Below, one piece after another: positions 1 through 64,000 of a stretch of DNA of 64,000 bases. Under the pieces are notes generated by a model that did not search any database, was not told the origin of the DNA, and saw only the letters and a list, made by a program, of their open reading frames with translations. The translations under genes and the position numbers were made by a program. The stretch is from assembly GCA_015709695.1 (NCBI GenBank), contig CP054183.1, positions 1,972,992 through 2,036,991 of the forward strand. The letters are read 5' to 3'. Every line of letters starts with the position of its first letter. Position 1 is the stretch's first letter. This DNA is from Gammaproteobacteria bacterium. GTDB lineage: Bacteria; Pseudomonadota; Gammaproteobacteria; Steroidobacterales; GCA-2729495.

Positions 1-42
1 CCTGCCTTGTGCCATCCCGGGGCGCCGGGTATTTTCGCGCCC

Positions 43-798
43 ATGCCAGAGGCCGCCCGCAACCCCGCCATTCCCCGCTTCGCCATCGAGCACATGGTGC
101 CGACCCTCAACGGCACCGGATTCATGTTCGAGGTACTGGACGGCTACGCCGAGGAATGGATCCACCATGCCGGCCGTATCGCCGACCCGGTCCTGGAGGT
201 GGGCTGCGCCTACGGGGTGGCGACCCTCGAGGCCCTGGAGGCCGGTGCCCGGGTGGTGGCCTGCGACATGGAACCCCGGCATCTGGCGATCCTCGCCGGG
301 AGGGCCACGCCGTCGATGCGCCAGCGCCTGACCTGCCTCGCGGCGACGCTGCCCGAAGCCGACTTCGGCAGCGAGCGTTTCGGCGCCATCCTCTGCTCCC
401 GGGTGCTGCATTTCCTCGACGGCGCCGGCATCGACAGCGCCGTCGCCACCATGGCCCGCGCGCTCAGGCCCGGCGGCCGGCTCTACCTGGTGGCCGACAC
501 GCCCTACGGCATCTGGCGCAACTTCATCCCGGCATTCGAGGCCGCGCGGCGCGCCGGTGCGCGCTGGCCCGGCATGATGACTGGCCTGCACCACTACCTG
601 CCGACCCCGGGCATCCACCGCTACATCGACCGGCCCGCCTTCCTCAACCTGATGGATCCGGAACTGCTGGCGCGCATCTGCGCCGAAGCCGGGCTGCGCG
701 TGAAACGCGCCAGCTTCATCGACCGCGCCGATTTCCGCGGGCTGGGTGCGCTGGACGGCCGCGAGAACGCCGGGGTCCTCGCCATCAAGCCGGAATGA
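43..798 (+). CDS. class I SAM-dependent methyltransferase
   Basis: A soluble protein of about 251 residues with a class I (Rossmann) methyltransferase core. Motif I reads LEVGCAYGVAT near residue 50, an acidic residue follows at the end of strand 2 (VVACDME), and a post-motif segment ALRPGGRLYLV lies near residue 145. This is the usual layout of small-molecule methyltransferases of the Methyltransf_11/25 type. The substrate cannot be inferred. I prefer the ATG at 43; the frame stays open to a TTG at 7, but that extension is short and unlike the family. The gene sits at the window edge, so its upstream partners are unseen. Confidence is high for the fold and low for any specific role. Confidence 0.75.
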   Translation: MPEAARNPAIPRFAIEHMVPTLNGTGFMFEVLDGYAEEWIHHAGRIADPVLEVGCAYGVATLEALEAGARVVACDMEPRHLAILAGRATPSMRQRLTCLAATLPEADFGSERFGAILCSRVLHFLDGAGIDSAVATMARALRPGGRLYLVADTPYGIWRNFIPAFEAARRAGARWPGMMTGLHHYLPTPGIHRYIDRPAFLNLMDPELLARICAEAGLRVKRASFIDRADFRGLGALDGRENAGVLAIKPE

Positions 799-961
799 TC
801 CGCGCGCATCCGCTGCCGACATAACGACGTAAGCACGACGTCAAATGGCGGGCAACGGCGCGGTTCTTGCCAGAATGCCGTGACGCGTTTCCTCGCCGCG
901 CACGACAACCGGCTTAGAATCAGCGGCGTTCACTGCCAACAACAAGAAAAAGAAGCACACC

Positions 962-1216
962 ATGAACGAGGCACCTGGCCAGGTACTCGGTTACCTGGAC
1001 TACAAGAACAAGACCCGCACGGCCGCCTGGGAAGAACGTCTCTGGCAACAGCACCTCAACGGCGCGCCGGCCGACATTCGTGCCGATGAGGATCGCCAGC
1101 GCTACGGGGATCTCCTCAGCCGCATCGAGGAATCGCGCAGCCTCGCCCGCAGGCTGCACATGCGCCGCATGGCCGGGGCCCCGCAGTTCGGGCTGCTCGC
1201 CACCCACGCTACCTGA
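962..1216 (+). CDS. small hypothetical protein, 84 aa
   Basis: An 84-residue ORF, charged and predicted helical (many Arg, Glu, Gln), with no signal peptide, membrane segment or motif I recognise. The ATG at 962 follows an A-rich leader (about 943-961) that stands out in this GC-rich DNA and could aid initiation, though a clear Shine-Dalgarno is lacking. It lies alone between the methyltransferase and the kinase, with gaps of about 160 bp on each side, so no operon partner is implied. Coding status rests on the isolated start, the lack of a better ORF on either strand, and a sensible composition. It could still be spurious. Confidence 0.45.
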   Translation: MNEAPGQVLGYLDYKNKTRTAAWEERLWQQHLNGAPADIRADEDRQRYGDLLSRIEESRSLARRLHMRRMAGAPQFGLLATHAT

Positions 1217-1373
1217 GGCGACCGCACCGGCCGCGGGCGATGGCCGCGTGCCGTGATCCAGTTCTCAGCCCCGCCCGGGCGCCGGGCAAAGCGTGAGCAC
1301 GGTCACCGGGTCGCCGCGCCTGCGGTCGCTAGACTCGACCCGATCCCGTCACGGCTGCACGCCTCCGCCCGCC

Positions 1374-3461
1374 ATGGCCACTGCCTCGCCATACCTGCCA
1401 CCACCGGTGATGCCGGACAGCTTCGCCGACGCGCTCGAGGGCGTGATCGCCGGCGTCGCCGGCCTGGAGCTGGCGCGGCGGATGCTGGCAGCCACCCTCG
1501 ACCAGGAAGAAGGTGCGGCCGCGGCCCAGGACCTGCTCGACGATGCCCATGAGGCGGGCCGGCTCGGCGCCGAGGAGTACGCGGCGCTGACGGCCGACAT
1601 CAACCGCTACCTCGGCGAGGACGTGCCGACGGAGTGGTCCCAGGAACTCGTCGACGAAGCCGCTCCCGGCAGCGACACCCTGAGCCCGGGCGAGACGCAG
1701 CAGGCCACCGATGTCCGCAGCGGGACCGGGCTGCAGCCTGGTGCGGTGCTCATGCAGCGCTTCGTCCTGCAGGGCCGCCTGGGCGCCACCGGCACCAGCG
1801 ACGTCCTCAAGGCCATCGACCGGCAGCGCCAGCAGGCGCATGCCGGCAACCCCTGGGTGGCACTGAAGCTGGTGGTCCCCGGCACGGCGCATCACGCGCA
1901 ATCGCGGCAGATGCTGCAACGTGAAGCCGCGCTCGCGCAGGCGCTGCAGCACCCGCACATCGCCCGGGTATTCGGCTTCGCCGAGGACGACCGGCACGCG
2001 CTGCTGGCGATGGAATGGCTCGATGGCGAGTCGCTGGCGGAACTGCTCACGCGCCAGCGCTATCGCCCCCTCACCCTGGCGCACACGCGGCAGATCCTCG
2101 GCGAGGTGGCCGACGCACTGCACTTCGCGCACGGCCAGGGCATCACCCATGCCGACATCAAGCCCGGCAACATCTTCATCTGCCGCGACGGCAGCGCCAG
2201 GCTGCTCGATTTCGGCGTGGCGCGCTCCAGCGCCGATCCCCCGCGGCCCGCCACGGCGCGCACCCCGGCCTATGCCAGCTGCGAGGTCCTGGAGGGCGAG
2301 CCGCCCACGCCGCAGGACGACGTCTACTCGCTGGCCTGCGTGGCCTACCGCATGCTCGCAGGTCGGCGCGTCTTCGGCCATCACGATGCCCTCGCCGCCG
2401 AGCAGGCCGGCCGCAAGCCTGCCGCGATCCGCAACCTGCCCGGGCCGCAGTGGCAGGCGCTCGCACAGGCGCTCGCCCTGCGCCGCGAGGCGCGCACGCC
2501 GGACATCGCCTCCTTCATCAGTGCATTCAGCGCCACGCCACCGGTGGCCACGGCAACCTACCGTCCTGCAGCAGCCATCTCGCCCGCCGCGGAGCCTGCA
2601 CCGGCGCCCGTGGCACCGACGCCGAAGCCGCGGCGCCCACGCAGACCCGCATGGCAGGTGGCGGCTGCGATGGCGACAGTTCTGGCGGCAGCGGGGCTGA
2701 TCCTGCTGTCGCGGCCAGGCGAAGCGCCACCGCCAGCGGCGCCCGCCGGTACGGCGATGCCCGCGCCGGGCCCCACGGCCATGCCCCCGCCCCTCGATGT
2801 TGCCCCGCCGGCTGCCACGCCCCCCGCAGCCGCCACGGCAGCCACGACAACGGAACCTGCCGCGACACCGCCCGCCACGGACCGCCCGGCAACGCATCGC
2901 CTCCCGCAACAGCAGGCTGAGGAAGCAGCGCCGTCGGTGCCAACGCCGCCCCCCGTCGCGCCGGCCGAGCCGATGCCGCCCGCCGCATCGCTGCTCCCGG
3001 CGCCTGCACCCGCACCGGAAGTACCGGCACCGGAAGCACCGGGCCTGGCAGGCACCGATGCGACAACGTCTGCCGCCAGCACCAGCACCGGGCCAACAGC
3101 CGCGCCAGCCCTCGTGGCAGCCGCCGAAGTCACCGCCAGCCCGCCGGCGCCGGTTCCGGCAGCCGAGGCCGGGCCACGCGAGGTTCCGCTCGGCGACCTC
3201 GAACTGCTGCGCTACGTGAAGCCGGCCGAACCGCAGCTGCTGCCCGGCTCGGTGGGCCGCGGCTGGGTCAGCCTGGCTTTCGTGGTGGGAACCGATGGCC
3301 ACACGCGCGACGTGCAGGTCACGGGCTCCGAACCGGCGGGTGACTACGACGAGGTGGCGCTGCGCGCCGTGCAGCGCTGGCGCTTCGCGCCGGTGCTGGA
3401 AGACGGCCAGCCGGTGGAGCGCCGCACCCAGGTGCGCCTGCGCTTCGAGCCGGCGCCCTGA
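1374..3461 (+). CDS. Ser/Thr protein kinase with C-terminal TonB domain
   Basis: A 695-residue predicted inner-membrane protein. An N-terminal region (1-120) precedes a Hanks-type kinase domain (about 125-390) with ATP-anchoring Lys165 (VALKLV), catalytic loop HADIKPGN with Asp261, and DFG at 279-281. The usual HRD is HAD, so this is a non-RD kinase. A Pro/Ala-rich linker is interrupted by one membrane helix (about 427-446). The protein ends in a TonB C-terminal domain (about 609-695, containing VKPAEPQLLPGS and AVQRWRFAP). Such domains contact TonB boxes of outer-membrane receptors in the periplasm. The kinase would thus be cytoplasmic and the TonB domain periplasmic. The frame is open from 1293, but the ATG at 1374 is preferred. 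The partner receptor is unknown; a TonB-dependent receptor lies 8 kb away. Confidence 0.85.
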   Translation: MATASPYLPPPVMPDSFADALEGVIAGVAGLELARRMLAATLDQEEGAAAAQDLLDDAHEAGRLGAEEYAALTADINRYLGEDVPTEWSQELVDEAAPGSDTLSPGETQQATDVRSGTGLQPGAVLMQRFVLQGRLGATGTSDVLKAIDRQRQQAHAGNPWVALKLVVPGTAHHAQSRQMLQREAALAQALQHPHIARVFGFAEDDRHALLAMEWLDGESLAELLTRQRYRPLTLAHTRQILGEVADALHFAHGQGITHADIKPGNIFICRDGSARLLDFGVARSSADPPRPATARTPAYASCEVLEGEPPTPQDDVYSLACVAYRMLAGRRVFGHHDALAAEQAGRKPAAIRNLPGPQWQALAQALALRREARTPDIASFISAFSATPPVATATYRPAAAISPAAEPAPAPVAPTPKPRRPRRPAWQVAAAMATVLAAAGLILLSRPGEAPPPAAPAGTAMPAPGPTAMPPPLDVAPPAATPPAAATAATTTEPAATPPATDRPATHRLPQQQAEEAAPSVPTPPPVAPAEPMPPAASLLPAPAPAPEVPAPEAPGLAGTDATTSAASTSTGPTAAPALVAAAEVTASPPAPVPAAEAGPREVPLGDLELLRYVKPAEPQLLPGSVGRGWVSLAFVVGTDGHTRDVQVTGSEPAGDYDEVALRAVQRWRFAPVLEDGQPVERRTQVRLRFEPAP

Positions 3462-3470
3462 GCCGCGGCT

Positions 3471-4268
3471 TCAGTACCCGAGCGGCGTGAGGATGTCACG
3501 CTTCACGAACAGGCTCCTGAGGAACCGCCCGCGGATCTTGCTGCCGGTGAGCCAGCGCACGCTGGCGCCGCTCTCCCGCGCGGCCAGCATGCCCTCCACC
3601 AGGAACGGCGTGACGGTCTCCACCGTATCCGCCAGGATGTTGAGGATCCTGCGCGTCTGCTGCCAGCCCGCACCGCGCTGCTCCGGCCGCGGCAGCAACA
3701 GTTCGGTGAGCACCATGCCCGGGCTGAGGAAGCCGACCTTGACCGGCGTCTGCCTGAGTTCCGCGACCAGGGCCCGCGTGAAGTAGCGCAGCGCACACTT
3801 GGTCGCGCCATAGACCGCGAGCGTGGGACGCACCTCGCCGCTGCTGCCGAAGCCCTCCATGTTCCAGATCCAGCCGCCCTGCTGCTGGACCATGCGAGCC
3901 ACGCAGACCCGGCTGCAGTTCATCAGGCCCAGCACGTTGGTCATGACGGTGGCACGGAAATCCTCCGGTGCCAGCGTGAGGAACGGCGCCTTGCTGCCAT
4001 CACGTCCCGCGTTGTTGACCCAGATGTCGACGCGGCCGTGCGCGGCCGCCGCCGCATCCCACAAGGCCTCAACCTGCGCGTACTCGGCGACGTCGCAGGG
4101 ATGTCCGGCGACCCTCGCCTGCGGGAACTCGCCGGTGAGCCGGGCGACGGCGGCATCCACGGCCTCGCGGCCCCGGCTCGATACCGTCACGGCGTGGCCG
4201 CGCCGGAGGAACTCCCGTGCCATGCCGAGGCCGATGCCCCGGGTGCTGCCGGTGATGACGATGTTCAT
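3471..4268 (-). CDS. SDR-family oxidoreductase, NOL/NYC1-like
   Basis: A 265-residue classical short-chain dehydrogenase. The NAD(P)-binding motif TGSTRGIG is at 7-14, NNAG at 85-88, and the catalytic Tyr153-x3-Lys157 sits in YGATK, preceded by NMEGFGSSG, which supplies the Ser. The NMEG...YGATK arrangement resembles the chlorophyll(ide) b reductase (NOL/NYC1) branch of SDRs, whose bacterial members are mostly uncharacterised. No photosynthesis gene is nearby, so chlorophyll chemistry is unlikely here. The gene converges on the kinase gene with about 9 bp between the stops. Substrate unknown. Confidence 0.85.
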   Translation of the reverse strand: MNIVITGSTRGIGLGMAREFLRRGHAVTVSSRGREAVDAAVARLTGEFPQARVAGHPCDVAEYAQVEALWDAAAAAHGRVDIWVNNAGRDGSKAPFLTLAPEDFRATVMTNVLGLMNCSRVCVARMVQQQGGWIWNMEGFGSSGEVRPTLAVYGATKCALRYFTRALVAELRQTPVKVGFLSPGMVLTELLLPRPEQRGAGWQQTRRILNILADTVETVTPFLVEGMLAARESGASVRWLTGSKIRGRFLRSLFVKRDILTPLGY

Positions 4269-4396
4269 GCCGCGCTTCCCCTGTCGCCTGCGGTTGCTCC
4301 CGCACCGGCTGCACGGTGCCGCCCGCGCGACGGGTCGTCAAGTCATGGCACACGGGGGCGGCCCACGGCTAAGATCCGCGCATCCCAGCCACGCAG

Positions 4397-6460
4397 ATGC
4401 CCGCCATGCCCGAGCGCGCCGTCGTCGCCCCCGGCCCGACCGCCTGCCTGTGCCTGCTGCTGGCACTGGCCGGCATGACGGCGTGGGGCGCGCAGTGGCC
4501 GCAGGTCGGAGGCGAAGGCGCCCGCAAGTTCACGCCGCTCACGCAGATCAACGCCGGCAACGTCGACCAGCTGGTGGTCGCCTGGGATTACCACACCGGC
4601 GAGATCCAGCGGCGCGGTGATTTCGTCAACGAGTCGGCCAAGGTCGAGCTCAATCCGATCCTGCTGCCACCCGAGGCGGGCGGCCACCTGCTGATCTGCA
4701 CGCCGTTCAGCCGTGTGGTCGCGCTCGACCCCGCCACCGGCAGCGAGCGCTGGGTGTTCGAGCCCAACATCCGCATCGGCGGCTACGCCACGGCGGGCGA
4801 TCCGCAGGGGCTGGCGAGCCCGGCCTTCGCCAACTGCCGCGGCGTCGCCTACTGGGCCGACCGGGCGGCCGATCCGGCCGCGGCCTGCAGCCAGCGCGTG
4901 CTGCTGGCGACACACGATCTCCGGCTCATGGCGATCGATGCCAGGACGGGCCGGCTCTGCCCGGGCTTCGGCGACAAGGGCATCGTCAACATCGAACCGC
5001 TGGTGCTCGCCTCGCGGCCGGCCGCGGCAATCGGCGAGGTGAAATTCCCCGGCCCGCCACTGGTGGTGAACGACGTGGTGGTGGTGGGCAGCACGGTGCG
5101 CGACTTCAATCGCGCCGACGCGCCCGCCGGCACCGTGCGCGCCTTCGATGCCCGCAGCGGCGCGGCGCGCTGGAGCTTCGATCCCGTACCGCGCAGTGCC
5201 GCCGATCCCGCCCATGCGGGCTGGACGGCGGAGTCCGCGGCCAGCACCGGCGGTGCCAACGTCTGGGGCATGATGAGCGCAGACGAGGCGCGTGACCTGG
5301 TGTTCATGCCCACCTCGGGGCCATCACCCGACTACTACGGCGGCACGCGGCCGGGCGACAACCGCTACGCCGACTCCATCGTCGCCCTGCGCGGCGCCAC
5401 CGGCGAGCTGGTCTGGCATTTCCAGACCATCCACCACGACGTCTGGGACTACGACAACAGCGCGCAGCCGGCCCTGGTGGACCTCACCCGCGACGGCCGC
5501 CCCTTCCCGGCGGTCGTGCAGGCGACCAAGACCGGCATGCTCTACATCTTCCACCGCGAGACCGGCGAGCCCTTCTTCCCCATCGAGGAACGGCCGGTCC
5601 CGCAGGGCGGCGTGCCGGGCGAACGGCTGTCGCCGACGCAGCCGTTCCCGGTGAAGCCGCCGCCGCTGGTGCCGCAGGATTTCGACGATGCGGACTTCTG
5701 GGGCATCACGCCCTGGGAGCGCAACCGGTGCATGGAGTATTTCAAGGGCGCGCGCCGCGGGCCGATCTTCACCCCGCCCTCGCTGGAGGGCACGATCATC
5801 GTGCCCTCGACGGCCGGGGGCGTGAACTGGGGCGGCGTGGCCATCGACCCGCTGTCGAAGCTGCTGGTGGTCAACGTGCTGCGCATGGCCCACTACGCGC
5901 AGCTGATCCCGCTGGACCAGCTGCGGCAGCCGGCCGGCGGCAGCATCGCCGACAACATGATGGGCGCGCCGGGCGAACTGCGGGGCACACCCTACGCGTT
6001 GCGGCAGATGGCGCTCATCGCCCCGCCCGCCTCGCTCTGCACCGCGCCGCCCTACGCGCAGCTCGTCGGCGTCGATCTCGAGCAGGGCAGCATCGTCTGG
6101 AAAACGACGCTCGGCACCTGGGACCACAGCCTGCCGCCGCCCATGGCCGGCGCGCCCTTCTCGCTGCCCCTGCCCCTGCAATGGGGCACGCCCACCTTCG
6201 GCGGACCGCTCATCACCGCCGGCGGGCTCGCCTTTATCGGCGCCACCGGTGATGAGCGCTTCCGCGCCTTCGACACGCGGAGCGGCCGCGAGCTGTGGAG
6301 TGCCCGCCTGCCCACCGGCGCCTTCTCGATGCCGATGTCCTACGAAGTGGACGGCCGCCAGTTCGTGGTGGTGGCCGCGGGTGGCCATGCCTTCGTCTAC
6401 CCGAAGCCCGGCGACCTGATTCGCGCCTACGCGCTACCCGCCTCCGCCGCGAAACACTAG
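4397..6460 (+). CDS. PQQ-dependent dehydrogenase, glucose-dehydrogenase-like
   Basis: A 687-residue quinoprotein. An N-terminal hydrophobic stretch ending near GMTAWGA (about residue 30) looks like a signal peptide, so the enzyme should be periplasmic. The rest is an eight-bladed propeller with repeated W-motif-like segments (for example SERWVFEP, GELVWHFQ, GSIVWKTT, GRELWSAR). The IHHDVWDYD segment matches the family's active-site region around the catalytic Asp of membrane glucose dehydrogenase. It lacks the five N-terminal membrane helices of E. coli Gcd and so would need another electron acceptor, such as a soluble cytochrome or quinone-linked partner, not seen here. No pqq biosynthesis gene is in the window. 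The substrate is likely a sugar or polyol, but this is inference. Confidence 0.85.
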   Translation: MPAMPERAVVAPGPTACLCLLLALAGMTAWGAQWPQVGGEGARKFTPLTQINAGNVDQLVVAWDYHTGEIQRRGDFVNESAKVELNPILLPPEAGGHLLICTPFSRVVALDPATGSERWVFEPNIRIGGYATAGDPQGLASPAFANCRGVAYWADRAADPAAACSQRVLLATHDLRLMAIDARTGRLCPGFGDKGIVNIEPLVLASRPAAAIGEVKFPGPPLVVNDVVVVGSTVRDFNRADAPAGTVRAFDARSGAARWSFDPVPRSAADPAHAGWTAESAASTGGANVWGMMSADEARDLVFMPTSGPSPDYYGGTRPGDNRYADSIVALRGATGELVWHFQTIHHDVWDYDNSAQPALVDLTRDGRPFPAVVQATKTGMLYIFHRETGEPFFPIEERPVPQGGVPGERLSPTQPFPVKPPPLVPQDFDDADFWGITPWERNRCMEYFKGARRGPIFTPPSLEGTIIVPSTAGGVNWGGVAIDPLSKLLVVNVLRMAHYAQLIPLDQLRQPAGGSIADNMMGAPGELRGTPYALRQMALIAPPASLCTAPPYAQLVGVDLEQGSIVWKTTLGTWDHSLPPPMAGAPFSLPLPLQWGTPTFGGPLITAGGLAFIGATGDERFRAFDTRSGRELWSARLPTGAFSMPMSYEVDGRQFVVVAAGGHAFVYPKPGDLIRAYALPASAAKH

Positions 6461-6963
6461 CGCGCGCTGTCGGCAGGCAGGTTCTCGCGGGCACGGACGC
6501 CCTTGCGATAGATGGTGTAAACAATCACCGGGATGTCGAGGACACCGAGCGTCTCGTGAATATGCGGCTCGACGTCACTCCATTGCAGCCCGCCGACGCC
6601 GGTGGCAAGCCGCGGCAGCGCAAGGCTGGCAAAGCGCTCGCGGATCGCCAGCTCGCGCAGGTTGCGCAAGGCATGGCTGACGTAGGACACCGTGGCCTTG
6701 CCGGGCTTCTCGCCGCGGCCATAGGCGCCTTCCTGCGTGAACAGGCATACGATGCGCCGGCCACCCGGTCCCGCCCATGTCCAGAGCGACCCCGGCCGGG
6801 CGTGGGTGGTCTTGCAGTAGTGGCGAAAGTCCTTGTAGAGCGCCGGCCACTGCTCGCGCAGGGCCAGGGCCAGGCCCTGGTGGAAATCGTCGTTCGGCGC
6901 CACGCCATGGGCAATGACCTGGGCACCGCTGAGCAGGATGTCTCCTGAAACCTGGGAAATCAT
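6457..6963 (-). CDS. macro-domain protein (ADP-ribose binding or hydrolase)
   Basis: A 168-residue single macro domain: GDIL near the N-terminus, an AQVIAHGVAPND segment in the place where macro domains recognise the distal ribose, YVSHALRNLREL in the middle, and LPRLATGVGGLQW near residue 118, the phosphate-binding loop of the ADP-ribose-1''-phosphatase/TARG1-like branch. Such proteins remove or bind ADP-ribose from proteins, nucleic acids or tRNA-splicing by-products. The last few codons overlap the 3' end of the convergent PQQ dehydrogenase gene by 4 bp. It is divergent from the arginine-methyltransferase-like gene across about 98 bp, so the two may share a promoter region. Confidence 0.8.
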   Translation of the reverse strand: MISQVSGDILLSGAQVIAHGVAPNDDFHQGLALALREQWPALYKDFRHYCKTTHARPGSLWTWAGPGGRRIVCLFTQEGAYGRGEKPGKATVSYVSHALRNLRELAIRERFASLALPRLATGVGGLQWSDVEPHIHETLGVLDIPVIVYTIYRKGVRARENLPADSAR

Positions 6964-7061
6964 GTCGACCTCATCCGTTGAGTCGGCGCGGGCGGCAGAA
7001 TAGCACGGCCTGCTGCGGTGGCGGCGGCAGCTCGTGCTACAGTCGCCGCGGAATCCACACC

Positions 7062-7994
7062 ATGATCATCGAGTTCCACAGGAAGATGCTGGCGGACCAG
7101 GTGCGTTCGGCGGCCTTCGAGGCCGCGCTGCGCCGGGTCATCACGCCCGGCCAGAGCACGGTGGCCGACATCGGCGCCGGCACCGGCCTGCTCGGCTTCA
7201 TGGCACAACGGCTGGGTGCCCGCGAAGTGCACCTCGTCGAGCAGGGCGAAGTCATCGGCCTCGCGGCGCAGCTGGCCGATGCCAACGCCATCCCCGGGCT
7301 GCACTTCTGGCAGGCGCATTCCGCGGACATCCTCGAGCCGCCGCAGGTGGACGTGGTGGTCGCGGAGATCCTCGGCAACCTCGCGCTGGAGGAGAACGCG
7401 CTGGAAACGCTGGCCGATGCCCGGCGCTTCCTCAGGGACGGCGGCACCCTGGTTCCGGTGCGCATCGAGCAGTTCGTCGCGCCGGTTGGCAACGCCGCGT
7501 TTCGCGAGGAACTCTGCAGCTGGGACCGCGTGCCGCTCGGCCTCGATTTCAGCGCGGCACGCAGGCTGTCATTCGACAACGTCTACGTGCGGCGCATCGT
7601 CCCGGCCGACCTGCTGGCCGGCGACTGCGCACGCCGCTGGGACGCGCTCGATTTCGCCAGCGTCACCGACGGCCGGCGGCACGGCAGCGCCCGCTGGACG
7701 CTGCCCGCGGCCGTCCGCATCCACGGCTTCGCGCTGTGGTGGGACTGCGAGCTGGTGGCCGGCGTGCGTCTCGGCACCAGCCCATTCGGCCCACCGACCC
7801 ACTGGGACCAGGTCTACGCACCGGTGGCCGAAGCGCTGGATTGCGCGGCGGGTGACGAGCTGGCCATCGACATCGGCATGGAGACCGGCGGCGGCGAGGC
7901 CGGCATCGGCCTGCGCTGGGAAGTCACGCAGCGGCGCGCCGGGCAGGTGATCGCCAGCCACGAGCATGACATCGGCCGCGGCTTCATCGGCTGA
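7062..7994 (+). CDS. protein arginine methyltransferase-like (PRMT family)
   Basis: A 310-residue protein with the PRMT signature set: an HRKMLADQVR segment at 6-15, matching the PRMT HxxMLxDxxR element; SAM-binding motif I VADIGAGTGLLG (34-45); the double-E loop with Glu102 and Glu111 spaced nine residues as in eukaryotic PRMTs; a beta-barrel-like C-terminal half; and a THW loop (Thr246-His247-Trp248). These residues bind and orient the arginine guanidinium. The ATG at 7062 is chosen because homology starts directly after it. An upstream in-frame start at 6978 exists but adds a Gly/Cys-rich leader. The 3' end overlaps the convergent Crp/Fnr gene by 11 bp. Substrate unknown; bacterial PRMT-like proteins are sparsely studied. 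Confidence 0.75.
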   Translation: MIIEFHRKMLADQVRSAAFEAALRRVITPGQSTVADIGAGTGLLGFMAQRLGAREVHLVEQGEVIGLAAQLADANAIPGLHFWQAHSADILEPPQVDVVVAEILGNLALEENALETLADARRFLRDGGTLVPVRIEQFVAPVGNAAFREELCSWDRVPLGLDFSAARRLSFDNVYVRRIVPADLLAGDCARRWDALDFASVTDGRRHGSARWTLPAAVRIHGFALWWDCELVAGVRLGTSPFGPPTHWDQVYAPVAEALDCAAGDELAIDIGMETGGGEAGIGLRWEVTQRRAGQVIASHEHDIGRGFIG

Positions 7995-8724
7995 GCCGGT
8001 CCTGGATGCGCCGCGCCAGCGGCGCGAAGTCGATGGCATCCGAGATCTGCGCCAGGGCGCGCAGCCGGCCGGCATCCAGCACCCGCCAGTGCTTCTGCGA
8101 GCGTCGCACCAGGCCCTCGCGATCGAGCCGTTGCAGCATGCGGCTCACGTGCACATAGCTCAACCCTGCCGCATCGGCGATGACATCCTGGCCCGCGGGC
8201 AGCTCGAAGCCGTTGCTGTCGGCCAGCTTCACCACCCGCAGCCGCGCCCAGAGTTCCCAGAGCAGGTAGGCCACCCGCTCAAAGGCGCTCATGCGCCCGA
8301 CGGCCACGAGGTGTGCGCGGATGATGGCTTCTTCATGGGCTTCCGCCCACCAGAACGCGGCACCGATGCGCGGAAACCGCGTCACCAGGTCGAGGACCTC
8401 CTCGGCCTTCACCAGCGAATAGCTCATGTCGGTCAGCGCCTGCATGGAATGCCCGGCGCGGGGCGTGACGAACACCGCCGGGTCGCAGAGGTCGCCCGGC
8501 AGGTCGAAATTGATGACCTGGCGGCGGCCATCGCTCAGGGTGCGATGGCGAAAGGCCCAGCCCTGGTGGATCAGCAGCGCCGCGGTGACCCGCCCGCCCG
8601 GCTCGAGCAGCATCTGGCCGGCCACGCAGTGGCGGCGCTTGCCGCCGAGCGCGTCGAGCGCCGCGATGTCGGCCGGGGCCAGATCCACCACGCTCGCGAG
8701 TTTCGATACCAGCGGCGTCGCCAT
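7984..8724 (-). CDS. Crp/Fnr-family transcriptional regulator
   Basis: A 246-residue regulator with an N-terminal cyclic-nucleotide-binding-type beta barrel (HCVAGQ...PGG, then GRRQVINFDLPGDL) and a C-terminal winged helix (DVIADAAGLSYVHVSRMLQRLDREGLV). It lacks the N-terminal cysteine cluster of true FNR, so it should not sense oxygen through an Fe-S cluster. In the recognition helix the FNR Glu three residues before the conserved Ser-Arg is Val (VHVSR). The ATG at 8724 is preferred; the frame extends to 8793 but without similarity. A palindrome with FNR-box spacing lies in the intergenic region upstream, so autoregulation and control of the divergent DUF2934/PilZ genes are plausible. Confidence 0.85.
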   Translation of the reverse strand: MATPLVSKLASVVDLAPADIAALDALGGKRRHCVAGQMLLEPGGRVTAALLIHQGWAFRHRTLSDGRRQVINFDLPGDLCDPAVFVTPRAGHSMQALTDMSYSLVKAEEVLDLVTRFPRIGAAFWWAEAHEEAIIRAHLVAVGRMSAFERVAYLLWELWARLRVVKLADSNGFELPAGQDVIADAAGLSYVHVSRMLQRLDREGLVRRSQKHWRVLDAGRLRALAQISDAIDFAPLARRIQDRLSR

Positions 8725-8796
8725 GGCGCGCACTCTCCGGTGGCTGAAGCGCACGGCCCGGCAGTCACCGGCCGCAGGATCACTTGTCGGCATTTA

Positions 8797-8810
8797 TTAA
8801 CATAAGTTAA
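8797..8810. promoter_or_regulatory. FNR-box-like palindrome, possible operator
   Basis: TTAAC-ATAA-GTTAA is a perfect 5-4-5 inverted repeat in an AT-rich patch of otherwise GC-rich DNA, between the divergent Crp/Fnr gene (start 8724) and the DUF2934 gene (start 8878). The spacing equals that of FNR and CRP-family half-sites, but the half-site differs from TTGAT. Its position suits an operator for one or both genes. Binding is inferred, not shown. Confidence 0.5.
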
Positions 8811-8877
8811 GGCGTGCCGCGACGATGGCCGACAAGATGACAGCTCGGGTTCGGTTTCTGTCGCGGAGGAACTTGCC

Positions 8878-9141
8878 ATGATCCAGGAAGGCCAGGCAGT
8901 GGTGGCGCCGCCCGAGCGGCTGGTCGGTGCGCGCAAGGACGTGTCGGTCAAGCGCACGGTGCTGGCGGGCACGAAGAAGCAGGCGATGGCGGGCGAGGAC
9001 CGCCACCGGCTGATCGCCGAGGCCGCTTACTTCCGTGCCGAACAACGCGGCTTCGTGCCCGGCTGCGAGCTCGAGGACTGGCTGGCGGCGGAGCTGGAGA
9101 TCTGCGCGCTGCTCGATGCCGACGACGACGCCCGGGCCTGA
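8878..9141 (+). CDS. DUF2934 domain protein
   Basis: An 87-residue protein whose centre reads IAEAAYFRAEQRGFVPGCELEDWLAAELEI, the hallmark of the DUF2934 family, small proteins of unknown function that often occur near stress or regulatory genes. There is no signal peptide. The ATG at 8878 follows a GGAGGAAC stretch that is a good ribosome binding site. The stop is followed three bases later by the GTG of a PilZ gene, so the pair is probably co-transcribed and perhaps co-regulated from the palindrome at 8797-8810. Confidence 0.8.
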   Translation: MIQEGQAVVAPPERLVGARKDVSVKRTVLAGTKKQAMAGEDRHRLIAEAAYFRAEQRGFVPGCELEDWLAAELEICALLDADDDARA

Positions 9142-9144
9142 GCC

Positions 9145-9534
9145 GTGGACCGCCGCATGGAACACCGCTGCGGCAACCGCCACCCGCTGCGCACGCTCGT
9201 GGTGCTGTACGCGGCAGGCGGCGCCCCGGTCCGCGGCCACACGCGCGAGGTCAGCATCAGCGGCATGTTCGTCGACGTGGCGTCGGCGCATTTCGTCACC
9301 AACAGCGTCATCGACATCGAGCTCACGGTCGCCGGCACCTCGGGGCTGCGCAGCTACCGCTGGCAGGCCATGGTGGTGCGCCGCACCGGCGAAGGCGTCG
9401 GACTGATGTTCGACCGCCTGCGGCCACCCGCGGTGGGCCGGCTGATCGCCAACGCCGAAATGGACGACGCCGAGCTGCTGCCACGCATCGTGCCCCTGCG
9501 CACCCCGGCCGGCCGGCTGGCCTCGCCGCACTGA
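9145..9534 (+). CDS. PilZ-domain protein
   Basis: A 129-residue single-domain protein. An Arg-bearing N-terminal segment (EHRCGNRHPLR) followed by VSISGMFVD reproduces the PilZ c-di-GMP signature of a basic RxxxR-type motif and a later D/NxSxxG motif, here with Val-Ser-Ile-Ser-Gly; the first position is not the usual Asp or Asn. It may therefore bind c-di-GMP weakly or not at all. The GTG at 9145 (3 bp after the upstream stop) or the ATG at 9157 could be the start. It is the second gene of a two-gene unit behind the DUF2934 gene. Confidence 0.75.
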   Translation: MDRRMEHRCGNRHPLRTLVVLYAAGGAPVRGHTREVSISGMFVDVASAHFVTNSVIDIELTVAGTSGLRSYRWQAMVVRRTGEGVGLMFDRLRPPAVGRLIANAEMDDAELLPRIVPLRTPAGRLASPH

Positions 9535-9565
9535 GCAGGCCCGGCGGCACCCGGCAGCCGCGCGC

Positions 9566-11896
9566 TCAGAACCGCCAGGCCACGCCGAGGTTCGGGATCA
9601 GGCGCGGCCAGTAATCGACGTCGCGATCCAGCGTCACAGCGGATCCGCTGCCCTGGACCTCGTAGCTGGTGCAGCAGGGATTGCGCCGGGCCAGTGCGTT
9701 GGTCAGTTCGAAGAACGCCTCCAGCGTGCTGGCCGGCAGCGCGAAGCGGCGCAGCACGCGGAAGTCGACGCTGTTGTAGTGGCTGAAGCGCACCGCATTG
9801 CGCGGGCCGACGTCGGCGATGGCGAGGCCGGTGTCCGGATCGGTGGCGAGGCCCAGCGTGGTGGTGGGCCAGCCGGTGTGGTAGCTGTCGGTCACGGTGA
9901 ACTCCCAGTGCCGGCCGGCATAGCGCAACCCCGCATTGACGCTGTGGCGCTGGTCCCAGCTGCGCGGCACCTCGCGGCCATCGATGTCGTCGGTGACCCG
10001 CGACCAGGCGTAGCCCAGCCACCAGGACCAGGGCCCGTCGCCGCGCCCGCGCAGCAGGGCCTCCACGCCACGCGCCCGGCTCGCCTCGGGCGCCACCCGC
10101 ACACGGTCGGGCTGCAGCTCCGGCAACAGCTGCAGCGGATCGAACAGGTTCTCGAAATGCGGGCTGACGTGATCGTAGTCCTTGGTGTAGGCCTCGATGC
10201 GCAGGTCCAGCCCGTCGGCCAGCGCCTGCTCGAGGCTGACGATCAGCTGATCCGCCCGCTGCGGCTCGTGGAAGGTTTCCACGCCATCCTCGACCTGCAG
10301 CTCGTTGACCGCCTGGGACTGCCAGAACCGGCCCCAGGCCAGGCGCAGGCGGCTGCGCGGCGAGAGGTCGTACAGCAGGTTGATGCGCGGGGAGAATTCC
10401 TCGGGTCCGCCCGCATCGTCGTAGGTCTGGTCATCCCAGCGCAGGCCGGCTTCGGCGCTCAGCCGCCCGGTCAGCCGCAGGCGGCCGGTGGCATAGAGCG
10501 CGGCCTGGTGGCCTTCGGGCGAGGGCCGCAGATCGCGCGCCACGCTGCTGCCGGCATCGCCCGGGAAGGGCCAGCCGGGCAGGTAGCTCACCTCGCTGCG
10601 GTAGCGGTACTTGCCGTGGGATTCGCGGTACTCGGCACCGAAGCGGCTGTAGAGACGGTCACCGTGGTGCTCGACATCGAGGCGGGCCATCACCACGTCG
10701 AGGTCGCGGTCGTCCTCCAGCCAGCCGAGCTGCTGGCCGGGCTGGTCCAGCGTGCCGGAGCGGCGGCTCTCGATATGGGTGAGCGCCAGCAGCAGCCGGC
10801 TCGACAGCGCATCGGCCCAGTCCTGCTGCCAGCCGGTCCAGACATACTGGTTCTGGTACCTGGCCGAGGTCCGCTCGCTGTGATCCGAGGTGTTGCCGCT
10901 GATTTCGTCGCTGGATGACAGCAGGCCGGCGAGCAGCGTGGTGCCGGGGGCGACAGCGTAGCTCACCCGGCCGAGCAGGTCGTGATACTCGACGCTGCCG
11001 ACATCGCCTTCGGCGAAATCGGCGAGCAGCCCCAGGTTGCTGCGCCGGGCCGAGGCCAGCCACTGGCCGCGCCCGTCGTCGAAGCGGCCCGCGCTCAGCC
11101 CGTTCAGGTGGAACAGCGACAGGCCCAGCACGGTGTAGCGGTCCTGCGGCGGCGTCAGCGGCGTGATGTCGATGACGCCGCTCATGCGGTCGCCGTGGTT
11201 GACGGTGAAGCCGCCGGAGGAGACATCGATGGCGCCGATGGCCTCGGCATCGAACACGCTCACCGGCGCCAGGAAGTTCTTCAGGTGGAAGGGCTCGTTC
11301 AACGGCAGGCCGTCGAACACCATCAGCACCTCGTCGTATTCGCCACCGCGCAGGTGCGTCTGCGCCGAGAGCCCCGAGGAAGCCGAGCCGGGCAGCCGCT
11401 GCACGGCGCGCAGCGGCTCGTCGGCCAGCTTCGGCAGGGCCTGCAGGTCCGCCTGGCTGAGGAACACATGCGGATCGGCCTCGCTGCCCGCCAGGGCGTA
11501 GCGGCTGGTGGTGACGACGATCTCCGACAGCGCGGGCACCGCCGCGGCCGGCTCAGCCGCGGGTGGAGCCGCCGAGGCGCCCGCTGCCACGCCCGGCCCG
11601 CGGGTCACCGCCCAGGCGCCGGCACCGACATCGACCAGCACCAGGCCATGCGCCGCGAGCACCTCGCGCGCCGCGGCGATGCCGCCGCCGGCGGGCTCCG
11701 CCAGCACCCGCAGCTGCGGCGTCACCAGCTCGCTGCTGAAGATGATGTTGAGGCCCTGCGCCTGGAACTCGCGCAGCACGTCCTGCAACGGCCGTCCGGC
11801 CAGCGGCGCGCCCAGCGCCAGCGAAACCCACAGCAGCGTCGCCGCCAGCAGGGCGGTGCGGGCGCGCCCCGCAGCCACGCAAGAAGGAATCCCCAT
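9566..11896 (-). CDS. TonB-dependent outer-membrane receptor with STN signalling domain
   Basis: A 776-residue outer-membrane receptor. A signal peptide (ending near ALGAPLAG) is followed by an STN domain (about 30-100; RPLQDVLREFQAQGLNIIFSS), a Pro/Ala linker, the plug domain (about 125-260; EIVVTTSRYAL is a TonB-box-like start) and a 22-strand-type barrel ending in an aromatic residue (GVAWRF). STN domains in such receptors contact a FecR-type anti-sigma factor. Upstream on the same strand lie fecR and an ECF sigma gene, so this is a trans-envelope signalling cassette. The ligand is unknown; no siderophore or sugar enzyme is next to it. It is separated from fecR by about 184 bp, so it may have its own sigma-dependent promoter. 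Confidence 0.9.
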   Translation of the reverse strand: MGIPSCVAAGRARTALLAATLLWVSLALGAPLAGRPLQDVLREFQAQGLNIIFSSELVTPQLRVLAEPAGGGIAAAREVLAAHGLVLVDVGAGAWAVTRGPGVAAGASAAPPAAEPAAAVPALSEIVVTTSRYALAGSEADPHVFLSQADLQALPKLADEPLRAVQRLPGSASSGLSAQTHLRGGEYDEVLMVFDGLPLNEPFHLKNFLAPVSVFDAEAIGAIDVSSGGFTVNHGDRMSGVIDITPLTPPQDRYTVLGLSLFHLNGLSAGRFDDGRGQWLASARRSNLGLLADFAEGDVGSVEYHDLLGRVSYAVAPGTTLLAGLLSSSDEISGNTSDHSERTSARYQNQYVWTGWQQDWADALSSRLLLALTHIESRRSGTLDQPGQQLGWLEDDRDLDVVMARLDVEHHGDRLYSRFGAEYRESHGKYRYRSEVSYLPGWPFPGDAGSSVARDLRPSPEGHQAALYATGRLRLTGRLSAEAGLRWDDQTYDDAGGPEEFSPRINLLYDLSPRSRLRLAWGRFWQSQAVNELQVEDGVETFHEPQRADQLIVSLEQALADGLDLRIEAYTKDYDHVSPHFENLFDPLQLLPELQPDRVRVAPEASRARGVEALLRGRGDGPWSWWLGYAWSRVTDDIDGREVPRSWDQRHSVNAGLRYAGRHWEFTVTDSYHTGWPTTTLGLATDPDTGLAIADVGPRNAVRFSHYNSVDFRVLRRFALPASTLEAFFELTNALARRNPCCTSYEVQGSGSAVTLDRDVDYWPRLIPNLGVAWRF

Positions 11897-12080
11897 GTCC
11901 CTGCCGGTTCCCGGCCCAGCGCCAGTCGCTGCGGCGCAAGTCTAGCCGAGTTCCTGCAGCGGACCGCAGCGTGCAGAAAAAAGGGCGGCGATCCAGGGGG
12001 AGAAGATTGCCGCCCACAATATCGGGCGAAGGTGGAGCCACACCGTCAGGCTGCTCCGGGGATCGGGGAGTCGCCGCCGG

Positions 12081-13088
12081 TCAATCGCCCGAATTCGAAC
12101 GCACGTGCAGCTGGCCCGGCACCTCGCTGTACTGCAGCCCCGTGGTCACCAGCACCGCCGCCAGCGCCTGCTCGGGGCTGAGGCCCTGCACCGAGCCGTG
12201 CAGCACCACCTCGCGCGCCGCCTGCTCGGCGGCCGGGGAATCGAACACCAGGTCGCGGCCGGTCTCGCGGCTCACCCAGCCGAGGAACTCGATCAGCGGC
12301 CGGTCCTGGATGTCGTACAGCGGCGCCACCGCGTGCACCCAGGCCCAGTCGGCACCCGAGCGCGACACGGGCTCGCGGCTCACCGTGCCATCCGCGCCGA
12401 GCGAGACCTGCTCGCCCGCCACGCCCTGCAGCACGCGGTCGCCGGAGAGGAGCCGTACCTGGCCCTCGCGCACCCGCAGTCGCAGGCCCTGGTCGGAAAC
12501 ACGCGTCTCGTACTGCGTGCCGAGGTGCTCGACGCTGCCGAAACGGGTGGCGACCACCAGCCGGGACGCTGCCGTGCCCGGCGGCCCGGAATCCAGGTAG
12601 AGCGCGCCGTGCCGGAGCTCGACACGATCGGCGGCGACGATGGCGAGTTCGCTGTGCTGGTCCAGGCGCAGGCTGGCGCCGCCGAGTTCCAGCGCCAGGC
12701 GGCCACCGGCGCCGGTGCGCAGGTCGCTGCCGGCCCGCAGGGGCTGTCCCGCACGGGCACCGACCCGCGTGGCGAGCCAGCCGGCCGCGGTGAAACCGGC
12801 CGGGCCTTCGACGCGCGCCACGGTCGCCAGCACCGGACCCGAGGGCAGCAGGCGCGGCACCACCACCAGCACGGCGAGGCCCGCCACTGCCGCTGCAGCC
12901 GCCAGCGTCCAGCGCTGGCGCCGGCGGCGCGCGCGCTGCGCGACGACGGCTCGCCACTCGACCTCCACCACGCTGCGCACCGCCTCGCGCAGGCGCGCGT
13001 CGGGCTGCGGCCGGGCACCGGCCTGGCGCACCAGGCCGCCCAGGCTGCTGTCGTCGGCTTCGCGATCGATGTGCCGTCGCTCACTCAT
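12081..13088 (-). CDS. FecR-family anti-sigma factor
   Basis: A 335-residue protein with a cytoplasmic N-terminus (1-59), one membrane helix (about 60-80, AAAAAVAGLAVLVVV), a periplasmic FecR domain (about 95-240; LRAGSDLRTGAGGRLAL, HLGTQYETRV) and a C-terminal STN-like segment (about 265-335; RPLIEFLGWVSRETGRDLVF). This is the FecR/PupR layout, in which the C-terminal domain receives the signal from the receptor's own STN domain. The ATG at 13088 lies 4 bp after the sigma-factor stop and follows a GGAGGATGA ribosome site. It should hold the neighbouring sigma factor inactive until the receptor is occupied. Confidence 0.88.
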   Translation of the reverse strand: MSERRHIDREADDSSLGGLVRQAGARPQPDARLREAVRSVVEVEWRAVVAQRARRRRQRWTLAAAAAVAGLAVLVVVPRLLPSGPVLATVARVEGPAGFTAAGWLATRVGARAGQPLRAGSDLRTGAGGRLALELGGASLRLDQHSELAIVAADRVELRHGALYLDSGPPGTAASRLVVATRFGSVEHLGTQYETRVSDQGLRLRVREGQVRLLSGDRVLQGVAGEQVSLGADGTVSREPVSRSGADWAWVHAVAPLYDIQDRPLIEFLGWVSRETGRDLVFDSPAAEQAAREVVLHGSVQGLSPEQALAAVLVTTGLQYSEVPGQLHVRSNSGD

Positions 13089-13092
13089 GGGT

Positions 13093-13743
13093 TCATCCTC
13101 CGGGATTCTCGCCGGCGATGATCTCCGCTGCCCGCGCGGCGCCGAAGACCTGCTCGATGGCGTCGCGGAATGCCACCCGGGCCCGCGCCAGCAGCGATTG
13201 CGCCGCCGTGGTGCCCACGCCCATGCGGGCGCCGATCTCCTCCACCGACAGGCCCTCGACGTACTTCCACTCCAGCGCATCGCCGTAGCGCGCCGGCAGC
13301 CGGTCCAGCACCGCGCGCACCAGCGCGGCGGTCTGCCCCCGGCCGTAGTGCTGCTCGGGCCGCTCCTCGTCCGGGGCCTGGATGGCATCGAGCGCCGCCT
13401 GCACCGCCGGGCTGTCGTCGATCAGCACCACGCGCTCGGTGTGGCGGCGGTTCTCCCGCAGGTAATCGGCGATCTGGTGGCGGCAAATCTGGCAGATCCA
13501 GGTAAACAAGGCAGCTTCCCCGCGAAAGGTATCGAGCCTGCGCATCACCTTGCACAGGGTGGCCTGCACCACTTCCTGGGCAACGTCCGCATTGCCGTTG
13601 AGCCGCGGCAGGGCGAAGCGGTACAAGCGGGCGAAATACTCGTTGAAGAACTCACTGAAGGCCCGCTCGTCGCCAGCCAGCATGCGACGCAGCAGTTGCT
13701 GTTCATCCTGCAAGTCGTGCTCCACTCGCCGTCCTGCTGTCAT
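13093..13743 (-). CDS. ECF-type RNA polymerase sigma factor
   Basis: A 216-residue sigma-70-family protein. Region 2 covers FSEFFNEYFARLYRFALPRL...DVAQEVVQATLCKVMRRLDTFRGEAALFTWICQICRHQIADYL. Region 4 is LPARYGDALEWKYVEGLSVEEIGARMGVGTTAAQSLLARARVAFR cut in the usual HTH place. No region 3 or 1.1 is present, so it is ECF. Start codons at 13743 (ATG) or 13761 (GTG) are possible; I use the ATG. It heads the sigma-fecR-receptor cassette and is divergent from the hemolysin-family operon across about 175 bp, so their promoters share that interval. Confidence 0.88.
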   Translation of the reverse strand: MTAGRRVEHDLQDEQQLLRRMLAGDERAFSEFFNEYFARLYRFALPRLNGNADVAQEVVQATLCKVMRRLDTFRGEAALFTWICQICRHQIADYLRENRRHTERVVLIDDSPAVQAALDAIQAPDEERPEQHYGRGQTAALVRAVLDRLPARYGDALEWKYVEGLSVEEIGARMGVGTTAAQSLLARARVAFRDAIEQVFGAARAAEIIAGENPGG

Positions 13744-13918
13744 GGGTTTAGACGATGGCACCGCGGCGGATCAACCGCCGCACAGGTGCTCCGGCGGCAT
13801 CATTACATAGTCCGGCGCGACGGTTGCGCGGGGCCGATTGATCACTCTGGCTGTGGACGTCAAAAGCCCGAAGGATCGCAATGCCGGCGCCAGCACCGCT
13901 CTGGCATCGAAGGGATTC

Positions 13919-14566
13919 ATGCTGGACTTTCAAGACGTTGCCGAACCCCCGCCCGCCCCGGAGCCGATCTGGGCCCTGCGGAGCGCCCTCCCTCCCTCTC
14001 CGGGCGCCTTCCTCTCCGGACCACAGGCTGCCGACCGCGCCGAACTGGAAGCCTTCGTCGGCGCCGCCTTTCGCCGGCAGCACGGGGCCACGGTGCGCGC
14101 CTACCTGCCGGTGCTGGTCGGCCTGCGCGATGCCGCCGGCGGGCTGGCCGGCGTGGCCGGCTACCGGCCCGGCGCCGAAGGACCGCTGTATCTCGAGCAG
14201 TACCTGGCCTGGCCGGTCGAGGACATCATCGCCAGCCGGTTCGGCGCCGGCGCCATTGCCCGGACGGCGATCGCCGAGATCGGCAACTTCGCCTGCCGCG
14301 ACTGCGCCACCGCCGCGACCATGGTGGGCGTGCTGGCCAAACTGCTGCGCGAGCGGCGCCACGACTGGGTGGTGTTCACGGCCACCCGCACGGTGCGCGG
14401 CATCATGCACCACATGGGCCTGCGCCTGACCGAGCTCGCACTGGCGCAGCGCAGCCAGCTCGTCGCCGCCGACGACTGGGGCCGCTATTACGACAAGGAC
14501 CCGCGCGTGATGCTCGGTTACGTGCCCTCATGGGACCCGGCGATCGGGCGTACCGGCCGCAGCTGA
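13919..14566 (+). CDS. thermostable-hemolysin family protein (predicted acyl/acetyltransferase fold)
   Basis: A protein of about 215 residues matching the thermostable hemolysin family: a central VAGYRPGAEGPLYLEQYL segment, then RTAIAEIGNFACRDCATAATM, WVVFTATRTVRGIMHHMGL and WGRYYDKDPRVMLGYVP at the C-terminus. The family is named after a Vibrio delta-hemolysin, but its fold is thought to be related to GNAT/autoinducer-synthase-like acyltransferases, so an acyl-transfer role is plausible. There is no signal peptide. The ATG at 13919 is chosen over a TTG at 13838. It is the first gene of a five-gene operon and is followed after 2 bp by the AMP-ligase gene, implying joint action on an acyl substrate. 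Confidence 0.8.
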   Translation: MLDFQDVAEPPPAPEPIWALRSALPPSPGAFLSGPQAADRAELEAFVGAAFRRQHGATVRAYLPVLVGLRDAAGGLAGVAGYRPGAEGPLYLEQYLAWPVEDIIASRFGAGAIARTAIAEIGNFACRDCATAATMVGVLAKLLRERRHDWVVFTATRTVRGIMHHMGLRLTELALAQRSQLVAADDWGRYYDKDPRVMLGYVPSWDPAIGRTGRS

Positions 14567-14568
14567 CG

Positions 14569-16071
14569 ATGCGCAACCTGGCCGATGCCCTGCACCGCGC
14601 GCTGGCGGGCTTTCCGCCCGGCGCGACGGCGCTCATCGATGCCCGCGGCACGCTCGACGCCCGCGAGCTGCTCGACGAGGTTTCGCGCGAAAGCCGCTGG
14701 CTCGCCGCCTCTGGTGCGCAGCGCTTCGGCCTGCTGGCCGACAACGGGCGGGGCTGGGCGATCACCGATCTCGCCCTGCTCACCGCGGGCCGGGCCATGG
14801 TTCCCCTGCCGCAGCACTTCGGGGCCCGGCAACTGCGCCATGCGCTGGACAGCGCCGGCGTGGATGCCGTGCTCAGCGACGAGCCGGGCCGCCTGCTGGA
14901 GCTCGAAGCCGGCTTCGCCATCCGCGGGCAGCGCGCGGGCACCGGCCTGACGCTGCTCACGCGGGAGCGGGACCGGCTGGCAGCGGTCGCCTTGCCGCCC
15001 GGCACGCTCAAGGTCACCTACACCTCGGGCAGCACCGCCGAACCGAAGGGGGTCTGCCTGACCGGCGAGCACCTCGCCGCGGTGGCGGCTTCCATTGCCG
15101 GCGTCGGCCGCCGGCTCGGCCTGCGCCGCCACCTCTGCGTGCTGCCGCTGGCCACGCTGCTGGAAAATGTCGCTGGCCTGCATGCGGCCTGGCTCGCCGG
15201 GGCCTGCTGCGACCTCGGCGCGGCCGCGGCCGGCGCCATCGCCCGGGGCTCGCTCACTCCCGGCATCCTGCTGGCGGAGATCGACCGCGCGGCGCCCGAG
15301 AGCCTGATCCTGGTCCCGGAGCTGTTGCGCATCCTGGTCGCGGCCACCGGACAGGGCTGGACCGCGGCCGGCGCGAAGTTCATCGCCGTGGGCGGCGCCC
15401 GGGTCGCTCCAGGGCTGCTGCAGCAGGCGACGGAGGCCGGGCTGCCGGTGTTCGAGGGCTACGGCCTGAGCGAATGCGGCTCGGTGGTCTGCCTCAACCT
15501 GCCGGGCGCCTCGCGCCCCGGCACGGCGGGCCGGCCGCTGCCGCACGCCGCGGTGCGCGTCGATGCGCGCGGCGAGATCCACGTCGCCGGCAGCATCATG
15601 GCCGGCTACGTCGGTGATCGCGCCGCGCCGGCCGAGGTGGCCACCGGCGACCTCGGCGAACTGGACGAGGCGGGTTACCTGCGCGTCAGCGGCCGCATCA
15701 AGAACCAGATCATCACCTCGCTCGGGCGCAACCTGTCGCCGGAATGGATCGAGAGTGAACTGTGCGCCGAGCCGGCCATCGGCCAGGCGGTGGTCTTCGG
15801 CGAGGCGCGCGAGCGCCTGGTGGCGCTGCTGGCGCCGGCGCACGCGGGCCTGCCCGCGGCGGCGGTGGCGGCGGCCGTCGAACGCGCCAACCTGCGCCTG
15901 CCCGCCTACGCGCGGGTCTCCCGCCACCACCTGCTGCGCGAGCCGCTCAGCGCAGCGGCCGGGCTGCTCACCGCCAACGGGCGCCCGCGGCGCGAACGCA
16001 TCCTCGCGCAGCATGGCGCCATCATCGAATCACTCTGCCTGGAGGATGAACGTGCCCACCTCACTGCCTGA
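14569..16071 (+). CDS. AMP-dependent acyl ligase (ANL superfamily)
   Basis: A 500-residue adenylate-forming enzyme. The phosphate-binding loop TYTSGSTAEPKG is at about 150-161, the A5 motif GYGLSECGS near 305, and A7/A8 TGDLGELDEAGYLRVSGRIKN near 365-380. The A10 motif reads LLTANGRPRR, so the usual catalytic Lys of GK is Arg472. It is shorter than typical long-chain fatty acyl-CoA synthetases (about 550-600), with a trimmed N-terminal domain. It probably activates a fatty or other carboxylic acid as acyl-AMP, then acyl-CoA, for the next enzymes of the operon. The ATG lies 2 bp after the hemolysin-family stop, and the 3' end overlaps the next gene. Confidence 0.85.
   Translation: MRNLADALHRALAGFPPGATALIDARGTLDARELLDEVSRESRWLAASGAQRFGLLADNGRGWAITDLALLTAGRAMVPLPQHFGARQLRHALDSAGVDAVLSDEPGRLLELEAGFAIRGQRAGTGLTLLTRERDRLAAVALPPGTLKVTYTSGSTAEPKGVCLTGEHLAAVAASIAGVGRRLGLRRHLCVLPLATLLENVAGLHAAWLAGACCDLGAAAAGAIARGSLTPGILLAEIDRAAPESLILVPELLRILVAATGQGWTAAGAKFIAVGGARVAPGLLQQATEAGLPVFEGYGLSECGSVVCLNLPGASRPGTAGRPLPHAAVRVDARGEIHVAGSIMAGYVGDRAAPAEVATGDLGELDEAGYLRVSGRIKNQIITSLGRNLSPEWIESELCAEPAIGQAVVFGEARERLVALLAPAHAGLPAAAVAAAVERANLRLPAYARVSRHHLLREPLSAAAGLLTANGRPRRERILAQHGAIIESLCLEDERAHLTA
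16041..16054 (+). promoter_or_regulatory. ribosome binding site deciding a GTG start
   Basis: GGAGG at 16041-16045 directly abuts an ATG (16046) with no spacer, but is six bases from an in-frame GTG at 16052. The spacing favours the GTG as the real start of the diiron-protein gene. The site lies inside the last codons of the ligase gene, so translation of the two is probably coupled. Confidence 0.55.
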
Positions 16072-16747
16072 ACGACTCGGCCTGGCGACGCAGCGGGAGC
16101 GCGAGTTCCTGCTGTCGGCGGGCCCGATCCGCGACGCGCTGGCCGGCGTCATCACCCTGCCCCGCTACCTGGCCTTCCTCGGCGAGGCGTACCAGCACGT
16201 GCGCCACACGGTGCCGCTGCTGATGGCCGCCGGCAGCCGGCTGCCGCCGCGCCTCGGCTGGCTGCAATCGCGGGTGCTCCACTACATCGAGGAGGAAGCC
16301 GGCCACGACGCCTGGATCCTCGACGACATCCGCACCGCCGGCGGCGATGCGCAGGCGGTGCACGATGCCTGGCCCCACCCGGCGACCGACGCGCTGGTGG
16401 CCCGCGTCTACGACCAGGTGCAGCGGCGCAACCCCGTGGGCATCTTCGGCATGGTGCATGTGCTGGAAGGCACCAGTGCCGCGCTGGCGCTGCAGGCCGC
16501 CGACTGCATCCAGGCGACGCTCGGCCTGCCCGACAGCGCCTTCCGCTACCTGCGCAGCCATGGCGAACTCGACCGCGAGCACGTCCGCGACCTGGAGGCG
16601 ATCCTCGTCCGCCTCGGCGACGCCGACGACCAGGCGGCCGTCATCGGCTGCGCGCGCAGCGTGTACTGGCTCTACGGCCACATGTTCCGGGCCCTGGACG
16701 AGATCCGGGCGCCCATGGCGGCCGCGCCACGCGAGGCGAGCGCATGA
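16052..16747 (+). CDS. heme-oxygenase-like diiron oxidase (UndA/TenA-like fold)
   Basis: An all-helical protein of about 231 residues of the 'iron-containing redox enzyme' family. Counting from the ATG at 16046, potential ligands are Glu84-x2-His87, Glu141 (VLEGTS), and His172-x3-Asp176-x2-His179. This six-residue set and spacing match the heme-oxygenase-like diiron oxidases such as UndA (which makes 1-undecene from lauric acid) and SznF. It is therefore likely an oxygen-using non-heme iron enzyme rather than a TenA-type thiaminase, which is how such genes are often mislabelled. The substrate is probably the acyl group activated by the upstream ligase. The start is GTG 16052 by ribosome-site spacing, and its 5' end overlaps the ligase gene by about 20 bp. 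Confidence 0.8.
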   Translation: MPTSLPERLGLATQREREFLLSAGPIRDALAGVITLPRYLAFLGEAYQHVRHTVPLLMAAGSRLPPRLGWLQSRVLHYIEEEAGHDAWILDDIRTAGGDAQAVHDAWPHPATDALVARVYDQVQRRNPVGIFGMVHVLEGTSAALALQAADCIQATLGLPDSAFRYLRSHGELDREHVRDLEAILVRLGDADDQAAVIGCARSVYWLYGHMFRALDEIRAPMAAAPREASA

Positions 16748-17592
16748 ACCTCGGCCAGGCACGGGTGCTGGTCACCGGCGGTGCCGGCGGCATCGGCTCG
16801 GCCATCGCCGCGGAACTGCTGGCCGCCGGCGCCCGGGTGATGCTCGCCGACGTGAACGGCGAGGCGCTCGATGGCGTCGCCGGCAGACTCGGCGCGGCCG
16901 ACGGCTGCCTCGCCACGGCGGTCGCCGATCTCACCGACACGGCGAGCCGCGCCAGGCTCTGCCAGCAGGCCATCGCCTGGGGCGTGAACGTCGTGGTGAA
17001 CAACGCCGGCGTCAGCCACTTCGGCCTGCACGAGGAGCTGACGCCCGCGCAGCACGCGCAGACGCTGTCCATCAACATCCTGGCACCCATGCTGCTGGTG
17101 GCCGAGCTGCTGCCCCACCTGAAGCAGCAACCGCAGGCGCAGCTGCTCAACATGGGCTCGGTGTTCGGCCATATCGGCTACCCGGGCTACGCCGCCTACT
17201 CGGCCAGCAAGTTCGCGCTGCGCGGCTTCAGCGAGGCGCTGCGCCGCGAGCTGGCGGACAGCCGCGTGCGGGTGCATTACCTGGCGCCGCGCGCCACGCG
17301 CACGCCGCTGAATTCCGCGGCGGTGACCCGCATGAACGCCGAGCTGCACGTGGCCATGGACCCGCCGGCAGTCGTCGCCCGCGCCGTGCGCCGCATCCTG
17401 CAGCGCGAAATCCCGAGCGCGGTGATCGGCTGGCCCGAGAAGCTTTTCGCGCGCGTGAATGCGCTCCTGCCTGGCGTGGTGGATGGCGCCATCCGCCGGC
17501 AACTGCCCGTGATCCGCCGCCATGCGCGCCGGCAGGACACGCCATCCATGGCCGCCACGGCGGCCCCGAACCCCGGGAGTCACCCCGCATGA
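16744..17592 (+). CDS. SDR-family oxidoreductase of the hemolysin/diiron operon
   Basis: A 282-residue classical short-chain dehydrogenase: TGGAGGIG at 11-18, NNAG near 88, MGS followed by YAAYSASK (Tyr-x3-Lys) near 140-150. A long C-terminal extension with GWPEKLFARVNALLPGVVDG is reminiscent of SDRs that act on lipid-like substrates. It overlaps the diiron-protein gene by 4 bp (ATGA) and the following TPR gene by 4 bp (ATGA), so it is translationally coupled to both. It would reduce or oxidise a keto/hydroxy group made by the upstream enzymes; the exact reaction is unknown. Confidence 0.85.
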   Translation: MNLGQARVLVTGGAGGIGSAIAAELLAAGARVMLADVNGEALDGVAGRLGAADGCLATAVADLTDTASRARLCQQAIAWGVNVVVNNAGVSHFGLHEELTPAQHAQTLSINILAPMLLVAELLPHLKQQPQAQLLNMGSVFGHIGYPGYAAYSASKFALRGFSEALRRELADSRVRVHYLAPRATRTPLNSAAVTRMNAELHVAMDPPAVVARAVRRILQREIPSAVIGWPEKLFARVNALLPGVVDGAIRRQLPVIRRHARRQDTPSMAATAAPNPGSHPA

Positions 17593-18254
17593 ACCCTCGC
17601 CCGCTCCTCGCCCTCGCCCTGCTGGCCCTTGCCGCGATGCTGGTCCTGCCCGGGGGCGCTGCGCGCGCCGACGCCGCCTTCGACGCCGAATTCGACGCCG
17701 TGCGCGACGCCTGGGCCACCGCTCGTTACCAGTTGCCCGCAGACCAGCAGGAGGCGGCGTTCAAGCAGCTGATGGCGCGGTCGGCGGCGTTCGCGGACCA
17801 CAACCCGCAGCGACCCGAGGCCCTGATCTGGGACGGCATCGTGCAGAGCACCTACGCCGGGGTGAATGGCGGCCTCGGCGCCCTCGGCCCTGCCCGGCGT
17901 GCGAAGGCCCGCTTCGAGGCGGCGCTGGCCATCGACGAGCGCGCGCTCGATGGCTCGGCCTGTACCAGCCTCGGCACCCTGTACCACAAGGTGCCGGGCT
18001 GGCCCATCGGCTTCGGCAATGACGACAAGGCGCGCCAGTACCTGGAGAAGGCGCTGGCAATCAGTCCCCGGGGCATAGACCCGAACTACTTCTACGGCGA
18101 GTTCCTCTACGACGAGGGTGACTATGCCCAGGCGCTCCGCTACCTGGAGGTCGCGCAGCAGGCGCCCCCGCGGCCTGGCCGCGAGCTGGCCGATTCGGGG
18201 CGCCAGGCCGAGATCAGCGCGCTCATCGGCAAGGTGCGCAAGAAACTGCACTGA
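17589..18254 (+). CDS. secreted TPR protein, last gene of the five-gene operon
   Basis: A 221-residue protein with a signal peptide (LALALLALAAMLVLPGGAARA) and helical TPR-like repeats (RAKARFEAALAIDE, DDKARQYLEKALAI, YAQALRYLEVA). A conserved block LDGSACTSLGTLYHKVPGWPIGFG resembles the TatT-like periplasmic TPR proteins that accompany some TRAP-type or lipid-handling genes. It probably acts as a periplasmic scaffold or lipid-binding partner of the pathway. The ATG overlaps the SDR stop. It converges on tamB. Confidence 0.7.
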   Translation: MNPRPLLALALLALAAMLVLPGGAARADAAFDAEFDAVRDAWATARYQLPADQQEAAFKQLMARSAAFADHNPQRPEALIWDGIVQSTYAGVNGGLGALGPARRAKARFEAALAIDERALDGSACTSLGTLYHKVPGWPIGFGNDDKARQYLEKALAISPRGIDPNYFYGEFLYDEGDYAQALRYLEVAQQAPPRPGRELADSGRQAEISALIGKVRKKLH

Positions 18255-18275
18255 AGGAGCCGCGGCAGCCGCGTC

Positions 18276-21200
18276 TCAGTCGCGCTCCACCGAATAGACC
18301 AGGTCGAGCGACTGGTCCTCGCCGCTCGAGGCCTCGATGCTGAGATGGCGGTTGAGGCGGTAGCGCGCCATCACGGTACCGATCTGGTTGAACAGCCCGT
18401 AGCTGAAGCGCAGGTAGAGGTCGGAACCCAGCTGCTTGCCGGCCACCACCTGGGCCTCGTTCAGCGCCCCGCCCTCCACGCCGAGCTCATCGAGCGTCAC
18501 GGCACTGCCGATCGCCTGCGTCAGCGGCGAGGTCTGCTGGATGCCCAGCGCCAGCGCCGCGCCGGCCACCGCCGACTGGTCGTTCTGGCTGCCGCCCTGC
18601 ATGGGATGGCCGGCGATGAGATAGGAGATCGCATCCGCCTGCGACATGGCCGGGTCGGAGAACACCTGGCTCTGCGGCCGGCTCGCCGTGCCCGACAGCT
18701 GGATGCCGGCGGTGACGCTGCGCCCCTCGTAGTCCACGCGCCGGCTGGCGCGGATATCCACCGCCGGATCGTCCAGCGGCCCGGAGAAGCCCAGCGTGCC
18801 GCGCTCGATGACCAGCTCCTTGCCATAGGCGCCGAAGCGGCCCTCCTTCAGATGCAGCACGCCGAAGCCGCGCGGCGTGCCATCCGGCGCCTGGGAGACC
18901 TTGAGGGTGCCTTCCACCAGGGTGTCGAGGCCGAAGCCCTCGATGTGCACCTTGCGGCCGAGCTCGATCTCGATCTCCCCGCCGATGACGGTGCCGATCG
19001 CGGATGCATCGGCGCGCGGCGGCCGGTCGCGCACCACGGCGTCGCGCGACGGCGATACCGCACTCTGCGGCAGCTCCCGCACCACGATCTCCGCCTGCGG
19101 GATGACGATGCGGCCCGAGCCGGCCAGGCTGCCGGGCGCGAAGTCCAGCCGCAGCTCCGGTGATACCTGCACATGGCGGTCGGGCAGGCGCACCGCATCC
19201 ACGCGCTCGCCGCGCACGCGCAGCCAGCCCCGCGGCCCGCCCGCGGCCAGCGGCTGCAGCTCGCCATCGATGCCGAGCCTGCCGCCGGCCATGGCACTGC
19301 CGTCGATGCGCAGCGTCTCGCTGCCATCACCCAGTAGCGCCAGCTCGATGGCCTCGAGCTTCACGCCGAGATCCGGCAGGGCGACCGTGCCGTCACGCAG
19401 GCGTGCGGCGCCGGCAAGCCGCGGCGCGCGCAGACTGCCGCTCGCCTGGACATCGAGCGTCACCCGTCCCGTCACCTCCGACATATCGACGTCGCCGGCC
19501 AGCAGCGGCACCAGCGGCGCGATGTCCGGGAGGCCACCGGTGAGCTGTGCCTCCAGCGGAGCGTCGACGCCCGGCAGCCCCAGCATGCGCGCCTGGGCGG
19601 AGAGCTGCAGGCCCTCCTGGCCCTGGATGCTGAAGCGCAGCTCTCCGGCCTGCGGCGCCAGGCTGGCGTCGGCCTCGACCACCGGCAGCGTGGTGACCAG
19701 CGGCTCGTCGCCGCCGGTGTAGTAGACCGTGGTGCCCTGCTGCCGCCAGTGCAGCTCGGCGCGGGCGCCGTCCGCCGCCAGGCTCGCGAGCAGATCCGCC
19801 TGCGCGCGGCCGGTGACGGCCAGGTCCTCGCCCAGCCAGCGGTTGAAGCGCGCCAGGTCCAGCTCGCGCAGCCCGGCCGCAAGCACCGCCTCGCGCGGCG
19901 TCCAGTGCGCGCGGCTGATGCAGAGCGAGCTGGGCGCCTGCTCCCAGCAATGGGCGCCGACTTCGGCCTGGGTCGCGGCGAGCACCAGCTCGGGTTCGCC
20001 CGCGAGGCGCCAGGTTCCGGCCGCATCGGCGGTGATCGATGCGGCCTCGAGCCGGTGGCGCAGCGCCGTGCCGTCCCAGCGCCCCTCGCTGGCCAGCGTC
20101 AGCGCCACCGGACCGCCGCGCAATGCCGCGTGCAGCCGGTGCGCATCCAGCGTGCCATCGACCCGGGCCTCGAGGTCGCCCAGCGCCTGGTCGCCGCTGC
20201 GGATGCCGCGGGCGTCGAGGTCCAGGTCCGTCTGCTGGCGGCGATCGACCTGCAGCCGCAGCTCGGCCTCGGCCACGCTGTTCCCTTCGAACACCAGCGA
20301 GCGCGCCTGCGCCTGCAGGCTGACCACCGGACGCAGCCGCGTGCCCGCCAGGGTCGCATGGCCCGCCAGCCGGCCCGCGAGCCCCGGCCAGAGCAGCGCC
20401 AGGTCCGGTGCATCGAACGCGAAGCGGCCGGCCAGCCGCGTGCCGATGCTGCCGTGGGCATCGAGGTGATTGGGGCCGGCACGCAGGGCGAGCCTGTCGA
20501 AGCCCAGCGTGCCATCGGCATAGCTCAGCACCCCGGTTCCGGCCAGCGGCCGGCCCATGAGGCGGCCCTGCAGCTGCACGATATCCAGGCGCAGCGGCAG
20601 CTCGGGCGCCATCGCCAGCCGCAACCGGCCGGAGAGGCGGCCATCGAGACCGGGGCGGAAGGCGGCGGTATCCACCTCGCGGGCGATGATGTCCAGGCGC
20701 AGCCGCGGGCCCGCGGCGGCGCCGGCGGCCGGCAGGTCGACGACGCCGCGGGTGGCCAGCCGGCCGCTCGCGCCCTCCATCCTGGCCTGCTCGATGACGA
20801 CCTGGCTGGCGTTGCCATGGGCCCGCGCCGTCGCGGCCAGCGGCGGCAGCAGGGCACCCGCCAGCTGCGCCTGCAGCGTGGCCTGCCAGTCGTCCAGCAC
20901 TCCCGAAAGGCCGAGCTGCCCGGCGCGCGCCTCGACCCGCCCCAGGCCCGGCAGCTCGCGCGCCAGCGACGCCCAGCTCGCGCTGGCCACGAGGCGTGGC
21001 TTCGTCGCCAGGTCATGCAGCGTCGCCAGCACGGTGACCGGCTCCGGCACGCGGATCGCCTGCGCCACCCGCAGCTCGTCGAGGTTGCCCTGCACGGTGC
21101 CCGCACCCGACAGCTGCTGCGCCGGCAGGCTCCAGCCGAGACGCGCCTGCAGCGGCAGCGGCGCCCGCAGCTCCGCCTGGCCGGCCAGCTGCACGACCAG

Positions 21201-21716
21201 GCCGGCGAACTCCCCGCGCGCCTGCTTCAGCAGCAGCTGCGAGCCGCGCAGGCGAGCCGAGGCATGCAGCCCGGTGAGCGTCCAGGATTCATCGCCGCGG
21301 CGAATTTCCAGCGTCGCCACCGCAAGCTGTCGCAGCCGCAGCGGCACCGGCGTGCGCAGTGTGGGCATCAGGAACGGTTCATCCGGGCCGGGCGGGGGCA
21401 GGTCCACCGCCACGCGCCCCGCCGCCAGCCGGTCGGCCTGCAGGCGGCCGCGGAGCAATGCCGACGGGCGCAGCACCAGCTCGAGCTGCTCGACGCGCAC
21501 CGCCAGCCCCCCGGCGCGGATCTCCATGCGCCCGACGCGCAGCCCGCCGGCCAGGCTGCCGTCGACATCCTGCAAGGCCAGCACGCCGCCGCTGAACGCC
21601 TCCGCCCGCTGCGCCAGCCAGCGGGCACCCGCGCTGGTGCCGGTGAGCAGCAGCACGCCGCCGGCCAGCACGGCCACCAGCAGCAGCAACAACGCGGCCA
21701 GCCAGCGGCCGATCAC
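18276..21716 (-). CDS. tamB: TamB, translocation and assembly module inner-membrane component
   Basis: A 1146-residue AsmA-like protein. One N-terminal membrane helix (WLAALLLLLVAVLAGGVLLL) anchors a long repetitive beta-rich groove that spans the periplasm, and the C-terminal DUF490/TamB domain (about 780-1146) ends in FSYGLFNQIGTVMARYRLNRHLSIEASSG. TamB works with TamA in outer-membrane protein assembly and in anterograde phospholipid transport. The start is a GTG at 21714-21716 that overlaps the tamA stop (GTGA), so the two are translationally coupled. Confidence 0.93.
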   Translation of the reverse strand: MIGRWLAALLLLLVAVLAGGVLLLTGTSAGARWLAQRAEAFSGGVLALQDVDGSLAGGLRVGRMEIRAGGLAVRVEQLELVLRPSALLRGRLQADRLAAGRVAVDLPPPGPDEPFLMPTLRTPVPLRLRQLAVATLEIRRGDESWTLTGLHASARLRGSQLLLKQARGEFAGLVVQLAGQAELRAPLPLQARLGWSLPAQQLSGAGTVQGNLDELRVAQAIRVPEPVTVLATLHDLATKPRLVASASWASLARELPGLGRVEARAGQLGLSGVLDDWQATLQAQLAGALLPPLAATARAHGNASQVVIEQARMEGASGRLATRGVVDLPAAGAAAGPRLRLDIIAREVDTAAFRPGLDGRLSGRLRLAMAPELPLRLDIVQLQGRLMGRPLAGTGVLSYADGTLGFDRLALRAGPNHLDAHGSIGTRLAGRFAFDAPDLALLWPGLAGRLAGHATLAGTRLRPVVSLQAQARSLVFEGNSVAEAELRLQVDRRQQTDLDLDARGIRSGDQALGDLEARVDGTLDAHRLHAALRGGPVALTLASEGRWDGTALRHRLEAASITADAAGTWRLAGEPELVLAATQAEVGAHCWEQAPSSLCISRAHWTPREAVLAAGLRELDLARFNRWLGEDLAVTGRAQADLLASLAADGARAELHWRQQGTTVYYTGGDEPLVTTLPVVEADASLAPQAGELRFSIQGQEGLQLSAQARMLGLPGVDAPLEAQLTGGLPDIAPLVPLLAGDVDMSEVTGRVTLDVQASGSLRAPRLAGAARLRDGTVALPDLGVKLEAIELALLGDGSETLRIDGSAMAGGRLGIDGELQPLAAGGPRGWLRVRGERVDAVRLPDRHVQVSPELRLDFAPGSLAGSGRIVIPQAEIVVRELPQSAVSPSRDAVVRDRPPRADASAIGTVIGGEIEIELGRKVHIEGFGLDTLVEGTLKVSQAPDGTPRGFGVLHLKEGRFGAYGKELVIERGTLGFSGPLDDPAVDIRASRRVDYEGRSVTAGIQLSGTASRPQSQVFSDPAMSQADAISYLIAGHPMQGGSQNDQSAVAGAALALGIQQTSPLTQAIGSAVTLDELGVEGGALNEAQVVAGKQLGSDLYLRFSYGLFNQIGTVMARYRLNRHLSIEASSGEDQSLDLVYSVERD

Positions 21717-23449
21717 AGGTCGGGCCCCAGGGTGACGTGCAGGCGCCAGCTGTCCGGGGCATCCTTGTCCAGCGGGACGGCGATGTCGACGCGTATCGGG
21801 CCGAGCGGTGAATACCAGCGCAGGCCGCCGCCGACGCCGGTCTTCAGCGTCAGGCCGGAGAAGTCGTCGAAGGCGTTGCCGGAATCGATGAACGCCGCCA
21901 CCGACCAGTTGCCCCAGACACGCTGGTCCACCTCGGCGCTGCCGACCAGCTTGTGGCTGCCGCCGACCACCAGGCCCTGGTCGTCGGTGGGACCGAGCGA
22001 TTCGTAGTCATAGCCGCGCACGCTGTAGTCGCCGCCGACGAAGTAGCGCACCGAGGCCGGCAGGGTGCGGAACTGGTCCATGAGCGTGGCGCCCGCCTCG
22101 GCGCGCAGCAGCAGGCGCCCGCCCGGCCAGACGGGCACGATCAGCTTGCCGAAGATGTCCGCCTGCAGGAACTCGGAATCCGAGCCGATCAGCTCCGTGG
22201 TGCCGCTGACCTTGAAGCTGAAGCGATGGCCCTTGTCGGGGCGGGTGATGGCCGGGCTGTTCGGGAAGGCATGGGTCCAGCTCAGGCCGGGGATCAGCAG
22301 GAACTCGCGGCTCTTGTCGTCGGCGATGGTGTATTCCTCGACGCTGGCATCGATGAACCGCGTCTCGATCCAGTCCGCGGGACGTCGCCGGAACTCCTTG
22401 AGCCCGATCTTGTAGGTGTCGGCGCGCTTGGACGCGGTGTCCTCGTACTTGAAGCCCGCGTCGATGCTCAGCCACTCGACGCGCGGGTCCCGGCGCGGCA
22501 GCCGATAGCTGACGCCGACGATCGACTCCACTTTCGACAGGTCCATGCTGCTGTCGAACTGGTGGCCGGACTCGTTCAGGCGGCGGTTGGTGTAGCCGGC
22601 GCGGAACTTCAGGCCCTTGTCCGTGGAATAGCCGGTGCCCAGGGTATAGACCTGCCGCTTGGCGGCCGCGAGCGTCACCGAGACGGGCACCGTCAGGTCC
22701 GGCGGTGGCTGGGGGCTGGTGCGCAGGTCCACCGAGGAGAAATAGCCGGTGGCGAGCAGGGCGTTGTAGAAATCGCTGACCTTGGTGCCGTCGTAGGCAT
22801 CGCCGGGCCGGAAATCGACGAAACGCTCGACCAGGTCGGGGCGCACCACGTCCTGGTGGAAGGTCACCGCGCCGAAGTGGTATCGCGGCCCGGAATCGTA
22901 GTGCAGCACGATGTCCGCGGCGTTCTCCCGCGTGTAGATGTCGATGCGGCTCTCGGGAAAGCGGGCGGCGAAGTAGCCGCGCTGCCGGGCCAGGTCACCC
23001 AGGGCCTTCTTCAGGCGCTCGTAGTCGGCATGGTCCAGCTGGTCGCCGGGCGCCAGTTGCCCGGACCTGAGCAGCCGCTGGAATTCCCGGTCGCCGGCCG
23101 CCTCGCCGGTCACCGCCACATCGACCTTGCGCAGCCGCACCGGCTCGCCGGGCTCGATGCCGATGTTCACCAGCCAGCAGCCGGACTTCACGCTGCTGTC
23201 GATGCGGATCGTCGGGTTGTAGTAGCCGTAGGCCTCCAGCGCCTCGCGGATTTCCGGGTCGGCCTTGCGTGTCAGCCGCCGCACCCGCCAGGAGGGCGCA
23301 TCGCAGGCCGTTGCGGCGAGCGTCAGATGCGCCATGACGTTGTCGCGCAGCTTGCCGCGCACGCCGCTGACCTCGACCTTGGCCGGGGCGGCGGTCCAGG
23401 CAAGCAGGAGGCAACAGAAGAAACCGGTGGCGGCTCGCGGCGGAAGCAT
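21713..23449 (-). CDS. tamA: TamA, Omp85-family outer-membrane assembly protein
   Basis: A 578-residue Omp85 protein: signal peptide (FFCCLLLAWTAAPA), three POTRA domains (about 25-260; YGYYNPTIRID, GYFAARFPES, TGYFSSVDLR) and a 16-strand barrel whose conserved motif is VRGYDYESLGP, the TamA form of the Omp85 L6 VRGY element. The last strand ends HVTLGPDL. It partners with TamB, encoded immediately downstream. The frame is open to 23539, but the signal peptide begins at the ATG at 23449. It is divergent from the 297-aa secreted-protein gene across about 75 bp. Confidence 0.93.
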   Translation of the reverse strand: MLPPRAATGFFCCLLLAWTAAPAKVEVSGVRGKLRDNVMAHLTLAATACDAPSWRVRRLTRKADPEIREALEAYGYYNPTIRIDSSVKSGCWLVNIGIEPGEPVRLRKVDVAVTGEAAGDREFQRLLRSGQLAPGDQLDHADYERLKKALGDLARQRGYFAARFPESRIDIYTRENAADIVLHYDSGPRYHFGAVTFHQDVVRPDLVERFVDFRPGDAYDGTKVSDFYNALLATGYFSSVDLRTSPQPPPDLTVPVSVTLAAAKRQVYTLGTGYSTDKGLKFRAGYTNRRLNESGHQFDSSMDLSKVESIVGVSYRLPRRDPRVEWLSIDAGFKYEDTASKRADTYKIGLKEFRRRPADWIETRFIDASVEEYTIADDKSREFLLIPGLSWTHAFPNSPAITRPDKGHRFSFKVSGTTELIGSDSEFLQADIFGKLIVPVWPGGRLLLRAEAGATLMDQFRTLPASVRYFVGGDYSVRGYDYESLGPTDDQGLVVGGSHKLVGSAEVDQRVWGNWSVAAFIDSGNAFDDFSGLTLKTGVGGGLRWYSPLGPIRVDIAVPLDKDAPDSWRLHVTLGPDL

Positions 23450-23523
23450 CTGCAGCCAGCATACCCGCTGGCCCGGCCGCCGACACCGTTGACCCGGCTC
23501 CCACGCTTGGGTTAACTGCCGCC

Positions 23524-24417
23524 ATGATGCACATGTCATCGCGGCCGGCGCGCCTGCTGGCGTGGCTGGGCCTGTTCGCCGCCTCCGCGGCCGGCGCGAA
23601 CACCGTGCCGGGCTGGTCCCGCCTGGAGTTCGTCGCCGCGAAGTTCTTCATGACGGCCCGGGCCGATGTCGAGGTGCGCCGGCTGCCCGCGGCCGAAGTC
23701 ACCCCGGCGCTGCTCGCCACGCCCGAGGGTCGTCCGGTGCAGCCCGGCAGCGAGGTGCTCGAGCTGGTCTACCGGGCGAGCGGCTTCGGCCGCGAATCGG
23801 TCACCACGCTGTGGGCCGACCCGGCCAGCGGCGCCACCCTGCAGAGGACCGAACTCGACAGCGGCAGCCGCCAGCGCTGGCGCAGCTACCGCTTCACCGA
23901 CATCGGCGCCTACCACTTCAGCCGCTGGCCGGCCACCGACGCCGAGAAGCCCTTGCCGCCGGAACGCTGGACCGAGCGCACGCAGGGGTTGCGCGCCTAC
24001 CCCGCCGCGGCCGTGGGCCAGGCCGTGACCGAACCGACCATGCTGCTGTGGCTGGCAGCGGCCGGCGACTACCAGCGCGCCGGCGACCGCGGCGAAGTGC
24101 TGACCTTCTCGCGCAAGCGCGTGAACCGCGTCACCATCGAGGTCACCGGCCGGCGCGCCGTCCGCGTGGACTTCGAGGAACGCTCGGCCACCGGCAGCCG
24201 CCAGAGGAAGGACAGCGTGGATGCGATCGTCATGCGCATCCGCGGCCAGCCCATCGACGCCGGCGCCGATGGCGACGAGGACTTCGAGCTGCTCGGCCTG
24301 CGCGGCGACCTCGAGCTGCTGGTCGATCCGGTCGCCCGGCTGCCGCTGCAACTGAGCGGCAACGTGAAGATCGCCGGCCACGTCACGGCACGCCTGCGCC
24401 GCGCCCGGCTCCGCTGA
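23524..24417 (+). CDS. secreted protein of unknown function, DUF3108-like
   Basis: A 297-residue protein with a signal peptide (LLAWLGLFAASAAGA) and a beta-rich body (ELVYRASGFGRESVTTLWADPASG, VTIEVTGRRAVRVDFEE). The plan of a periplasmic barrel-like protein with ends such as RLPLQLSGNVKIAGHVTARL loosely resembles DUF3108 proteins, which sit near envelope genes, but I cannot confirm the family. The first ATG (23524), or ATGs at 23527 and 23533, could be used. It is divergent from tamA, so it may be expressed with the envelope-assembly genes. Confidence 0.6.
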   Translation: MMHMSSRPARLLAWLGLFAASAAGANTVPGWSRLEFVAAKFFMTARADVEVRRLPAAEVTPALLATPEGRPVQPGSEVLELVYRASGFGRESVTTLWADPASGATLQRTELDSGSRQRWRSYRFTDIGAYHFSRWPATDAEKPLPPERWTERTQGLRAYPAAAVGQAVTEPTMLLWLAAAGDYQRAGDRGEVLTFSRKRVNRVTIEVTGRRAVRVDFEERSATGSRQRKDSVDAIVMRIRGQPIDAGADGDEDFELLGLRGDLELLVDPVARLPLQLSGNVKIAGHVTARLRRARLR

Positions 24418-24562
24418 ACGGCACCTGCGCCCCGCGTGAACTGCCGCACGGAGCCGTTGACCGGCTTGCGGCATCCTTGCGTTCTGTCAAAAGGACCGGA
24501 CGCCGGCGGGCCAGCCCCTGACCCGCCGCGACCCGGCCAGCCGTGGCAGGGAGCAAGGGCGC

Positions 24563-26686
24563 GTGGACTTCTGGCGGTTTGCGGACCAGGACAGCCTCGG
24601 AGGGATCATCGCCCTGATCCCGTCGCTTGCCCGTTCACCGGCCTGGCTGGTCGCCATCGCCGGCTGCCTGCTCCTCGCCTTCCTCGTCTGGCGCACCATC
24701 CGTGCCCTGCAGGCGCGGCTCACCCGGGCCGGCACGGCAGTCCGCGACGGCGAAGCGCGCAACCGCGCGGTCGTCGACGCCATGCTCGATGCCCACCTCG
24801 TCGTCGACCGCCGCGGCATCGTCAGCAGCTTCAACCCGGCCGCCGAGGAAGTCTTCGGCTGGCCGGCCGCGGAGATCATCGGCCAGCCGGTGAGCCTGCT
24901 GATCAACGACGGCGGCCTGGCGGCGCGCCAGGACTGGAACCAGCGCAGCGACTGGATGGCGGCCCAGCCCCGCACGCGCCGGCGCTGGGTGCATCCGCGT
25001 GCCGGGCGCCGGCGTGACGGCACGCTGTTCCCGCTGGAGATTTCCATCAGCGACTTCAGCGTGGATGGCAGGCAGCTGTTCAGCTGCACCATTCGCGACC
25101 TGAGCGCGCGCTGGGACCAGGAGGCGCGGCTGCGGCGCCTGGCGGCGGCGATCGAATGCGCCGGCGATGCCATCGCCATCATGGGTGCCGACCAGCGCAT
25201 GCAGTACGTCAACGCGCAGTACGAGCGCCAGACCGGCTACCTGCGCGACGAGGTGCTGGGCCAGAAGCCGGGCCACGGTGGCGACGCCGACGAGGTCTAT
25301 GCCGGCATCCGGGACGCCGTGGGCCAGGGCTGCGCCTGGACCGGCCGGGTCCGCAGCCATCGCCGCGACGGGTCCAGCTACGACGAGGAGCTGACGGTGA
25401 CGCCGGTGCTCGATGCCGGCGGTGCGCTGTCGGCCTATGTTGCGGTGCTGCGCGACGTCACCCGGCGCATCGAGGCGGACCTCGAGCGGCACCGGCTGGC
25501 CGAAGCGCTGCGCCACTGCGCCGACAGCATCGAGATCATCGATGCCCAGGGGCGCATCGTCTACCTGAACGCCGCCTGCGAGGCCAGCACGGGCCAGCGC
25601 CTGGACGAGGTGCGGGGCAGCCGCCCGGAAGCGCTGCGCGACTTCGGCGCCGACGCCGCGAGCTACGAGGACATGCTGAATACCGTCTTCCGCGGTGGCC
25701 GCGCCTGGTCCGGCACACTGAAGGTCATCACCGCGGATGGCGAGCTGCGCGAGGAGGACACGACCGTCTCGCCGATGCGCGACGACCGTGACCGCATCAC
25801 CGGCTACATCGTCGTCAAGCGCGATGCCGCGGAACGCCGCCGCCTTGAGGCCCAGGCCCGGCAGCGCGACAAGCTGCACACCATCGGCGAAATCGCCGGC
25901 GGCATCGCCACCGGGATCGGTGACCCGCTGCGGGCCATCGGCGAGCGGCTGCAGAGGCTCGAGCGCGCCTTCGGCGGCCTCGATGCCCTGCTGGCGGACC
26001 TCACCGCCCTCGCGGGCGACAGCAGGCCGGTGCCTCCCGCCACGCTGGCCGGCTGCCTGCAGCGCGCGGATGCCGACTTCCTGCGCCGCGAGATCCGCGG
26101 CATGCTCGCGCAGTCCGGCGAAGGCCTGGAACGCGTGGCCGGCATCGTCGAGGCCATGCGCGAGATCGCCGGCACCAGCCACGGCGACGAGAAGACTGCG
26201 GCCGACCTCAACCGCACCATCCGCAGCACCGTCACCGTGGCCACCGCCGAGTGGGAACCGGTGGCGGAGCTGCACGCCGACCTCGATCCGCGGCTGCCGC
26301 CCGTGCGCTGCGTGGTGGCCGACATCAGCCTGATGCTGCTCGACCTGCTGGTGACCTGCGCCGGCGCCATCGCCGCCGGCAATGCCGGCGGGCTGCGCGG
26401 CAAGGGCATCATCACCGTGGGCACCCGCCATCTGGGTGACTGGGCAGAGATCCGCATCGGCCATACCGGCCACGGCCTGTCGCCGGAGGCGCGCCGCGCC
26501 CTGTTCGACCGGCGTGTCGGGCCGGAGAATCCGGTGCTGGCGATGGCGCACGAGGTCGTCGTGCAGAAGCATGGCGGCAGCATCACGCTGGACACCGGTG
26601 GCGCGGCGCACCACGGCGTGGTGGCGGAGTTCATCATCCGCCTGCCGCTGGAGGCCGGCGCCGGCAGCTCGCGCACGGCGGCCTGA
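24563..26686 (+). CDS. multi-PAS sensor with degenerate histidine-kinase core (predicted pseudokinase)
   Basis: A 707-residue membrane protein: one helix near 27-46, then three PAS domains (about 65-190, 190-315, 315-440; each with the typical G.I.. N.A.E...G pattern), then a region aligned with a histidine kinase core. The H-box segment GEIAGGIATGIGDPL has Thr450-Gly where kinases have His-Glu. The N-box LLDLLVTCAGAI has Thr598 for the Mg-binding Asn. The G1 motif reads HTGHGL, with His634 for Asp. Phosphoacceptor and ATP-binding residues are thus all changed, and autophosphorylation is unlikely. It may act as a sensory scaffold or inhibit a partner kinase. The start is a GTG with a GGGAG-type site. 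No response regulator is adjacent. Confidence 0.8.
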   Translation: MDFWRFADQDSLGGIIALIPSLARSPAWLVAIAGCLLLAFLVWRTIRALQARLTRAGTAVRDGEARNRAVVDAMLDAHLVVDRRGIVSSFNPAAEEVFGWPAAEIIGQPVSLLINDGGLAARQDWNQRSDWMAAQPRTRRRWVHPRAGRRRDGTLFPLEISISDFSVDGRQLFSCTIRDLSARWDQEARLRRLAAAIECAGDAIAIMGADQRMQYVNAQYERQTGYLRDEVLGQKPGHGGDADEVYAGIRDAVGQGCAWTGRVRSHRRDGSSYDEELTVTPVLDAGGALSAYVAVLRDVTRRIEADLERHRLAEALRHCADSIEIIDAQGRIVYLNAACEASTGQRLDEVRGSRPEALRDFGADAASYEDMLNTVFRGGRAWSGTLKVITADGELREEDTTVSPMRDDRDRITGYIVVKRDAAERRRLEAQARQRDKLHTIGEIAGGIATGIGDPLRAIGERLQRLERAFGGLDALLADLTALAGDSRPVPPATLAGCLQRADADFLRREIRGMLAQSGEGLERVAGIVEAMREIAGTSHGDEKTAADLNRTIRSTVTVATAEWEPVAELHADLDPRLPPVRCVVADISLMLLDLLVTCAGAIAAGNAGGLRGKGIITVGTRHLGDWAEIRIGHTGHGLSPEARRALFDRRVGPENPVLAMAHEVVVQKHGGSITLDTGGAAHHGVVAEFIIRLPLEAGAGSSRTAA

Positions 26687-26771
26687 GTCCCGGCCGGCGT
26701 CTGTTCAAAGACGCGGCCGAAGCAGATAATCCCCGCCGTTGTCGTGTGCGCCCCACGGGGGAGGAAGATCC

Positions 26772-27554
26772 ATGAAGACATGGCGGCTGGCCGTTGCGAC
26801 GGCGGCGATCGCGTTCATTGCAGCCTGCAGCAGTCCCGAAGGCGACTGGAAGAAGGCCGAAGCCGAGAACACCGAAGCGGCCTACCAGGCCTTCCTCGAC
26901 CGGCACCCCGAGGGCGAGTGGGCGCAGAAGGCCCAGGCCCAGCTCGACGCCATCAAGGACACCCGCGACTGGGAGAACGCCCAGAGCGCCGATGCCATCG
27001 AGGGCTACAACAACTACCTGCTGGCACACCCGACCGGCGCCCACATGGGCGAGGCGCGCCAGCGCATCTCGGACCTCGAGACCGAGGCGGCCTGGCAGAC
27101 CGCGCAGTCCGCGGGCACCCGCGAAGCGATCGAGGACTTCCTCATCCGCTATGCCGATGCGCCGCAGGCCGAGCAGGCGCGCACGCGCCTTGCCGAGCTG
27201 AATCCGCCGCCGGCTCCGGCGCCCGAAGTGCAGGCGAAACCCGCGGTCCGGCCCGCCGGCAGGGCGGCACCGGCCAAGCCGGCGTCGGGCAAGGCGGGCG
27301 GCACGGCGACGCCGCCCGCCGGCAACTACCAGGTGCAACTCGGTGCCTTCAGCACGATGGACAAGGCGCAGGCCGGGAAGGCACGGCTGGAGAAGAGCTA
27401 CCGCTCGGTGGTGGGCCCGCTCAGCGTGCAGAAGCCATCCGGCGGCGAGGCGGTCTACCGGGTGAAGTCGGCGGGCATGACCGAGGCGGCGGCGCGCTCG
27501 GCGTGCCAGTCGCTGAAGCGCTCGGGCCAGGACTGCGTGGTGGTGCAGCGCTAG
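26772..27554 (+). CDS. SPOR-domain lipoprotein
   Basis: A 260-residue lipoprotein with signal and lipobox FIAAC (Cys19). Residues 25-150 are helical and repeat-like ([71 protein letters not shown]), an arrangement of three about 40-residue repeats. A Pro/Ala-rich linker leads to a SPOR domain (about 185-260; [15 protein letters not shown]), which binds denuded septal peptidoglycan. It is likely a division-site or envelope-stress protein. The GGGGAGGAAG site precedes the ATG with good spacing. Confidence 0.85.
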
Positions 27555-27603
27555 CGGCGGAGACGCCGCCGGCGCGGGACCCGCGCAGGACCAGCACAGG
27601 CAC

Positions 27604-28254
27604 ATGGCCGACACCCGCCAGGACCTCGCCGACCTGCGCCGGGAATTCCGCGGCCAGCCCCTGCGCCGTGCCGAGCTGGATGCCGATCCCTTCGTCCAGT
27701 TCGACCGCTGGTTCCGCGAGGCGACCCGCGCCGCGGTACCGGAGCCCAATGCCATGTGCCTGGCCACGGTGGCCGCCGATGGCCAGCCCTCCTCGCGGAC
27801 CGTGCTGCTGAAGTTCTACGACCGCTCGGGCTTCGTCTTCTACACCAACTACGGCAGCCGCAAGGCCCGCGAGATCGAAGCGAACCCGCGGGTGGCGCTG
27901 CTGCTGTTCTGGCCGGAGCTGTTCCGCCAGGTGAAGATCCGCGGCCACGCCAGCCGCTGCAGCAGCGCCGAGAGCCTCGCGTACTTCCTGCGCCGGCCGC
28001 GCGACAGCCAGCTCGGCGCCTGGGTGTCCAGCCAGAGCCAGGTCATCTCCTCGCGCGCGGTGCTGCAGGAGAAATTCGCCGAGATGAAGCGCCGGTTCGC
28101 CGCCGGCGAGGTGCCGCTGCCCTCCTTCTGGGGCGGCTACCGCGTGGTCCCGCAGGACATCGAGTTCTGGCAGGGCCAGGAAAGCCGCCTCCACGACCGC
28201 TTTGCCTACAGCCGTGAAGGCGACGCCTGGCGCATCGAGCGCCTCGCACCCTGA
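27604..28254 (+). CDS. pdxH: pyridoxamine/pyridoxine 5'-phosphate oxidase
   Basis: A 216-residue flavoprotein that oxidises PNP or PMP to pyridoxal 5'-phosphate. Family landmarks: [23 protein letters not shown]-type N-terminus (FMN site), [25 protein letters not shown], the segment [21 protein letters not shown], and the C-terminal [26 protein letters not shown] followed by WRIERLAP. Length is typical. It lies about 50 bp downstream of the SPOR gene and may be read through from it, and it converges on copB. Confidence 0.95.
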
Positions 28255-28255
28255 A

Positions 28256-29047
28256 TCAGAACCAGAAGCGCAGGCCGGCGACGAAGCGCCGGTCGCTGGT
28301 GCCTTCGCCCTCCTCCCTGGCGAGATCGGCGCTGTCGCCGTGGATGCCGGCCCACTCGATGCCGATGTAGGGCGCGAACTCGCGGCGCCATTCGTAGCGC
28401 AGCCGCAGCCCGCTGCTGACTTCGCCGATGCCCGAACCGATGCCGGCACGCGGGTCGTCATCACTCCAGGCCTCGGCCTCGGCCCGCGCGGCGAGGATCA
28501 GGCGGTTGGTGAACAGCCACTCGTACTCCGCCTGCAGCCGCAGGCCGAGCTGGCCGCCTTCGCCGAGGTAGCCGGTCGCCTCGACATGGAACCACTGCGG
28601 GGCGAGGCCCTGCAGGCCCAGGGCCACGTAGGTCCGCGAGGCATCGGCCCCGGTGTCCTGGCGCAGGCCACCGACGAAGTCCCACCACGCCGCCACCGGC
28701 TGCCCGTAGAGCAGCTCGGCACGGTTCTCCACCCGCGAGCCGCGCACGTGCTCGCCCTCGTCGCGCAACCACAGGCGGTGCATGTCGCTGCCGTACCAGC
28801 CGATGACATCCCAGGCGAGGGCGTCGGTGCCATCGCGTGCCTGCCACTCCAGCTCTTCCGCGCGCAACGAGCCGTCCATCTGCGCGCCGTGCATGTCGTC
28901 GTGGAAGCCGGCGGGCATCGCCGGGAATGCGGCAGCGCGCTCCTCCGGCGTGACCGCCGGGGCCCCGCGCGCGGGGGCGGCAATGGCGACGAGCAGCGAC
29001 GCCGCGACCGCCGCCAGGGCCGTCCTGCTGTGGATGGGATCAACCAT
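28256..29047 (-). CDS. copB: copper resistance protein B
   Basis: A 263-residue outer-membrane protein of the CopB family: signal peptide (LAAVAASLLVAIAAPARG), a short Met/His-bearing region (MPAGFHDDMHGAQMDG), then a barrel with DVIGWYGSDMHRLWLRDEGE, AELLYGQPVAAWWDFVGGLRQD and a C-terminal FAPYIGIEWAG...RFVAGLRFWF. It is shorter than Pseudomonas CopB because the Met-rich repeats are reduced. It is the last gene of copL-copA-copB; its ATG overlaps the copA stop by 8 bp. Confidence 0.92.
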   Translation of the reverse strand: MVDPIHSRTALAAVAASLLVAIAAPARGAPAVTPEERAAAFPAMPAGFHDDMHGAQMDGSLRAEELEWQARDGTDALAWDVIGWYGSDMHRLWLRDEGEHVRGSRVENRAELLYGQPVAAWWDFVGGLRQDTGADASRTYVALGLQGLAPQWFHVEATGYLGEGGQLGLRLQAEYEWLFTNRLILAARAEAEAWSDDDPRAGIGSGIGEVSSGLRLRYEWRREFAPYIGIEWAGIHGDSADLAREEGEGTSDRRFVAGLRFWF

Positions 29048-30803
29048 GGCGGCTCTCCTCGTCGACGATGACCTCGCGGAACATGCCGTTGGTCATGTGC
29101 AGCATCAGGTGGCAGTGATAGGCCCAGCGGCCGAGCGCATCGGCGCTGATCCGGTAGCTGAGCGCATGGCCGGGCTTGATGCTCACCGTGTGCTTGCGCA
29201 GCTTGAACGCGCCGGACTCGTCCTCGAGGTCGGACCACATGCCGTGCAGGTGCATGGGGTGCTCCATCATGGTGTCGTTGACCAGGCGGATGCGCAGCCG
29301 CTCGCCGTAGGCGAAGCGCAGCGGGCCGGCGTCGGCGTAGGGCACGCCGTCGAAGGACCAGATGTAGCGGCCCATGTGGCCGGTGAGGTGCAGCTCCAGC
29401 GTGCGGCCCGGGTCGCGGCCATCCGGGTCGGCGAAGCGGCTGGCGAGGTCGGCGTAGGTCAGCACGCGCCGGCCGTTGTCGCGCAGGCCGACGCCGGGGT
29501 CATCGAGGCGCGTCGAGGGCGCCTCGGCGCGCATGTCGACGGTCGGGCCGAACTCCGTCGCTGCATGTGCCTGCGGGGCCGCCGCGCCGGGCATCGTGTG
29601 CCCCTCGTGGCCCTCGTGCCCCGCATGCCCGGCATGCGGATCGGCCGCGGCATGCCCGCCGTGGCCCATGTCCGCCATGGTCAGCAGCGGCCGCGGATCG
29701 GGGGCGGGCACCGCGGCGCTCATCCCGGGGCGCGGCGCGAGCGTGCCGCGGGCAAAGCCGCTGCGGTCCATGGACTGCGCGAACACCGTGTAGGCCTCCG
29801 CATCCGGCGGCGCCACCACGACATCGAGCGTCTCGCCCGGCCCGATGCGGAATTCCTCCACGGTCACCTGTTCCACCGGCTGGCCGTCGGCGGCGATGAC
29901 GGTCATCGGCAGGCCGGGAATGCGCACGTCGAAATAGGTCATGGCGCCGGCGTTGATGAAGCGCAGGCGCACGCGCTCGCCGGGCCGGAACAGCCCGGTC
30001 CAGTTGCCTGCCGGCGTCGTGCCGTTCATCAGGTAGGTGTAGGCGCCGCCGCCGACGTCGGCGAGGTCCGTCGGCGTCATGCGCATGCCGCCCCAGGCGA
30101 TGCGGTCCGCCAGCGTGGCACCGAGGCCGTCGCGGCCGATGTCGCGGAAGAAGTCGCCCACGGTGCGCTGGCCGTGGTTGTAGTAGTCGCCCTGCACCTT
30201 GAGGCGATGCACGATGCGCCGCGGGTCCTCGTCGCTCCAGTCGGAGAGCATCACCACATGGTCGCGCTCCACGCCGTCGGGGTCGGCATCCCGCGGCAGC
30301 ACCACCAGCGGTCCGTAGACTCCGGTCTGCTCCTGGTGGCCGGAGTGGCTGTGGTACCAGTAGGTGCCGGCCTGGCGGACGCGAAAGCGGTACTCGAAGC
30401 TCCCGCCAGGCAGGATGCCGGGGAAGCTGAAACCCGGCACGCCGTCCATCGCCGCCGGCACCAGCATGCCGTGCCAGTGGATGGAGGTCGGCTCGGCGAG
30501 ATGGTTGCTGACGCGGATGCGCACGGTGTCGCCTTCGCGCCAGCGAAGCAGCGGCGCCGGCAGCAGCCCGTTGATGACCGTGGCGATGCTGCGCCTGCCG
30601 GTGAAGTTCACGGCGGCAGGGGCGATGTCCAGGTCGAACTCCGTGCCCGAAAGCACGCCCGGTGATGAGGCCATGCCGGTATCGGCACGGCTGCGGCCGG
30701 CAACCCCCGCGACGCCGGCCAGGGCGATCCCCTGGACGAAGCGGCGGCGGCTCAGGCCGGCAGGGTGGATGGATGGGGCACGCGGGCCCCGCTCGATGTT
30801 CAT
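29040..30803 (-). CDS. copA: copper resistance multicopper oxidase CopA
   Basis: A 587-residue periplasmic enzyme. A twin-arginine signal (SRRRFVQGIALAGVAGVAG) leads to three cupredoxin domains. Copper ligand clusters HWHG, HSHSGHQ, HPMHLHGMW and HCHLMLHMTNGM are all present, so the type 1 site and trinuclear centre look intact. A Met/His-rich insertion lies around residues 375-425 (MADMGHGGH, HAGHAGHEGHEGH, MP), as in CopA/PcoA. It oxidises Cu(I) to Cu(II) and binds copper in the periplasm. It is preceded by copL (gap about 51 bp) and overlaps copB. Confidence 0.95.
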   Translation of the reverse strand: MNIERGPRAPSIHPAGLSRRRFVQGIALAGVAGVAGRSRADTGMASSPGVLSGTEFDLDIAPAAVNFTGRRSIATVINGLLPAPLLRWREGDTVRIRVSNHLAEPTSIHWHGMLVPAAMDGVPGFSFPGILPGGSFEYRFRVRQAGTYWYHSHSGHQEQTGVYGPLVVLPRDADPDGVERDHVVMLSDWSDEDPRRIVHRLKVQGDYYNHGQRTVGDFFRDIGRDGLGATLADRIAWGGMRMTPTDLADVGGGAYTYLMNGTTPAGNWTGLFRPGERVRLRFINAGAMTYFDVRIPGLPMTVIAADGQPVEQVTVEEFRIGPGETLDVVVAPPDAEAYTVFAQSMDRSGFARGTLAPRPGMSAAVPAPDPRPLLTMADMGHGGHAAADPHAGHAGHEGHEGHTMPGAAAPQAHAATEFGPTVDMRAEAPSTRLDDPGVGLRDNGRRVLTYADLASRFADPDGRDPGRTLELHLTGHMGRYIWSFDGVPYADAGPLRFAYGERLRIRLVNDTMMEHPMHLHGMWSDLEDESGAFKLRKHTVSIKPGHALSYRISADALGRWAYHCHLMLHMTNGMFREVIVDEESRHG

Positions 30804-30854
30804 GACTGACCTCCTCGGCTGGAAACGCGGAACGGAAACGCGTCGCGAGGAGGG

Positions 30855-31244
30855 CTAATTGCTCAGGCTGCAGAAGAGGATGTGCGCGGGTGGCCCGGTT
30901 CCGCCGCGGGGTGCGGCCTCGCCGGTACGCAGGGCCAGGCGGCCGGCGTCGGCCATGGTGAAGCCGGCGTGCTGGAACGTGGCGGCCGGCATTGCCAGGC
31001 CGGCGGTCGCCAGCGCCCCGTCGTGACCGCAATCCGCCGCGACCATGGTGTGGCAGGGCATGCCGGCCATGGGCGCGGCATGCTCGGCACCGCCCGCATG
31101 ATGGCAGTGGGACATCGCCTGCGGGGCCTGCGCGGCCAGGCAGGGCTGGGCGATGACACCCAGCCAGGCGAGCAGCGCCAGCGCCCAGACCCGGCGGCCG
31201 GCGATGCTGCGGATGCGCAGTGCGTTGAGGGACAGGGCGGGCAT
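30855..31244 (-). CDS. copL: CopL-family metal-binding regulatory protein
   Basis: A 129-residue protein with an N-terminal hydrophobic signal-like stretch (VWALALLAWLGVIAQPCLA) and a metal-binding-looking core rich in His, Met and Cys (MSHCHHAGGAEHAAPMAGMPCHTMVAADCGHDG). A short His/Met-rich protein encoded just upstream of copA fits CopL, which in Xanthomonas is needed for copper-induced copAB expression. The ATG at 31244 is chosen because the hydrophobic segment begins there; the open frame runs on to 31478 but is Arg/Pro-rich and not coding-like. Family assignment is by position and composition, not by a diagnostic motif. Confidence 0.7.
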   Translation of the reverse strand: MPALSLNALRIRSIAGRRVWALALLAWLGVIAQPCLAAQAPQAMSHCHHAGGAEHAAPMAGMPCHTMVAADCGHDGALATAGLAMPAATFQHAGFTMADAGRLALRTGEAAPRGGTGPPAHILFCSLSN

Positions 31245-31384
31245 GTCGGGGCAGACGTTATAGGCGCCGGGCGGAAAAATCCATCGACCGGCGCAAGACC
31301 GGCTGCCGGACATGCCCGACTTGACCCCGTCGGCCGGGCTCCTACCATGGGGCGGGGAATGGCACGCCGACCAGCGAGGTCGCG

Positions 31385-32644
31385 ATGGCAGCCGGTTCCG
31401 ACGAGGCTCTCCACAAGCGGCCGGCAGCCGCGCCCGATGGCGCCCTGCTCCGCTTCTTCCGTCGCCAGGTCCTGGCACGACTGGCGAGGCTGGAGCGCGG
31501 CCGGCTCACCGTCACCGATGCCATGGGCCGCGCCGAGTTCGGCGGCGGCGACGGCAACAGCGCCGGGCTGCGCATCGCCGATCTCTCGGCCTACGCCGAC
31601 ATCGTCCGCCGCGGCACCATCGGCGCCGCCGAGGCCTACATGCAGGGCAAGTGGACGGCGAGCGACCTCACGGCGCTGGTGCGCCTGATGGTGGCGAACC
31701 GCGAGACCATGGAGGGCATCGAGGCCGGGCTGGCCCGCCTCGTGGCGCCCGTGCAGCGGCTGTCGCACTGGTGGCGGCGCAACACGCGGCGGCAGGCCAG
31801 GCGCAACATCGGCGCCCACTACGACCTCGGCAACGAGTTCTACGCGCTGTTCCTCGACGCCACCATGAGCTACTCCGCCGGCATCTTCCCGGGTCCGGCG
31901 AGCAGCCTCGAGGAAGCCGCAGTCCACAAGCTCGACCTCATCTGCCGCAAGCTCGACCTTCGGCCCGGCGACCACCTGCTCGAGATCGGCACCGGCTGGG
32001 GCGGACTGGCGCTGCACGCGGCCAGCCGCTGCGGCTGCCGCGTCACCACCACCACCCTGTCCGCACGCCAGCGGGAGTATGCGCAGGCCCGGGTGCGGGC
32101 GGCGGGCCTGGAAGGGCGCGTCACCGTGCTCGACCGCGACTACCGCGATCTGGAGGGCCAGTTCGACAAGCTGGTGTCGGTGGAGATGATCGAGGCAGTG
32201 GGGCTCGGCTTCCTCGACGAATACTTCCGTGTGTGCAATGCGCGGCTGCGCCCGGGCGGACGCATGCTGCTGCAGGGCATCGTCATCGCCGACCAGCTCT
32301 ACGAGCAGGCACGCCGTTCGGTGGACTTCATCCAGCAATACATCTTCCCCGGTGGCGCCCTGCCCTCGCTCGCCGCCATCCAGGCCGCGGTGGCTCGCAG
32401 CACGGAGCTGCGCGCGGTGGGGCTGCAGGACATCGGCGAGCACTATGCCCGCACGCTGCGCGAGTGGCGGCGCCGGTTCATGGCGCAGCTGCCGGCGGTG
32501 CGCCAGCTCGGTTTCGGCGAGGAGTTCATCCGCATGTGGGAGTTCTACCTCGCCTACTGCGAGGGCGGCTTCCTCGAGCGCAGCATCAGCGACGTGCAGC
32601 TGGTCCTGGACAAGCCTGGCGGCGTGCAGCCGCTCCCCGCCTGA
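31385..32644 (+). CDS. cfa: cyclopropane-fatty-acyl-phospholipid synthase
   Basis: A 419-residue SAM-dependent enzyme that adds a methylene bridge to unsaturated chains of membrane phospholipids. SAM-binding motif LLEIGTGWGGLA is near 195, the DLGNEFYALFLDATMSYSAGIF segment and VEMIEAVG, RSVDFIQQYIFPGG and WEFYLAYCEGGFLERSI segments are characteristic. The N-terminal lipid-binding region is present. Together with cti 25 kb downstream it suggests a cell that modifies its membrane lipids under stress. It is divergent from copL across 140 bp and followed by a DUF3313 gene after about 50 bp. Confidence 0.93.
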   Translation: MAAGSDEALHKRPAAAPDGALLRFFRRQVLARLARLERGRLTVTDAMGRAEFGGGDGNSAGLRIADLSAYADIVRRGTIGAAEAYMQGKWTASDLTALVRLMVANRETMEGIEAGLARLVAPVQRLSHWWRRNTRRQARRNIGAHYDLGNEFYALFLDATMSYSAGIFPGPASSLEEAAVHKLDLICRKLDLRPGDHLLEIGTGWGGLALHAASRCGCRVTTTTLSARQREYAQARVRAAGLEGRVTVLDRDYRDLEGQFDKLVSVEMIEAVGLGFLDEYFRVCNARLRPGGRMLLQGIVIADQLYEQARRSVDFIQQYIFPGGALPSLAAIQAAVARSTELRAVGLQDIGEHYARTLREWRRRFMAQLPAVRQLGFGEEFIRMWEFYLAYCEGGFLERSISDVQLVLDKPGGVQPLPA

Positions 32645-32696
32645 AGCGGCGGGAACGCGGCGCGGGGCGCGCGGTCAGAGGCGCTACCGGAGGTAC

Positions 32697-33383
32697 ATGG
32701 CCATGAATATCCGCCTCGCTGCAGTGCTGCTGGCCACCCTGCTCGACCTGGGCGCCGGCGCGGCCGGCCAGGCCGCGACCCCGGCCGAAGCAGGGCTGGA
32801 TGTGCGCAATCCCCGGCTCGAGATCCGCTGGAACAGCGATGTGCGGCCGGCGTCGTTCGACAAGATCATGCTGGCGCCGGTGGAACTGCAGTTCCGCGAG
32901 GTGGCGCCGCTGGCCGGCCCGCCGGGGGCGCCTGGCACGCGCAGCGAGTTTCCGGTCACCGGGCGCGACCGTGAAGCGCTCGGCCGCGACGTCAACCGCA
33001 TCTTCCGCGAGGAGCTGTCGAAGTCGAAGCACTTCAGCCTGGTCGAGGAAGCGGGCGCGGGCGTGCTGGTGCTGCAACCGGCGCTGCGCGACATCGTGTC
33101 GCGGATGCCGCCGGAGGAGCCGCCGGGACGTTCCGAGGTGCTGCTCGACAGCGTCGGCGAGGCGACGCTGGTGGTCACGCTGGTCGACGGCGCCAGCGGC
33201 CAGGTGCTCGGCACCGCCACCGACCGGCGCAATGCCGAGGGCAGCGGCGGCTACGGCGACTTCGGCGCCGTGCGCGGCAACGCCGTCGGTGTCACCCAGG
33301 AGGTGCGCCGCGTGGTCCGCAGCTGGGGCATGAGCCTCGACCGGCGCGTCGAGCAGCTGTACTTCGCCGCCAAGCCGCGCTGA
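32697..33383 (+). CDS. DUF3313-family exported protein
   Basis: A protein of about 226-228 residues with a signal peptide (AAVLLATLLDLGAGAAG) and a body typical of DUF3313: SFDKIMLAPVELQFRE, RDVNRIFREELSKSKHFSLVEEAGAGVLVLQPALRDIV, ATLVVTLVDGASGQVLGTATDRR, and VTQEVRRVVRSWGMSLDRRVEQ. The family is uncharacterised and often lies near envelope genes. A GGAGG at 32689-32693 is 3 bases from the ATG at 32697 and 9 bases from the in-frame ATG at 32703; the second has the better spacing. It converges on aguB. Confidence 0.75.
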   Translation: MAMNIRLAAVLLATLLDLGAGAAGQAATPAEAGLDVRNPRLEIRWNSDVRPASFDKIMLAPVELQFREVAPLAGPPGAPGTRSEFPVTGRDREALGRDVNRIFREELSKSKHFSLVEEAGAGVLVLQPALRDIVSRMPPEEPPGRSEVLLDSVGEATLVVTLVDGASGQVLGTATDRRNAEGSGGYGDFGAVRGNAVGVTQEVRRVVRSWGMSLDRRVEQLYFAAKPR

Positions 33384-33414
33384 GCGGCCTGGCGCAAGGC
33401 GCGCTGCCCGCTCA
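33381..33414. terminator. possible bidirectional stem-loop between convergent stops
   Basis: TGAGCGG (33381-33387) pairs with CCGCTCA (33408-33414) around a GC-rich loop containing GCGC repeats. The stem includes the stop codons of both the DUF3313 gene and aguB, which converge here. There is no T-tract on either strand, so its terminator strength is uncertain. Confidence 0.3.
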
Positions 33415-34302
33415 GCCCGCCTCGTCGATGAAGCGCCGCGTGATGCCGTCGTAGGCGTCGATGCGCCGGTCGCGCAGGAACGGCCAGCCCTGCCGCTGGC
33501 GCTCGATCTCGTCGAGATCGATCTCGGCCATCAGCACCTCTTCCCGGTCCGCCGCGGCGCGGCCGATGACGCGCCCATCCGGCCCGGCGACGAAGCTCTG
33601 TCCCCAGAACTCGATGCCGCCCGTGCCGCCCGGTTCCGGCTCGAAGCCGCTGCGGTTGATGGCCACGACGAAGCAGCCGTTGGCGATGGCATGGGCGCGC
33701 TGGATGGTCTCCCAGGCCGCATGCTGGCGCTCGCCGACCGCCGCCTTCTCCTCCGGGTGCCAGCCGATGGCGGTCGGATAGATGAGGATGCCGGCGCCCT
33801 GCAGTGCCGTCAGGCGCGCCGCCTCCGGGTACCACTGGTCCCAGCACACCAGCACGCCGAGGCGACCGGCCGCGGTGTCGTGCACGCGGAAGCCGAGGTC
33901 GCCCGGGGTGAAGTAATACTTCTCGTAGTAGCGCGGATCGTCGGGGATGTGCATCTTGCGGTAGGTGCCGACCAGTCCGCGCGCGCCGTCGAGCACGGCC
34001 GCGGTGTTGTGGTACAGCCCGGGTGCGCGCCGCTCGAACAGCGACAGCACGATGGTCGCCCCGTGCGCGGCGGCGAGCCGCGCGAAGGCCTCGGTGCTCG
34101 GCCCGGGGATCGCCTCCGCCAGCCCGAACTGGCCGGCGTCCTCCGTCTGGCAGAAATAGCGGGAGCGAAACAGCTCCGGCAGGCAGACCAGCCGGGCGCC
34201 GTCGCGCAGGGCGCCGGCGGTGAGGTCCAGCGCATGCTGCAGGTTGGCGGCCGGGTCCGCGCCCATCCGCATCTGCACCAGTGCCAGCCTGAGCTTTGCC
34301 AT
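33412..34302 (-). CDS. aguB: N-carbamoylputrescine amidase
   Basis: A 296-residue nitrilase-superfamily amidase that converts N-carbamoylputrescine to putrescine, CO2 and ammonia. The catalytic triad is visible as Glu43 (CLPELF), Lys116 (YRKMHIP) and Cys153 (VLVCWDQWYPE). The YRKMHIPDDPRYYEKYYF region and the C-terminal PFLRDRRIDAYDGI are characteristic of AguB. It is the last gene of the polyamine operon, 11 bp after speA. Confidence 0.95.
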   Translation of the reverse strand: MAKLRLALVQMRMGADPAANLQHALDLTAGALRDGARLVCLPELFRSRYFCQTEDAGQFGLAEAIPGPSTEAFARLAAAHGATIVLSLFERRAPGLYHNTAAVLDGARGLVGTYRKMHIPDDPRYYEKYYFTPGDLGFRVHDTAAGRLGVLVCWDQWYPEAARLTALQGAGILIYPTAIGWHPEEKAAVGERQHAAWETIQRAHAIANGCFVVAINRSGFEPEPGGTGGIEFWGQSFVAGPDGRVIGRAAADREEVLMAEIDLDEIERQRQGWPFLRDRRIDAYDGITRRFIDEAG

Positions 34303-34313
34303 CTGCGGGTCCC

Positions 34314-36290
<1,977 letters not shown>

Positions 36291-36312
36291 CTTGCGCGGT
36301 CTCCCCTGGCGT

Positions 36313-37284
36313 CTACTGCCCCAGCACGCAGGCAAAGATGAGCGGCGCCACGATGGTGGCGTCCGATTCGATGATGAACTTCGGCGTCTCGGCCGCGAGC
36401 TTGCCCCAGGTGATCTTCTCGTTCGGCACCGCGCCGGAGTAGGAGCCGTAGCTGGTGGTCGAATCGCTGATCTGGCAGAAGTAGCCCCAGCGCGGGATGT
36501 CGTGGATGCGCAGGTCCTGCTCCAGCATGGGCACCACGCAGATGGGGAAATCCCCGGCGATGCCGCCGCCGATCTGGAAGAAGCCGATGGAGTGCCGGCG
36601 GCAGGTGGCCTGGTACCACTTCGCCAGCTCCATCATGTACTCGATGCCGGTGCGCACCGTGTGCACGTTCTTCACCTCGCCGCTGATCACGTGGCTGGCG
36701 AAGATGTTGCCGAGCGTGGAGTCCTCCCAGCCCGGGACGATGATCGGCAGGTTCTTCTCGCAGGCGGCGAGCAGCCAGCTGTCGCGGGGATCGATCTGGT
36801 AGTGCTGGCGCAGGCTGCCCGAGCGCAGGATGCGGTAGAAGAACTCGTGGGGGAAATACGCCTCGCCCCGGCGGTCGGCACCCATCCACTCGTCGAGCAC
36901 CACCTTCTCCAGGCGGCGGATGGCCTCCTCCTCCGGGATGCAGGTGTCGGTCACCCGGTTGAGGTGGCGGGCGAGCAGCGCCTCCTCGTCGGCCGCCGTG
37001 AGCTCGCGGTAGTGCGGGATGCGCAGGTAGTGCTCGTGGGCCACGAGGTTGAAGATGTCCTCCTCGAGGTTGGCCCCGGTGCAGCAGATGGCGTGCACCT
37101 TGTCCCGGCGGATCATCTCCGCCAGCGAGCGGCCGAGCTCCGCCGTGCTCATGGCACCGGCCAGGGTCACCAGCATCTGCCCGCCGCTGTCGAGGTGGCG
37201 GACCCAGGCGTCGGCCGCATCGACCAGCGACGCGGCATTGAAATGCCGGTAATGGTGGTGGATGAACTCGCTGATCGTGCCCAT
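36313..37284 (-). CDS. deoxyhypusine-synthase-like protein (probable homospermidine/spermidine-route enzyme)
   Basis: A 323-residue protein of the deoxyhypusine synthase family, with an NAD-binding core (CCTGANLEEDIFNL; HVISGEVKNVHTV; GFFQIGGGIAGDFPI) and the active-site block GAVPNEKITWGK whose last Lys (about 295) is the family's catalytic lysine. Bacteria have no eIF5A, so it should not modify a protein. Bacterial members have been reported to make homospermidine (named SpeY in some work). Its place between aguA and speA supports a role in turning putrescine into a longer polyamine. A perfect 28-bp inverted repeat lies just upstream. Confidence 0.85.
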   Translation of the reverse strand: MGTISEFIHHHYRHFNAASLVDAADAWVRHLDSGGQMLVTLAGAMSTAELGRSLAEMIRRDKVHAICCTGANLEEDIFNLVAHEHYLRIPHYRELTAADEEALLARHLNRVTDTCIPEEEAIRRLEKVVLDEWMGADRRGEAYFPHEFFYRILRSGSLRQHYQIDPRDSWLLAACEKNLPIIVPGWEDSTLGNIFASHVISGEVKNVHTVRTGIEYMMELAKWYQATCRRHSIGFFQIGGGIAGDFPICVVPMLEQDLRIHDIPRWGYFCQISDSTTSYGSYSGAVPNEKITWGKLAAETPKFIIESDATIVAPLIFACVLGQ

Positions 37285-37318
37285 CTGTCCTCTCACTCGC
37301 TGTTTCAGCTGCAGCAGC

Positions 37319-37378
37319 GTGCCGGTGTTAGCTTATTGACTTTCGCCCAAGCGAAAGTCAATAAGCTAACACCGGCAC
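37319..37378. repeat. perfect 28-bp inverted repeat between aguA and the DHS-like gene
   Basis: Left arm 37319-37346 and right arm 37351-37378 are perfect reverse complements (28 of 28), separated by CCAA. The arms begin GTGCCGGTG and end GACTTTCGC and are AT-richer than the surrounding DNA. It starts 6 bp after the aguA stop on the coding strand and ends about 34 bp before the next start. There is no T-tract. It could fold as a very stable mRNA hairpin (processing, partial termination or protection), or be a repetitive-palindrome element. Confidence 0.85.
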
Positions 37379-37384
37379 CACCTC

Positions 37385-38443
37385 TCACGCCGGCACCTGC
37401 TGCGTCAGGCAGTGCAGGGTGCCGAGGCCGACGACGACGTCGCGGCAGTCCACCGGCACCACGCGCCGCCCGGGAAAGCAGCCGGCGAGCGTCGCCGCCG
37501 CCGCCTCGTCCGCGGGGCAGCCGAACACCGGCAGCAGCACCACCTGGTTGCCGATGTAGAAATTGGCATAGCTGGCCGGCAGGCGCATGCCCTCCCGCTC
37601 CAGTGGCCGGGGCATCGGCAGCTCGATGACCCGCAGCGCGCGGCCGTCCGCCAGGCGCATCGCCGCGAGGCGCGCGCTGTTCTCGCGCAGCGCGGCATAG
37701 TTGGCGTCCGCGGGGTCGGCTTCCACCACCGTGACCACCGTATCCTCGGCGACGAAGCGCGTCAGGTCGTCGATATGGCCGTCGGTGTCGTCGCCGACGA
37801 TGCCCTCCCCCAGCCACAGCACCTGGTCGATGCCGAGATTCTCGCGCAGGCGCCGCTCGATGTCCGCCCGCGACAGCCGCGGATTGCGGTTGGGGTTGAG
37901 CAGGCATTGCTCGGTGGTGAGCAGCGTCCCGGCGCCGTTGACCTCGATGGAGCCGCCCTCGAGGATCATGTCCACGGTCCGGTGCGGCACGCCGAGCCGG
38001 GCGGCCATGTGGCGCGGCATGGCGTCGTCGAGGTCGAAGGGCGGGTACTTGCCACCCCAGGCGTTGTAGCCGAAGTCGAGCGCCAGCAGTGGCGTGTCGG
38101 CATCCGGGCGGGTGACGAAGATCGCGCCGTGGTCCCGGCACCAGGCGTCGTTGGTCGGCTGGCGGTGCAGGCGCAGCTGGCCCGCGCTGGCGCCGGCAGC
38201 CGCCAGCAGGCCGGCGACATGGCGCTCGTGGCGCTCGTCGAGCACGTTGACGTGCACCCTCTCGCCCTCGCTCAGCGCCGCCACGGCACCGGCCAGCGCC
38301 CGTTCCGCCGCGGCGAGCGCGCCCGGCCAGGTGTCGGGGTTGTGCGGCCAGGACAGCCAGGTCGCCTGGTGCGGGGCCCACTCCGCCGGCATGCGGTAGC
38401 CGCCGGCGGCGGGCGTCGGCGCTGATGAAGTGGCGCTGCTCAT
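37385..38443 (-). CDS. aguA: agmatine deiminase
   Basis: A 352-residue guanidine-modifying enzyme converting agmatine to N-carbamoylputrescine and ammonia. Substrate-binding and catalytic segments are typical: YRMPAEWAPHQATWLSWP near the N-terminus, NDAWCRDHGAIFV, LEGGSIEVNGAGTLLTT, and the nucleophile Cys345 in GLGTLHCLTQQ. It is the first gene of the polyamine operon. The ATG at 38443 is preferred over a GTG at 38455. Confidence 0.95.
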   Translation of the reverse strand: MSSATSSAPTPAAGGYRMPAEWAPHQATWLSWPHNPDTWPGALAAAERALAGAVAALSEGERVHVNVLDERHERHVAGLLAAAGASAGQLRLHRQPTNDAWCRDHGAIFVTRPDADTPLLALDFGYNAWGGKYPPFDLDDAMPRHMAARLGVPHRTVDMILEGGSIEVNGAGTLLTTEQCLLNPNRNPRLSRADIERRLRENLGIDQVLWLGEGIVGDDTDGHIDDLTRFVAEDTVVTVVEADPADANYAALRENSARLAAMRLADGRALRVIELPMPRPLEREGMRLPASYANFYIGNQVVLLPVFGCPADEAAAATLAGCFPGRRVVPVDCRDVVVGLGTLHCLTQQVPA

Positions 38444-38567
38444 GCGCTGGATCACCCCTTGGCATCCGGTCCGTCACCGGCCGGAGTGGAGACAGTCGCG
38501 GGCCAAATGCCCGCGGGAAGGCCGCGCACTATAGGTCAGCTGCGAGGGGTGTCAATACGCGGACGGG

Positions 38568-39314
38568 CTAGCGCGCGGCCGTGCCGAGATAGCGCGCCAG
38601 CACCTTCTCGAAGGCGGCGTAGTCCTCGTCGCCCTGCAGGAGCCGGCCGCGGGCGACATCGCCGGCGCTGGCGCCCACCAGGAAGCTCGGCGTGCCGCGG
38701 GCACCGGCGGCGCGGGCCGCGGCGATGCCGGCGTCGAGCCACGCCTGGTGGTGATCGGCCGCGCGGCAGGCATCGAACCGGTCGGCGTCCAGGCCGAGGC
38801 GCCGCGCCTGCGCCGCGAGCTCCGCGTCGCCCAGCAGGCCACCCGCATCCAGCAGCGCATCGTGCATCTCCCAGTAGCGGTCCTGCTCGCCGGCGCAGGC
38901 CGCGGCGATGGCGGCCGGACGCGAGCGGTCGTGCTTGCGCAGCGGGAAATCCACGGCCACGTAGCGCACCTTGCCGGTGTCCACGTAGTTCGCCTTCAGT
39001 TTCGGCCAGGTGTCGTGGGCATAGCCCTGGCAGAAGGGGCACTCGTAGTCGATGAACTCGACGATGGTCACCGGCGCCGCCGGGTCGCCGAGCATCGGCC
39101 GACCGCGGATGTCCACCTGCGGGATCAGCGCCGCGAGATCCGGCGGCGGCCGGCCCGGATTGCTGCCCAGCCCCAGGCTCGAGCCGTATTCGGGTGCCGG
39201 GCTGGCCGGCGGCGCGGGCGCCGGAGCGGGTGCCGGCTCGGCCCGGCCGGTGGCGGCCAGCAGCGTGGCGAGCAGCGTCATCGACAGGACCACGGGCAGC
39301 AGCGGCTTGGGCAT
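38568..39314 (-). CDS. DsbA-family thiol-disulfide oxidoreductase (periplasmic)
   Basis: A 248-residue protein: signal peptide (MPKPLLPVVLSMTLLATLLA), Pro/Ala linker, and a thioredoxin fold with helical insertion. The redox motif Cys92-Pro-Phe-Cys95 and the cis-Pro loop GTPSF near residue 210 are both present. CPFC resembles DsbG-like/disulfide-bond formation proteins of the 'thioredoxin domain-containing' type rather than CPHC of E. coli DsbA. It could be an oxidase or isomerase for envelope proteins. The upstream region is shared with the divergent NlpC/P60 gene. Confidence 0.85.
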   Translation of the reverse strand: MPKPLLPVVLSMTLLATLLAATGRAEPAPAPAPAPPASPAPEYGSSLGLGSNPGRPPPDLAALIPQVDIRGRPMLGDPAAPVTIVEFIDYECPFCQGYAHDTWPKLKANYVDTGKVRYVAVDFPLRKHDRSRPAAIAAACAGEQDRYWEMHDALLDAGGLLGDAELAAQARRLGLDADRFDACRAADHHQAWLDAGIAAARAAGARGTPSFLVGASAGDVARGRLLQGDEDYAAFEKVLARYLGTAAR

Positions 39315-39481
39315 GGGGCCAGGCTCCGGACAGGGGACGGCGCCGAGTATACGCAAGCGCCTCGCCGACTCCCTGCCCGGCCCAGGGATGCGGCCCCGTC
39401 CCCGCAGCCTGTGACGCCCGGCGCAACCCCGTGCCCGCGGCTCGGCTAGAATCGCCCTGAGTTCGATTCCGGGATGCCTTG

Positions 39482-40045
39482 ATGCGTCGGCATTTTCGCG
39501 CAGAGATCGCCCTGCTGGCCGCCACTCTGGGCCTGGTCCTCGGTGGCTGCTCCACGGCCCCGCAGCGGCCCGCCGACAGGCCGGATCCCGTGGTCGTGGC
39601 GCCGCCGGCCAGCGCCGCGCCGGCACCCGACCCCGTGCGCTCGCAGATCGTCTTCACTGCCCTGCAGATGCTGGGGACCCCGTACCGCTACGGCGGCTCG
39701 ACACCCACGGGCTTCGACTGCAGCGGCCTCGTCCAGTACGCCTACCGCAGCGCCGGCCTCAGCGTGCCGCGCACCACGCGCGACCAGCTCGGCGCCACCA
39801 CGGCCGTGACGCTGGCCGACGCCGCTCCCGGCGACCTGCTGTTCTTCCGGAGCAAGAGCAGCGCCCACGTCGGCATCTACCTCGGCGAAGGCCGCTTCGT
39901 GCACGCCCCGTTCACCGGCCGCAACGTCGAGATCGGCAGCCTCGACCAGTCCTGGTATCACGATCATTTCGTGCGCGCGGGGCGGCTCCAGGGGGTGGCG
40001 ACGCAAGCCGCCAGCTGCAACGGCGCGGCGGACGGCCGCTGCTGA
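39482..40045 (+). CDS. NlpC/P60 lipoprotein (C40 peptidoglycan endopeptidase)
   Basis: A 187-residue lipoprotein, lipobox LGGC (Cys23), with one NlpC/P60 domain. The catalytic Cys80 is in FDCSGLV, His129 in AHVGIY and a third polar residue is His141 (FVHAPF). It resembles Spr/MepS and related D,L-endopeptidases that cut peptidoglycan cross-links. The TTG at 39479 immediately precedes the ATG, so the start is 39482. It converges on the HerA-like gene. Confidence 0.9.
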   Translation: MRRHFRAEIALLAATLGLVLGGCSTAPQRPADRPDPVVVAPPASAAPAPDPVRSQIVFTALQMLGTPYRYGGSTPTGFDCSGLVQYAYRSAGLSVPRTTRDQLGATTAVTLADAAPGDLLFFRSKSSAHVGIYLGEGRFVHAPFTGRNVEIGSLDQSWYHDHFVRAGRLQGVATQAASCNGAADGRC

Positions 40046-40049
40046 GGGA

Positions 40050-42464
40050 TCAGGCGGGCTGGCGCTCGCCGGCGCCATCCTCGATATAGGGCACCCAGCC
40101 CACGCCGAGGAACCGCAGGTCGATGTCTCCGGCCTTCGGCCGCAGCACGGTTTCCGCCAGCGGCTCCGACTGCGCGTCGAAGCTGCCGGCCAGGCCATCG
40201 AGCTCCTCCTGGAACTGCGCCTGCAGCGCCTCCCTGTCGGCCTGCACCTTCTCCAGCAGCTCCCCGGCGCGCGCGACATCGCCGGATTCGCGCAGGATGC
40301 TGCCGGTGCGCCGCACCGCGGTGCCGGCCCGCGAAAATGAGCCGAGCGAGCGGCCGCGGCCGAAGATCGCGCCGAGCACGGCGGTGCCGACGGCCACGGC
40401 GGCACCGAGCTTCGCATCGGTGGCCTGGCCGGCCTGCCGCTCGAGAGCCTGGCGGGCGCGCAGCTCGCGGGCCTCCAGCGCCGAGAACTTCGGCGCGTAC
40501 TTCTGCTTCAGCTTCGCGGCATCGAGATCGCGCCGCTCGTTGCCGAGCTGCTGCAGGCGGATGCGGAACTCGCGCTCGCCCTCGCCGGGCCGCGAGGTGA
40601 CGCCGAGCTTCGCGCACTTGTAGAGGGTAAGCGCGCGCTCCAGCCCGAGCCAGCGGCGCAGCTGCCGCTCCCATTCCCGGTAGCTCGCCGCCTGCGCCAT
40701 GGCGCCGGGCAGCTCGCCGAAGGCGGCATCGGGCTCGGCCTCCGCCTCGAGGTCCCGGGCACGCACGCTCAGCTCCGCGGCGCCGGACCAGTCGACACCG
40801 GCGGCACCTTCGCCGGGATGCGCCGCGAGCAGCAGTTCGCGCTGCTCGTTGACGCCGAGCGCGGCATTGACATAGCCCACGGCCACCGCGGCCAGGACCT
40901 GCGGCTGGTAGACCAGCCGCTCGCCCGCATGGGGCAGGCGCGCGGCGGGCACGAAGAACTGCTTCACCGCGGCCGGCAGCACCGGGCGGCTGCGCGCCAG
41001 CGGCGCATGCGCCGGCGGCGCGGCCGGCGCCTCCGGCGGCGCTGCCGCGGCCGATGCCGCGCGCCCGGCACCCAGCCGGCGGATCTGCTCCCGGGTCAGC
41101 GGCCCGGCGAGGTAGCTCATGACCCAGCGCGTGCCGAAGACCTCGGGGCGCTCCTCGTTGACGTTGTGGAGCAGGAACTGCCGCTTGCCGAGGCCGGCCA
41201 GCGTCTGCTCCAGCGCCTTCGGATCCAGCCGCTCGCCGCCCGCGGCGCCCAGCAGGCCGTCGAGCACCCGGGCCTTGTCGCGCTCGGTCTGCAGCCGGCC
41301 GATGAACCAGGTGCCCGCGTTGGCGAGCCCCTTGTAGTCCAGGTCCACTGGATTCTGCGTCGACAGCACGATGCCGAGGCCGAAGGCGCGCGCCTGCTTG
41401 AGCAGCGTCAGCAGCAGCAGCTTCGTCGGCGGATTGGCCACCGGCGGCATGTAGCCGAACACCTCGTCCATGTAGAGGATGGCGCGCAGCGACGGCGTGC
41501 CCGGCTGGCGGCGCATCCAGGCGATGAGCTCCGCGAGCAGCAGGGTGACGAAGAACATGCGCTGCGCATCGTCGAGGTGCGCGATGCTGAGCACCGAGAC
41601 GCGCGGCTGGCCCGCCGCGGTGAACAGCAGGCCATCGGCCGACAGCGGCTCGCCGCGGGTCCAGGCGTCGAAGCCCGGCGCCGCCAGCAGGTTGTTCAGG
41701 CGCAGCGCCAGCGCCTGTCGATCCGCGGCCGGGTAGAAGCTCTCGAGGTCCAGCACGCCGACCCGCGCGAACGGCGGCTTCTGCACCAGGCCGATGAGGC
41801 CGGCCACGTCGAGCGACTGGCCCTGCTTCCAGGCGCCGTCGAGGATGGTGGACAGCAGGATGTGCTCGCGGCTGGTCATGGGATCGGCGGCCACGCCGAG
41901 CAGCGCCAGCAGGCCGGTCACGGTGCCCTGCAGGCGCTCGCGCCAGAGTTCGGCATCCTCGGCCAGGGCCGCCGGCGGCGGCGCGAAGGCCTTGAGAACC
42001 GAGAGCGGCAGGCCGGCGGTGCTCCCCGGCGTGTACAGCGCGAAGTCGGCGGCGGCGCGCAGCGCGGCGATGCGCTGCGGTCCCTGGCCCCAGTCGGCGA
42101 GCCCCTGCTTCCAGGCGGCGGCCTGCGCGGCGGCGAACTGCGCCGGTGTCTGCCCGGCCTCGGCGGCGGCGCGCGGATCCACCCAGGGCTCGAAATCGGC
42201 CGGCGCGAGATCCGGGAAGCCGAGCAGCAGGTTGCCGAGGTCGCCCTTGGGGTCGATGGCGATCACCGGGATGTGGTCGATCGCCGCTTCCTCGATCAGG
42301 CCGATGCCGAGCCCGGTCTTGCCGCTGCCCGTCATGCCGATGATGACGGCATGGGTGGTCAGGTCCTTCGAGTCGTAGAGGATGAGGTCGTCGGTGAGCT
42401 TGCCGGCGGCCGGGTCCAGGCGCCGGCCGAGGTAGAAGACGCCGAGTTTCTCGAAATCCTGCAT
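40050..42464 (-). CDS. HerA/VirB4-like ATPase, DUF853 family
   Basis: An 804-residue P-loop ATPase. Walker A GMTGSGKT is at 43-50, Walker B is in AILYMDEVFGYMPP (about 330), and STQNPVDLDYKGL carries the sensor-like polar residue of HerA/FtsK proteins. The N-terminal ATPase (1-530) is followed by a helical, Arg/Ala-rich region (about 650-800) predicted coiled coil. Family members are multimeric DNA-translocating or envelope ATPases; the function of this branch is unknown. Short gap (2-4 bp) to the convergent NlpC stop. The ATG at 42464 is used because the ATPase core begins there. Confidence 0.8.
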   Translation of the reverse strand: MQDFEKLGVFYLGRRLDPAAGKLTDDLILYDSKDLTTHAVIIGMTGSGKTGLGIGLIEEAAIDHIPVIAIDPKGDLGNLLLGFPDLAPADFEPWVDPRAAAEAGQTPAQFAAAQAAAWKQGLADWGQGPQRIAALRAAADFALYTPGSTAGLPLSVLKAFAPPPAALAEDAELWRERLQGTVTGLLALLGVAADPMTSREHILLSTILDGAWKQGQSLDVAGLIGLVQKPPFARVGVLDLESFYPAADRQALALRLNNLLAAPGFDAWTRGEPLSADGLLFTAAGQPRVSVLSIAHLDDAQRMFFVTLLLAELIAWMRRQPGTPSLRAILYMDEVFGYMPPVANPPTKLLLLTLLKQARAFGLGIVLSTQNPVDLDYKGLANAGTWFIGRLQTERDKARVLDGLLGAAGGERLDPKALEQTLAGLGKRQFLLHNVNEERPEVFGTRWVMSYLAGPLTREQIRRLGAGRAASAAAAPPEAPAAPPAHAPLARSRPVLPAAVKQFFVPAARLPHAGERLVYQPQVLAAVAVGYVNAALGVNEQRELLLAAHPGEGAAGVDWSGAAELSVRARDLEAEAEPDAAFGELPGAMAQAASYREWERQLRRWLGLERALTLYKCAKLGVTSRPGEGEREFRIRLQQLGNERRDLDAAKLKQKYAPKFSALEARELRARQALERQAGQATDAKLGAAVAVGTAVLGAIFGRGRSLGSFSRAGTAVRRTGSILRESGDVARAGELLEKVQADREALQAQFQEELDGLAGSFDAQSEPLAETVLRPKAGDIDLRFLGVGWVPYIEDGAGERQPA

Positions 42465-42570
42465 GGGCGCATCATACGACAGCGCCCGCGGCGCCCGCGC
42501 CTTGATGCGGGGGCGGCAACGCGGGCAGGATGCGCACCATGGCCGCCGGCCCCGGCGGCAGGAGTCGATC

Positions 42571-43443
42571 ATGCGGTGGGAAGGCGGCAGGCGCAGCGAC
42601 AACATCGAGGACCGGCGCGGCATGCCGGTGAGCCGCGGTGGCATGATCGGCGGCGGCATCGGCACCGTCGTCGTGGTGCTGCTGCTCGCCTGGTTCACCG
42701 GCATGGACCCGACCATGCTGCTGCAGAACCTGCCGGTGGAGACGGCGCCCTCGCCCGCCGGGCCGGAAGCGGGACAGGCCTCCGGCCAGGCTGCCGCCGA
42801 CGACCCGCAGGCCGCATTCGTCGCCACGGTGCTCGGCTACACGGAGGACACCTGGTCCGCCATCTTCCGCAATGCCGGCCAGAGCTACCGGCCGCCGCGG
42901 CTGGTGATGTTCACCGGCGCCACGCGCTCCGCCTGCGGCCTCGGCGAGGCCGCCATGGGACCGTTCTACTGCCCGGCCGACCAGCAGGTCTACATCGACC
43001 TCGACTTCTTCCGCGAGCTGCGCGACCGCTTCCAGGCACCCGGCGATTTCGCGCAGGCCTACGTCATCGCCCACGAGGTCGGCCACCACGTGCAGAACCT
43101 GCTCGGCATCTCCTCGCGCATGCAGCGGCAGCGCGGCCCCATGGATGAGGAAGGCGCCAACTCGAAATCCGTGAAGCTGGAACTGCAGGCCGACTGCTTC
43201 GCCGGCGTCTGGGCGCGGCGCACCGACCAGGCCCGGGCCATCCTCGAGCAGGGCGACGTCGAGGAAGGGCTGGCGGCAGCCACGGCCATCGGCGACGACC
43301 GCCTGCAGCAGCAGAGCCGCGGCTACGTCACCCCGGACTCCTTCACCCACGGCAGCTCGGCGCAGCGCGTGCGCTGGTTCCGCCGCGGCCTGGAGAGCGG
43401 CGACCCCGACAGCTGCGACACCTTCGGCGCCAGCGAGCTGTAG
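42571..43443 (+). CDS. ypfJ: YpfJ-type neutral zinc metallopeptidase
   Basis: A 290-residue inner-membrane protein with one helix (about 24-44, GGGIGTVVVVLLLAWF) and a zincin-like domain. The zinc motif is HEVGHH (His168, Glu169, His172) with a likely third ligand in LELQADCFAGVWA. Landmarks such as CGLGEAAMGPFYCPADQQVYIDLDFF match the YpfJ/DUF2342-related neutral zinc metallopeptidase family. The AGGAG at 42560-42564 suits the ATG at 42571. Substrates are unknown; the active domain should face the periplasm. Confidence 0.9.
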   Translation: MRWEGGRRSDNIEDRRGMPVSRGGMIGGGIGTVVVVLLLAWFTGMDPTMLLQNLPVETAPSPAGPEAGQASGQAAADDPQAAFVATVLGYTEDTWSAIFRNAGQSYRPPRLVMFTGATRSACGLGEAAMGPFYCPADQQVYIDLDFFRELRDRFQAPGDFAQAYVIAHEVGHHVQNLLGISSRMQRQRGPMDEEGANSKSVKLELQADCFAGVWARRTDQARAILEQGDVEEGLAAATAIGDDRLQQQSRGYVTPDSFTHGSSAQRVRWFRRGLESGDPDSCDTFGASEL

Positions 43444-43449
43444 CGCCAT

Positions 43450-43465
43450 GCCGGCCGCGGCCGGC
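43450..43465. terminator. 16-bp perfect palindrome between convergent stops
   Basis: GCCGGCCGCGGCCGGC (43450-43465) is a perfect palindrome between the stop of the zinc-peptidase gene (43443) and the hemW stop (43467). It could act as a weak bidirectional terminator, but with no T-tract and in GC-rich DNA this is only suggestive. Confidence 0.3.
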
Positions 43466-43466
43466 G

Positions 43467-44630
43467 TCAGCCGGCGCCGGGCAGGAACAGGCCGACCAGG
43501 TCGTTGAGGAATCGCAGGCCGAGCGCCGTCGGGCGGATCGTGCCCCGCTCGCGCAGCAGCAGCTCCCGTTCCAGCGCCGTGCTCAGCCCGGGCTCGGCGG
43601 CGGCCAGCGGCTGGCCGGTGCGCTCGCCGAAGAGCTTCTCGGGGAAGCCCTGCGGCAGGCGCAGCGCATTGAGCATGAACTCGAAGACGATGTCCGCCGG
43701 CACCAGGTCGCGCTGCTCCGTCACCGCCTCGCCGGCTGCCGCGCGACGCAGGTAGTCGGCCGGCACGCGGGTGCGGGCCTCGCGCCGGATGCGGCCAGGC
43801 CAGGTGATCTTCGCGTGCGCCCCGGCACCGATGCCGAGGTAATCGCCAAACCACCAGTAGTTGAGGTTGTGGCGGCACTGCGCGCCCGGACGCGCCCAGG
43901 CGGAGACTTCGTAGCGCGTGAAGCCGCCCGCCGCCAGCTCGGCGTGCACCGCCGCCTCGATGGCCGCCGCCTCGTCGTCATCCGGCAGCGGCGGCGGCCG
44001 GCTGAAGAACGCCGTGTTGGGCTCGAGCGTCAGCTGGTAGAACGACAGGTGCCCCACCCCGGTGGCGAGCGCCCTGCGGGCATCCGCGAGCGCACCGGCC
44101 AGGTCCTGGCCCGGCAGGGCGTACATCAGGTCCAGGTTGATGCGCTCGAAGCTCGCCTGCGCCAGCTCCACCGCCCGCTGCGCCTCGCGCTCGTCGTGGA
44201 TGCGGCCGAGGCTCTTCAGCCGCGCCGGGTCGAAACTCTGCACGCCGAGCGAGAGGCGGTTGACGCCCGCCTCGCGATAGGCGCGGAAGCGCTGCGCCTC
44301 GGCCGTGCCCGGATTGGCCTCCAGGGTGACCTCGGCATCGGCGACGAGCGGCAGGCGCGCGCCGATGCCGGCGAGCAGCCGCGCCACATCCTCCGCCGGG
44401 AACAGGCTCGGCGTGCCGCCACCGATGAAGATGCCCTGCAGGCTGCGCCCCTGTGCCGCCTCCAGCGTGGCGTCGAGGTCCGCCAGCAGCGCGTCCACGT
44501 ACCGGGCCGTCGGCAGCGCGCCGCGATGCTCGTGGGAATTGAAGTCGCAGTACGGGCACTTGCGCACGCACCAGGGCAGGTGCACGTAGAGCGTGAGCGG
44601 CGGCAGTGAGGGAAAGGATGGCGGCTGCAC
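43467..44630 (-). CDS. hemW: HemW, radical SAM heme chaperone
   Basis: A 387-residue radical SAM protein. The [4Fe-4S] cluster motif is Cys21-x3-Cys25-x2-Cys28 in CVRKCPYCDF, followed by FIGGGTPSLF (SAM Gly-rich), a typical VNRLSLGVQSFDPARLKSLGR, and a HemN C-terminal domain with NLNYWWFGDYLGIGAGAH. Lacking the extra cysteine of the HemN coproporphyrinogen dehydrogenase motif (CxxxCxxCxC; here CDF follows), it fits HemW, which inserts heme into respiratory proteins. Often mislabelled HemN. Confidence 0.93.
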   Translation of the reverse strand: MQPPSFPSLPPLTLYVHLPWCVRKCPYCDFNSHEHRGALPTARYVDALLADLDATLEAAQGRSLQGIFIGGGTPSLFPAEDVARLLAGIGARLPLVADAEVTLEANPGTAEAQRFRAYREAGVNRLSLGVQSFDPARLKSLGRIHDEREAQRAVELAQASFERINLDLMYALPGQDLAGALADARRALATGVGHLSFYQLTLEPNTAFFSRPPPLPDDDEAAAIEAAVHAELAAGGFTRYEVSAWARPGAQCRHNLNYWWFGDYLGIGAGAHAKITWPGRIRREARTRVPADYLRRAAAGEAVTEQRDLVPADIVFEFMLNALRLPQGFPEKLFGERTGQPLAAAEPGLSTALERELLLRERGTIRPTALGLRFLNDLVGLFLPGAG

Positions 44631-44700
44631 GCCGCCATTCTAGCCATCCCGCCGGCGGCCGCCCGCCGCAGGCCCCGCCGCGCGGGGCCCGCCGCCCGGT

Positions 44701-46209
44701 TCAGTCGCCGTCGGCGATGATGGTGTCCGCCGCGAGGCAGCCGTCCAGCCGCTCCACGCCGAACACCGAGACTTGCTGGCCGGGGACGAGGTCGCCGAGG
44801 CCAACGCGGCTGGAGCTGAAACCATCACCGCTGGTCACCTCGAAGATGGCCGCCTGCGCCGCGTCCACGCAGCGATCGGCGCTGCCGTCATTGACCCGCA
44901 GGCTGTGCTCCACGGTATCGATGTCGACCACCGGACCTTCGATCTGCGCGGCACCGGGCGCCGGGCCGGCGTCGAGGATGACCAGCGGCGAGCGCAGCAG
45001 GTCGCTGCTGCCGATCTGCAGCACGCCGTCGGCCAGCGCGGCCACGCCCGGCCGGATGTCGGCAGGCTGCAGCTCGTGGCCGGCGCGATTGAAGATGCGG
45101 GAGCTGTCGAACAGCTGCACCGGCAGCATGGTCCCCGTGCCGAAACCCTGGCCGGCCGCCACGTCCAGGCCGAACACCTGGCTGGAATCGACGCCCGAAT
45201 TGGCCACACCGGCGATGCGGCGATAGGTGCCAAGCGGGCCTTCCTCGATGACCACGGCGTCCAGGGCCAGGCGATGGTCGTAGCCGAAGTCATCGTCGTC
45301 GTGGTGGGGGATCGGCTGCGGATCGAGCGGTCGCAGGCGGCCGACGACGGTGGCCTCCTCGCCGACTGCCAGGCCGGCGAAGTCCTGCGGCAGGCCATCG
45401 GCGTCGAAGATGCCGGTGGCGGCATCGCTGCGCACGGTCACGCAGCGCGTGCCGGCCGGATCGTGGTTGCCCTCGTCGTCATCATGGTCATCGTCATCGG
45501 CGTCCTGGCCTGCATGCAGCGGCTGCACATCCGGGCCACCGGAGGCGAAGCGGCTCTGGCACAGGCGCAGCGCGCCGTCCACCGCATCGATGTCGGTGAT
45601 CTCGCCGTGGATGCGGGTGAGGCGGCCGCCGAGTTGCGCGGTACGGATGTTCACGAACACCACCGGTCGCAGGATGATCTTGCCGTTGCCTGTGGTGGTG
45701 AGCTTGAGCGCCTTGTCCATGTCGAAGTCGAGCTCGACGAAGATCACGTCACCGCCACTCAGGGTGAACGGGCCACGCGGGTTCAGGTCGATCTTGCCGT
45801 TGCCGACGAGCTGCGGCCGGGTGCTCTCGACGACATGGCCGCCGTCATCCAGGCGATTGAGGACCAGGTCCGCGAGCTGCAGGCGGATCTTGCTGTAGCT
45901 GCCGGCCGGCACCTGGTCCGATACCGCGAACAGCTCGGAGAAATCGCGGAGCCGCAGCAGGTCGACGGTCCGGCTGCCCGAGAACAGCGAGACCTTGCCG
46001 GAACCGCCGATGAGTTCCACCGAGGTGATGGTGGCAATGGCCTGATCCCAGCCGGCCGTGGGCGCATCGGTGATCAGCACGCTGACCGTGGCATGGCTGG
46101 CGGCGGGACCCGTGCCCGCATCGCCCTGCACACCGGCACTGCCGCCGCCACCGCCGCAGGCGGAGAGCGCCAGGGCCAGCAGCGAAATCGTCGCGAGGGA
46201 AGCACGCAT
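44701..46209 (-). CDS. DUF4382-domain lipoprotein with Asp/His-rich segment
   Basis: A 502-residue lipoprotein (lipobox LSAC, Cys18). Residues 40-185 form a DUF4382 domain (VSVLITDAPTAGWDQAIATITSVELIG; VVFVNIR), followed by repeated DUF5666-like beta segments (GGRLTRIHGEITDIDAVDGALRL; IEGPVVDIDTVEHSLRVND). Acidic-histidine clusters, DADDDDHDDDEGNHD near 245 and HHDDDD near 310, look able to bind divalent metals. Function unknown; such proteins are usually outer-membrane or surface lipoproteins. The start at 46209 is fixed by the lipobox. Divergent from the DUF885 gene across about 145 bp. Confidence 0.75.
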   Translation of the reverse strand: MRASLATISLLALALSACGGGGGSAGVQGDAGTGPAASHATVSVLITDAPTAGWDQAIATITSVELIGGSGKVSLFSGSRTVDLLRLRDFSELFAVSDQVPAGSYSKIRLQLADLVLNRLDDGGHVVESTRPQLVGNGKIDLNPRGPFTLSGGDVIFVELDFDMDKALKLTTTGNGKIILRPVVFVNIRTAQLGGRLTRIHGEITDIDAVDGALRLCQSRFASGGPDVQPLHAGQDADDDDHDDDEGNHDPAGTRCVTVRSDAATGIFDADGLPQDFAGLAVGEEATVVGRLRPLDPQPIPHHDDDDFGYDHRLALDAVVIEEGPLGTYRRIAGVANSGVDSSQVFGLDVAAGQGFGTGTMLPVQLFDSSRIFNRAGHELQPADIRPGVAALADGVLQIGSSDLLRSPLVILDAGPAPGAAQIEGPVVDIDTVEHSLRVNDGSADRCVDAAQAAIFEVTSGDGFSSSRVGLGDLVPGQQVSVFGVERLDGCLAADTIIADGD

Positions 46210-46354
46210 GAGGGTCACCCGATGGCGAATCGTTATGATTGATGTGATCACGCTAGCCCACTGCCGGGTGCCGGGCAATGCCTCCTGCACTGGTTATGTC
46301 AAACTTCGCCCCGCAGCGCGTTCGAGGCCTGGCCGCGACCGGAGACCCGTGCAC

Positions 46355-48205
46355 ATGAAACCAAGGATGCTGGCGCTCGGCGCCCTGATGCTGCTCGCTG
46401 CCTGTGGCGCGCCGCCGCCACCGCCCGCGGTGGCCCCGGCGCCGGCCCCACCGCAGGCACCGGCCGGCCAGCGGCTGCGCGATCACGTCGAGGGCTGGTT
46501 CGAGGATTACCTGAAGCTCAATCCGGTGGCAGCCACCTTCATCGGCGACCACCGCTACGACGCCCTGCTGGCGATCCCCGATGCGGCCCACGAGGCGGCG
46601 TCGAAGGCCCTGCAGCAGCGCGGACTCGACGGCCTCGCCGGCATCGACCCGGCCGCGCTGGAGCCTTCCGACCGCATCACCTGGGAGATCTTCGACTACG
46701 CGCGGCGCACCGCCCTCGAGAACCACCGGTACCCGGGCCTGCTGCTGCCGATCGACCAGTTCAACAATCCGGCGGCCTTCTTCGCCCAGCTGGGCTCGGG
46801 CGACGGCGTGCAGCCCTTCGCCACCGTGCAGGACTACGAGCGCTTCGCCACCCGCATGAGCCACTTCTCGGCCTGGGTGAACCAGGCGATCACCAACATG
46901 CGCGCCGGCATGGCCCGCGGCATCGTGCCCCCGCGGGTGGTGGTGGAGCGCAGCATCCCGCAGGTCGCCGCCATTGCCGCCGCCACTGCCGAGCAGAGCG
47001 TGTTCTGGCAACCCATCGCCAATCTGCCGAAGACCTTCTCCGCGGCCGATCGCGCCCGCCTCACGCGCGCCTACCGCGATGTCATCGGCGGCGCGGTGCT
47101 GCCCGCCTACCAGCGCCTCCTCGCCTTCCTCCGCGACCAGTACCTGTGGAAGGCCCGCGCCAGCATCGGCCTGGAGGCGCTGCCCGACGGCCGGCAGTGG
47201 TATGCCTTCCTCGCCCGCGCCTACACCACGACGGACACGCCGGTGGAGGAGATCCACGCCATCGGCCTGCGCGAGGTGGAGGCCATCGAGGCGCAGATCG
47301 CCGCGCAGATGGGGCGCGCCGGCTTCCGCGGCAGCGTCGCGGCGCTGGCCGCCTCGATGCGCCAGGACCCGCAGCAGCGCTTCGGCAGCGAGGCCGCGCT
47401 GCTCGATGCCTACCGCCACGAGGAGCAGCGTGTGCTGGCCGCGGTGCCGCGGCTGTTCAGCCTGGTGCCGAAGGCGCGGCTGGAGATCCGGCCGATGGAA
47501 GCCTTCCGCGCCCGCTCCGCGGCCGCGGCCGAGTACTACGCGCCGGCGGCCGATGGTTCGCGCCCGGGCATCTTCTACGTCAACACCTCCGACCTGGCGG
47601 CCTGCCCCCGCTACGACGTCGAGACCACCTTCCTGCACGAGGCCATCCCCGGCCACCACTTCCAGCTGGCACTCACCGTGGAGAACACGCGCCTGCCGCG
47701 CTTCCAGCGCTTCGGCAGCGACGACAGCTTCGGCAACGAACCCGACATCACCACCGCCTACGTCGAGGGCTGGGCGCTGTACGCCGAGGGCCTCGGTGAC
47801 GAGCTCGGCCTGTATACCGACCCCTGGATGAAGCTCGGCAACCTCTTCAACGCCTCCTGGCGCGCGGCGCGGCTGGTGGTGGACACCGGCATCCACGCCA
47901 GGGGCTGGAGCCGCGAGCAGGCCATCGACTACCTGCTGGCCCACAGCGCCATGGCCCGCAGCGACGCCACCGCCGAGGTGGAACGCTACATCGCCTGGCC
48001 CGGCCAGGCGCTGGCCTACGAGATGGGCGCGCTCGGCATCCGCCGGCTGCGCAGCGAGGCCGAGCAGGCGCTGGGCGCGCGCTTCGACCCGCGCGCCTTC
48101 CACGCCGCGGTGCTGGAGGACGGGCCCATGCCGCTCGCCGTGCTGGAGGGCAAGATCCGCCGCTGGATCGAGTCGGTGCGCCAGGGCGCGGCGGCGGAAA
48201 CCTGA
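46355..48205 (+). CDS. DUF885-family zinc-dependent lipoprotein peptidase
   Basis: A 616-residue protein with lipobox LAAC (Cys17), a Pro/Ala linker and a long, mostly helical DUF885 domain. The HEAIPGHH segment (His428-Glu429, His434, His435) is the family's zinc signature, and TAYVEGWALYAEGLGDEL supplies the downstream Glu. Family members are thought to be carboxypeptidase-like metallopeptidases. Likely periplasmic and lipid-anchored. Confidence 0.88.
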   Translation: MKPRMLALGALMLLAACGAPPPPPAVAPAPAPPQAPAGQRLRDHVEGWFEDYLKLNPVAATFIGDHRYDALLAIPDAAHEAASKALQQRGLDGLAGIDPAALEPSDRITWEIFDYARRTALENHRYPGLLLPIDQFNNPAAFFAQLGSGDGVQPFATVQDYERFATRMSHFSAWVNQAITNMRAGMARGIVPPRVVVERSIPQVAAIAAATAEQSVFWQPIANLPKTFSAADRARLTRAYRDVIGGAVLPAYQRLLAFLRDQYLWKARASIGLEALPDGRQWYAFLARAYTTTDTPVEEIHAIGLREVEAIEAQIAAQMGRAGFRGSVAALAASMRQDPQQRFGSEAALLDAYRHEEQRVLAAVPRLFSLVPKARLEIRPMEAFRARSAAAAEYYAPAADGSRPGIFYVNTSDLAACPRYDVETTFLHEAIPGHHFQLALTVENTRLPRFQRFGSDDSFGNEPDITTAYVEGWALYAEGLGDELGLYTDPWMKLGNLFNASWRAARLVVDTGIHARGWSREQAIDYLLAHSAMARSDATAEVERYIAWPGQALAYEMGALGIRRLRSEAEQALGARFDPRAFHAAVLEDGPMPLAVLEGKIRRWIESVRQGAAAET

Positions 48206-48278
48206 ACGCCGTCGTTGCGGCGCGCCGCGGCCTCGGTTACAAGGCGCTTGGCATCATCCACACGGGGCGCCCCTGCCC

Positions 48279-49091
48279 ATGCAGCTCGACTGGTTCACCG
48301 CCCTGGTCCTCGGCATCGTCGAGGGCCTCACCGAGTTCCTGCCTGTCTCCAGCACGGGCCACCTGATCCTCACCGGCTCGCTGCTCGGCTACCAGGGCGA
48401 GCAGTCGGTGGCGGTGGAGATCGTCATCCAGGGCGCGGCGATCCTCGCGGTGTGCTGGGAGTACCGGCGGATGCTGACGCACACGGCGCTGACGTTCGTG
48501 CACGAGGCGAAGTCACGCGCCTTCCTGCTGAACCTGGTGCTCGGCTTCCTGCCGATGGCGGTGCTGGGGCTCGCCTTCCAGGACGTCATCAAGGGCTACC
48601 TGTTCCATCCGGTGCCGGTGGCGACGGCGCTGGTGGTCGGCGGCATCGCCATCCTGCTGGTGGACCGGCGCGAGGACGAGGCGCGGCTGCAGCTCGCCGA
48701 CGAGGTGAGCCCCTCCGTGGCCCTGCGCCTCGGCCTGTGGCAATCGCTGGCGCTGATTCCCGGCACCTCGCGCTCGGCCGCCACCATCATCGGCGGCGTG
48801 AGCATGGGCATGTCGCGCCGGCTGGCCACCGAGTACTCGTTCTTCCTCGCCATCCCGACGCTGCTCGCCGCCACCGGCTACGAACTGCTGAAGAGCTGGC
48901 AGCTGCTGGCCGGCGCGAGCCTCGGCCCGCTGCTGCTCTCGGCGGTGTGCTCCTTCATCACCGCCCTGCTCGCGGTGCGTGGCTTCATCCGCTACGTCGG
49001 CAGCCACAGCTTCGCCGCCTTCGCCTGGTACCGCATCGTCTTCGGCGGCCTCGTGCTCGCCACCTCGGCACTCGGCCTGGTGCACTGGTAG
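48279..49091 (+). CDS. uppP: undecaprenyl-diphosphatase
   Basis: A 270-residue, eight-helix membrane protein that dephosphorylates undecaprenyl pyrophosphate for cell-wall synthesis. The two signature regions are present: GIVEGLTEFLPVSSTGHLIL near the N-terminus and IPGTSRSAATIIGG near residue 165. Length is typical. It is followed by a tandem-repeat region rather than by a linked gene. Confidence 0.97.
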   Translation: MQLDWFTALVLGIVEGLTEFLPVSSTGHLILTGSLLGYQGEQSVAVEIVIQGAAILAVCWEYRRMLTHTALTFVHEAKSRAFLLNLVLGFLPMAVLGLAFQDVIKGYLFHPVPVATALVVGGIAILLVDRREDEARLQLADEVSPSVALRLGLWQSLALIPGTSRSAATIIGGVSMGMSRRLATEYSFFLAIPTLLAATGYELLKSWQLLAGASLGPLLLSAVCSFITALLAVRGFIRYVGSHSFAAFAWYRIVFGGLVLATSALGLVHW

Positions 49092-49104
49092 CCCGCATCA
49101 CGGT

Positions 49105-49292
49105 GCATCACGGTGCCAGGTCGGGCTTTTCGGGCTTATTTTGCTGCGCATCACGGTGCCAGGTCGGGCTTTTCGGGCTTATTTTGCTGAGGGCATCACG
49201 GTGCCAGGTCGGGCTTTTCGGGCTTATTGTCCGAAGACCTGTGCTGTGTGCGTCATCAACAAAATAAGCCCGAAAAGCCCGACCTGGCACCG
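49105..49292. repeat. three direct copies and one inverted copy of a roughly 40-bp repeat
   Basis: Copies begin GCATCACGGTGCCAGG at 49105, 49148 and 49193 (periods 43 and 45 bp) and run through GGGCTTTTCGGGCTTATT; copies 1 and 2 match over 42 bp and copy 3 over about 36 bp. A fourth, inverted copy lies at 49260-49292. A lone GCATCACGGT precedes copy 1 at 49095-49104. Copy 3 and the inverted copy can pair into a long stem around about 30 bp. The block lies between the convergent uppP and TPR-lipoprotein genes, with no convincing coding sequence. It could terminate both transcripts and also looks like a dispersed repeat. Confidence 0.85.
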
Positions 49293-49301
49293 TTATCGCC
49301 G

Positions 49302-49802
49302 CTATTTGCTGCGGCGTGCTTCGGCGATGAGGTCCTCGCAGCGCGCGCGGCGCTGGGCGTCGCTGCCGGCGAGGGCGAGGGCGCGACGTGCCATGCTCTC
49401 GGCCTGTGCGCGGTCGCCCTGCCGGAGCTTGACCCGGCCGAGCTCGTACCAGATGTCGGCATCGTTCGGGTTGATGCGCAGCGCGCGCTCCAGCGAGGAC
49501 GTGGCCAGCGGGTAATTGCCGGCAGCGGCGTACTGGCGGCCCTGCTGCAGCAGCGAGGCGGTGGCACCGCTGCTCGCCGGGGGCGGTGGCGGCGGGATCG
49601 GTGGCGGCGGCGCGGGCGGTGGCGGCTCGGGTACCGGCACCGGCTCCGGCACGGGCGCCGGCGGGACGGGCGTCGACTCGACCCGCGGCACCGGTTGCGC
49701 CGGCGGCGGCTCGTAGACGGGCACCGCACAGGCAGCCGGCAGCAGCAGCAACGCGGCGAGGAGCCGCAGCGGACGCCGGGCGCGGAACGACGAGCGATTC
49801 AT
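49302..49802 (-). CDS. TPR lipoprotein downstream of mrcB
   Basis: A 166-residue lipoprotein: signal and lipobox LPAAC (about Cys25), a Pro-rich stalk (VPEPVPVPEPPPPAPPPPIPPPPPP) and a C-terminal TPR pair (ASLLQQGRQYAAAGNYPLATSSLERALRINPNDADIWYELGRVKLRQGD). The start ATG at 49802 overlaps the last base of the mrcB stop (TGATG), so the two are translationally coupled. This suggests a role as a partner of PBP1b in peptidoglycan synthesis, comparable in position to lipoprotein activators, though not homologous to LpoB by eye. Confidence 0.75.
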   Translation of the reverse strand: MNRSSFRARRPLRLLAALLLLPAACAVPVYEPPPAQPVPRVESTPVPPAPVPEPVPVPEPPPPAPPPPIPPPPPPASSGATASLLQQGRQYAAAGNYPLATSSLERALRINPNDADIWYELGRVKLRQGDRAQAESMARRALALAGSDAQRRARCEDLIAEARRSK

Positions 49803-52153
49803 CACTGGATCAGGCCACGCAACCATTCGATCGATTTCTCCGCAATGCCGGCCGGACCGCTGCCGCAGCCCGGCAGCGGCGGCACCTCGGTGCCCGCGGG
49901 CACCGGCACCCACAGCGGATCACCGCAGCTGCCGCTGGCAGCCAGTCCCGTCGGGTAATCGATGCTCAGCATCGCCAGGCCATCGGGCAGCGGTGCCGTG
50001 AAGCTCACCAGCGGCGCCTTCGCGAAGATCGCGCTCCACACCGACATGGCGCCGCTGGCACCGGTGAGCCCGGTGGGCTGGTTGTCATCGTAGCCGATCC
50101 AGACTACGCCCAGCAGGTCCTGGGTGAAGCCGGCGAACCAGCTGTCGCGCAGGTCGTTGGAAGTGCCGGTCTTGCCCGCGGCGACGATGCCCGGCGGCAG
50201 GCGGCTGCCCGCCGCGCGCCCGGTGCCACGGCGCAGGACCTCGACCAGCGCATGGTCGAGCTGGTAGACCACGGCCGGGTCCACCGCCTGCTCCGTGCTG
50301 AGCGGGAACTGCGACAGCGGCGCGCCATCGGGGCCCTGCACGGCGCGCACCGCACGCAACGGCGAGCGGAAGCCGCCGCTGGCGAGCGTGCTGTAGAGCT
50401 GTGCGACGTCGAGCGGCGCCAGGTCCAGCGCGCCGAGCAGCAGCGAAGGATTGGGATCCACATCGACGCCGACGCCGAGCCTGCCGAGCATCTTCACCAC
50501 CTTCGGCACGCCCACTTCCATGCCCAGGCGCACGGTGGCCATGTTCATCGACTCGGCGAGCGCGCGCAGCAGCGGCACCTCCCCATGGGCCTGCCGGTCG
50601 AAGTTCTGCGGCAGCCAGGTCTTGCCGCGCGCGAGCTTCACCTCGATGGGCGCATCGTCGATGCGCGTGGCGAGTGTCCGCCCGGCCTCCAGCGCCGTGA
50701 GGTAGACCACCGGCTTGATCAGCGAGCCGATGGGCCGGCGTGCCTCGAGCGCGCGGTTGTAGCCCTCGAAGCCGGAGCGGCGGCCGCCCACCACGGCCAG
50801 CACCTCGGCGGTCTGCGGGTTGACCAGCACCACGGCGCCTTCCAGTGCCGGCTTCTTCGGCCGCTGCAGGCGCCGCACGCCGTCGGCGAGGGCGTCTTCC
50901 GCCGTGGACTGCAGCATCGGGTCGAGGCTGGTGAACACGCGCAGGCCCTCGGTGGTGAGGTCCTGCTCGCGGTAGTGCTCGGTGAGCTCCTGGTGCACCA
51001 GCGCCATGAAGGCGGGGAAATAGGTGGCGCCGACATTGCGGTCGAGCACCACGCCGAGCTTGCGCGCCCCGGCCGTGCTGGCCTCGGCGGCGGTGATGGC
51101 GCCATCCTCCGCCAGCAGCTTCAGCACCAGGTTGCGCCGTGCCAGCACCCGCTCCGGGTGACGCCGCGGATCGTAGTAGGACGGCCCGCGCACGATGGCG
51201 ACCAGCGTGGCGATCTCGTGCAGCTGCAGCTCGGCCAGCGGCTTGCCGAAGTAGAACTGGCTCGCCAGGCCGAAGCCGTGCACCGCGCGGCTGCCGTCCT
51301 GGCCGAGGTAGATCTCGTTCAGGTAGGCATTGAGGATGTCGGCCTTGCTGTAGTGCGCCTCCAGCAGCAGCGCCATCAGTGCCTCGCGGCCCTTGCGCGC
51401 CAGCGTGCGCTCGTTGCTGAGGAAGTAGCTGCGCACCAGCTGCTGGGTCAGCGTGCTCGCGCCCTGGCGCACCTTGCCCGAGGCCACGTTCACCGCCAGC
51501 GCGCGCAGGATCGCCAGCAGGTCGACGCCGGGATGCTGGTCGAAGCGGCGGTCCTCCACCACCCGCAGGGCGGTGGGGATCAGCGGCGGCACATCGCCGG
51601 GCTCGACGATGATGCGGTCCTCGCCATCGGCCGGGAACACGCTGCCGATCAGCAGCGGGTCCAGCCGCAGCAGCGGCAGCGGGCCGCCCGCCGGGCCGCG
51701 CAGCGAGCCGACCGTGCCGCCGGCGATGGCCACGCTGGCCGCCTGCGCGGGCTGGGCGCCATCCCAGAAACGGAACGGCCGCGTCATCAGCTCGATGCGT
51801 CCGCCGCTGCGATGGAAGCTGCCCGGCTGGTCCGCCACGGCCACGCTGCGATAGCCGAGGCGGCGCAGCTCGGCCGCGAGGCCGTCGGCCGTCAGCGGAC
51901 GGCCCTCGTAGAGTTCCAGCGGGCGGGCGTAGACATGGGCCGGCAGGTTCCAGCGCCGGCCGTCGAAGCGGCTGGTGACCAGATGATCGAGGTAGAAGAG
52001 ATAGCCGATGAAGCCCGCGAGCAGCAGCACCAGCGGTACCCACACCAGCGGCAGGCGCAGCAACCACCAGGCGCCGCGGCCGATGCCGCGGATGCCCGCC
52101 CGGACGCGCGCACCCAGGCCGCGTCGCCCCGGAGTCCTAGCCTTCCTGGCCAC
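49802..52153 (-). CDS. mrcB: penicillin-binding protein 1B
   Basis: A 783-residue bifunctional peptidoglycan synthase. An N-terminal basic cytoplasmic tail and membrane helix (about 35-55, WVPLVLLLAGFIGYLFYL) are followed by a UB2H-like region (NLPAHVYARPLELYEG, about 70-150), the GT51 glycosyltransferase (EDRRFDQHPGVDLLAILRA; GASTLTQQLVRSYFLS; EIYLGQDG) and a transpeptidase with SLIK (active Ser), SMN and KTGTSND motifs. The downstream TPR-lipoprotein gene is coupled to it. Confidence 0.95.
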   Translation of the reverse strand: MARKARTPGRRGLGARVRAGIRGIGRGAWWLLRLPLVWVPLVLLLAGFIGYLFYLDHLVTSRFDGRRWNLPAHVYARPLELYEGRPLTADGLAAELRRLGYRSVAVADQPGSFHRSGGRIELMTRPFRFWDGAQPAQAASVAIAGGTVGSLRGPAGGPLPLLRLDPLLIGSVFPADGEDRIIVEPGDVPPLIPTALRVVEDRRFDQHPGVDLLAILRALAVNVASGKVRQGASTLTQQLVRSYFLSNERTLARKGREALMALLLEAHYSKADILNAYLNEIYLGQDGSRAVHGFGLASQFYFGKPLAELQLHEIATLVAIVRGPSYYDPRRHPERVLARRNLVLKLLAEDGAITAAEASTAGARKLGVVLDRNVGATYFPAFMALVHQELTEHYREQDLTTEGLRVFTSLDPMLQSTAEDALADGVRRLQRPKKPALEGAVVLVNPQTAEVLAVVGGRRSGFEGYNRALEARRPIGSLIKPVVYLTALEAGRTLATRIDDAPIEVKLARGKTWLPQNFDRQAHGEVPLLRALAESMNMATVRLGMEVGVPKVVKMLGRLGVGVDVDPNPSLLLGALDLAPLDVAQLYSTLASGGFRSPLRAVRAVQGPDGAPLSQFPLSTEQAVDPAVVYQLDHALVEVLRRGTGRAAGSRLPPGIVAAGKTGTSNDLRDSWFAGFTQDLLGVVWIGYDDNQPTGLTGASGAMSVWSAIFAKAPLVSFTAPLPDGLAMLSIDYPTGLAASGSCGDPLWVPVPAGTEVPPLPGCGSGPAGIAEKSIEWLRGLIQ

Positions 52154-52397
52154 GGCTCAGGACACGACTCGGGACGCGGCGGCCCGCGCAGGGCAGGAGC
52201 GGCTTGCAGGGACGGGTGCTGCGTGTCATGCGGATGCGGGCCCGGGCACCTGCGGCGCCGGCGGCCTGGACGGTTGCGGTCGCACATCATAACCGCTGCG
52301 GCGGGTCACGCTTGCGGCAGCGCAATGGGGAACCCTGTCGTATTCCGCCGGACGCGGGCCGGGGTAGGATGAGGCCAGCCACGGGGATCTGTTCGTC

Positions 52398-53573
52398 ATG
52401 GACGGTGCGCGTCACGACTTCCATCGCCTGTGCTGCGCCTCGGCTGCCGGCCTGGCGCTGTGCTTCGCTGCCGCCGACATGGCGGCGGCGCAGGCCGAGG
52501 TGCCCGTCACGCCCGAGCCGGCGGCGGCCGGGCCCGAACCCGCCACGGCGGGCCCGGTGCCCGATACCACGGCGGACCCGGTGCCCGATACCACGGCGGG
52601 CCCGGTGCCCGACGCCGCGACGACGGACCCCGGCAAGCCCGCCGAGTACCAGTGCGACCAGCCGGGCTCCGACGGCCAGGAGATGCTGGACCTGGTACAG
52701 CGCGGGGTCTACCTGAGCGTCTGCGGCACCGCGCGCTGGTTCGACGGCCTGTTCGGCACCCGTCGCTACGACCAGGATTCCGATGCCACCTTCGGCCGCC
52801 TCGGCGTCACCGAGTTCTGGGATGACCGCGACGACTTCCGCACCCGCGTGCGGCTGCGCGCGCGCATCGCCCTGCCCACGGCGCAGAAGCGGCTGAAGCT
52901 GCTGTTCGGCCGCGTCGACGACCAGGAGATCGAGCAGGACTCGCAGTCCGAGGCCGGCACCAACCTGCCGAGCAGCTTCGGCAAGGTGGCGGATGAATCC
53001 TGGCTGCTGGGCCTGGGCTACTCGAAGCAGGGCAAGCTGCACAACGGTTTCGACTTCAGCACCGGCGTGCGCCTGAGGACGCCGGTGGACCCGTACAGCA
53101 AGGCAACCTACCGGCACAACTTCGTCTTCAGCGACGACGTCACGCTGCGCGCCCGGCAGACGCTGTTCTGGCGCGACAGCCGCGGCTGGGGCGAGACCAC
53201 CGAGGTCAGCGTCGACAAGCTGCTCACCGAGCGGCTGCTGCTGCGCTGGGACAACGGCGCCACGCTGGCCGAGGACGTGCGCCGCCTGGAGTGGTACAGC
53301 TCGCTCGTCACCTTCCAGAGCCTCGGCAACCGCCGCGCGCTCGCCTACACCGGCTTCGTGCGCGGCGTCATGAACACCGACATCCCGGTGCGCGACTACG
53401 GCGTGGAAGTGCGCTACCGGGTGCGGGTGTTGCGCAAGTGGCTGTTCCTCGAAGCGCGCAGCAGCCTCACCTGGCCACGCGAAACGCTGGCCGAGGAACG
53501 CGAGATCAACCCCGGGGTGGGCCTGGGCTTCGAGATGTACTTCGGTCCGGTGCCCGAGAGCGACCTGCGCTGA
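52398..53573 (+). CDS. hypothetical outer-membrane protein
   Basis: A 391-residue protein with an N-terminal signal (LALCFAAADMAAAQA), a Pro/Ala/Thr-rich stalk, and a C-terminal region (about 95-391) of alternating amphipathic strands (FRTRVRLRARIALP, WLLGLGYSKQG, LRARQTLFWRDSRGWGETTEVSVDK, LFLEARSSLTWPRETL) ending GFEMYFGPVPESDLR, which suggests a beta-barrel. I do not recognise the family. The stalk contains three tandem 24-bp DNA repeats. Upstream DNA (52154-52397, 244 bp) back to mrcB, which is divergent, has nothing I can identify. Confidence 0.65.
   Translation: MDGARHDFHRLCCASAAGLALCFAAADMAAAQAEVPVTPEPAAAGPEPATAGPVPDTTADPVPDTTAGPVPDAATTDPGKPAEYQCDQPGSDGQEMLDLVQRGVYLSVCGTARWFDGLFGTRRYDQDSDATFGRLGVTEFWDDRDDFRTRVRLRARIALPTAQKRLKLLFGRVDDQEIEQDSQSEAGTNLPSSFGKVADESWLLGLGYSKQGKLHNGFDFSTGVRLRTPVDPYSKATYRHNFVFSDDVTLRARQTLFWRDSRGWGETTEVSVDKLLTERLLLRWDNGATLAEDVRRLEWYSSLVTFQSLGNRRALAYTGFVRGVMNTDIPVRDYGVEVRYRVRVLRKWLFLEARSSLTWPRETLAEEREINPGVGLGFEMYFGPVPESDLR
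52547..52618 (+). repeat. 24-bp tandem repeat, three copies, in the stalk of the outer-membrane protein
   Basis: Three copies of a 24-bp unit of the type GGCGGGCCCGGTGCCC... encode repeats of GPVPDTTA/DPVPDTTA/GPVPDAAT in frame. The first two differ by one base over 24, the third diverges at its end. Being a multiple of three, copy number can change without a frameshift, so stalk length may vary between strains. Confidence 0.85.
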
Positions 53574-53580
53574 CGGCCGC

Positions 53581-55089
53581 TCAGGCGCGCCGCCGTGGCA
53601 TCACGTCGAAGGCCAGGCTGATGCGCCGGCCCGGCGCCGCGAAGGGCAGCGTGCGGTGCCAGGCCCAGGACGGGAACAGCAGCAGCCGTCCCGGCCGCGG
53701 CTCGATGAGCCGCGTCACCGGCTCCGTGGCCACCCGCATCCGCGGTGGCGGCCTGCCGAACTCGATCCAGCCGGCGCCGGCCGCGCCGGCCGACATCCCC
53801 GCGGGCAGCCGCGCGTAGTAGACACCGGAGAGCCAGCCCAGCGGGTGGATGTGCGAGGCCTGGTGGCCGCCCTCCTCCAGCACCGTGCCCCAGGCGCGCA
53901 GCGTCCAGTCCGGCGCAGCCGGGGCCATCAGCGGGTGGTCGGCATAGCCCGAGGCCAGGCAGTCGGCGACGACCCCGCGGACCGCCTCATCCACGGCGTC
54001 GCGCCAGCCCGCGAGCACGCCGCCGGCGTCGAAGCGCAGCTCGCCGGTCTGGCTGCCGCCGCGCGTGGCCTTGCTGGCGGGGCTGGCGAGCAGCGAGGGA
54101 TCGGCCTCGATGGCCGCGCAGAGTGCGGTGTTGAAAGTGTCGAGGTCTGCATAGCCCGCCGGCGGCGCCAGCTCGACCACCCGCAGCATGCGCCCGAAAT
54201 CGAGCAGCGCGTCCGCCTGCGCGGCCTGGCCGGCATCGCGAAGTGCAAGGCCCTGCGCGGCGAGCACCTGGCGCTCGCCCGGATGCGCCTCGAGGAAGGC
54301 CGCGGCCAGCGCCAGCGCCTCGTCCATCGCCGCGCTGGCGGCGAGCAGGTTGACGAGATCCGCGGTGGCGCGGCCGCTGTCGGGGTTGGCGCGCAGGGCC
54401 AGGCGCAGCGCCTCGATGGCGCCGGGCAGGTCGCCGAGCGTCGCGCGCGCATAGGCGAGGTTGATGCCCGCGGTGTCGTCATCGGGGTAGCGCAGCAGCG
54501 CGGCCTCGAGCGGCAGCAGGGCCTCGGCGCAGCGCTCGAGGTCGCAGAGCACCGCACCGCGCGCGGCCAGCAGCGCCGGGTGGGCAGGCGCCGCGTCCAG
54601 GCCATCGTCGCAGCAGGCGAGCGCGTCCTCGCCGCGGCCGGCGTCGACCAGCGCGCGGGCGAGGTTGCAGCGCACCTCGACATCATCCGCATCCGCCGCC
54701 AGCGCGGCCTGGTGATGCGCGATCGCCGCCTCGATGTGGCCGCGGTACTGGAGCAGCGCACCCAGGTTGGCATGGGCCCGGGCGTATCCGGGGTCCCGCA
54801 CCAGCGCCGCGCGCAGGCTCGCCTCGGCGCCATCGAGATCGCCGGCCGCCAGGCGCGTGACACCCAGCTCCGCCGCCGGCCGCGGGTCCGCGCCGGCCAG
54901 TTCCGCCGCGCGCGCCAGGTAGCGGCCCGAGGCCACGAGGTCGCCGCGCTCGCGGGCCAGCAGCCCGCGCAGCCGCTGCGCCTGCGCATCGGCGGGATCG
55001 GCCTCGACGGCGCGGCGGTAGAGGCGCTCGGCCTCGGCCAGCTGCCCGGCGCGGTGGGCCTCCATGGCCCGATCCAGCAAGCTGGCCAC
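53581..55089 (-). CDS. TPR protein with C-terminal 2OG-Fe(II) oxygenase-like domain
   Basis: A 502-residue fusion. Residues 1-290 are about eight TPR repeats (AMEAHRAGQLAEAERLYRRAVEADPADAQAQRLRG and so on). Residues about 330-502 resemble the P4Hc-like 2OG-Fe(II) oxygenase family: HIHPLGWLSGVYYARLP supplies iron-binding His residues, and PSWAWHRTLPF with GRRISLAFDV supplies the last His and a 2OG-binding Arg. Such proteins are predicted hydroxylases; the TPR part may select a protein substrate. Its target is unknown. It lies between an outer-membrane protein gene (convergent) and gcdH, 6 bp from the gcdH stop. Confidence 0.75.
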   Translation of the reverse strand: MASLLDRAMEAHRAGQLAEAERLYRRAVEADPADAQAQRLRGLLARERGDLVASGRYLARAAELAGADPRPAAELGVTRLAAGDLDGAEASLRAALVRDPGYARAHANLGALLQYRGHIEAAIAHHQAALAADADDVEVRCNLARALVDAGRGEDALACCDDGLDAAPAHPALLAARGAVLCDLERCAEALLPLEAALLRYPDDDTAGINLAYARATLGDLPGAIEALRLALRANPDSGRATADLVNLLAASAAMDEALALAAAFLEAHPGERQVLAAQGLALRDAGQAAQADALLDFGRMLRVVELAPPAGYADLDTFNTALCAAIEADPSLLASPASKATRGGSQTGELRFDAGGVLAGWRDAVDEAVRGVVADCLASGYADHPLMAPAAPDWTLRAWGTVLEEGGHQASHIHPLGWLSGVYYARLPAGMSAGAAGAGWIEFGRPPPRMRVATEPVTRLIEPRPGRLLLFPSWAWHRTLPFAAPGRRISLAFDVMPRRRA

Positions 55090-55095
55090 GGCCGC

Positions 55096-56304
55096 CTAGA
55101 AGAACGCCTGCAGCCCGGTCTGCGCGCGGCCGAGGATCAGCGCATGCACGTCATGCGTGCCCTCGTAGGTGTTCACGGTCTCGAGATTGATCATGTGGCG
55201 CATGACCTGGTATTCGCCGGTGATGCCATTGCCGCCGTGCATGTCGCGTGACTGGCGGGCGATGTCGAGCGCCTTGCCGCAGTTGTTGCGCTTGATCAGC
55301 GAGATCGCCTCGGGCATCAGCGCGCCCGCGTCCGCCAGCCGTCCGACCCGCAGCGCCGCCTGCAGCCCCAGCGCGATCTCCGTCTGCATGTCGGCGAGCT
55401 TCTTCTGCACCAGCTGCGTGGCCGCCAGCGGCCGGCCAAACTGCCGGCGCGCCAGCGTGTAGTCGCGCGCGGCATGCCAGCAGAACTCCGCCGCGCCCAT
55501 CACGCCCCAGGCGATGCCGTAGCGGGCGCGGTTGAGGCAGCCGAAGGGCGCGGACAGCCCGTGGGCACCGGGCAGGTGGTTCTCCTCCGGGACGATCACG
55601 CCATCCATGACCACGTCACCGGTGATCGAGGTGCGCAGGCTCAGCTTGCCGGGGATCTTCGTCGCGCTCAGGCCCTTCATGCCCTTCTCGAGGATGAAGC
55701 CGTGCACCGCATCGTCATGGGCGGCGGATTTCGCCCAGACCACGAACACGTCGGCCACCGGCGAGTGGCTGATCCACAGCTTGGTGCCGGTGAGGCGGTA
55801 GCCGTCGGCGACCTTCTCGGCGCGTGCCTGCATGCCGCCGACATCGGAGCCGAAGTCCGGCTCGGTGAGGCCGAAGCAGCCGACCCACTCGCCGCTGGCG
55901 AGCTTCGGCAGGTAGCGGCGCCGCTGCGCCTCGCTGCCATGGGCATGGATCGGATGCATCACCAGCGAGCACTGCACGCTCATGGAAGAGCGGTAGCCGG
56001 AGTCGATGCGCTCGATCTCCCGCGCCGCCAGCCCGTAGGCGACCTGGGACAGCCCCGCCCCGCCGTATTCCTCGGGGATGGTGGCGCCGAGCAGGCCGAG
56101 GCTGCCCATGCGCAGCAGCAGCTCGCGCTGGAACTCGCCTTTCTCGAAGGCGGCGATGACCCGCGGCGCCAGCTCGTTCGCGGCGAAATCACGCACCGAA
56201 TCGCGCACCTGGCACTCCTCGGCGGAGAGCTGGTCCTCCAGCCGCAGCGGATCGTCCCAGGCGAAGGCGGCAGGCGTCCTGCCGGAAGGCGATGCACCAG
56301 GCAT
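55096..56304 (-). CDS. gcdH: glutaryl-CoA dehydrogenase
   Basis: A 402-residue flavin-dependent acyl-CoA dehydrogenase. [19 protein letters not shown] contains the FAD/acyl-binding segment, [31 protein letters not shown] is typical of the glutaryl-CoA branch, and the catalytic Glu381 is in [16 protein letters not shown]. Glutaryl-CoA dehydrogenase makes crotonyl-CoA and CO2 in lysine, tryptophan and aromatic-acid breakdown. The ATG at 56304 is used; GTG at 56313 is an alternative. Divergent from the NTF2-like gene. Confidence 0.93.
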
Positions 56305-56396
56305 GGCGGGCACTCCTGTCGGGGCGGGCGGTTGCCCGCGAGGGCGCCGGCATTCTACCGTAGGCCCCGCGGCGCCGGTGCGCCGGGGAGACAGCC

Positions 56397-56918
56397 ATGG
56401 CAGCGGAGAACGACGCGGCGGCGAGCGACCGCGCCGAGGTGCAGGCGCTGATCCACGCGACCGCCGAGGCCTGGAACTCCCAGGACTTCTCGCGCGTGCT
56501 CGCGCTGTGGGACGCGGACGAGCCCCTGCCCTTCTACCTCGCCGAGGAACAGCAGGACTGGTTCATCGGCTGGGATGCGCTGCGCGCCTACCTGGCTCCG
56601 CCGCGTCCGAGCCCGGCGGTGCAGGGCATCCGCGAGGACATGCGCGACATCCACGTGAAGTTCCCCGCGCCCGGCCTCGCCATCGCCGCCTGGTGGATGC
56701 ATTTCGAGATGAAGATCATCGGCCGCCCGCCCATCGGCGAGGAGGTGCGGGTGAGCGCCGTCCTGCGACGCACGGCGGCCGGCTGGCGCTACATCCACTG
56801 GGCCGAATCGCCGATGACCGCCACCCGCTACATGACGAAGCTGATGGAGCGCGATGTCGACCAGGAGAAGTTCGCCCCCTGCCACGAGCGCGCCATGCAG
56901 CGCCTGCGCTCGCGCTGA
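56397..56918 (+). CDS. NTF2/SnoaL-like protein, upstream of cti
   Basis: A 173-residue cone-shaped (NTF2-like) fold: an N-terminal helix pair ([27 protein letters not shown]), a central strand-rich part and a C-terminal [17 protein letters not shown] segment. Many such proteins are ligand-binding domains or isomerases with no conserved catalytic residue. It is 10 bp upstream of cti with the same direction, so it is likely in the same transcript; its job there is unknown. Confidence 0.7.
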
Positions 56919-56928
56919 GGACCGCGAC

Positions 56929-59343
56929 ATGCGGCACCATGACCGGTGGAGCGCTGCGGCCGCGATGCTGCGCTTTCTGATGCCGCTGGCCGCCGCGGCC
57001 CTGCTCGGCGCCTGTGCCGGATCGGCGCCGCCGGTGACCGCCGGCCAGGCGGTGGTCGACTACGACCTGGTGCTCGACCCGGCCGCCGCCCCGGTGCGCT
57101 GGAACGAGGACGTGAAACCCGTGCTCGAAGGCCGCTGCGTCGTCTGCCACGCCTGCTACGACGCGCCCTGCCAGCTGAAGCTCTCCTCCTGGGAGGGGCT
57201 CGACCGCGGCGCCAATCCCGGGAAGGTCTACGACGGCGCGCGCATCCGCGCCGCGGCGCCGACCCGGCTGTTCATCGACGCGCACACGCCCGCGCAATGG
57301 CAGGCGAAGGGCTTCCACCCGGTGATGAGCCCGGCCGCGGCCACCGCAGCCGGCCGCATGGAGCAGTCGGTGCTCTACCGCATGCTGCGACTCAAGCAGC
57401 TGCACCCGCAGCCGCTCACCGGCATGCTGCCCGGGGCCGTCACCACCGGGCTCGACCGCGAGCAGGTCTGCACCACCGAGGACGGCTTCGACGACTTCGC
57501 GCGCGACAACCCGCTGTGGGGCATGCCCTATGGCCTGCCCAACCTCGGCGAGGCCGAGTACCGCAAGCTGGTGCGCTGGATCGCCACCGGCGCACCGCCA
57601 CCTCCGGCAGCCCGGCCGTCGCCCGCGGCACAGGAGCAGATCGCCGGCTGGGAACGTTTCCTCAACGGCAGCACGCCGCGCGAACGGCTGATGAGCCGCT
57701 ACCTCTACGAACACCTGTTCATCGGCCACCTGCACCTCGCCGGCACCGGCGACCGCGAGTTCTACCGCCTGGTACGCTCGCGCACCCCGCCCGGCCTGCC
57801 GATCGAGGAGATCCCCACCGTGCGGCCGCTGGACGATCCCGGCACGAGCTTCTGGTATCGCCTGTGGCTCGATCCGCAGAGCATCGTCGCCAAGGACCAC
57901 ATCGTCTACGAGTGGTCCGCGGCGCGCATGGCGCGCTACACCGAGCTGTTCCTGGCGACGCACTGGGACATCGCCGAACTGCCCGGCTACACGGCGGAGA
58001 CCGCGGGCAATCCGCTGCTCACCTTCGCCGCCATCCCCATGGATTCCCGCTACCGCTTCCTGCTCGACGATGCCCGCTACTTCATCGAAGGCTTCATCAA
58101 GGGGCCGGTGTGCCGCGGCCAGGTGGCGCTGAACGTCATCGACGACCGCTTCTGGGTGCTGTTCCTCTCGCCGGACCATCTGCCCGTGATGGAACAGGCG
58201 GAGTTCATCGCGCAGAACGCCGCCTACCTGCGGATTCCGGCAGACCGCGGCACCCAGACACTGAATGTCGCCAGCCTGTGGACCGAGTACTGGAAGGGCC
58301 AGAAAACCTACCTCGAGGCGAAGCAGCGGCTGTTCGCCAGCCGGCAGGCGGTACCGCTGGATGCCGCGCTCGCCTACATCTGGGATGGCGCCGGCAGCAA
58401 CCCCAACGCGGCGCTCACCATCTTCCGCCACACCGACAGTGCCTTCGTCATGAACGGCCTCGTCGGCGATTACCCGAAGACCGCCTGGGTCATCGACTAC
58501 CCGCTGCTCGAGCGCATCCACTACCTGCTGGTTGCCGGCTTCGATGTCTACGGCAACGTCGGCCACCAGCTGCTGACGCGCGTCTACATGGACTTCCTGC
58601 GCATGGAGGGCGAGGACTATTTCCTCGCCTTCCTGCCCGCGAGCCACCGCCGCGCCATCCGCGACAGCTGGTACCTCGGCATCCGCGAGCGGCGCCAGGA
58701 GCAGTTCTCCGAGCCGCTGGACTGGCTCAGCGTCGAGTCGGTGACCGGCTACCAGGGCGACGACCCGCAGCGCGAGCTCTACCGGCGGATCGAACAGCAC
58801 CTCGGTCCGCTGGCCGGCCACGACAGCATCAACCGCTGCGGCAGCGGCTGCGCGCTGCTCCCGGCCGACGATACGGTGCGGGCGCGGGTGGAGGAGGCCC
58901 TGCGGCGCATCAGCGCGCTGCGCGGCCGCCAGCTGCTGCCGCTGCCGGACGCGAGCTTCCTGCGCGTGCGCACCGGGGCCGACCCGGCCGGCGACCTCGC
59001 CTACACCCTGGTGCTGAACAAGGACTACCGCAACCTGGTGTCGATGCTCGAGGACGAGGACCGGCGCAATCCCGACCACGACAGCCTGACGGTGGTGCCC
59101 GGCTTCGTCGCCAGCTATCCGAATTTCTTCCTCGACGTGGATGCCGCCGGCATCGATGCCTTCGTGGCGCGCTTCGCCGCCATCCGCGACCGCGACGACT
59201 ACGAGCGCTTCGTCGCGCTCTACGGCCTGCGCCGCACCAACCCCGGGTTCTGGGCGCAGGCGGACTGGTTCCAGGCGGCCTACCGGCGGCTGCAGCCGCT
59301 GGAGGCCGGCATCTTCGACCTCAACCGCTACGAGAACCGCTGA
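56929..59343 (+). CDS. cti: fatty acid cis/trans isomerase
   Basis: An 804-residue periplasmic, lipid-anchored cytochrome-type enzyme. A signal and lipobox LGAC (Cys29), then the heme c motif CVVCH at 70-74. Further landmarks match Cti of Pseudomonas: LSSWEGLDRGAN, KLVRWIATGAP, LYEHLFIGHLHL, FWYRLWLDPQSIV, IDDRFWVLFLSP and GNVGHQLLTRVYMDFLRMEGEDYF. Cti converts cis- to trans-unsaturated acyl chains, stiffening the membrane against solvents and heat. Length is close to the family norm. Start ATG at 56929. Confidence 0.93.
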   Translation: MRHHDRWSAAAAMLRFLMPLAAAALLGACAGSAPPVTAGQAVVDYDLVLDPAAAPVRWNEDVKPVLEGRCVVCHACYDAPCQLKLSSWEGLDRGANPGKVYDGARIRAAAPTRLFIDAHTPAQWQAKGFHPVMSPAAATAAGRMEQSVLYRMLRLKQLHPQPLTGMLPGAVTTGLDREQVCTTEDGFDDFARDNPLWGMPYGLPNLGEAEYRKLVRWIATGAPPPPAARPSPAAQEQIAGWERFLNGSTPRERLMSRYLYEHLFIGHLHLAGTGDREFYRLVRSRTPPGLPIEEIPTVRPLDDPGTSFWYRLWLDPQSIVAKDHIVYEWSAARMARYTELFLATHWDIAELPGYTAETAGNPLLTFAAIPMDSRYRFLLDDARYFIEGFIKGPVCRGQVALNVIDDRFWVLFLSPDHLPVMEQAEFIAQNAAYLRIPADRGTQTLNVASLWTEYWKGQKTYLEAKQRLFASRQAVPLDAALAYIWDGAGSNPNAALTIFRHTDSAFVMNGLVGDYPKTAWVIDYPLLERIHYLLVAGFDVYGNVGHQLLTRVYMDFLRMEGEDYFLAFLPASHRRAIRDSWYLGIRERRQEQFSEPLDWLSVESVTGYQGDDPQRELYRRIEQHLGPLAGHDSINRCGSGCALLPADDTVRARVEEALRRISALRGRQLLPLPDASFLRVRTGADPAGDLAYTLVLNKDYRNLVSMLEDEDRRNPDHDSLTVVPGFVASYPNFFLDVDAAGIDAFVARFAAIRDRDDYERFVALYGLRRTNPGFWAQADWFQAAYRRLQPLEAGIFDLNRYENR

Positions 59344-59355
59344 GCAGCGCGGCGT

Positions 59356-59580
59356 TCAGCCCTGGGGACGGAAGGGCGCGGTGCGCCGCACCACCACGAG
59401 GAAGCCCTCGATGACCGCCGGCAGCGCCGGCGGCGTCGCCTCATGGCTGGAGACGAAGACGACGATGCAGGGCGCGCCATCGGCCTCGCCGCGGCCGACG
59501 CCGATCACCCCGGGCAGCGCCAGCAGCGCCGCGCGATGCCGCGCGATGACCTGATCGACGTCCGCCGCCGGCTCAGTCAC
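59356..59580 (-). CDS. 74-aa protein resembling the protease's N-terminal module
   Basis: A small protein from a GTG at 59580, overlapping the end of the protease gene by 8 bp. Its sequence VIARHRAALLALPGVIGVGRG...IVVFV aligns with the protease's residues about 50-110 (QQRFQRVLLQRSGVVGVALG...LKLFL). It lacks the catalytic domain and a signal peptide. It could be a stand-alone inhibitor or folding partner of the same type as the protease's own N-terminal module, translationally coupled to it. The open frame starts earlier (59691), but that part lies inside the protease gene. Confidence 0.6.
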   Translation of the reverse strand: MTEPAADVDQVIARHRAALLALPGVIGVGRGEADGAPCIVVFVSSHEATPPALPAVIEGFLVVVRRTAPFRPQG

Positions 59581-60616
59581 CGGCGATCTGCACGTTGAAG
59601 CGCGCGAGGATCGGACCGATGGGATTGACGGCGGTGAGGTTGCCGGCGCCGGCGAACAGCAGGCCGACGGCCTTGCGGTCGTTGCTGCCACCGTTGACCA
59701 CCACCAGCGAACCGGAATCCCCGGCGCCGCTGAACGGCTGGCTGTTGTCGCCGCTGACGATGAACTGCTGGACGAACTGCGCGGTGCCGCCCGGATAGTC
59801 CACCATCACCGTGGCGTTGATGGCGGTGATGCGCCCGCCGGTCATGCGCGTGCTGCGGCCGTACTTGCGCACCTTGAGGTTCATGACCGGGCTGACGGTG
59901 GAGCCGACCGGCGCGCCGTAGCCATCCGCCGGCGTGGCGAAGCCGACGTCGCTCGGCACGGCATAGGCGATGGCGGCATCCATGATGTTGTTCGCGGTGG
60001 TCGAAATCTCCACCGGCTGGAAGTCGTAGAGCTTGCCGATGACATCGCCGGGGTAGCTGCCGCCGTCGACCTTGCCCGGCTGCAGGATCAGGTCGTCGAT
60101 CTGCCCGGCATTGGAGTTGGCCAGCACATGGTTGTTGCTGAGGATGTAGTAATTGGTGACGTGGCAGCCGCTGCCCTGGAACACCTGGCAGCCGAGCGTG
60201 CCGGCGGTGACGTCCTGGTGGCCGATGGACACGCCGATCGGCACCGGGCGCGGCCAGCGTCCCGCGGGTGACTCGCCGGCCTGCGGCGCGAACTGGCCGG
60301 CGCGGAAATGGCCGGTCACCAGCGTCTCCACGGCCTCGCCGTCCACGTAGTCGGGCAGGCCGGTGATGCCGGCGCGCTCGAGGAACAGCTTCAGCACCGG
60401 CTCGCCGGCGGCGTTCTCGCCGAGCGCCACGCCCACCACGCCGCTGCGCTGGAGCAGCACGCGCTGGAAGCGCTGCTGGGTCTGCCAGGCGCGATCGAAG
60501 CGCTGCGGAACGTGCGCGGGCCGCGCGGCAAGGGCCGGCAGCGCGGCGATGGAGACGAACAGGAGGGCGATCAGCGCGGCGAGCGGGCGCCGCAGGAAAC
60601 CTTGGGCTGTTGGCAC
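59573..60616 (-). CDS. secreted trypsin-fold serine protease (NAL1-like)
   Basis: A 347-residue protein with a signal peptide (LAALIALLFVSIAALPALA), an N-terminal ferredoxin-like module (about 45-110), then a chymotrypsin-fold domain with a visible triad: His163 (LSNNHVL), Asp213 (IMDAAIA) and Ser301 (GAGDSGSLV). The two Cys (143, 151; CQVFQGSGC) probably form a disulfide. GTG at 60616 is chosen because an AAGGA lies 8 bp upstream and the signal peptide begins just after. It resembles the plant NAL1/bacterial trypsin-like family. Its substrate is unknown. Divergent from the M1-M28 gene. Confidence 0.82.
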   Translation of the reverse strand: MPTAQGFLRRPLAALIALLFVSIAALPALAARPAHVPQRFDRAWQTQQRFQRVLLQRSGVVGVALGENAAGEPVLKLFLERAGITGLPDYVDGEAVETLVTGHFRAGQFAPQAGESPAGRWPRPVPIGVSIGHQDVTAGTLGCQVFQGSGCHVTNYYILSNNHVLANSNAGQIDDLILQPGKVDGGSYPGDVIGKLYDFQPVEISTTANNIMDAAIAYAVPSDVGFATPADGYGAPVGSTVSPVMNLKVRKYGRSTRMTGGRITAINATVMVDYPGGTAQFVQQFIVSGDNSQPFSGAGDSGSLVVVNGGSNDRKAVGLLFAGAGNLTAVNPIGPILARFNVQIAGD

Positions 60617-60815
60617 GCCTCGGGTCCTTCTTCTGGTCACGTCGACGAGCCGATGGTACTGGAGCGCGGCATCCCGCGGAAAGCACAAACTTCACCAGGC
60701 TTGTCTTCTGTCAAGCAGCCCGCTGCGGGCTGCGACAGCATGACGCAAGTACCGGCCATCCACCCGTGGCAAACTGGCGACATAACATCCACGAATGGGA
60801 CACCAGGGTATCAAC

Positions 60816-63800
60816 ATGTCCGACCCCGCCGGGAACCGCCGCCTCCTCCATCCGTCCACCGCGCAGCGCCGGGCTGCCGCCGCCGTGCTGTGGCTGGCCA
60901 GCGCGCTCGCGCCGCTGGCTCAGGCCGCCGCGCCCACGCAATGGACCGACTACCGCATCGATGCCCGCATCGACCCGGCCACGCACCGGCTGGAGGCCGA
61001 CGTCACCGTGACGGTGCCGCCGGCGGCCGCCGGCCAGGCGGTGGAGTTCGTGCTGGCAGGCAATCTCGCCGTGGACAAGGCGAACCCGGCGCTGGAGAAG
61101 CTGCCGGCCGCGGCCGGCGACGAGGCCTTCTCCGGCATCAACGGCAGCAGCGAGGAAACCGCGCGCCGCCGCGGCGTCAGCCGCTACCGCGTGACGCTGC
61201 CCGCCGGTGCCACGAGCTTCAGCCTGCACTACGCCGGCCTCGTGGACATGCAGCCGGAGGTGAGCAAGCAGGAATACGCGCGCAGCTTCGCCGAGACGCC
61301 GGGCATCATCGACCCGAAGGGCGTCTATCTCGCCGGCAGCACGCTCTGGTATCCGCAGCTGGTGAAGCCGGTGGCGAGCGAGCTCATGACCTACTCGCTC
61401 GAGGTCAACACGCCCTCCGGGTGGCACCTGATCGCGCCCGGCAACGGTGTGTCCTCGGGCGCCGACGGCAAGGCGCGCTGGAGCACGCCCTCGGCGGTGG
61501 ACGAGATCTCGCTGGCCGGCGGCCCGCTCACCGAGTACAGCGCCCGCAGCGGCAAGGTGCAGGCACAGGTCTACCTGCACGAGGCCGACCCCGCGCTGGC
61601 ACAGAAGTACCTCGACGCCACCGGCCGCTACCTGCGCATGTACAGCGAGCTGATCGGCCCCTACCCCTACGAGAAGTTCGCGCTGGTGGAGAACTTCTGG
61701 GAGACCGGCTACGGCATGCCCTCCTACACGCTGCTTGGGCCGCAGATCATCCGCTTCCCCTTCATCCTCACCTCCTCCTATCCGCACGAGATCCTGCACA
61801 ACTGGTGGGGCAACTCCGTCTACGTCGACTACGCCACCGGCAACTGGTGCGAGGGCCTGACCGCCTATCTCGCCGACCACCTGCTGAAGGAAGTCGAGGG
61901 CCAGGGCGCCGAGTACCGCCGCGACACCCTCAAGCGCTACCGCGACTTCGCCGCCAGCAACGGCGATTTCCCGCTGAAGGATTTCCGCTCGCGCCACAGC
62001 GCCGCCACCGAGGCGGTCGGCTACGGCAAGACACTGATGGGCTTCCACATGCTGCGCCGCGCGCTGGGCGATGACCTGTTCCGCCAGGCGCTGGTGCGGT
62101 TCTACAAGGACGACCGCGGCCGACGCGCCAGCTTCGCCGACGTGCGCAGCGCCTTCGAGGCGGTCAGCGGCCGCGACCTCGGCCGCTTCTTCGACGAATG
62201 GGTGAACCGCACCGGCGCCGCCGACATCGCCGTCGAGGGCGTGAAGGTGGCGAAGGCCGGCAACGGCTTCGTCGTCACCGGCACGCTGCGCCAGCGCCAG
62301 GCGGGGCCCTACGACCTCGCCGTGCCGCTGGTCGTCGCCACCACCGGCGAGCCGGTGATCACCCGCATCGCCAGCCACGAGGCCGCGACGCCGTTCCGCG
62401 TGGAGACGACATCGAAGCCGCTCGGGGTCGAGGTCGATCCCGAGTTCGACGTCTTCCGCGTGCTCGATCCGCGCGAGACCGCGCCGAGCATCGGCCAGCT
62501 GTTCGGCGCCAGCGAGGTCACCGCCGTGGTGCCCGAGGCCGAGCAGGACGCCTGGCGCGCCATGCTCAAGGGCTGGGAGAGCCCGGCGAGCCACGTCACC
62601 ATCGTCAGCGACCGCGAGGCGAAGGCGCTGCCGCCCGATCGCAGCACCTGGATCCTCGGGCGCGGCAACCGCCTGGCCGCGAAGCTCTTCGGCAGCGATG
62701 CCGCCCAGGGGCTGAAGGTCGGCGCCAGCGGCGTCACCATCGGCGGCCAGGACATCGCCTATGCCGGCCATTCGCTGGTGATCACGCGCCGGCATCCGGC
62801 CGACCCGCGCCTGGCCATCGGCTGGATCACCGCGGATCCGCCGGCCGCCATCGCCGCGCTGGGCCGCAAGCTGCCCCACTACGGCAAGTACTCCTGGCTG
62901 GCATTCAGCGGCGCCGATGCGGCGAGCCTCGCCAAGGGCGAGTGGCTGGCGACCGATTCCCCGCTGCTGGTCAACCTGCAGGGCGCGGGCACGCCGGTGG
63001 TGATGGCGCGGCTGCCGAAGCGCGCGCCGCTGGCCGAGCCGCCGCCGGCCTACTCGGCGCAGCGGCTGATGTCCCACGTCGACTGGCTGGCGGCACCGGA
63101 ACGCGAGGGCCGCGGCTTCGGCAGCGCCGGCCTCGCCGCCTCGGGCGACTACATCCGCGACCAGTTCGCCGCGGCGGGGCTGCAGCCGGGCGCCGGCGAT
63201 GGCGGCTGGTTCCAGACCTTCACCGCCGTCGGCGGCGTCGACAAGCAGGAGCGCACGCTGCGCAACGTGATCGGCGTGCTGCCCGGCTCGGACCCGCGCT
63301 TCGCGGGACAGGCCGCGCTGCTCACCGCGCACTACGACCACCTCGGCTTCGGCTGGCCGGATGCGCGCACCGGCGACATCGGCAAGATCCATCCCGGCGC
63401 CGACGACAACGCCAGCGGCGTGGCGGTGATGATCGAGGTGGCGCGCGCGCTGGCCGCCCGCCCGCCACCGCCGAGGAGCATCGTCTTCATCGCCTTCACC
63501 GGCGAGGAGTCGGGCCTGCTCGGCTCGCGCTACTACGTCAAGCACCCGACGCCGGTGCCGCTCGCCGGCATCATCGCCGACCTCAACCTCGACACCGTCG
63601 GCAGCCTCGGCGAGCATCCGGTGTCGATCCTCGCCACCGAGAGCGCGCGCGAGTGGCCGTTCGTCTTCAGCGGCATCACCGCGACCACCGGCATCCCCAC
63701 GCGCAGCGTGGTCGGCGCCAGCGTGTCCTCGGACCAGCAAGCGTTCATCGACCAGGGCATCCCGGGCGTGCAGGTGTTCGGCAACGCGACGCTGCACTAC

Positions 63801-64000
63801 CACCGGCCGAGCGACACGCCGGACACCGTCGACGCCGCCGGCATGGTGAAGGTGGCGTCGGTGGTGACCGAGGCGATCGAATACCTCGCCTCCACCGACA
63901 AGCGTCTCACGCTCACCGGCGCGGGCGTCGGCAGCGGCGTGCCGCCGCCCGTCGCCTCGGGCGACCGTCGCAAGGTCTCGCTCGGCGCCATGCCGGACTT
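60816..64000 (+). CDS. M1-M28 double metallopeptidase, cut by window end
   Basis: An open frame from the ATG at 60816 to the window end (at least 1061 codons, no stop). A signal peptide (AVLWLASALAPLAQA) is followed by an M1-type aminopeptidase domain with His324-Glu-x2-His and Glu 18 residues later (HEILHNWWGN...CEGL), so it is a complete HEXXHX18E site. Residues about 510-780 form a linker domain, and from about 780 an M28-type peptidase follows: AHYDHLGFG (about 838), PGADDNASG, FTGEESGLLGS, LNLDTVG and NATLHYHRPSDTPD. Two zinc peptidases in one exported chain could degrade peptides processively. The C-terminus is not visible. Confidence 0.9.
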   Translation, partial: MSDPAGNRRLLHPSTAQRRAAAAVLWLASALAPLAQAAAPTQWTDYRIDARIDPATHRLEADVTVTVPPAAAGQAVEFVLAGNLAVDKANPALEKLPAAAGDEAFSGINGSSEETARRRGVSRYRVTLPAGATSFSLHYAGLVDMQPEVSKQEYARSFAETPGIIDPKGVYLAGSTLWYPQLVKPVASELMTYSLEVNTPSGWHLIAPGNGVSSGADGKARWSTPSAVDEISLAGGPLTEYSARSGKVQAQVYLHEADPALAQKYLDATGRYLRMYSELIGPYPYEKFALVENFWETGYGMPSYTLLGPQIIRFPFILTSSYPHEILHNWWGNSVYVDYATGNWCEGLTAYLADHLLKEVEGQGAEYRRDTLKRYRDFAASNGDFPLKDFRSRHSAATEAVGYGKTLMGFHMLRRALGDDLFRQALVRFYKDDRGRRASFADVRSAFEAVSGRDLGRFFDEWVNRTGAADIAVEGVKVAKAGNGFVVTGTLRQRQAGPYDLAVPLVVATTGEPVITRIASHEAATPFRVETTSKPLGVEVDPEFDVFRVLDPRETAPSIGQLFGASEVTAVVPEAEQDAWRAMLKGWESPASHVTIVSDREAKALPPDRSTWILGRGNRLAAKLFGSDAAQGLKVGASGVTIGGQDIAYAGHSLVITRRHPADPRLAIGWITADPPAAIAALGRKLPHYGKYSWLAFSGADAASLAKGEWLATDSPLLVNLQGAGTPVVMARLPKRAPLAEPPPAYSAQRLMSHVDWLAAPEREGRGFGSAGLAASGDYIRDQFAAAGLQPGAGDGGWFQTFTAVGGVDKQERTLRNVIGVLPGSDPRFAGQAALLTAHYDHLGFGWPDARTGDIGKIHPGADDNASGVAVMIEVARALAARPPPPRSIVFIAFTGEESGLLGSRYYVKHPTPVPLAGIIADLNLDTVGSLGEHPVSILATESAREWPFVFSGITATTGIPTRSVVGASVSSDQQAFIDQGIPGVQVFGNATLHYHRPSDTPDTVDAAGMVKVASVVTEAIEYLASTDKRLTLTGAGVGSGVPPPVASGDRRKVSLGAMPD

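Follow-up and report, generated by a model that had tools for sequence, protein, structure and literature searches.

A predicted N-acyltransferase of the thermostable-haemolysin family in a candidate envelope-stress lipid operon with ECF sigma or PmrA-type regulatory signatures

In the 64,000-nucleotide stretch of DNA analysed here (the window), five packed genes, A to E, form what we read, with a probability of roughly 0.6, as a lipid A and outer-membrane stress operon whose product is an amphiphilic lipid, oxidised and N-acylated. Sequence supports the regulatory control of the operon well and in a consistent way, and it shows the five genes, the predicted fold of A, the diiron ligands, the promoters and boxes and the genes behind them; what each enzyme does, on which substrate and to what product, how that product is moved, and that the sigma factor reads the promoters, we infer. 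We hold as about evenly balanced a broader proposal, in which T_hemolysin would be a new branch of lipid-making N-acyltransferases and the operon an arm of the lipid A stress response not recognised before, its PmrA-type two-component control rewired, in the lineage of the window, to a dedicated ECF sigma factor with the same targets (the operon, EptA and LtaS-like genes).

Composition and spread of the cluster

A preliminary description of this DNA placed a packed operon of five named families (T_hemolysin, AMP ligase, diiron haem-oxygenase-like protein or HDO, SDR and exported TPR protein) at 13919-18254, and gene calls, Pfam and NCBIfam bore this out; all five genes are on the plus strand.

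13919..14566, plus strand: gene A, T_hemolysin (PF12261), predicted GNAT-fold N-acyltransferase (Pfam, profile and fold comparison)
14569..16071, plus strand: gene B, AMP-dependent (ANL) ligase with the A10 lysine changed to arginine (Pfam, alignment)
16046..16747, plus strand: gene C, haem-oxygenase-like diiron oxidase (PF14518; Pfam, ligand alignment)
16744..17592, plus strand: gene D, SDR oxidoreductase of the PRK09072 family, Ser-Tyr-Lys kept (NCBIfam, alignment)
17589..18254, plus strand: gene E, TPR protein, signal-like at its N-terminus (by eye) and weakly resembling BstC

The 2 bp gap between A and B and the 4 bp overlaps at C-D and D-E were as described, while the 20 bp given for B-C requires gene C to start at 16052; from the ATG at 16046, the overlap is 26 bp. 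Pfam scores were 164.6 bits for A against T_hemolysin (cut-off 27), 141.4 for B against AMP-binding (29.9), 92.9 for C against Haem_oxygenas_2 (28.9) and 152.7 for D against adh_short (26.6), and NCBIfam assigned D to PRK09072 (317.7 vs 238). Gene E carries a single TPR model above the cut-off (27.3 vs 25). Directly past the operon are genes that we named TamB- and TamA-like by eye (18276-23539, minus strand); TamB is an operon neighbour in 10 loci. The protein at 23524-24417 resembles one from locus L076, by eye only, and Pfam gave zero matches for either.

The source genome is a single contig of 3.1 Mb. T_hemolysin was present in 19 of 60 close relatives and in 29 of 274 genomes drawn from the class. 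When 47 loci (L074-L120) were fetched with their flanks by T_hemolysin alone, including six from the same genomes as named loci of the HDO search below, 38 held all five families, two of them with one gene out of place: D in L078, and C in L104, where a 1.5-kb gap precedes it. Because the loci were fetched by one family only, the association of the five is not chance. Among the remainder, L075, L096 and L103 stop at contig ends, L119 has TauD in place of gene C, no oxygenase was found in locus L108 and no gene E in locus L118, L090 and L120 have A and E only, and L116 has A only. An HDO search in named genomes gave 24 loci, 20 of which (L022-L041, in Gamma-, Beta- and 'Delta'proteobacterial MAGs) had operon neighbours; the other four (Streptomyces, Sorangium and a myxobacterial MAG) had the HDO match alone. 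The set also occurs on plasmid records from Vibrio parahaemolyticus (where all five genes are present), Citrobacter, Pantoea, Variovorax, Vibrio sp., Alteromonas and Pseudoalteromonas.

Predicted activities of the enzymes

Gene A is the most constant member of the cluster. Its fold was compared by VIA second look at Foldseek candidates, and the predicted fold matches GNAT, in the branch of AHL and N-acyl-amino-acid synthases, well above unrelated folds; the nearest folds are AHL synthases and FeeM. There was a remote profile match to PF13444 (Acetyltransf_5 / OlsB-ChoA), and the profile gave 2.3 per cent against a LuxI set of only four sequences. A direct Pfam search of A did not return PF13444 at E up to 2, the source genome had zero matches to PF13444 and to PF00765, and a PDB sequence search with A gave nothing credible (best E 0.3). 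The glutamate of the E-x-x-R motif is kept in all 58 T_hemolysin rows, and the arginine position is Asn in 46, His in 5, Ser in 4 and Gly in 3. This arginine matters in ChoA and BPSL1375; consequently, the chemistry of A may differ. Membership of A in PF13444 or LuxI was ruled out by the direct-match test and the motif, although the fold agrees. On our reading the "haemolysin" would be an enzyme rather than a toxin, and the fold result slightly raises our confidence in an oxidised N-acyl lipid as product.

Gene B keeps the ANL motifs A3, A5 and A7. Its A10 catalytic lysine is arginine in 47 of 52 relatives and lysine in two, a change that is possibly a clue to the reaction. In gene D, the Ser, Tyr and Lys are kept in 55 of 55 rows. 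Gene E is predicted to be exported, its N-terminus being signal-like by eye, and its best natural match in the PDB was BstC (2.7e-9), below engineered TPR proteins that score by repetition; the Novosphingobium copy was barely over the TatT model (26.8 vs 26.5). BstC and TatT are lipid-related TPR families.

All six diiron ligands reported earlier for gene C (E84, H87, E141, H172, D176 and H179, numbered from 16046) are present, and 54 of 55 aligned HDO rows keep the full set; the exception, in L118, is an HDO match without the first two ligand columns. Together with the family set, this conservation in relatives supports a real biosynthetic operon for the activation, transfer and oxidation suggested at the outset. 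The protein had also been called UndA-like, which holds only at the level of fold and ligands. A profile search of the PDB with 21 HDOs gave no sign of sequence kinship to UndA: the nearest matches were 3dde (1.1e-23), MboA (7.6e-5) and CT610/CADD (0.0053), and no UndA chain was among the profile matches at E up to 1. In five loci (L119, Acinetobacter haemolyticus L125, Paracoccus L128 and the Streptomyces records L122 and L134), the cluster has a TauD/TfdA oxygenase, and an HDO was looked for there and not found. Since TauD can stand for the HDO, the conserved demand appears to be for an iron oxygenase and not for UndA chemistry. PDB neighbours of the TauD protein were too weak for naming a reaction. 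The Paracoccus TauD match (11698-12560) is split over two frames, and the gene may be broken. B and C are fused in one reading frame in L032, L036 and a Novosphingobium record (L126), which suggests that the ligase and oxygenase steps are tied together.

Regulatory signatures and shared targets

Upstream of the operon and divergent from it are genes for a sigma factor, a FecR-like protein and a TonB receptor, a module that the preliminary description left out along with its promoters.

9566..11896, minus strand: TonB-dependent receptor (Pfam)
12081..13100, minus strand: FecR-like protein with a weak C-terminal STN (E 0.012; Pfam, genome search)
13093..13761, minus strand: ECF sigma factor (Pfam, NCBIfam)
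13748..13777, minus strand: putative ECF-type promoter of the sigma gene, CGGTTGAT-N15-CGTCTAA (motif search)
13835..13864, plus strand: putative ECF-type promoter of the operon, CGATTGAT-N15-CGTCAAA (motif search)

The FecR-like gene is the sole FecR match in the source genome. A search for an STN domain in receptor residues 1-112 gave zero matches, and the resemblance to STN there is by eye only. The shared intergenic motif, CGRTTGAT-N15-CGTCHAA, has two copies, one towards each operon, and these are the only exact matches in the genome (expectation from window shuffles, 0.11). The pair recurs in 15 of 15 loci of the same arrangement, the window counted, with one copy in L076 having a spacer one base shorter. 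The motif was in none of the five sigma-type loci of other gene order (L030, L034, L035, L037 and L126), and the window's TonB receptor gene has its own upstream sequence, in which the motif is absent. A common stretch, GAAAACGTTATCAT, lies ahead of the TonB receptor in L030, L034 and L035. In L083 (relative G007), a TonB receptor with a CarboxypepD_reg domain (3-2780, minus strand) is separated from the sigma and FecR genes.

A close form of the motif occurs at 40 sites in 11 relatives, with zero control matches (hand count). Twenty are at the operon and 20 elsewhere, across 8 of the 11; all but one of the latter (G009:C27) were examined. These 19 precede genes for phosphoethanolamine transferases (4), Omp85-type proteins (3), LtaS-like proteins (2), ArnT-like, ArnB-like and GT9 proteins and a two-component pair (1 each) and, by eye, small lipoprotein-like proteins (2), GtrA/GT2 (1) and other membrane or exported proteins (3). 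Pfam confirmed the main targets. The non-operon targets in relatives are mostly lipid A and envelope enzymes. In the source genome, three one-mismatch sites lie before ArnT-like, LtaS-like and methyltransferase genes, the first two being 75 per cent identical to a target in G004 and 60 per cent identical to one in G023, respectively; matches with up to two mismatches were at control level in this genome (10 and 10).

Other lineages have a different regulator beside the operon. Among 61 distinct loci (six duplicates removed), taking two-component systems within 2.5 kb and sigma modules within 6 kb as adjacent, 29 had a two-component system, 18 a sigma module, none both and 14 neither, several of the last at contig ends. 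A two-component system is therefore present in 29 of the 43 loci without a sigma module and, since OmpR-type regulators are thinly spread (43 in six genomes of about 19 Mb), these adjacencies are not chance. PmrA was the best NCBIfam model for all four regulators tested, at 190-242 bits, below the 330-bit cut-off. The PmrA box, a YTTAAK repeat (PMC10927774), was predicted upstream of gene A before the search. Where the two-component genes lie downstream, 12 of 19 loci had an exact box before A (Markov control: mean 0.04, maximum 1). So did 5 of 9 plasmid records, only 1 of the 7 loci that have these genes upstream, and none of the 14 sigma-type loci. By coordinates, 13 of the 14 exact boxes within the 19 downstream-type loci are near gene A. 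In three loci with upstream two-component genes (L098, L100 and L102), there were other direct repeats and no PmrA box; one repeat, ATCTTCACGAAATCTTC, is upstream of gene A in L098 and L102.

Genome-wide, the strict box occurred at 12 places in 8 of 16 two-component genomes (4 places in the reversed control) and was absent from the other 8. Eight places were before a T_hemolysin gene; of the others, one is 62 nt upstream of EptA, one 49 nt upstream of an LtaS-like gene and two are unclear. In relative G003, the ECF motif lies ahead of a two-component pair; its regulator shares 44-52 per cent identity with the operon-adjacent regulators of six other loci. This pair, and the EptA and LtaS-like genes under both motifs, suggest that two unrelated regulators share targets.

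Proposed function, alternatives and significance

In the pathway that we favour, B would activate a fatty acyl chain and A would join it to an amine. C, or the TauD enzyme in other bacteria, would oxidise the chain or head group, D would adjust a keto or hydroxy group, and the exported E would help to place the product in the envelope. The operon is without an O-acyltransferase, so no two-chain aminolipid can be claimed. In the lineage of the window, the FecR-like protein would hold the ECF sigma factor, which would be linked to the TonB receptor and would turn on its own operon and genes A-E from the two divergent promoters; in relatives, genes for phosphoethanolamine transferases, ArnT/ArnB-like enzymes, LtaS-like transferases and Omp85 proteins would be switched on with them. 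In many other lineages, the same role would fall to a PmrA-type two-component system. The old "haemolysin" label would then go back to a product that acts like a detergent, not to a protein that forms pores.

That A has AHL synthases and FeeM as its closest folds, and that the receptor-FecR-sigma and two-component sets are dedicated neighbours with one FecR in the genome, would also suit a secreted N-acyl signal or surfactant, made by an autoinducer-synthase-like A and sensed through the TonB receptor and FecR or a histidine kinase. We consider this rather unlikely: lipid A and envelope enzymes make up the remaining targets of both regulators, which fits stress sensing better than a private signal, and no STN signalling domain was detected on the receptor. 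It is distinctly unlikely that the enzymes build a group on lipid A, for example by N-acylating an amino group from ArnT- or EptA-like enzymes: EptA, ArnT-, ArnB- and LtaS-like genes have promoters or boxes in common with the operon, but A, B, C and D look cytosolic, whereas EptA and ArnT act outside the cytosol, and several lineages bearing the operon have no such neighbour.

Iron genes also touch the cluster. The TonB receptor adjoins it, and Pseudoalteromonas and Alteromonas records (L133, L135) have genes for a cupredoxin and an FTR1-type iron permease behind the two-component genes, with such families in 9 loci. A lipid-type metal chelator is nonetheless very improbable: iron genes are absent from most loci, and no chelator is needed to account for the link, since ferric iron is a signal to which PmrA-type systems respond in lipid A control. 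Lower still do we rate the terminal alkene, or similar product of UndA-like fatty acid oxidation, put forward in the preliminary description. It can call on a complete diiron ligand set and an acyl-activating neighbour, yet UndA is absent from the PDB profile matches of the HDOs at E up to 1, which leaves the alkene unsupported; the most constant member is A, with its acyltransferase fold, and TauD can replace C. This replacement and the link to lipid A enzymes point to an oxidised envelope lipid rather than an alkene.

The cluster itself has been described before, as the V. cholerae dth region or delta-thermostable haemolysin cluster, on which Fallarino 2002 is reportedly the founding paper. 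In that region T_hemolysin lies beside the AMP ligase DthC, VCA1110 (PMC12208996); it is described as a haemolysin gene, whereas we read the operon as one of lipid synthesis and envelope stress. A "thermostable hemolysin cluster" is likewise described in Methylophilaceae (PMC10872708). The earlier statement that no pathway had been described therefore stands for function, none being assigned in the literature searched, and falls for the cluster itself. What is new is therefore how the genes are read and the regulon to which they belong; their existence as a set is not.

In Serratia ATCC 39006, a single operon, or1352-1355, holds T_hemolysin, an iron oxygenase and an AMP ligase, but with TauD for the HDO, a Bcr/CflA transporter and control through RsmA, and with no SDR or TPR gene named there (PMC4046660). 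FeeM, the AHL synthases and the ChoA-OlsB N-acyltransferases are like A in fold and in the remote PF13444 profile match, and this group likewise has a history of "haemolysin" naming (PMC5643525, PMC4657338). A differs from ChoA-OlsB in its lack of a direct PF13444 match and, in most rows, of the E-x-x-R arginine, and its operon differs from all of these in adding a diiron or TauD oxygenase. The PmrAB lipid A regulon shares the box before gene A and has EptA as a target, whereas the window has an ECF sigma factor in its place; the operon was not found as a listed PmrA target in the literature covered. The window resembles FecI-FecR-FecA signalling in its run of consecutive genes for a sigma factor, a FecR-like protein and a TonB receptor, but the targets are envelope enzymes and STN was not detected on the receptor.

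If our reading is correct, a family that public databases name as a toxin, and that surveys count among virulence genes, would prove to be a lipid synthase whose operon is defined, whose fold is predicted and whose control shows two independent signatures. Genes found across Gamma-, Beta- and Alphaproteobacteria and on plasmids would gain a function open to direct testing. A possible new membrane lipid would join those lipid A responses already known, and the exchange of a two-component system for an ECF sigma factor would offer a clean example of a rewired regulon.
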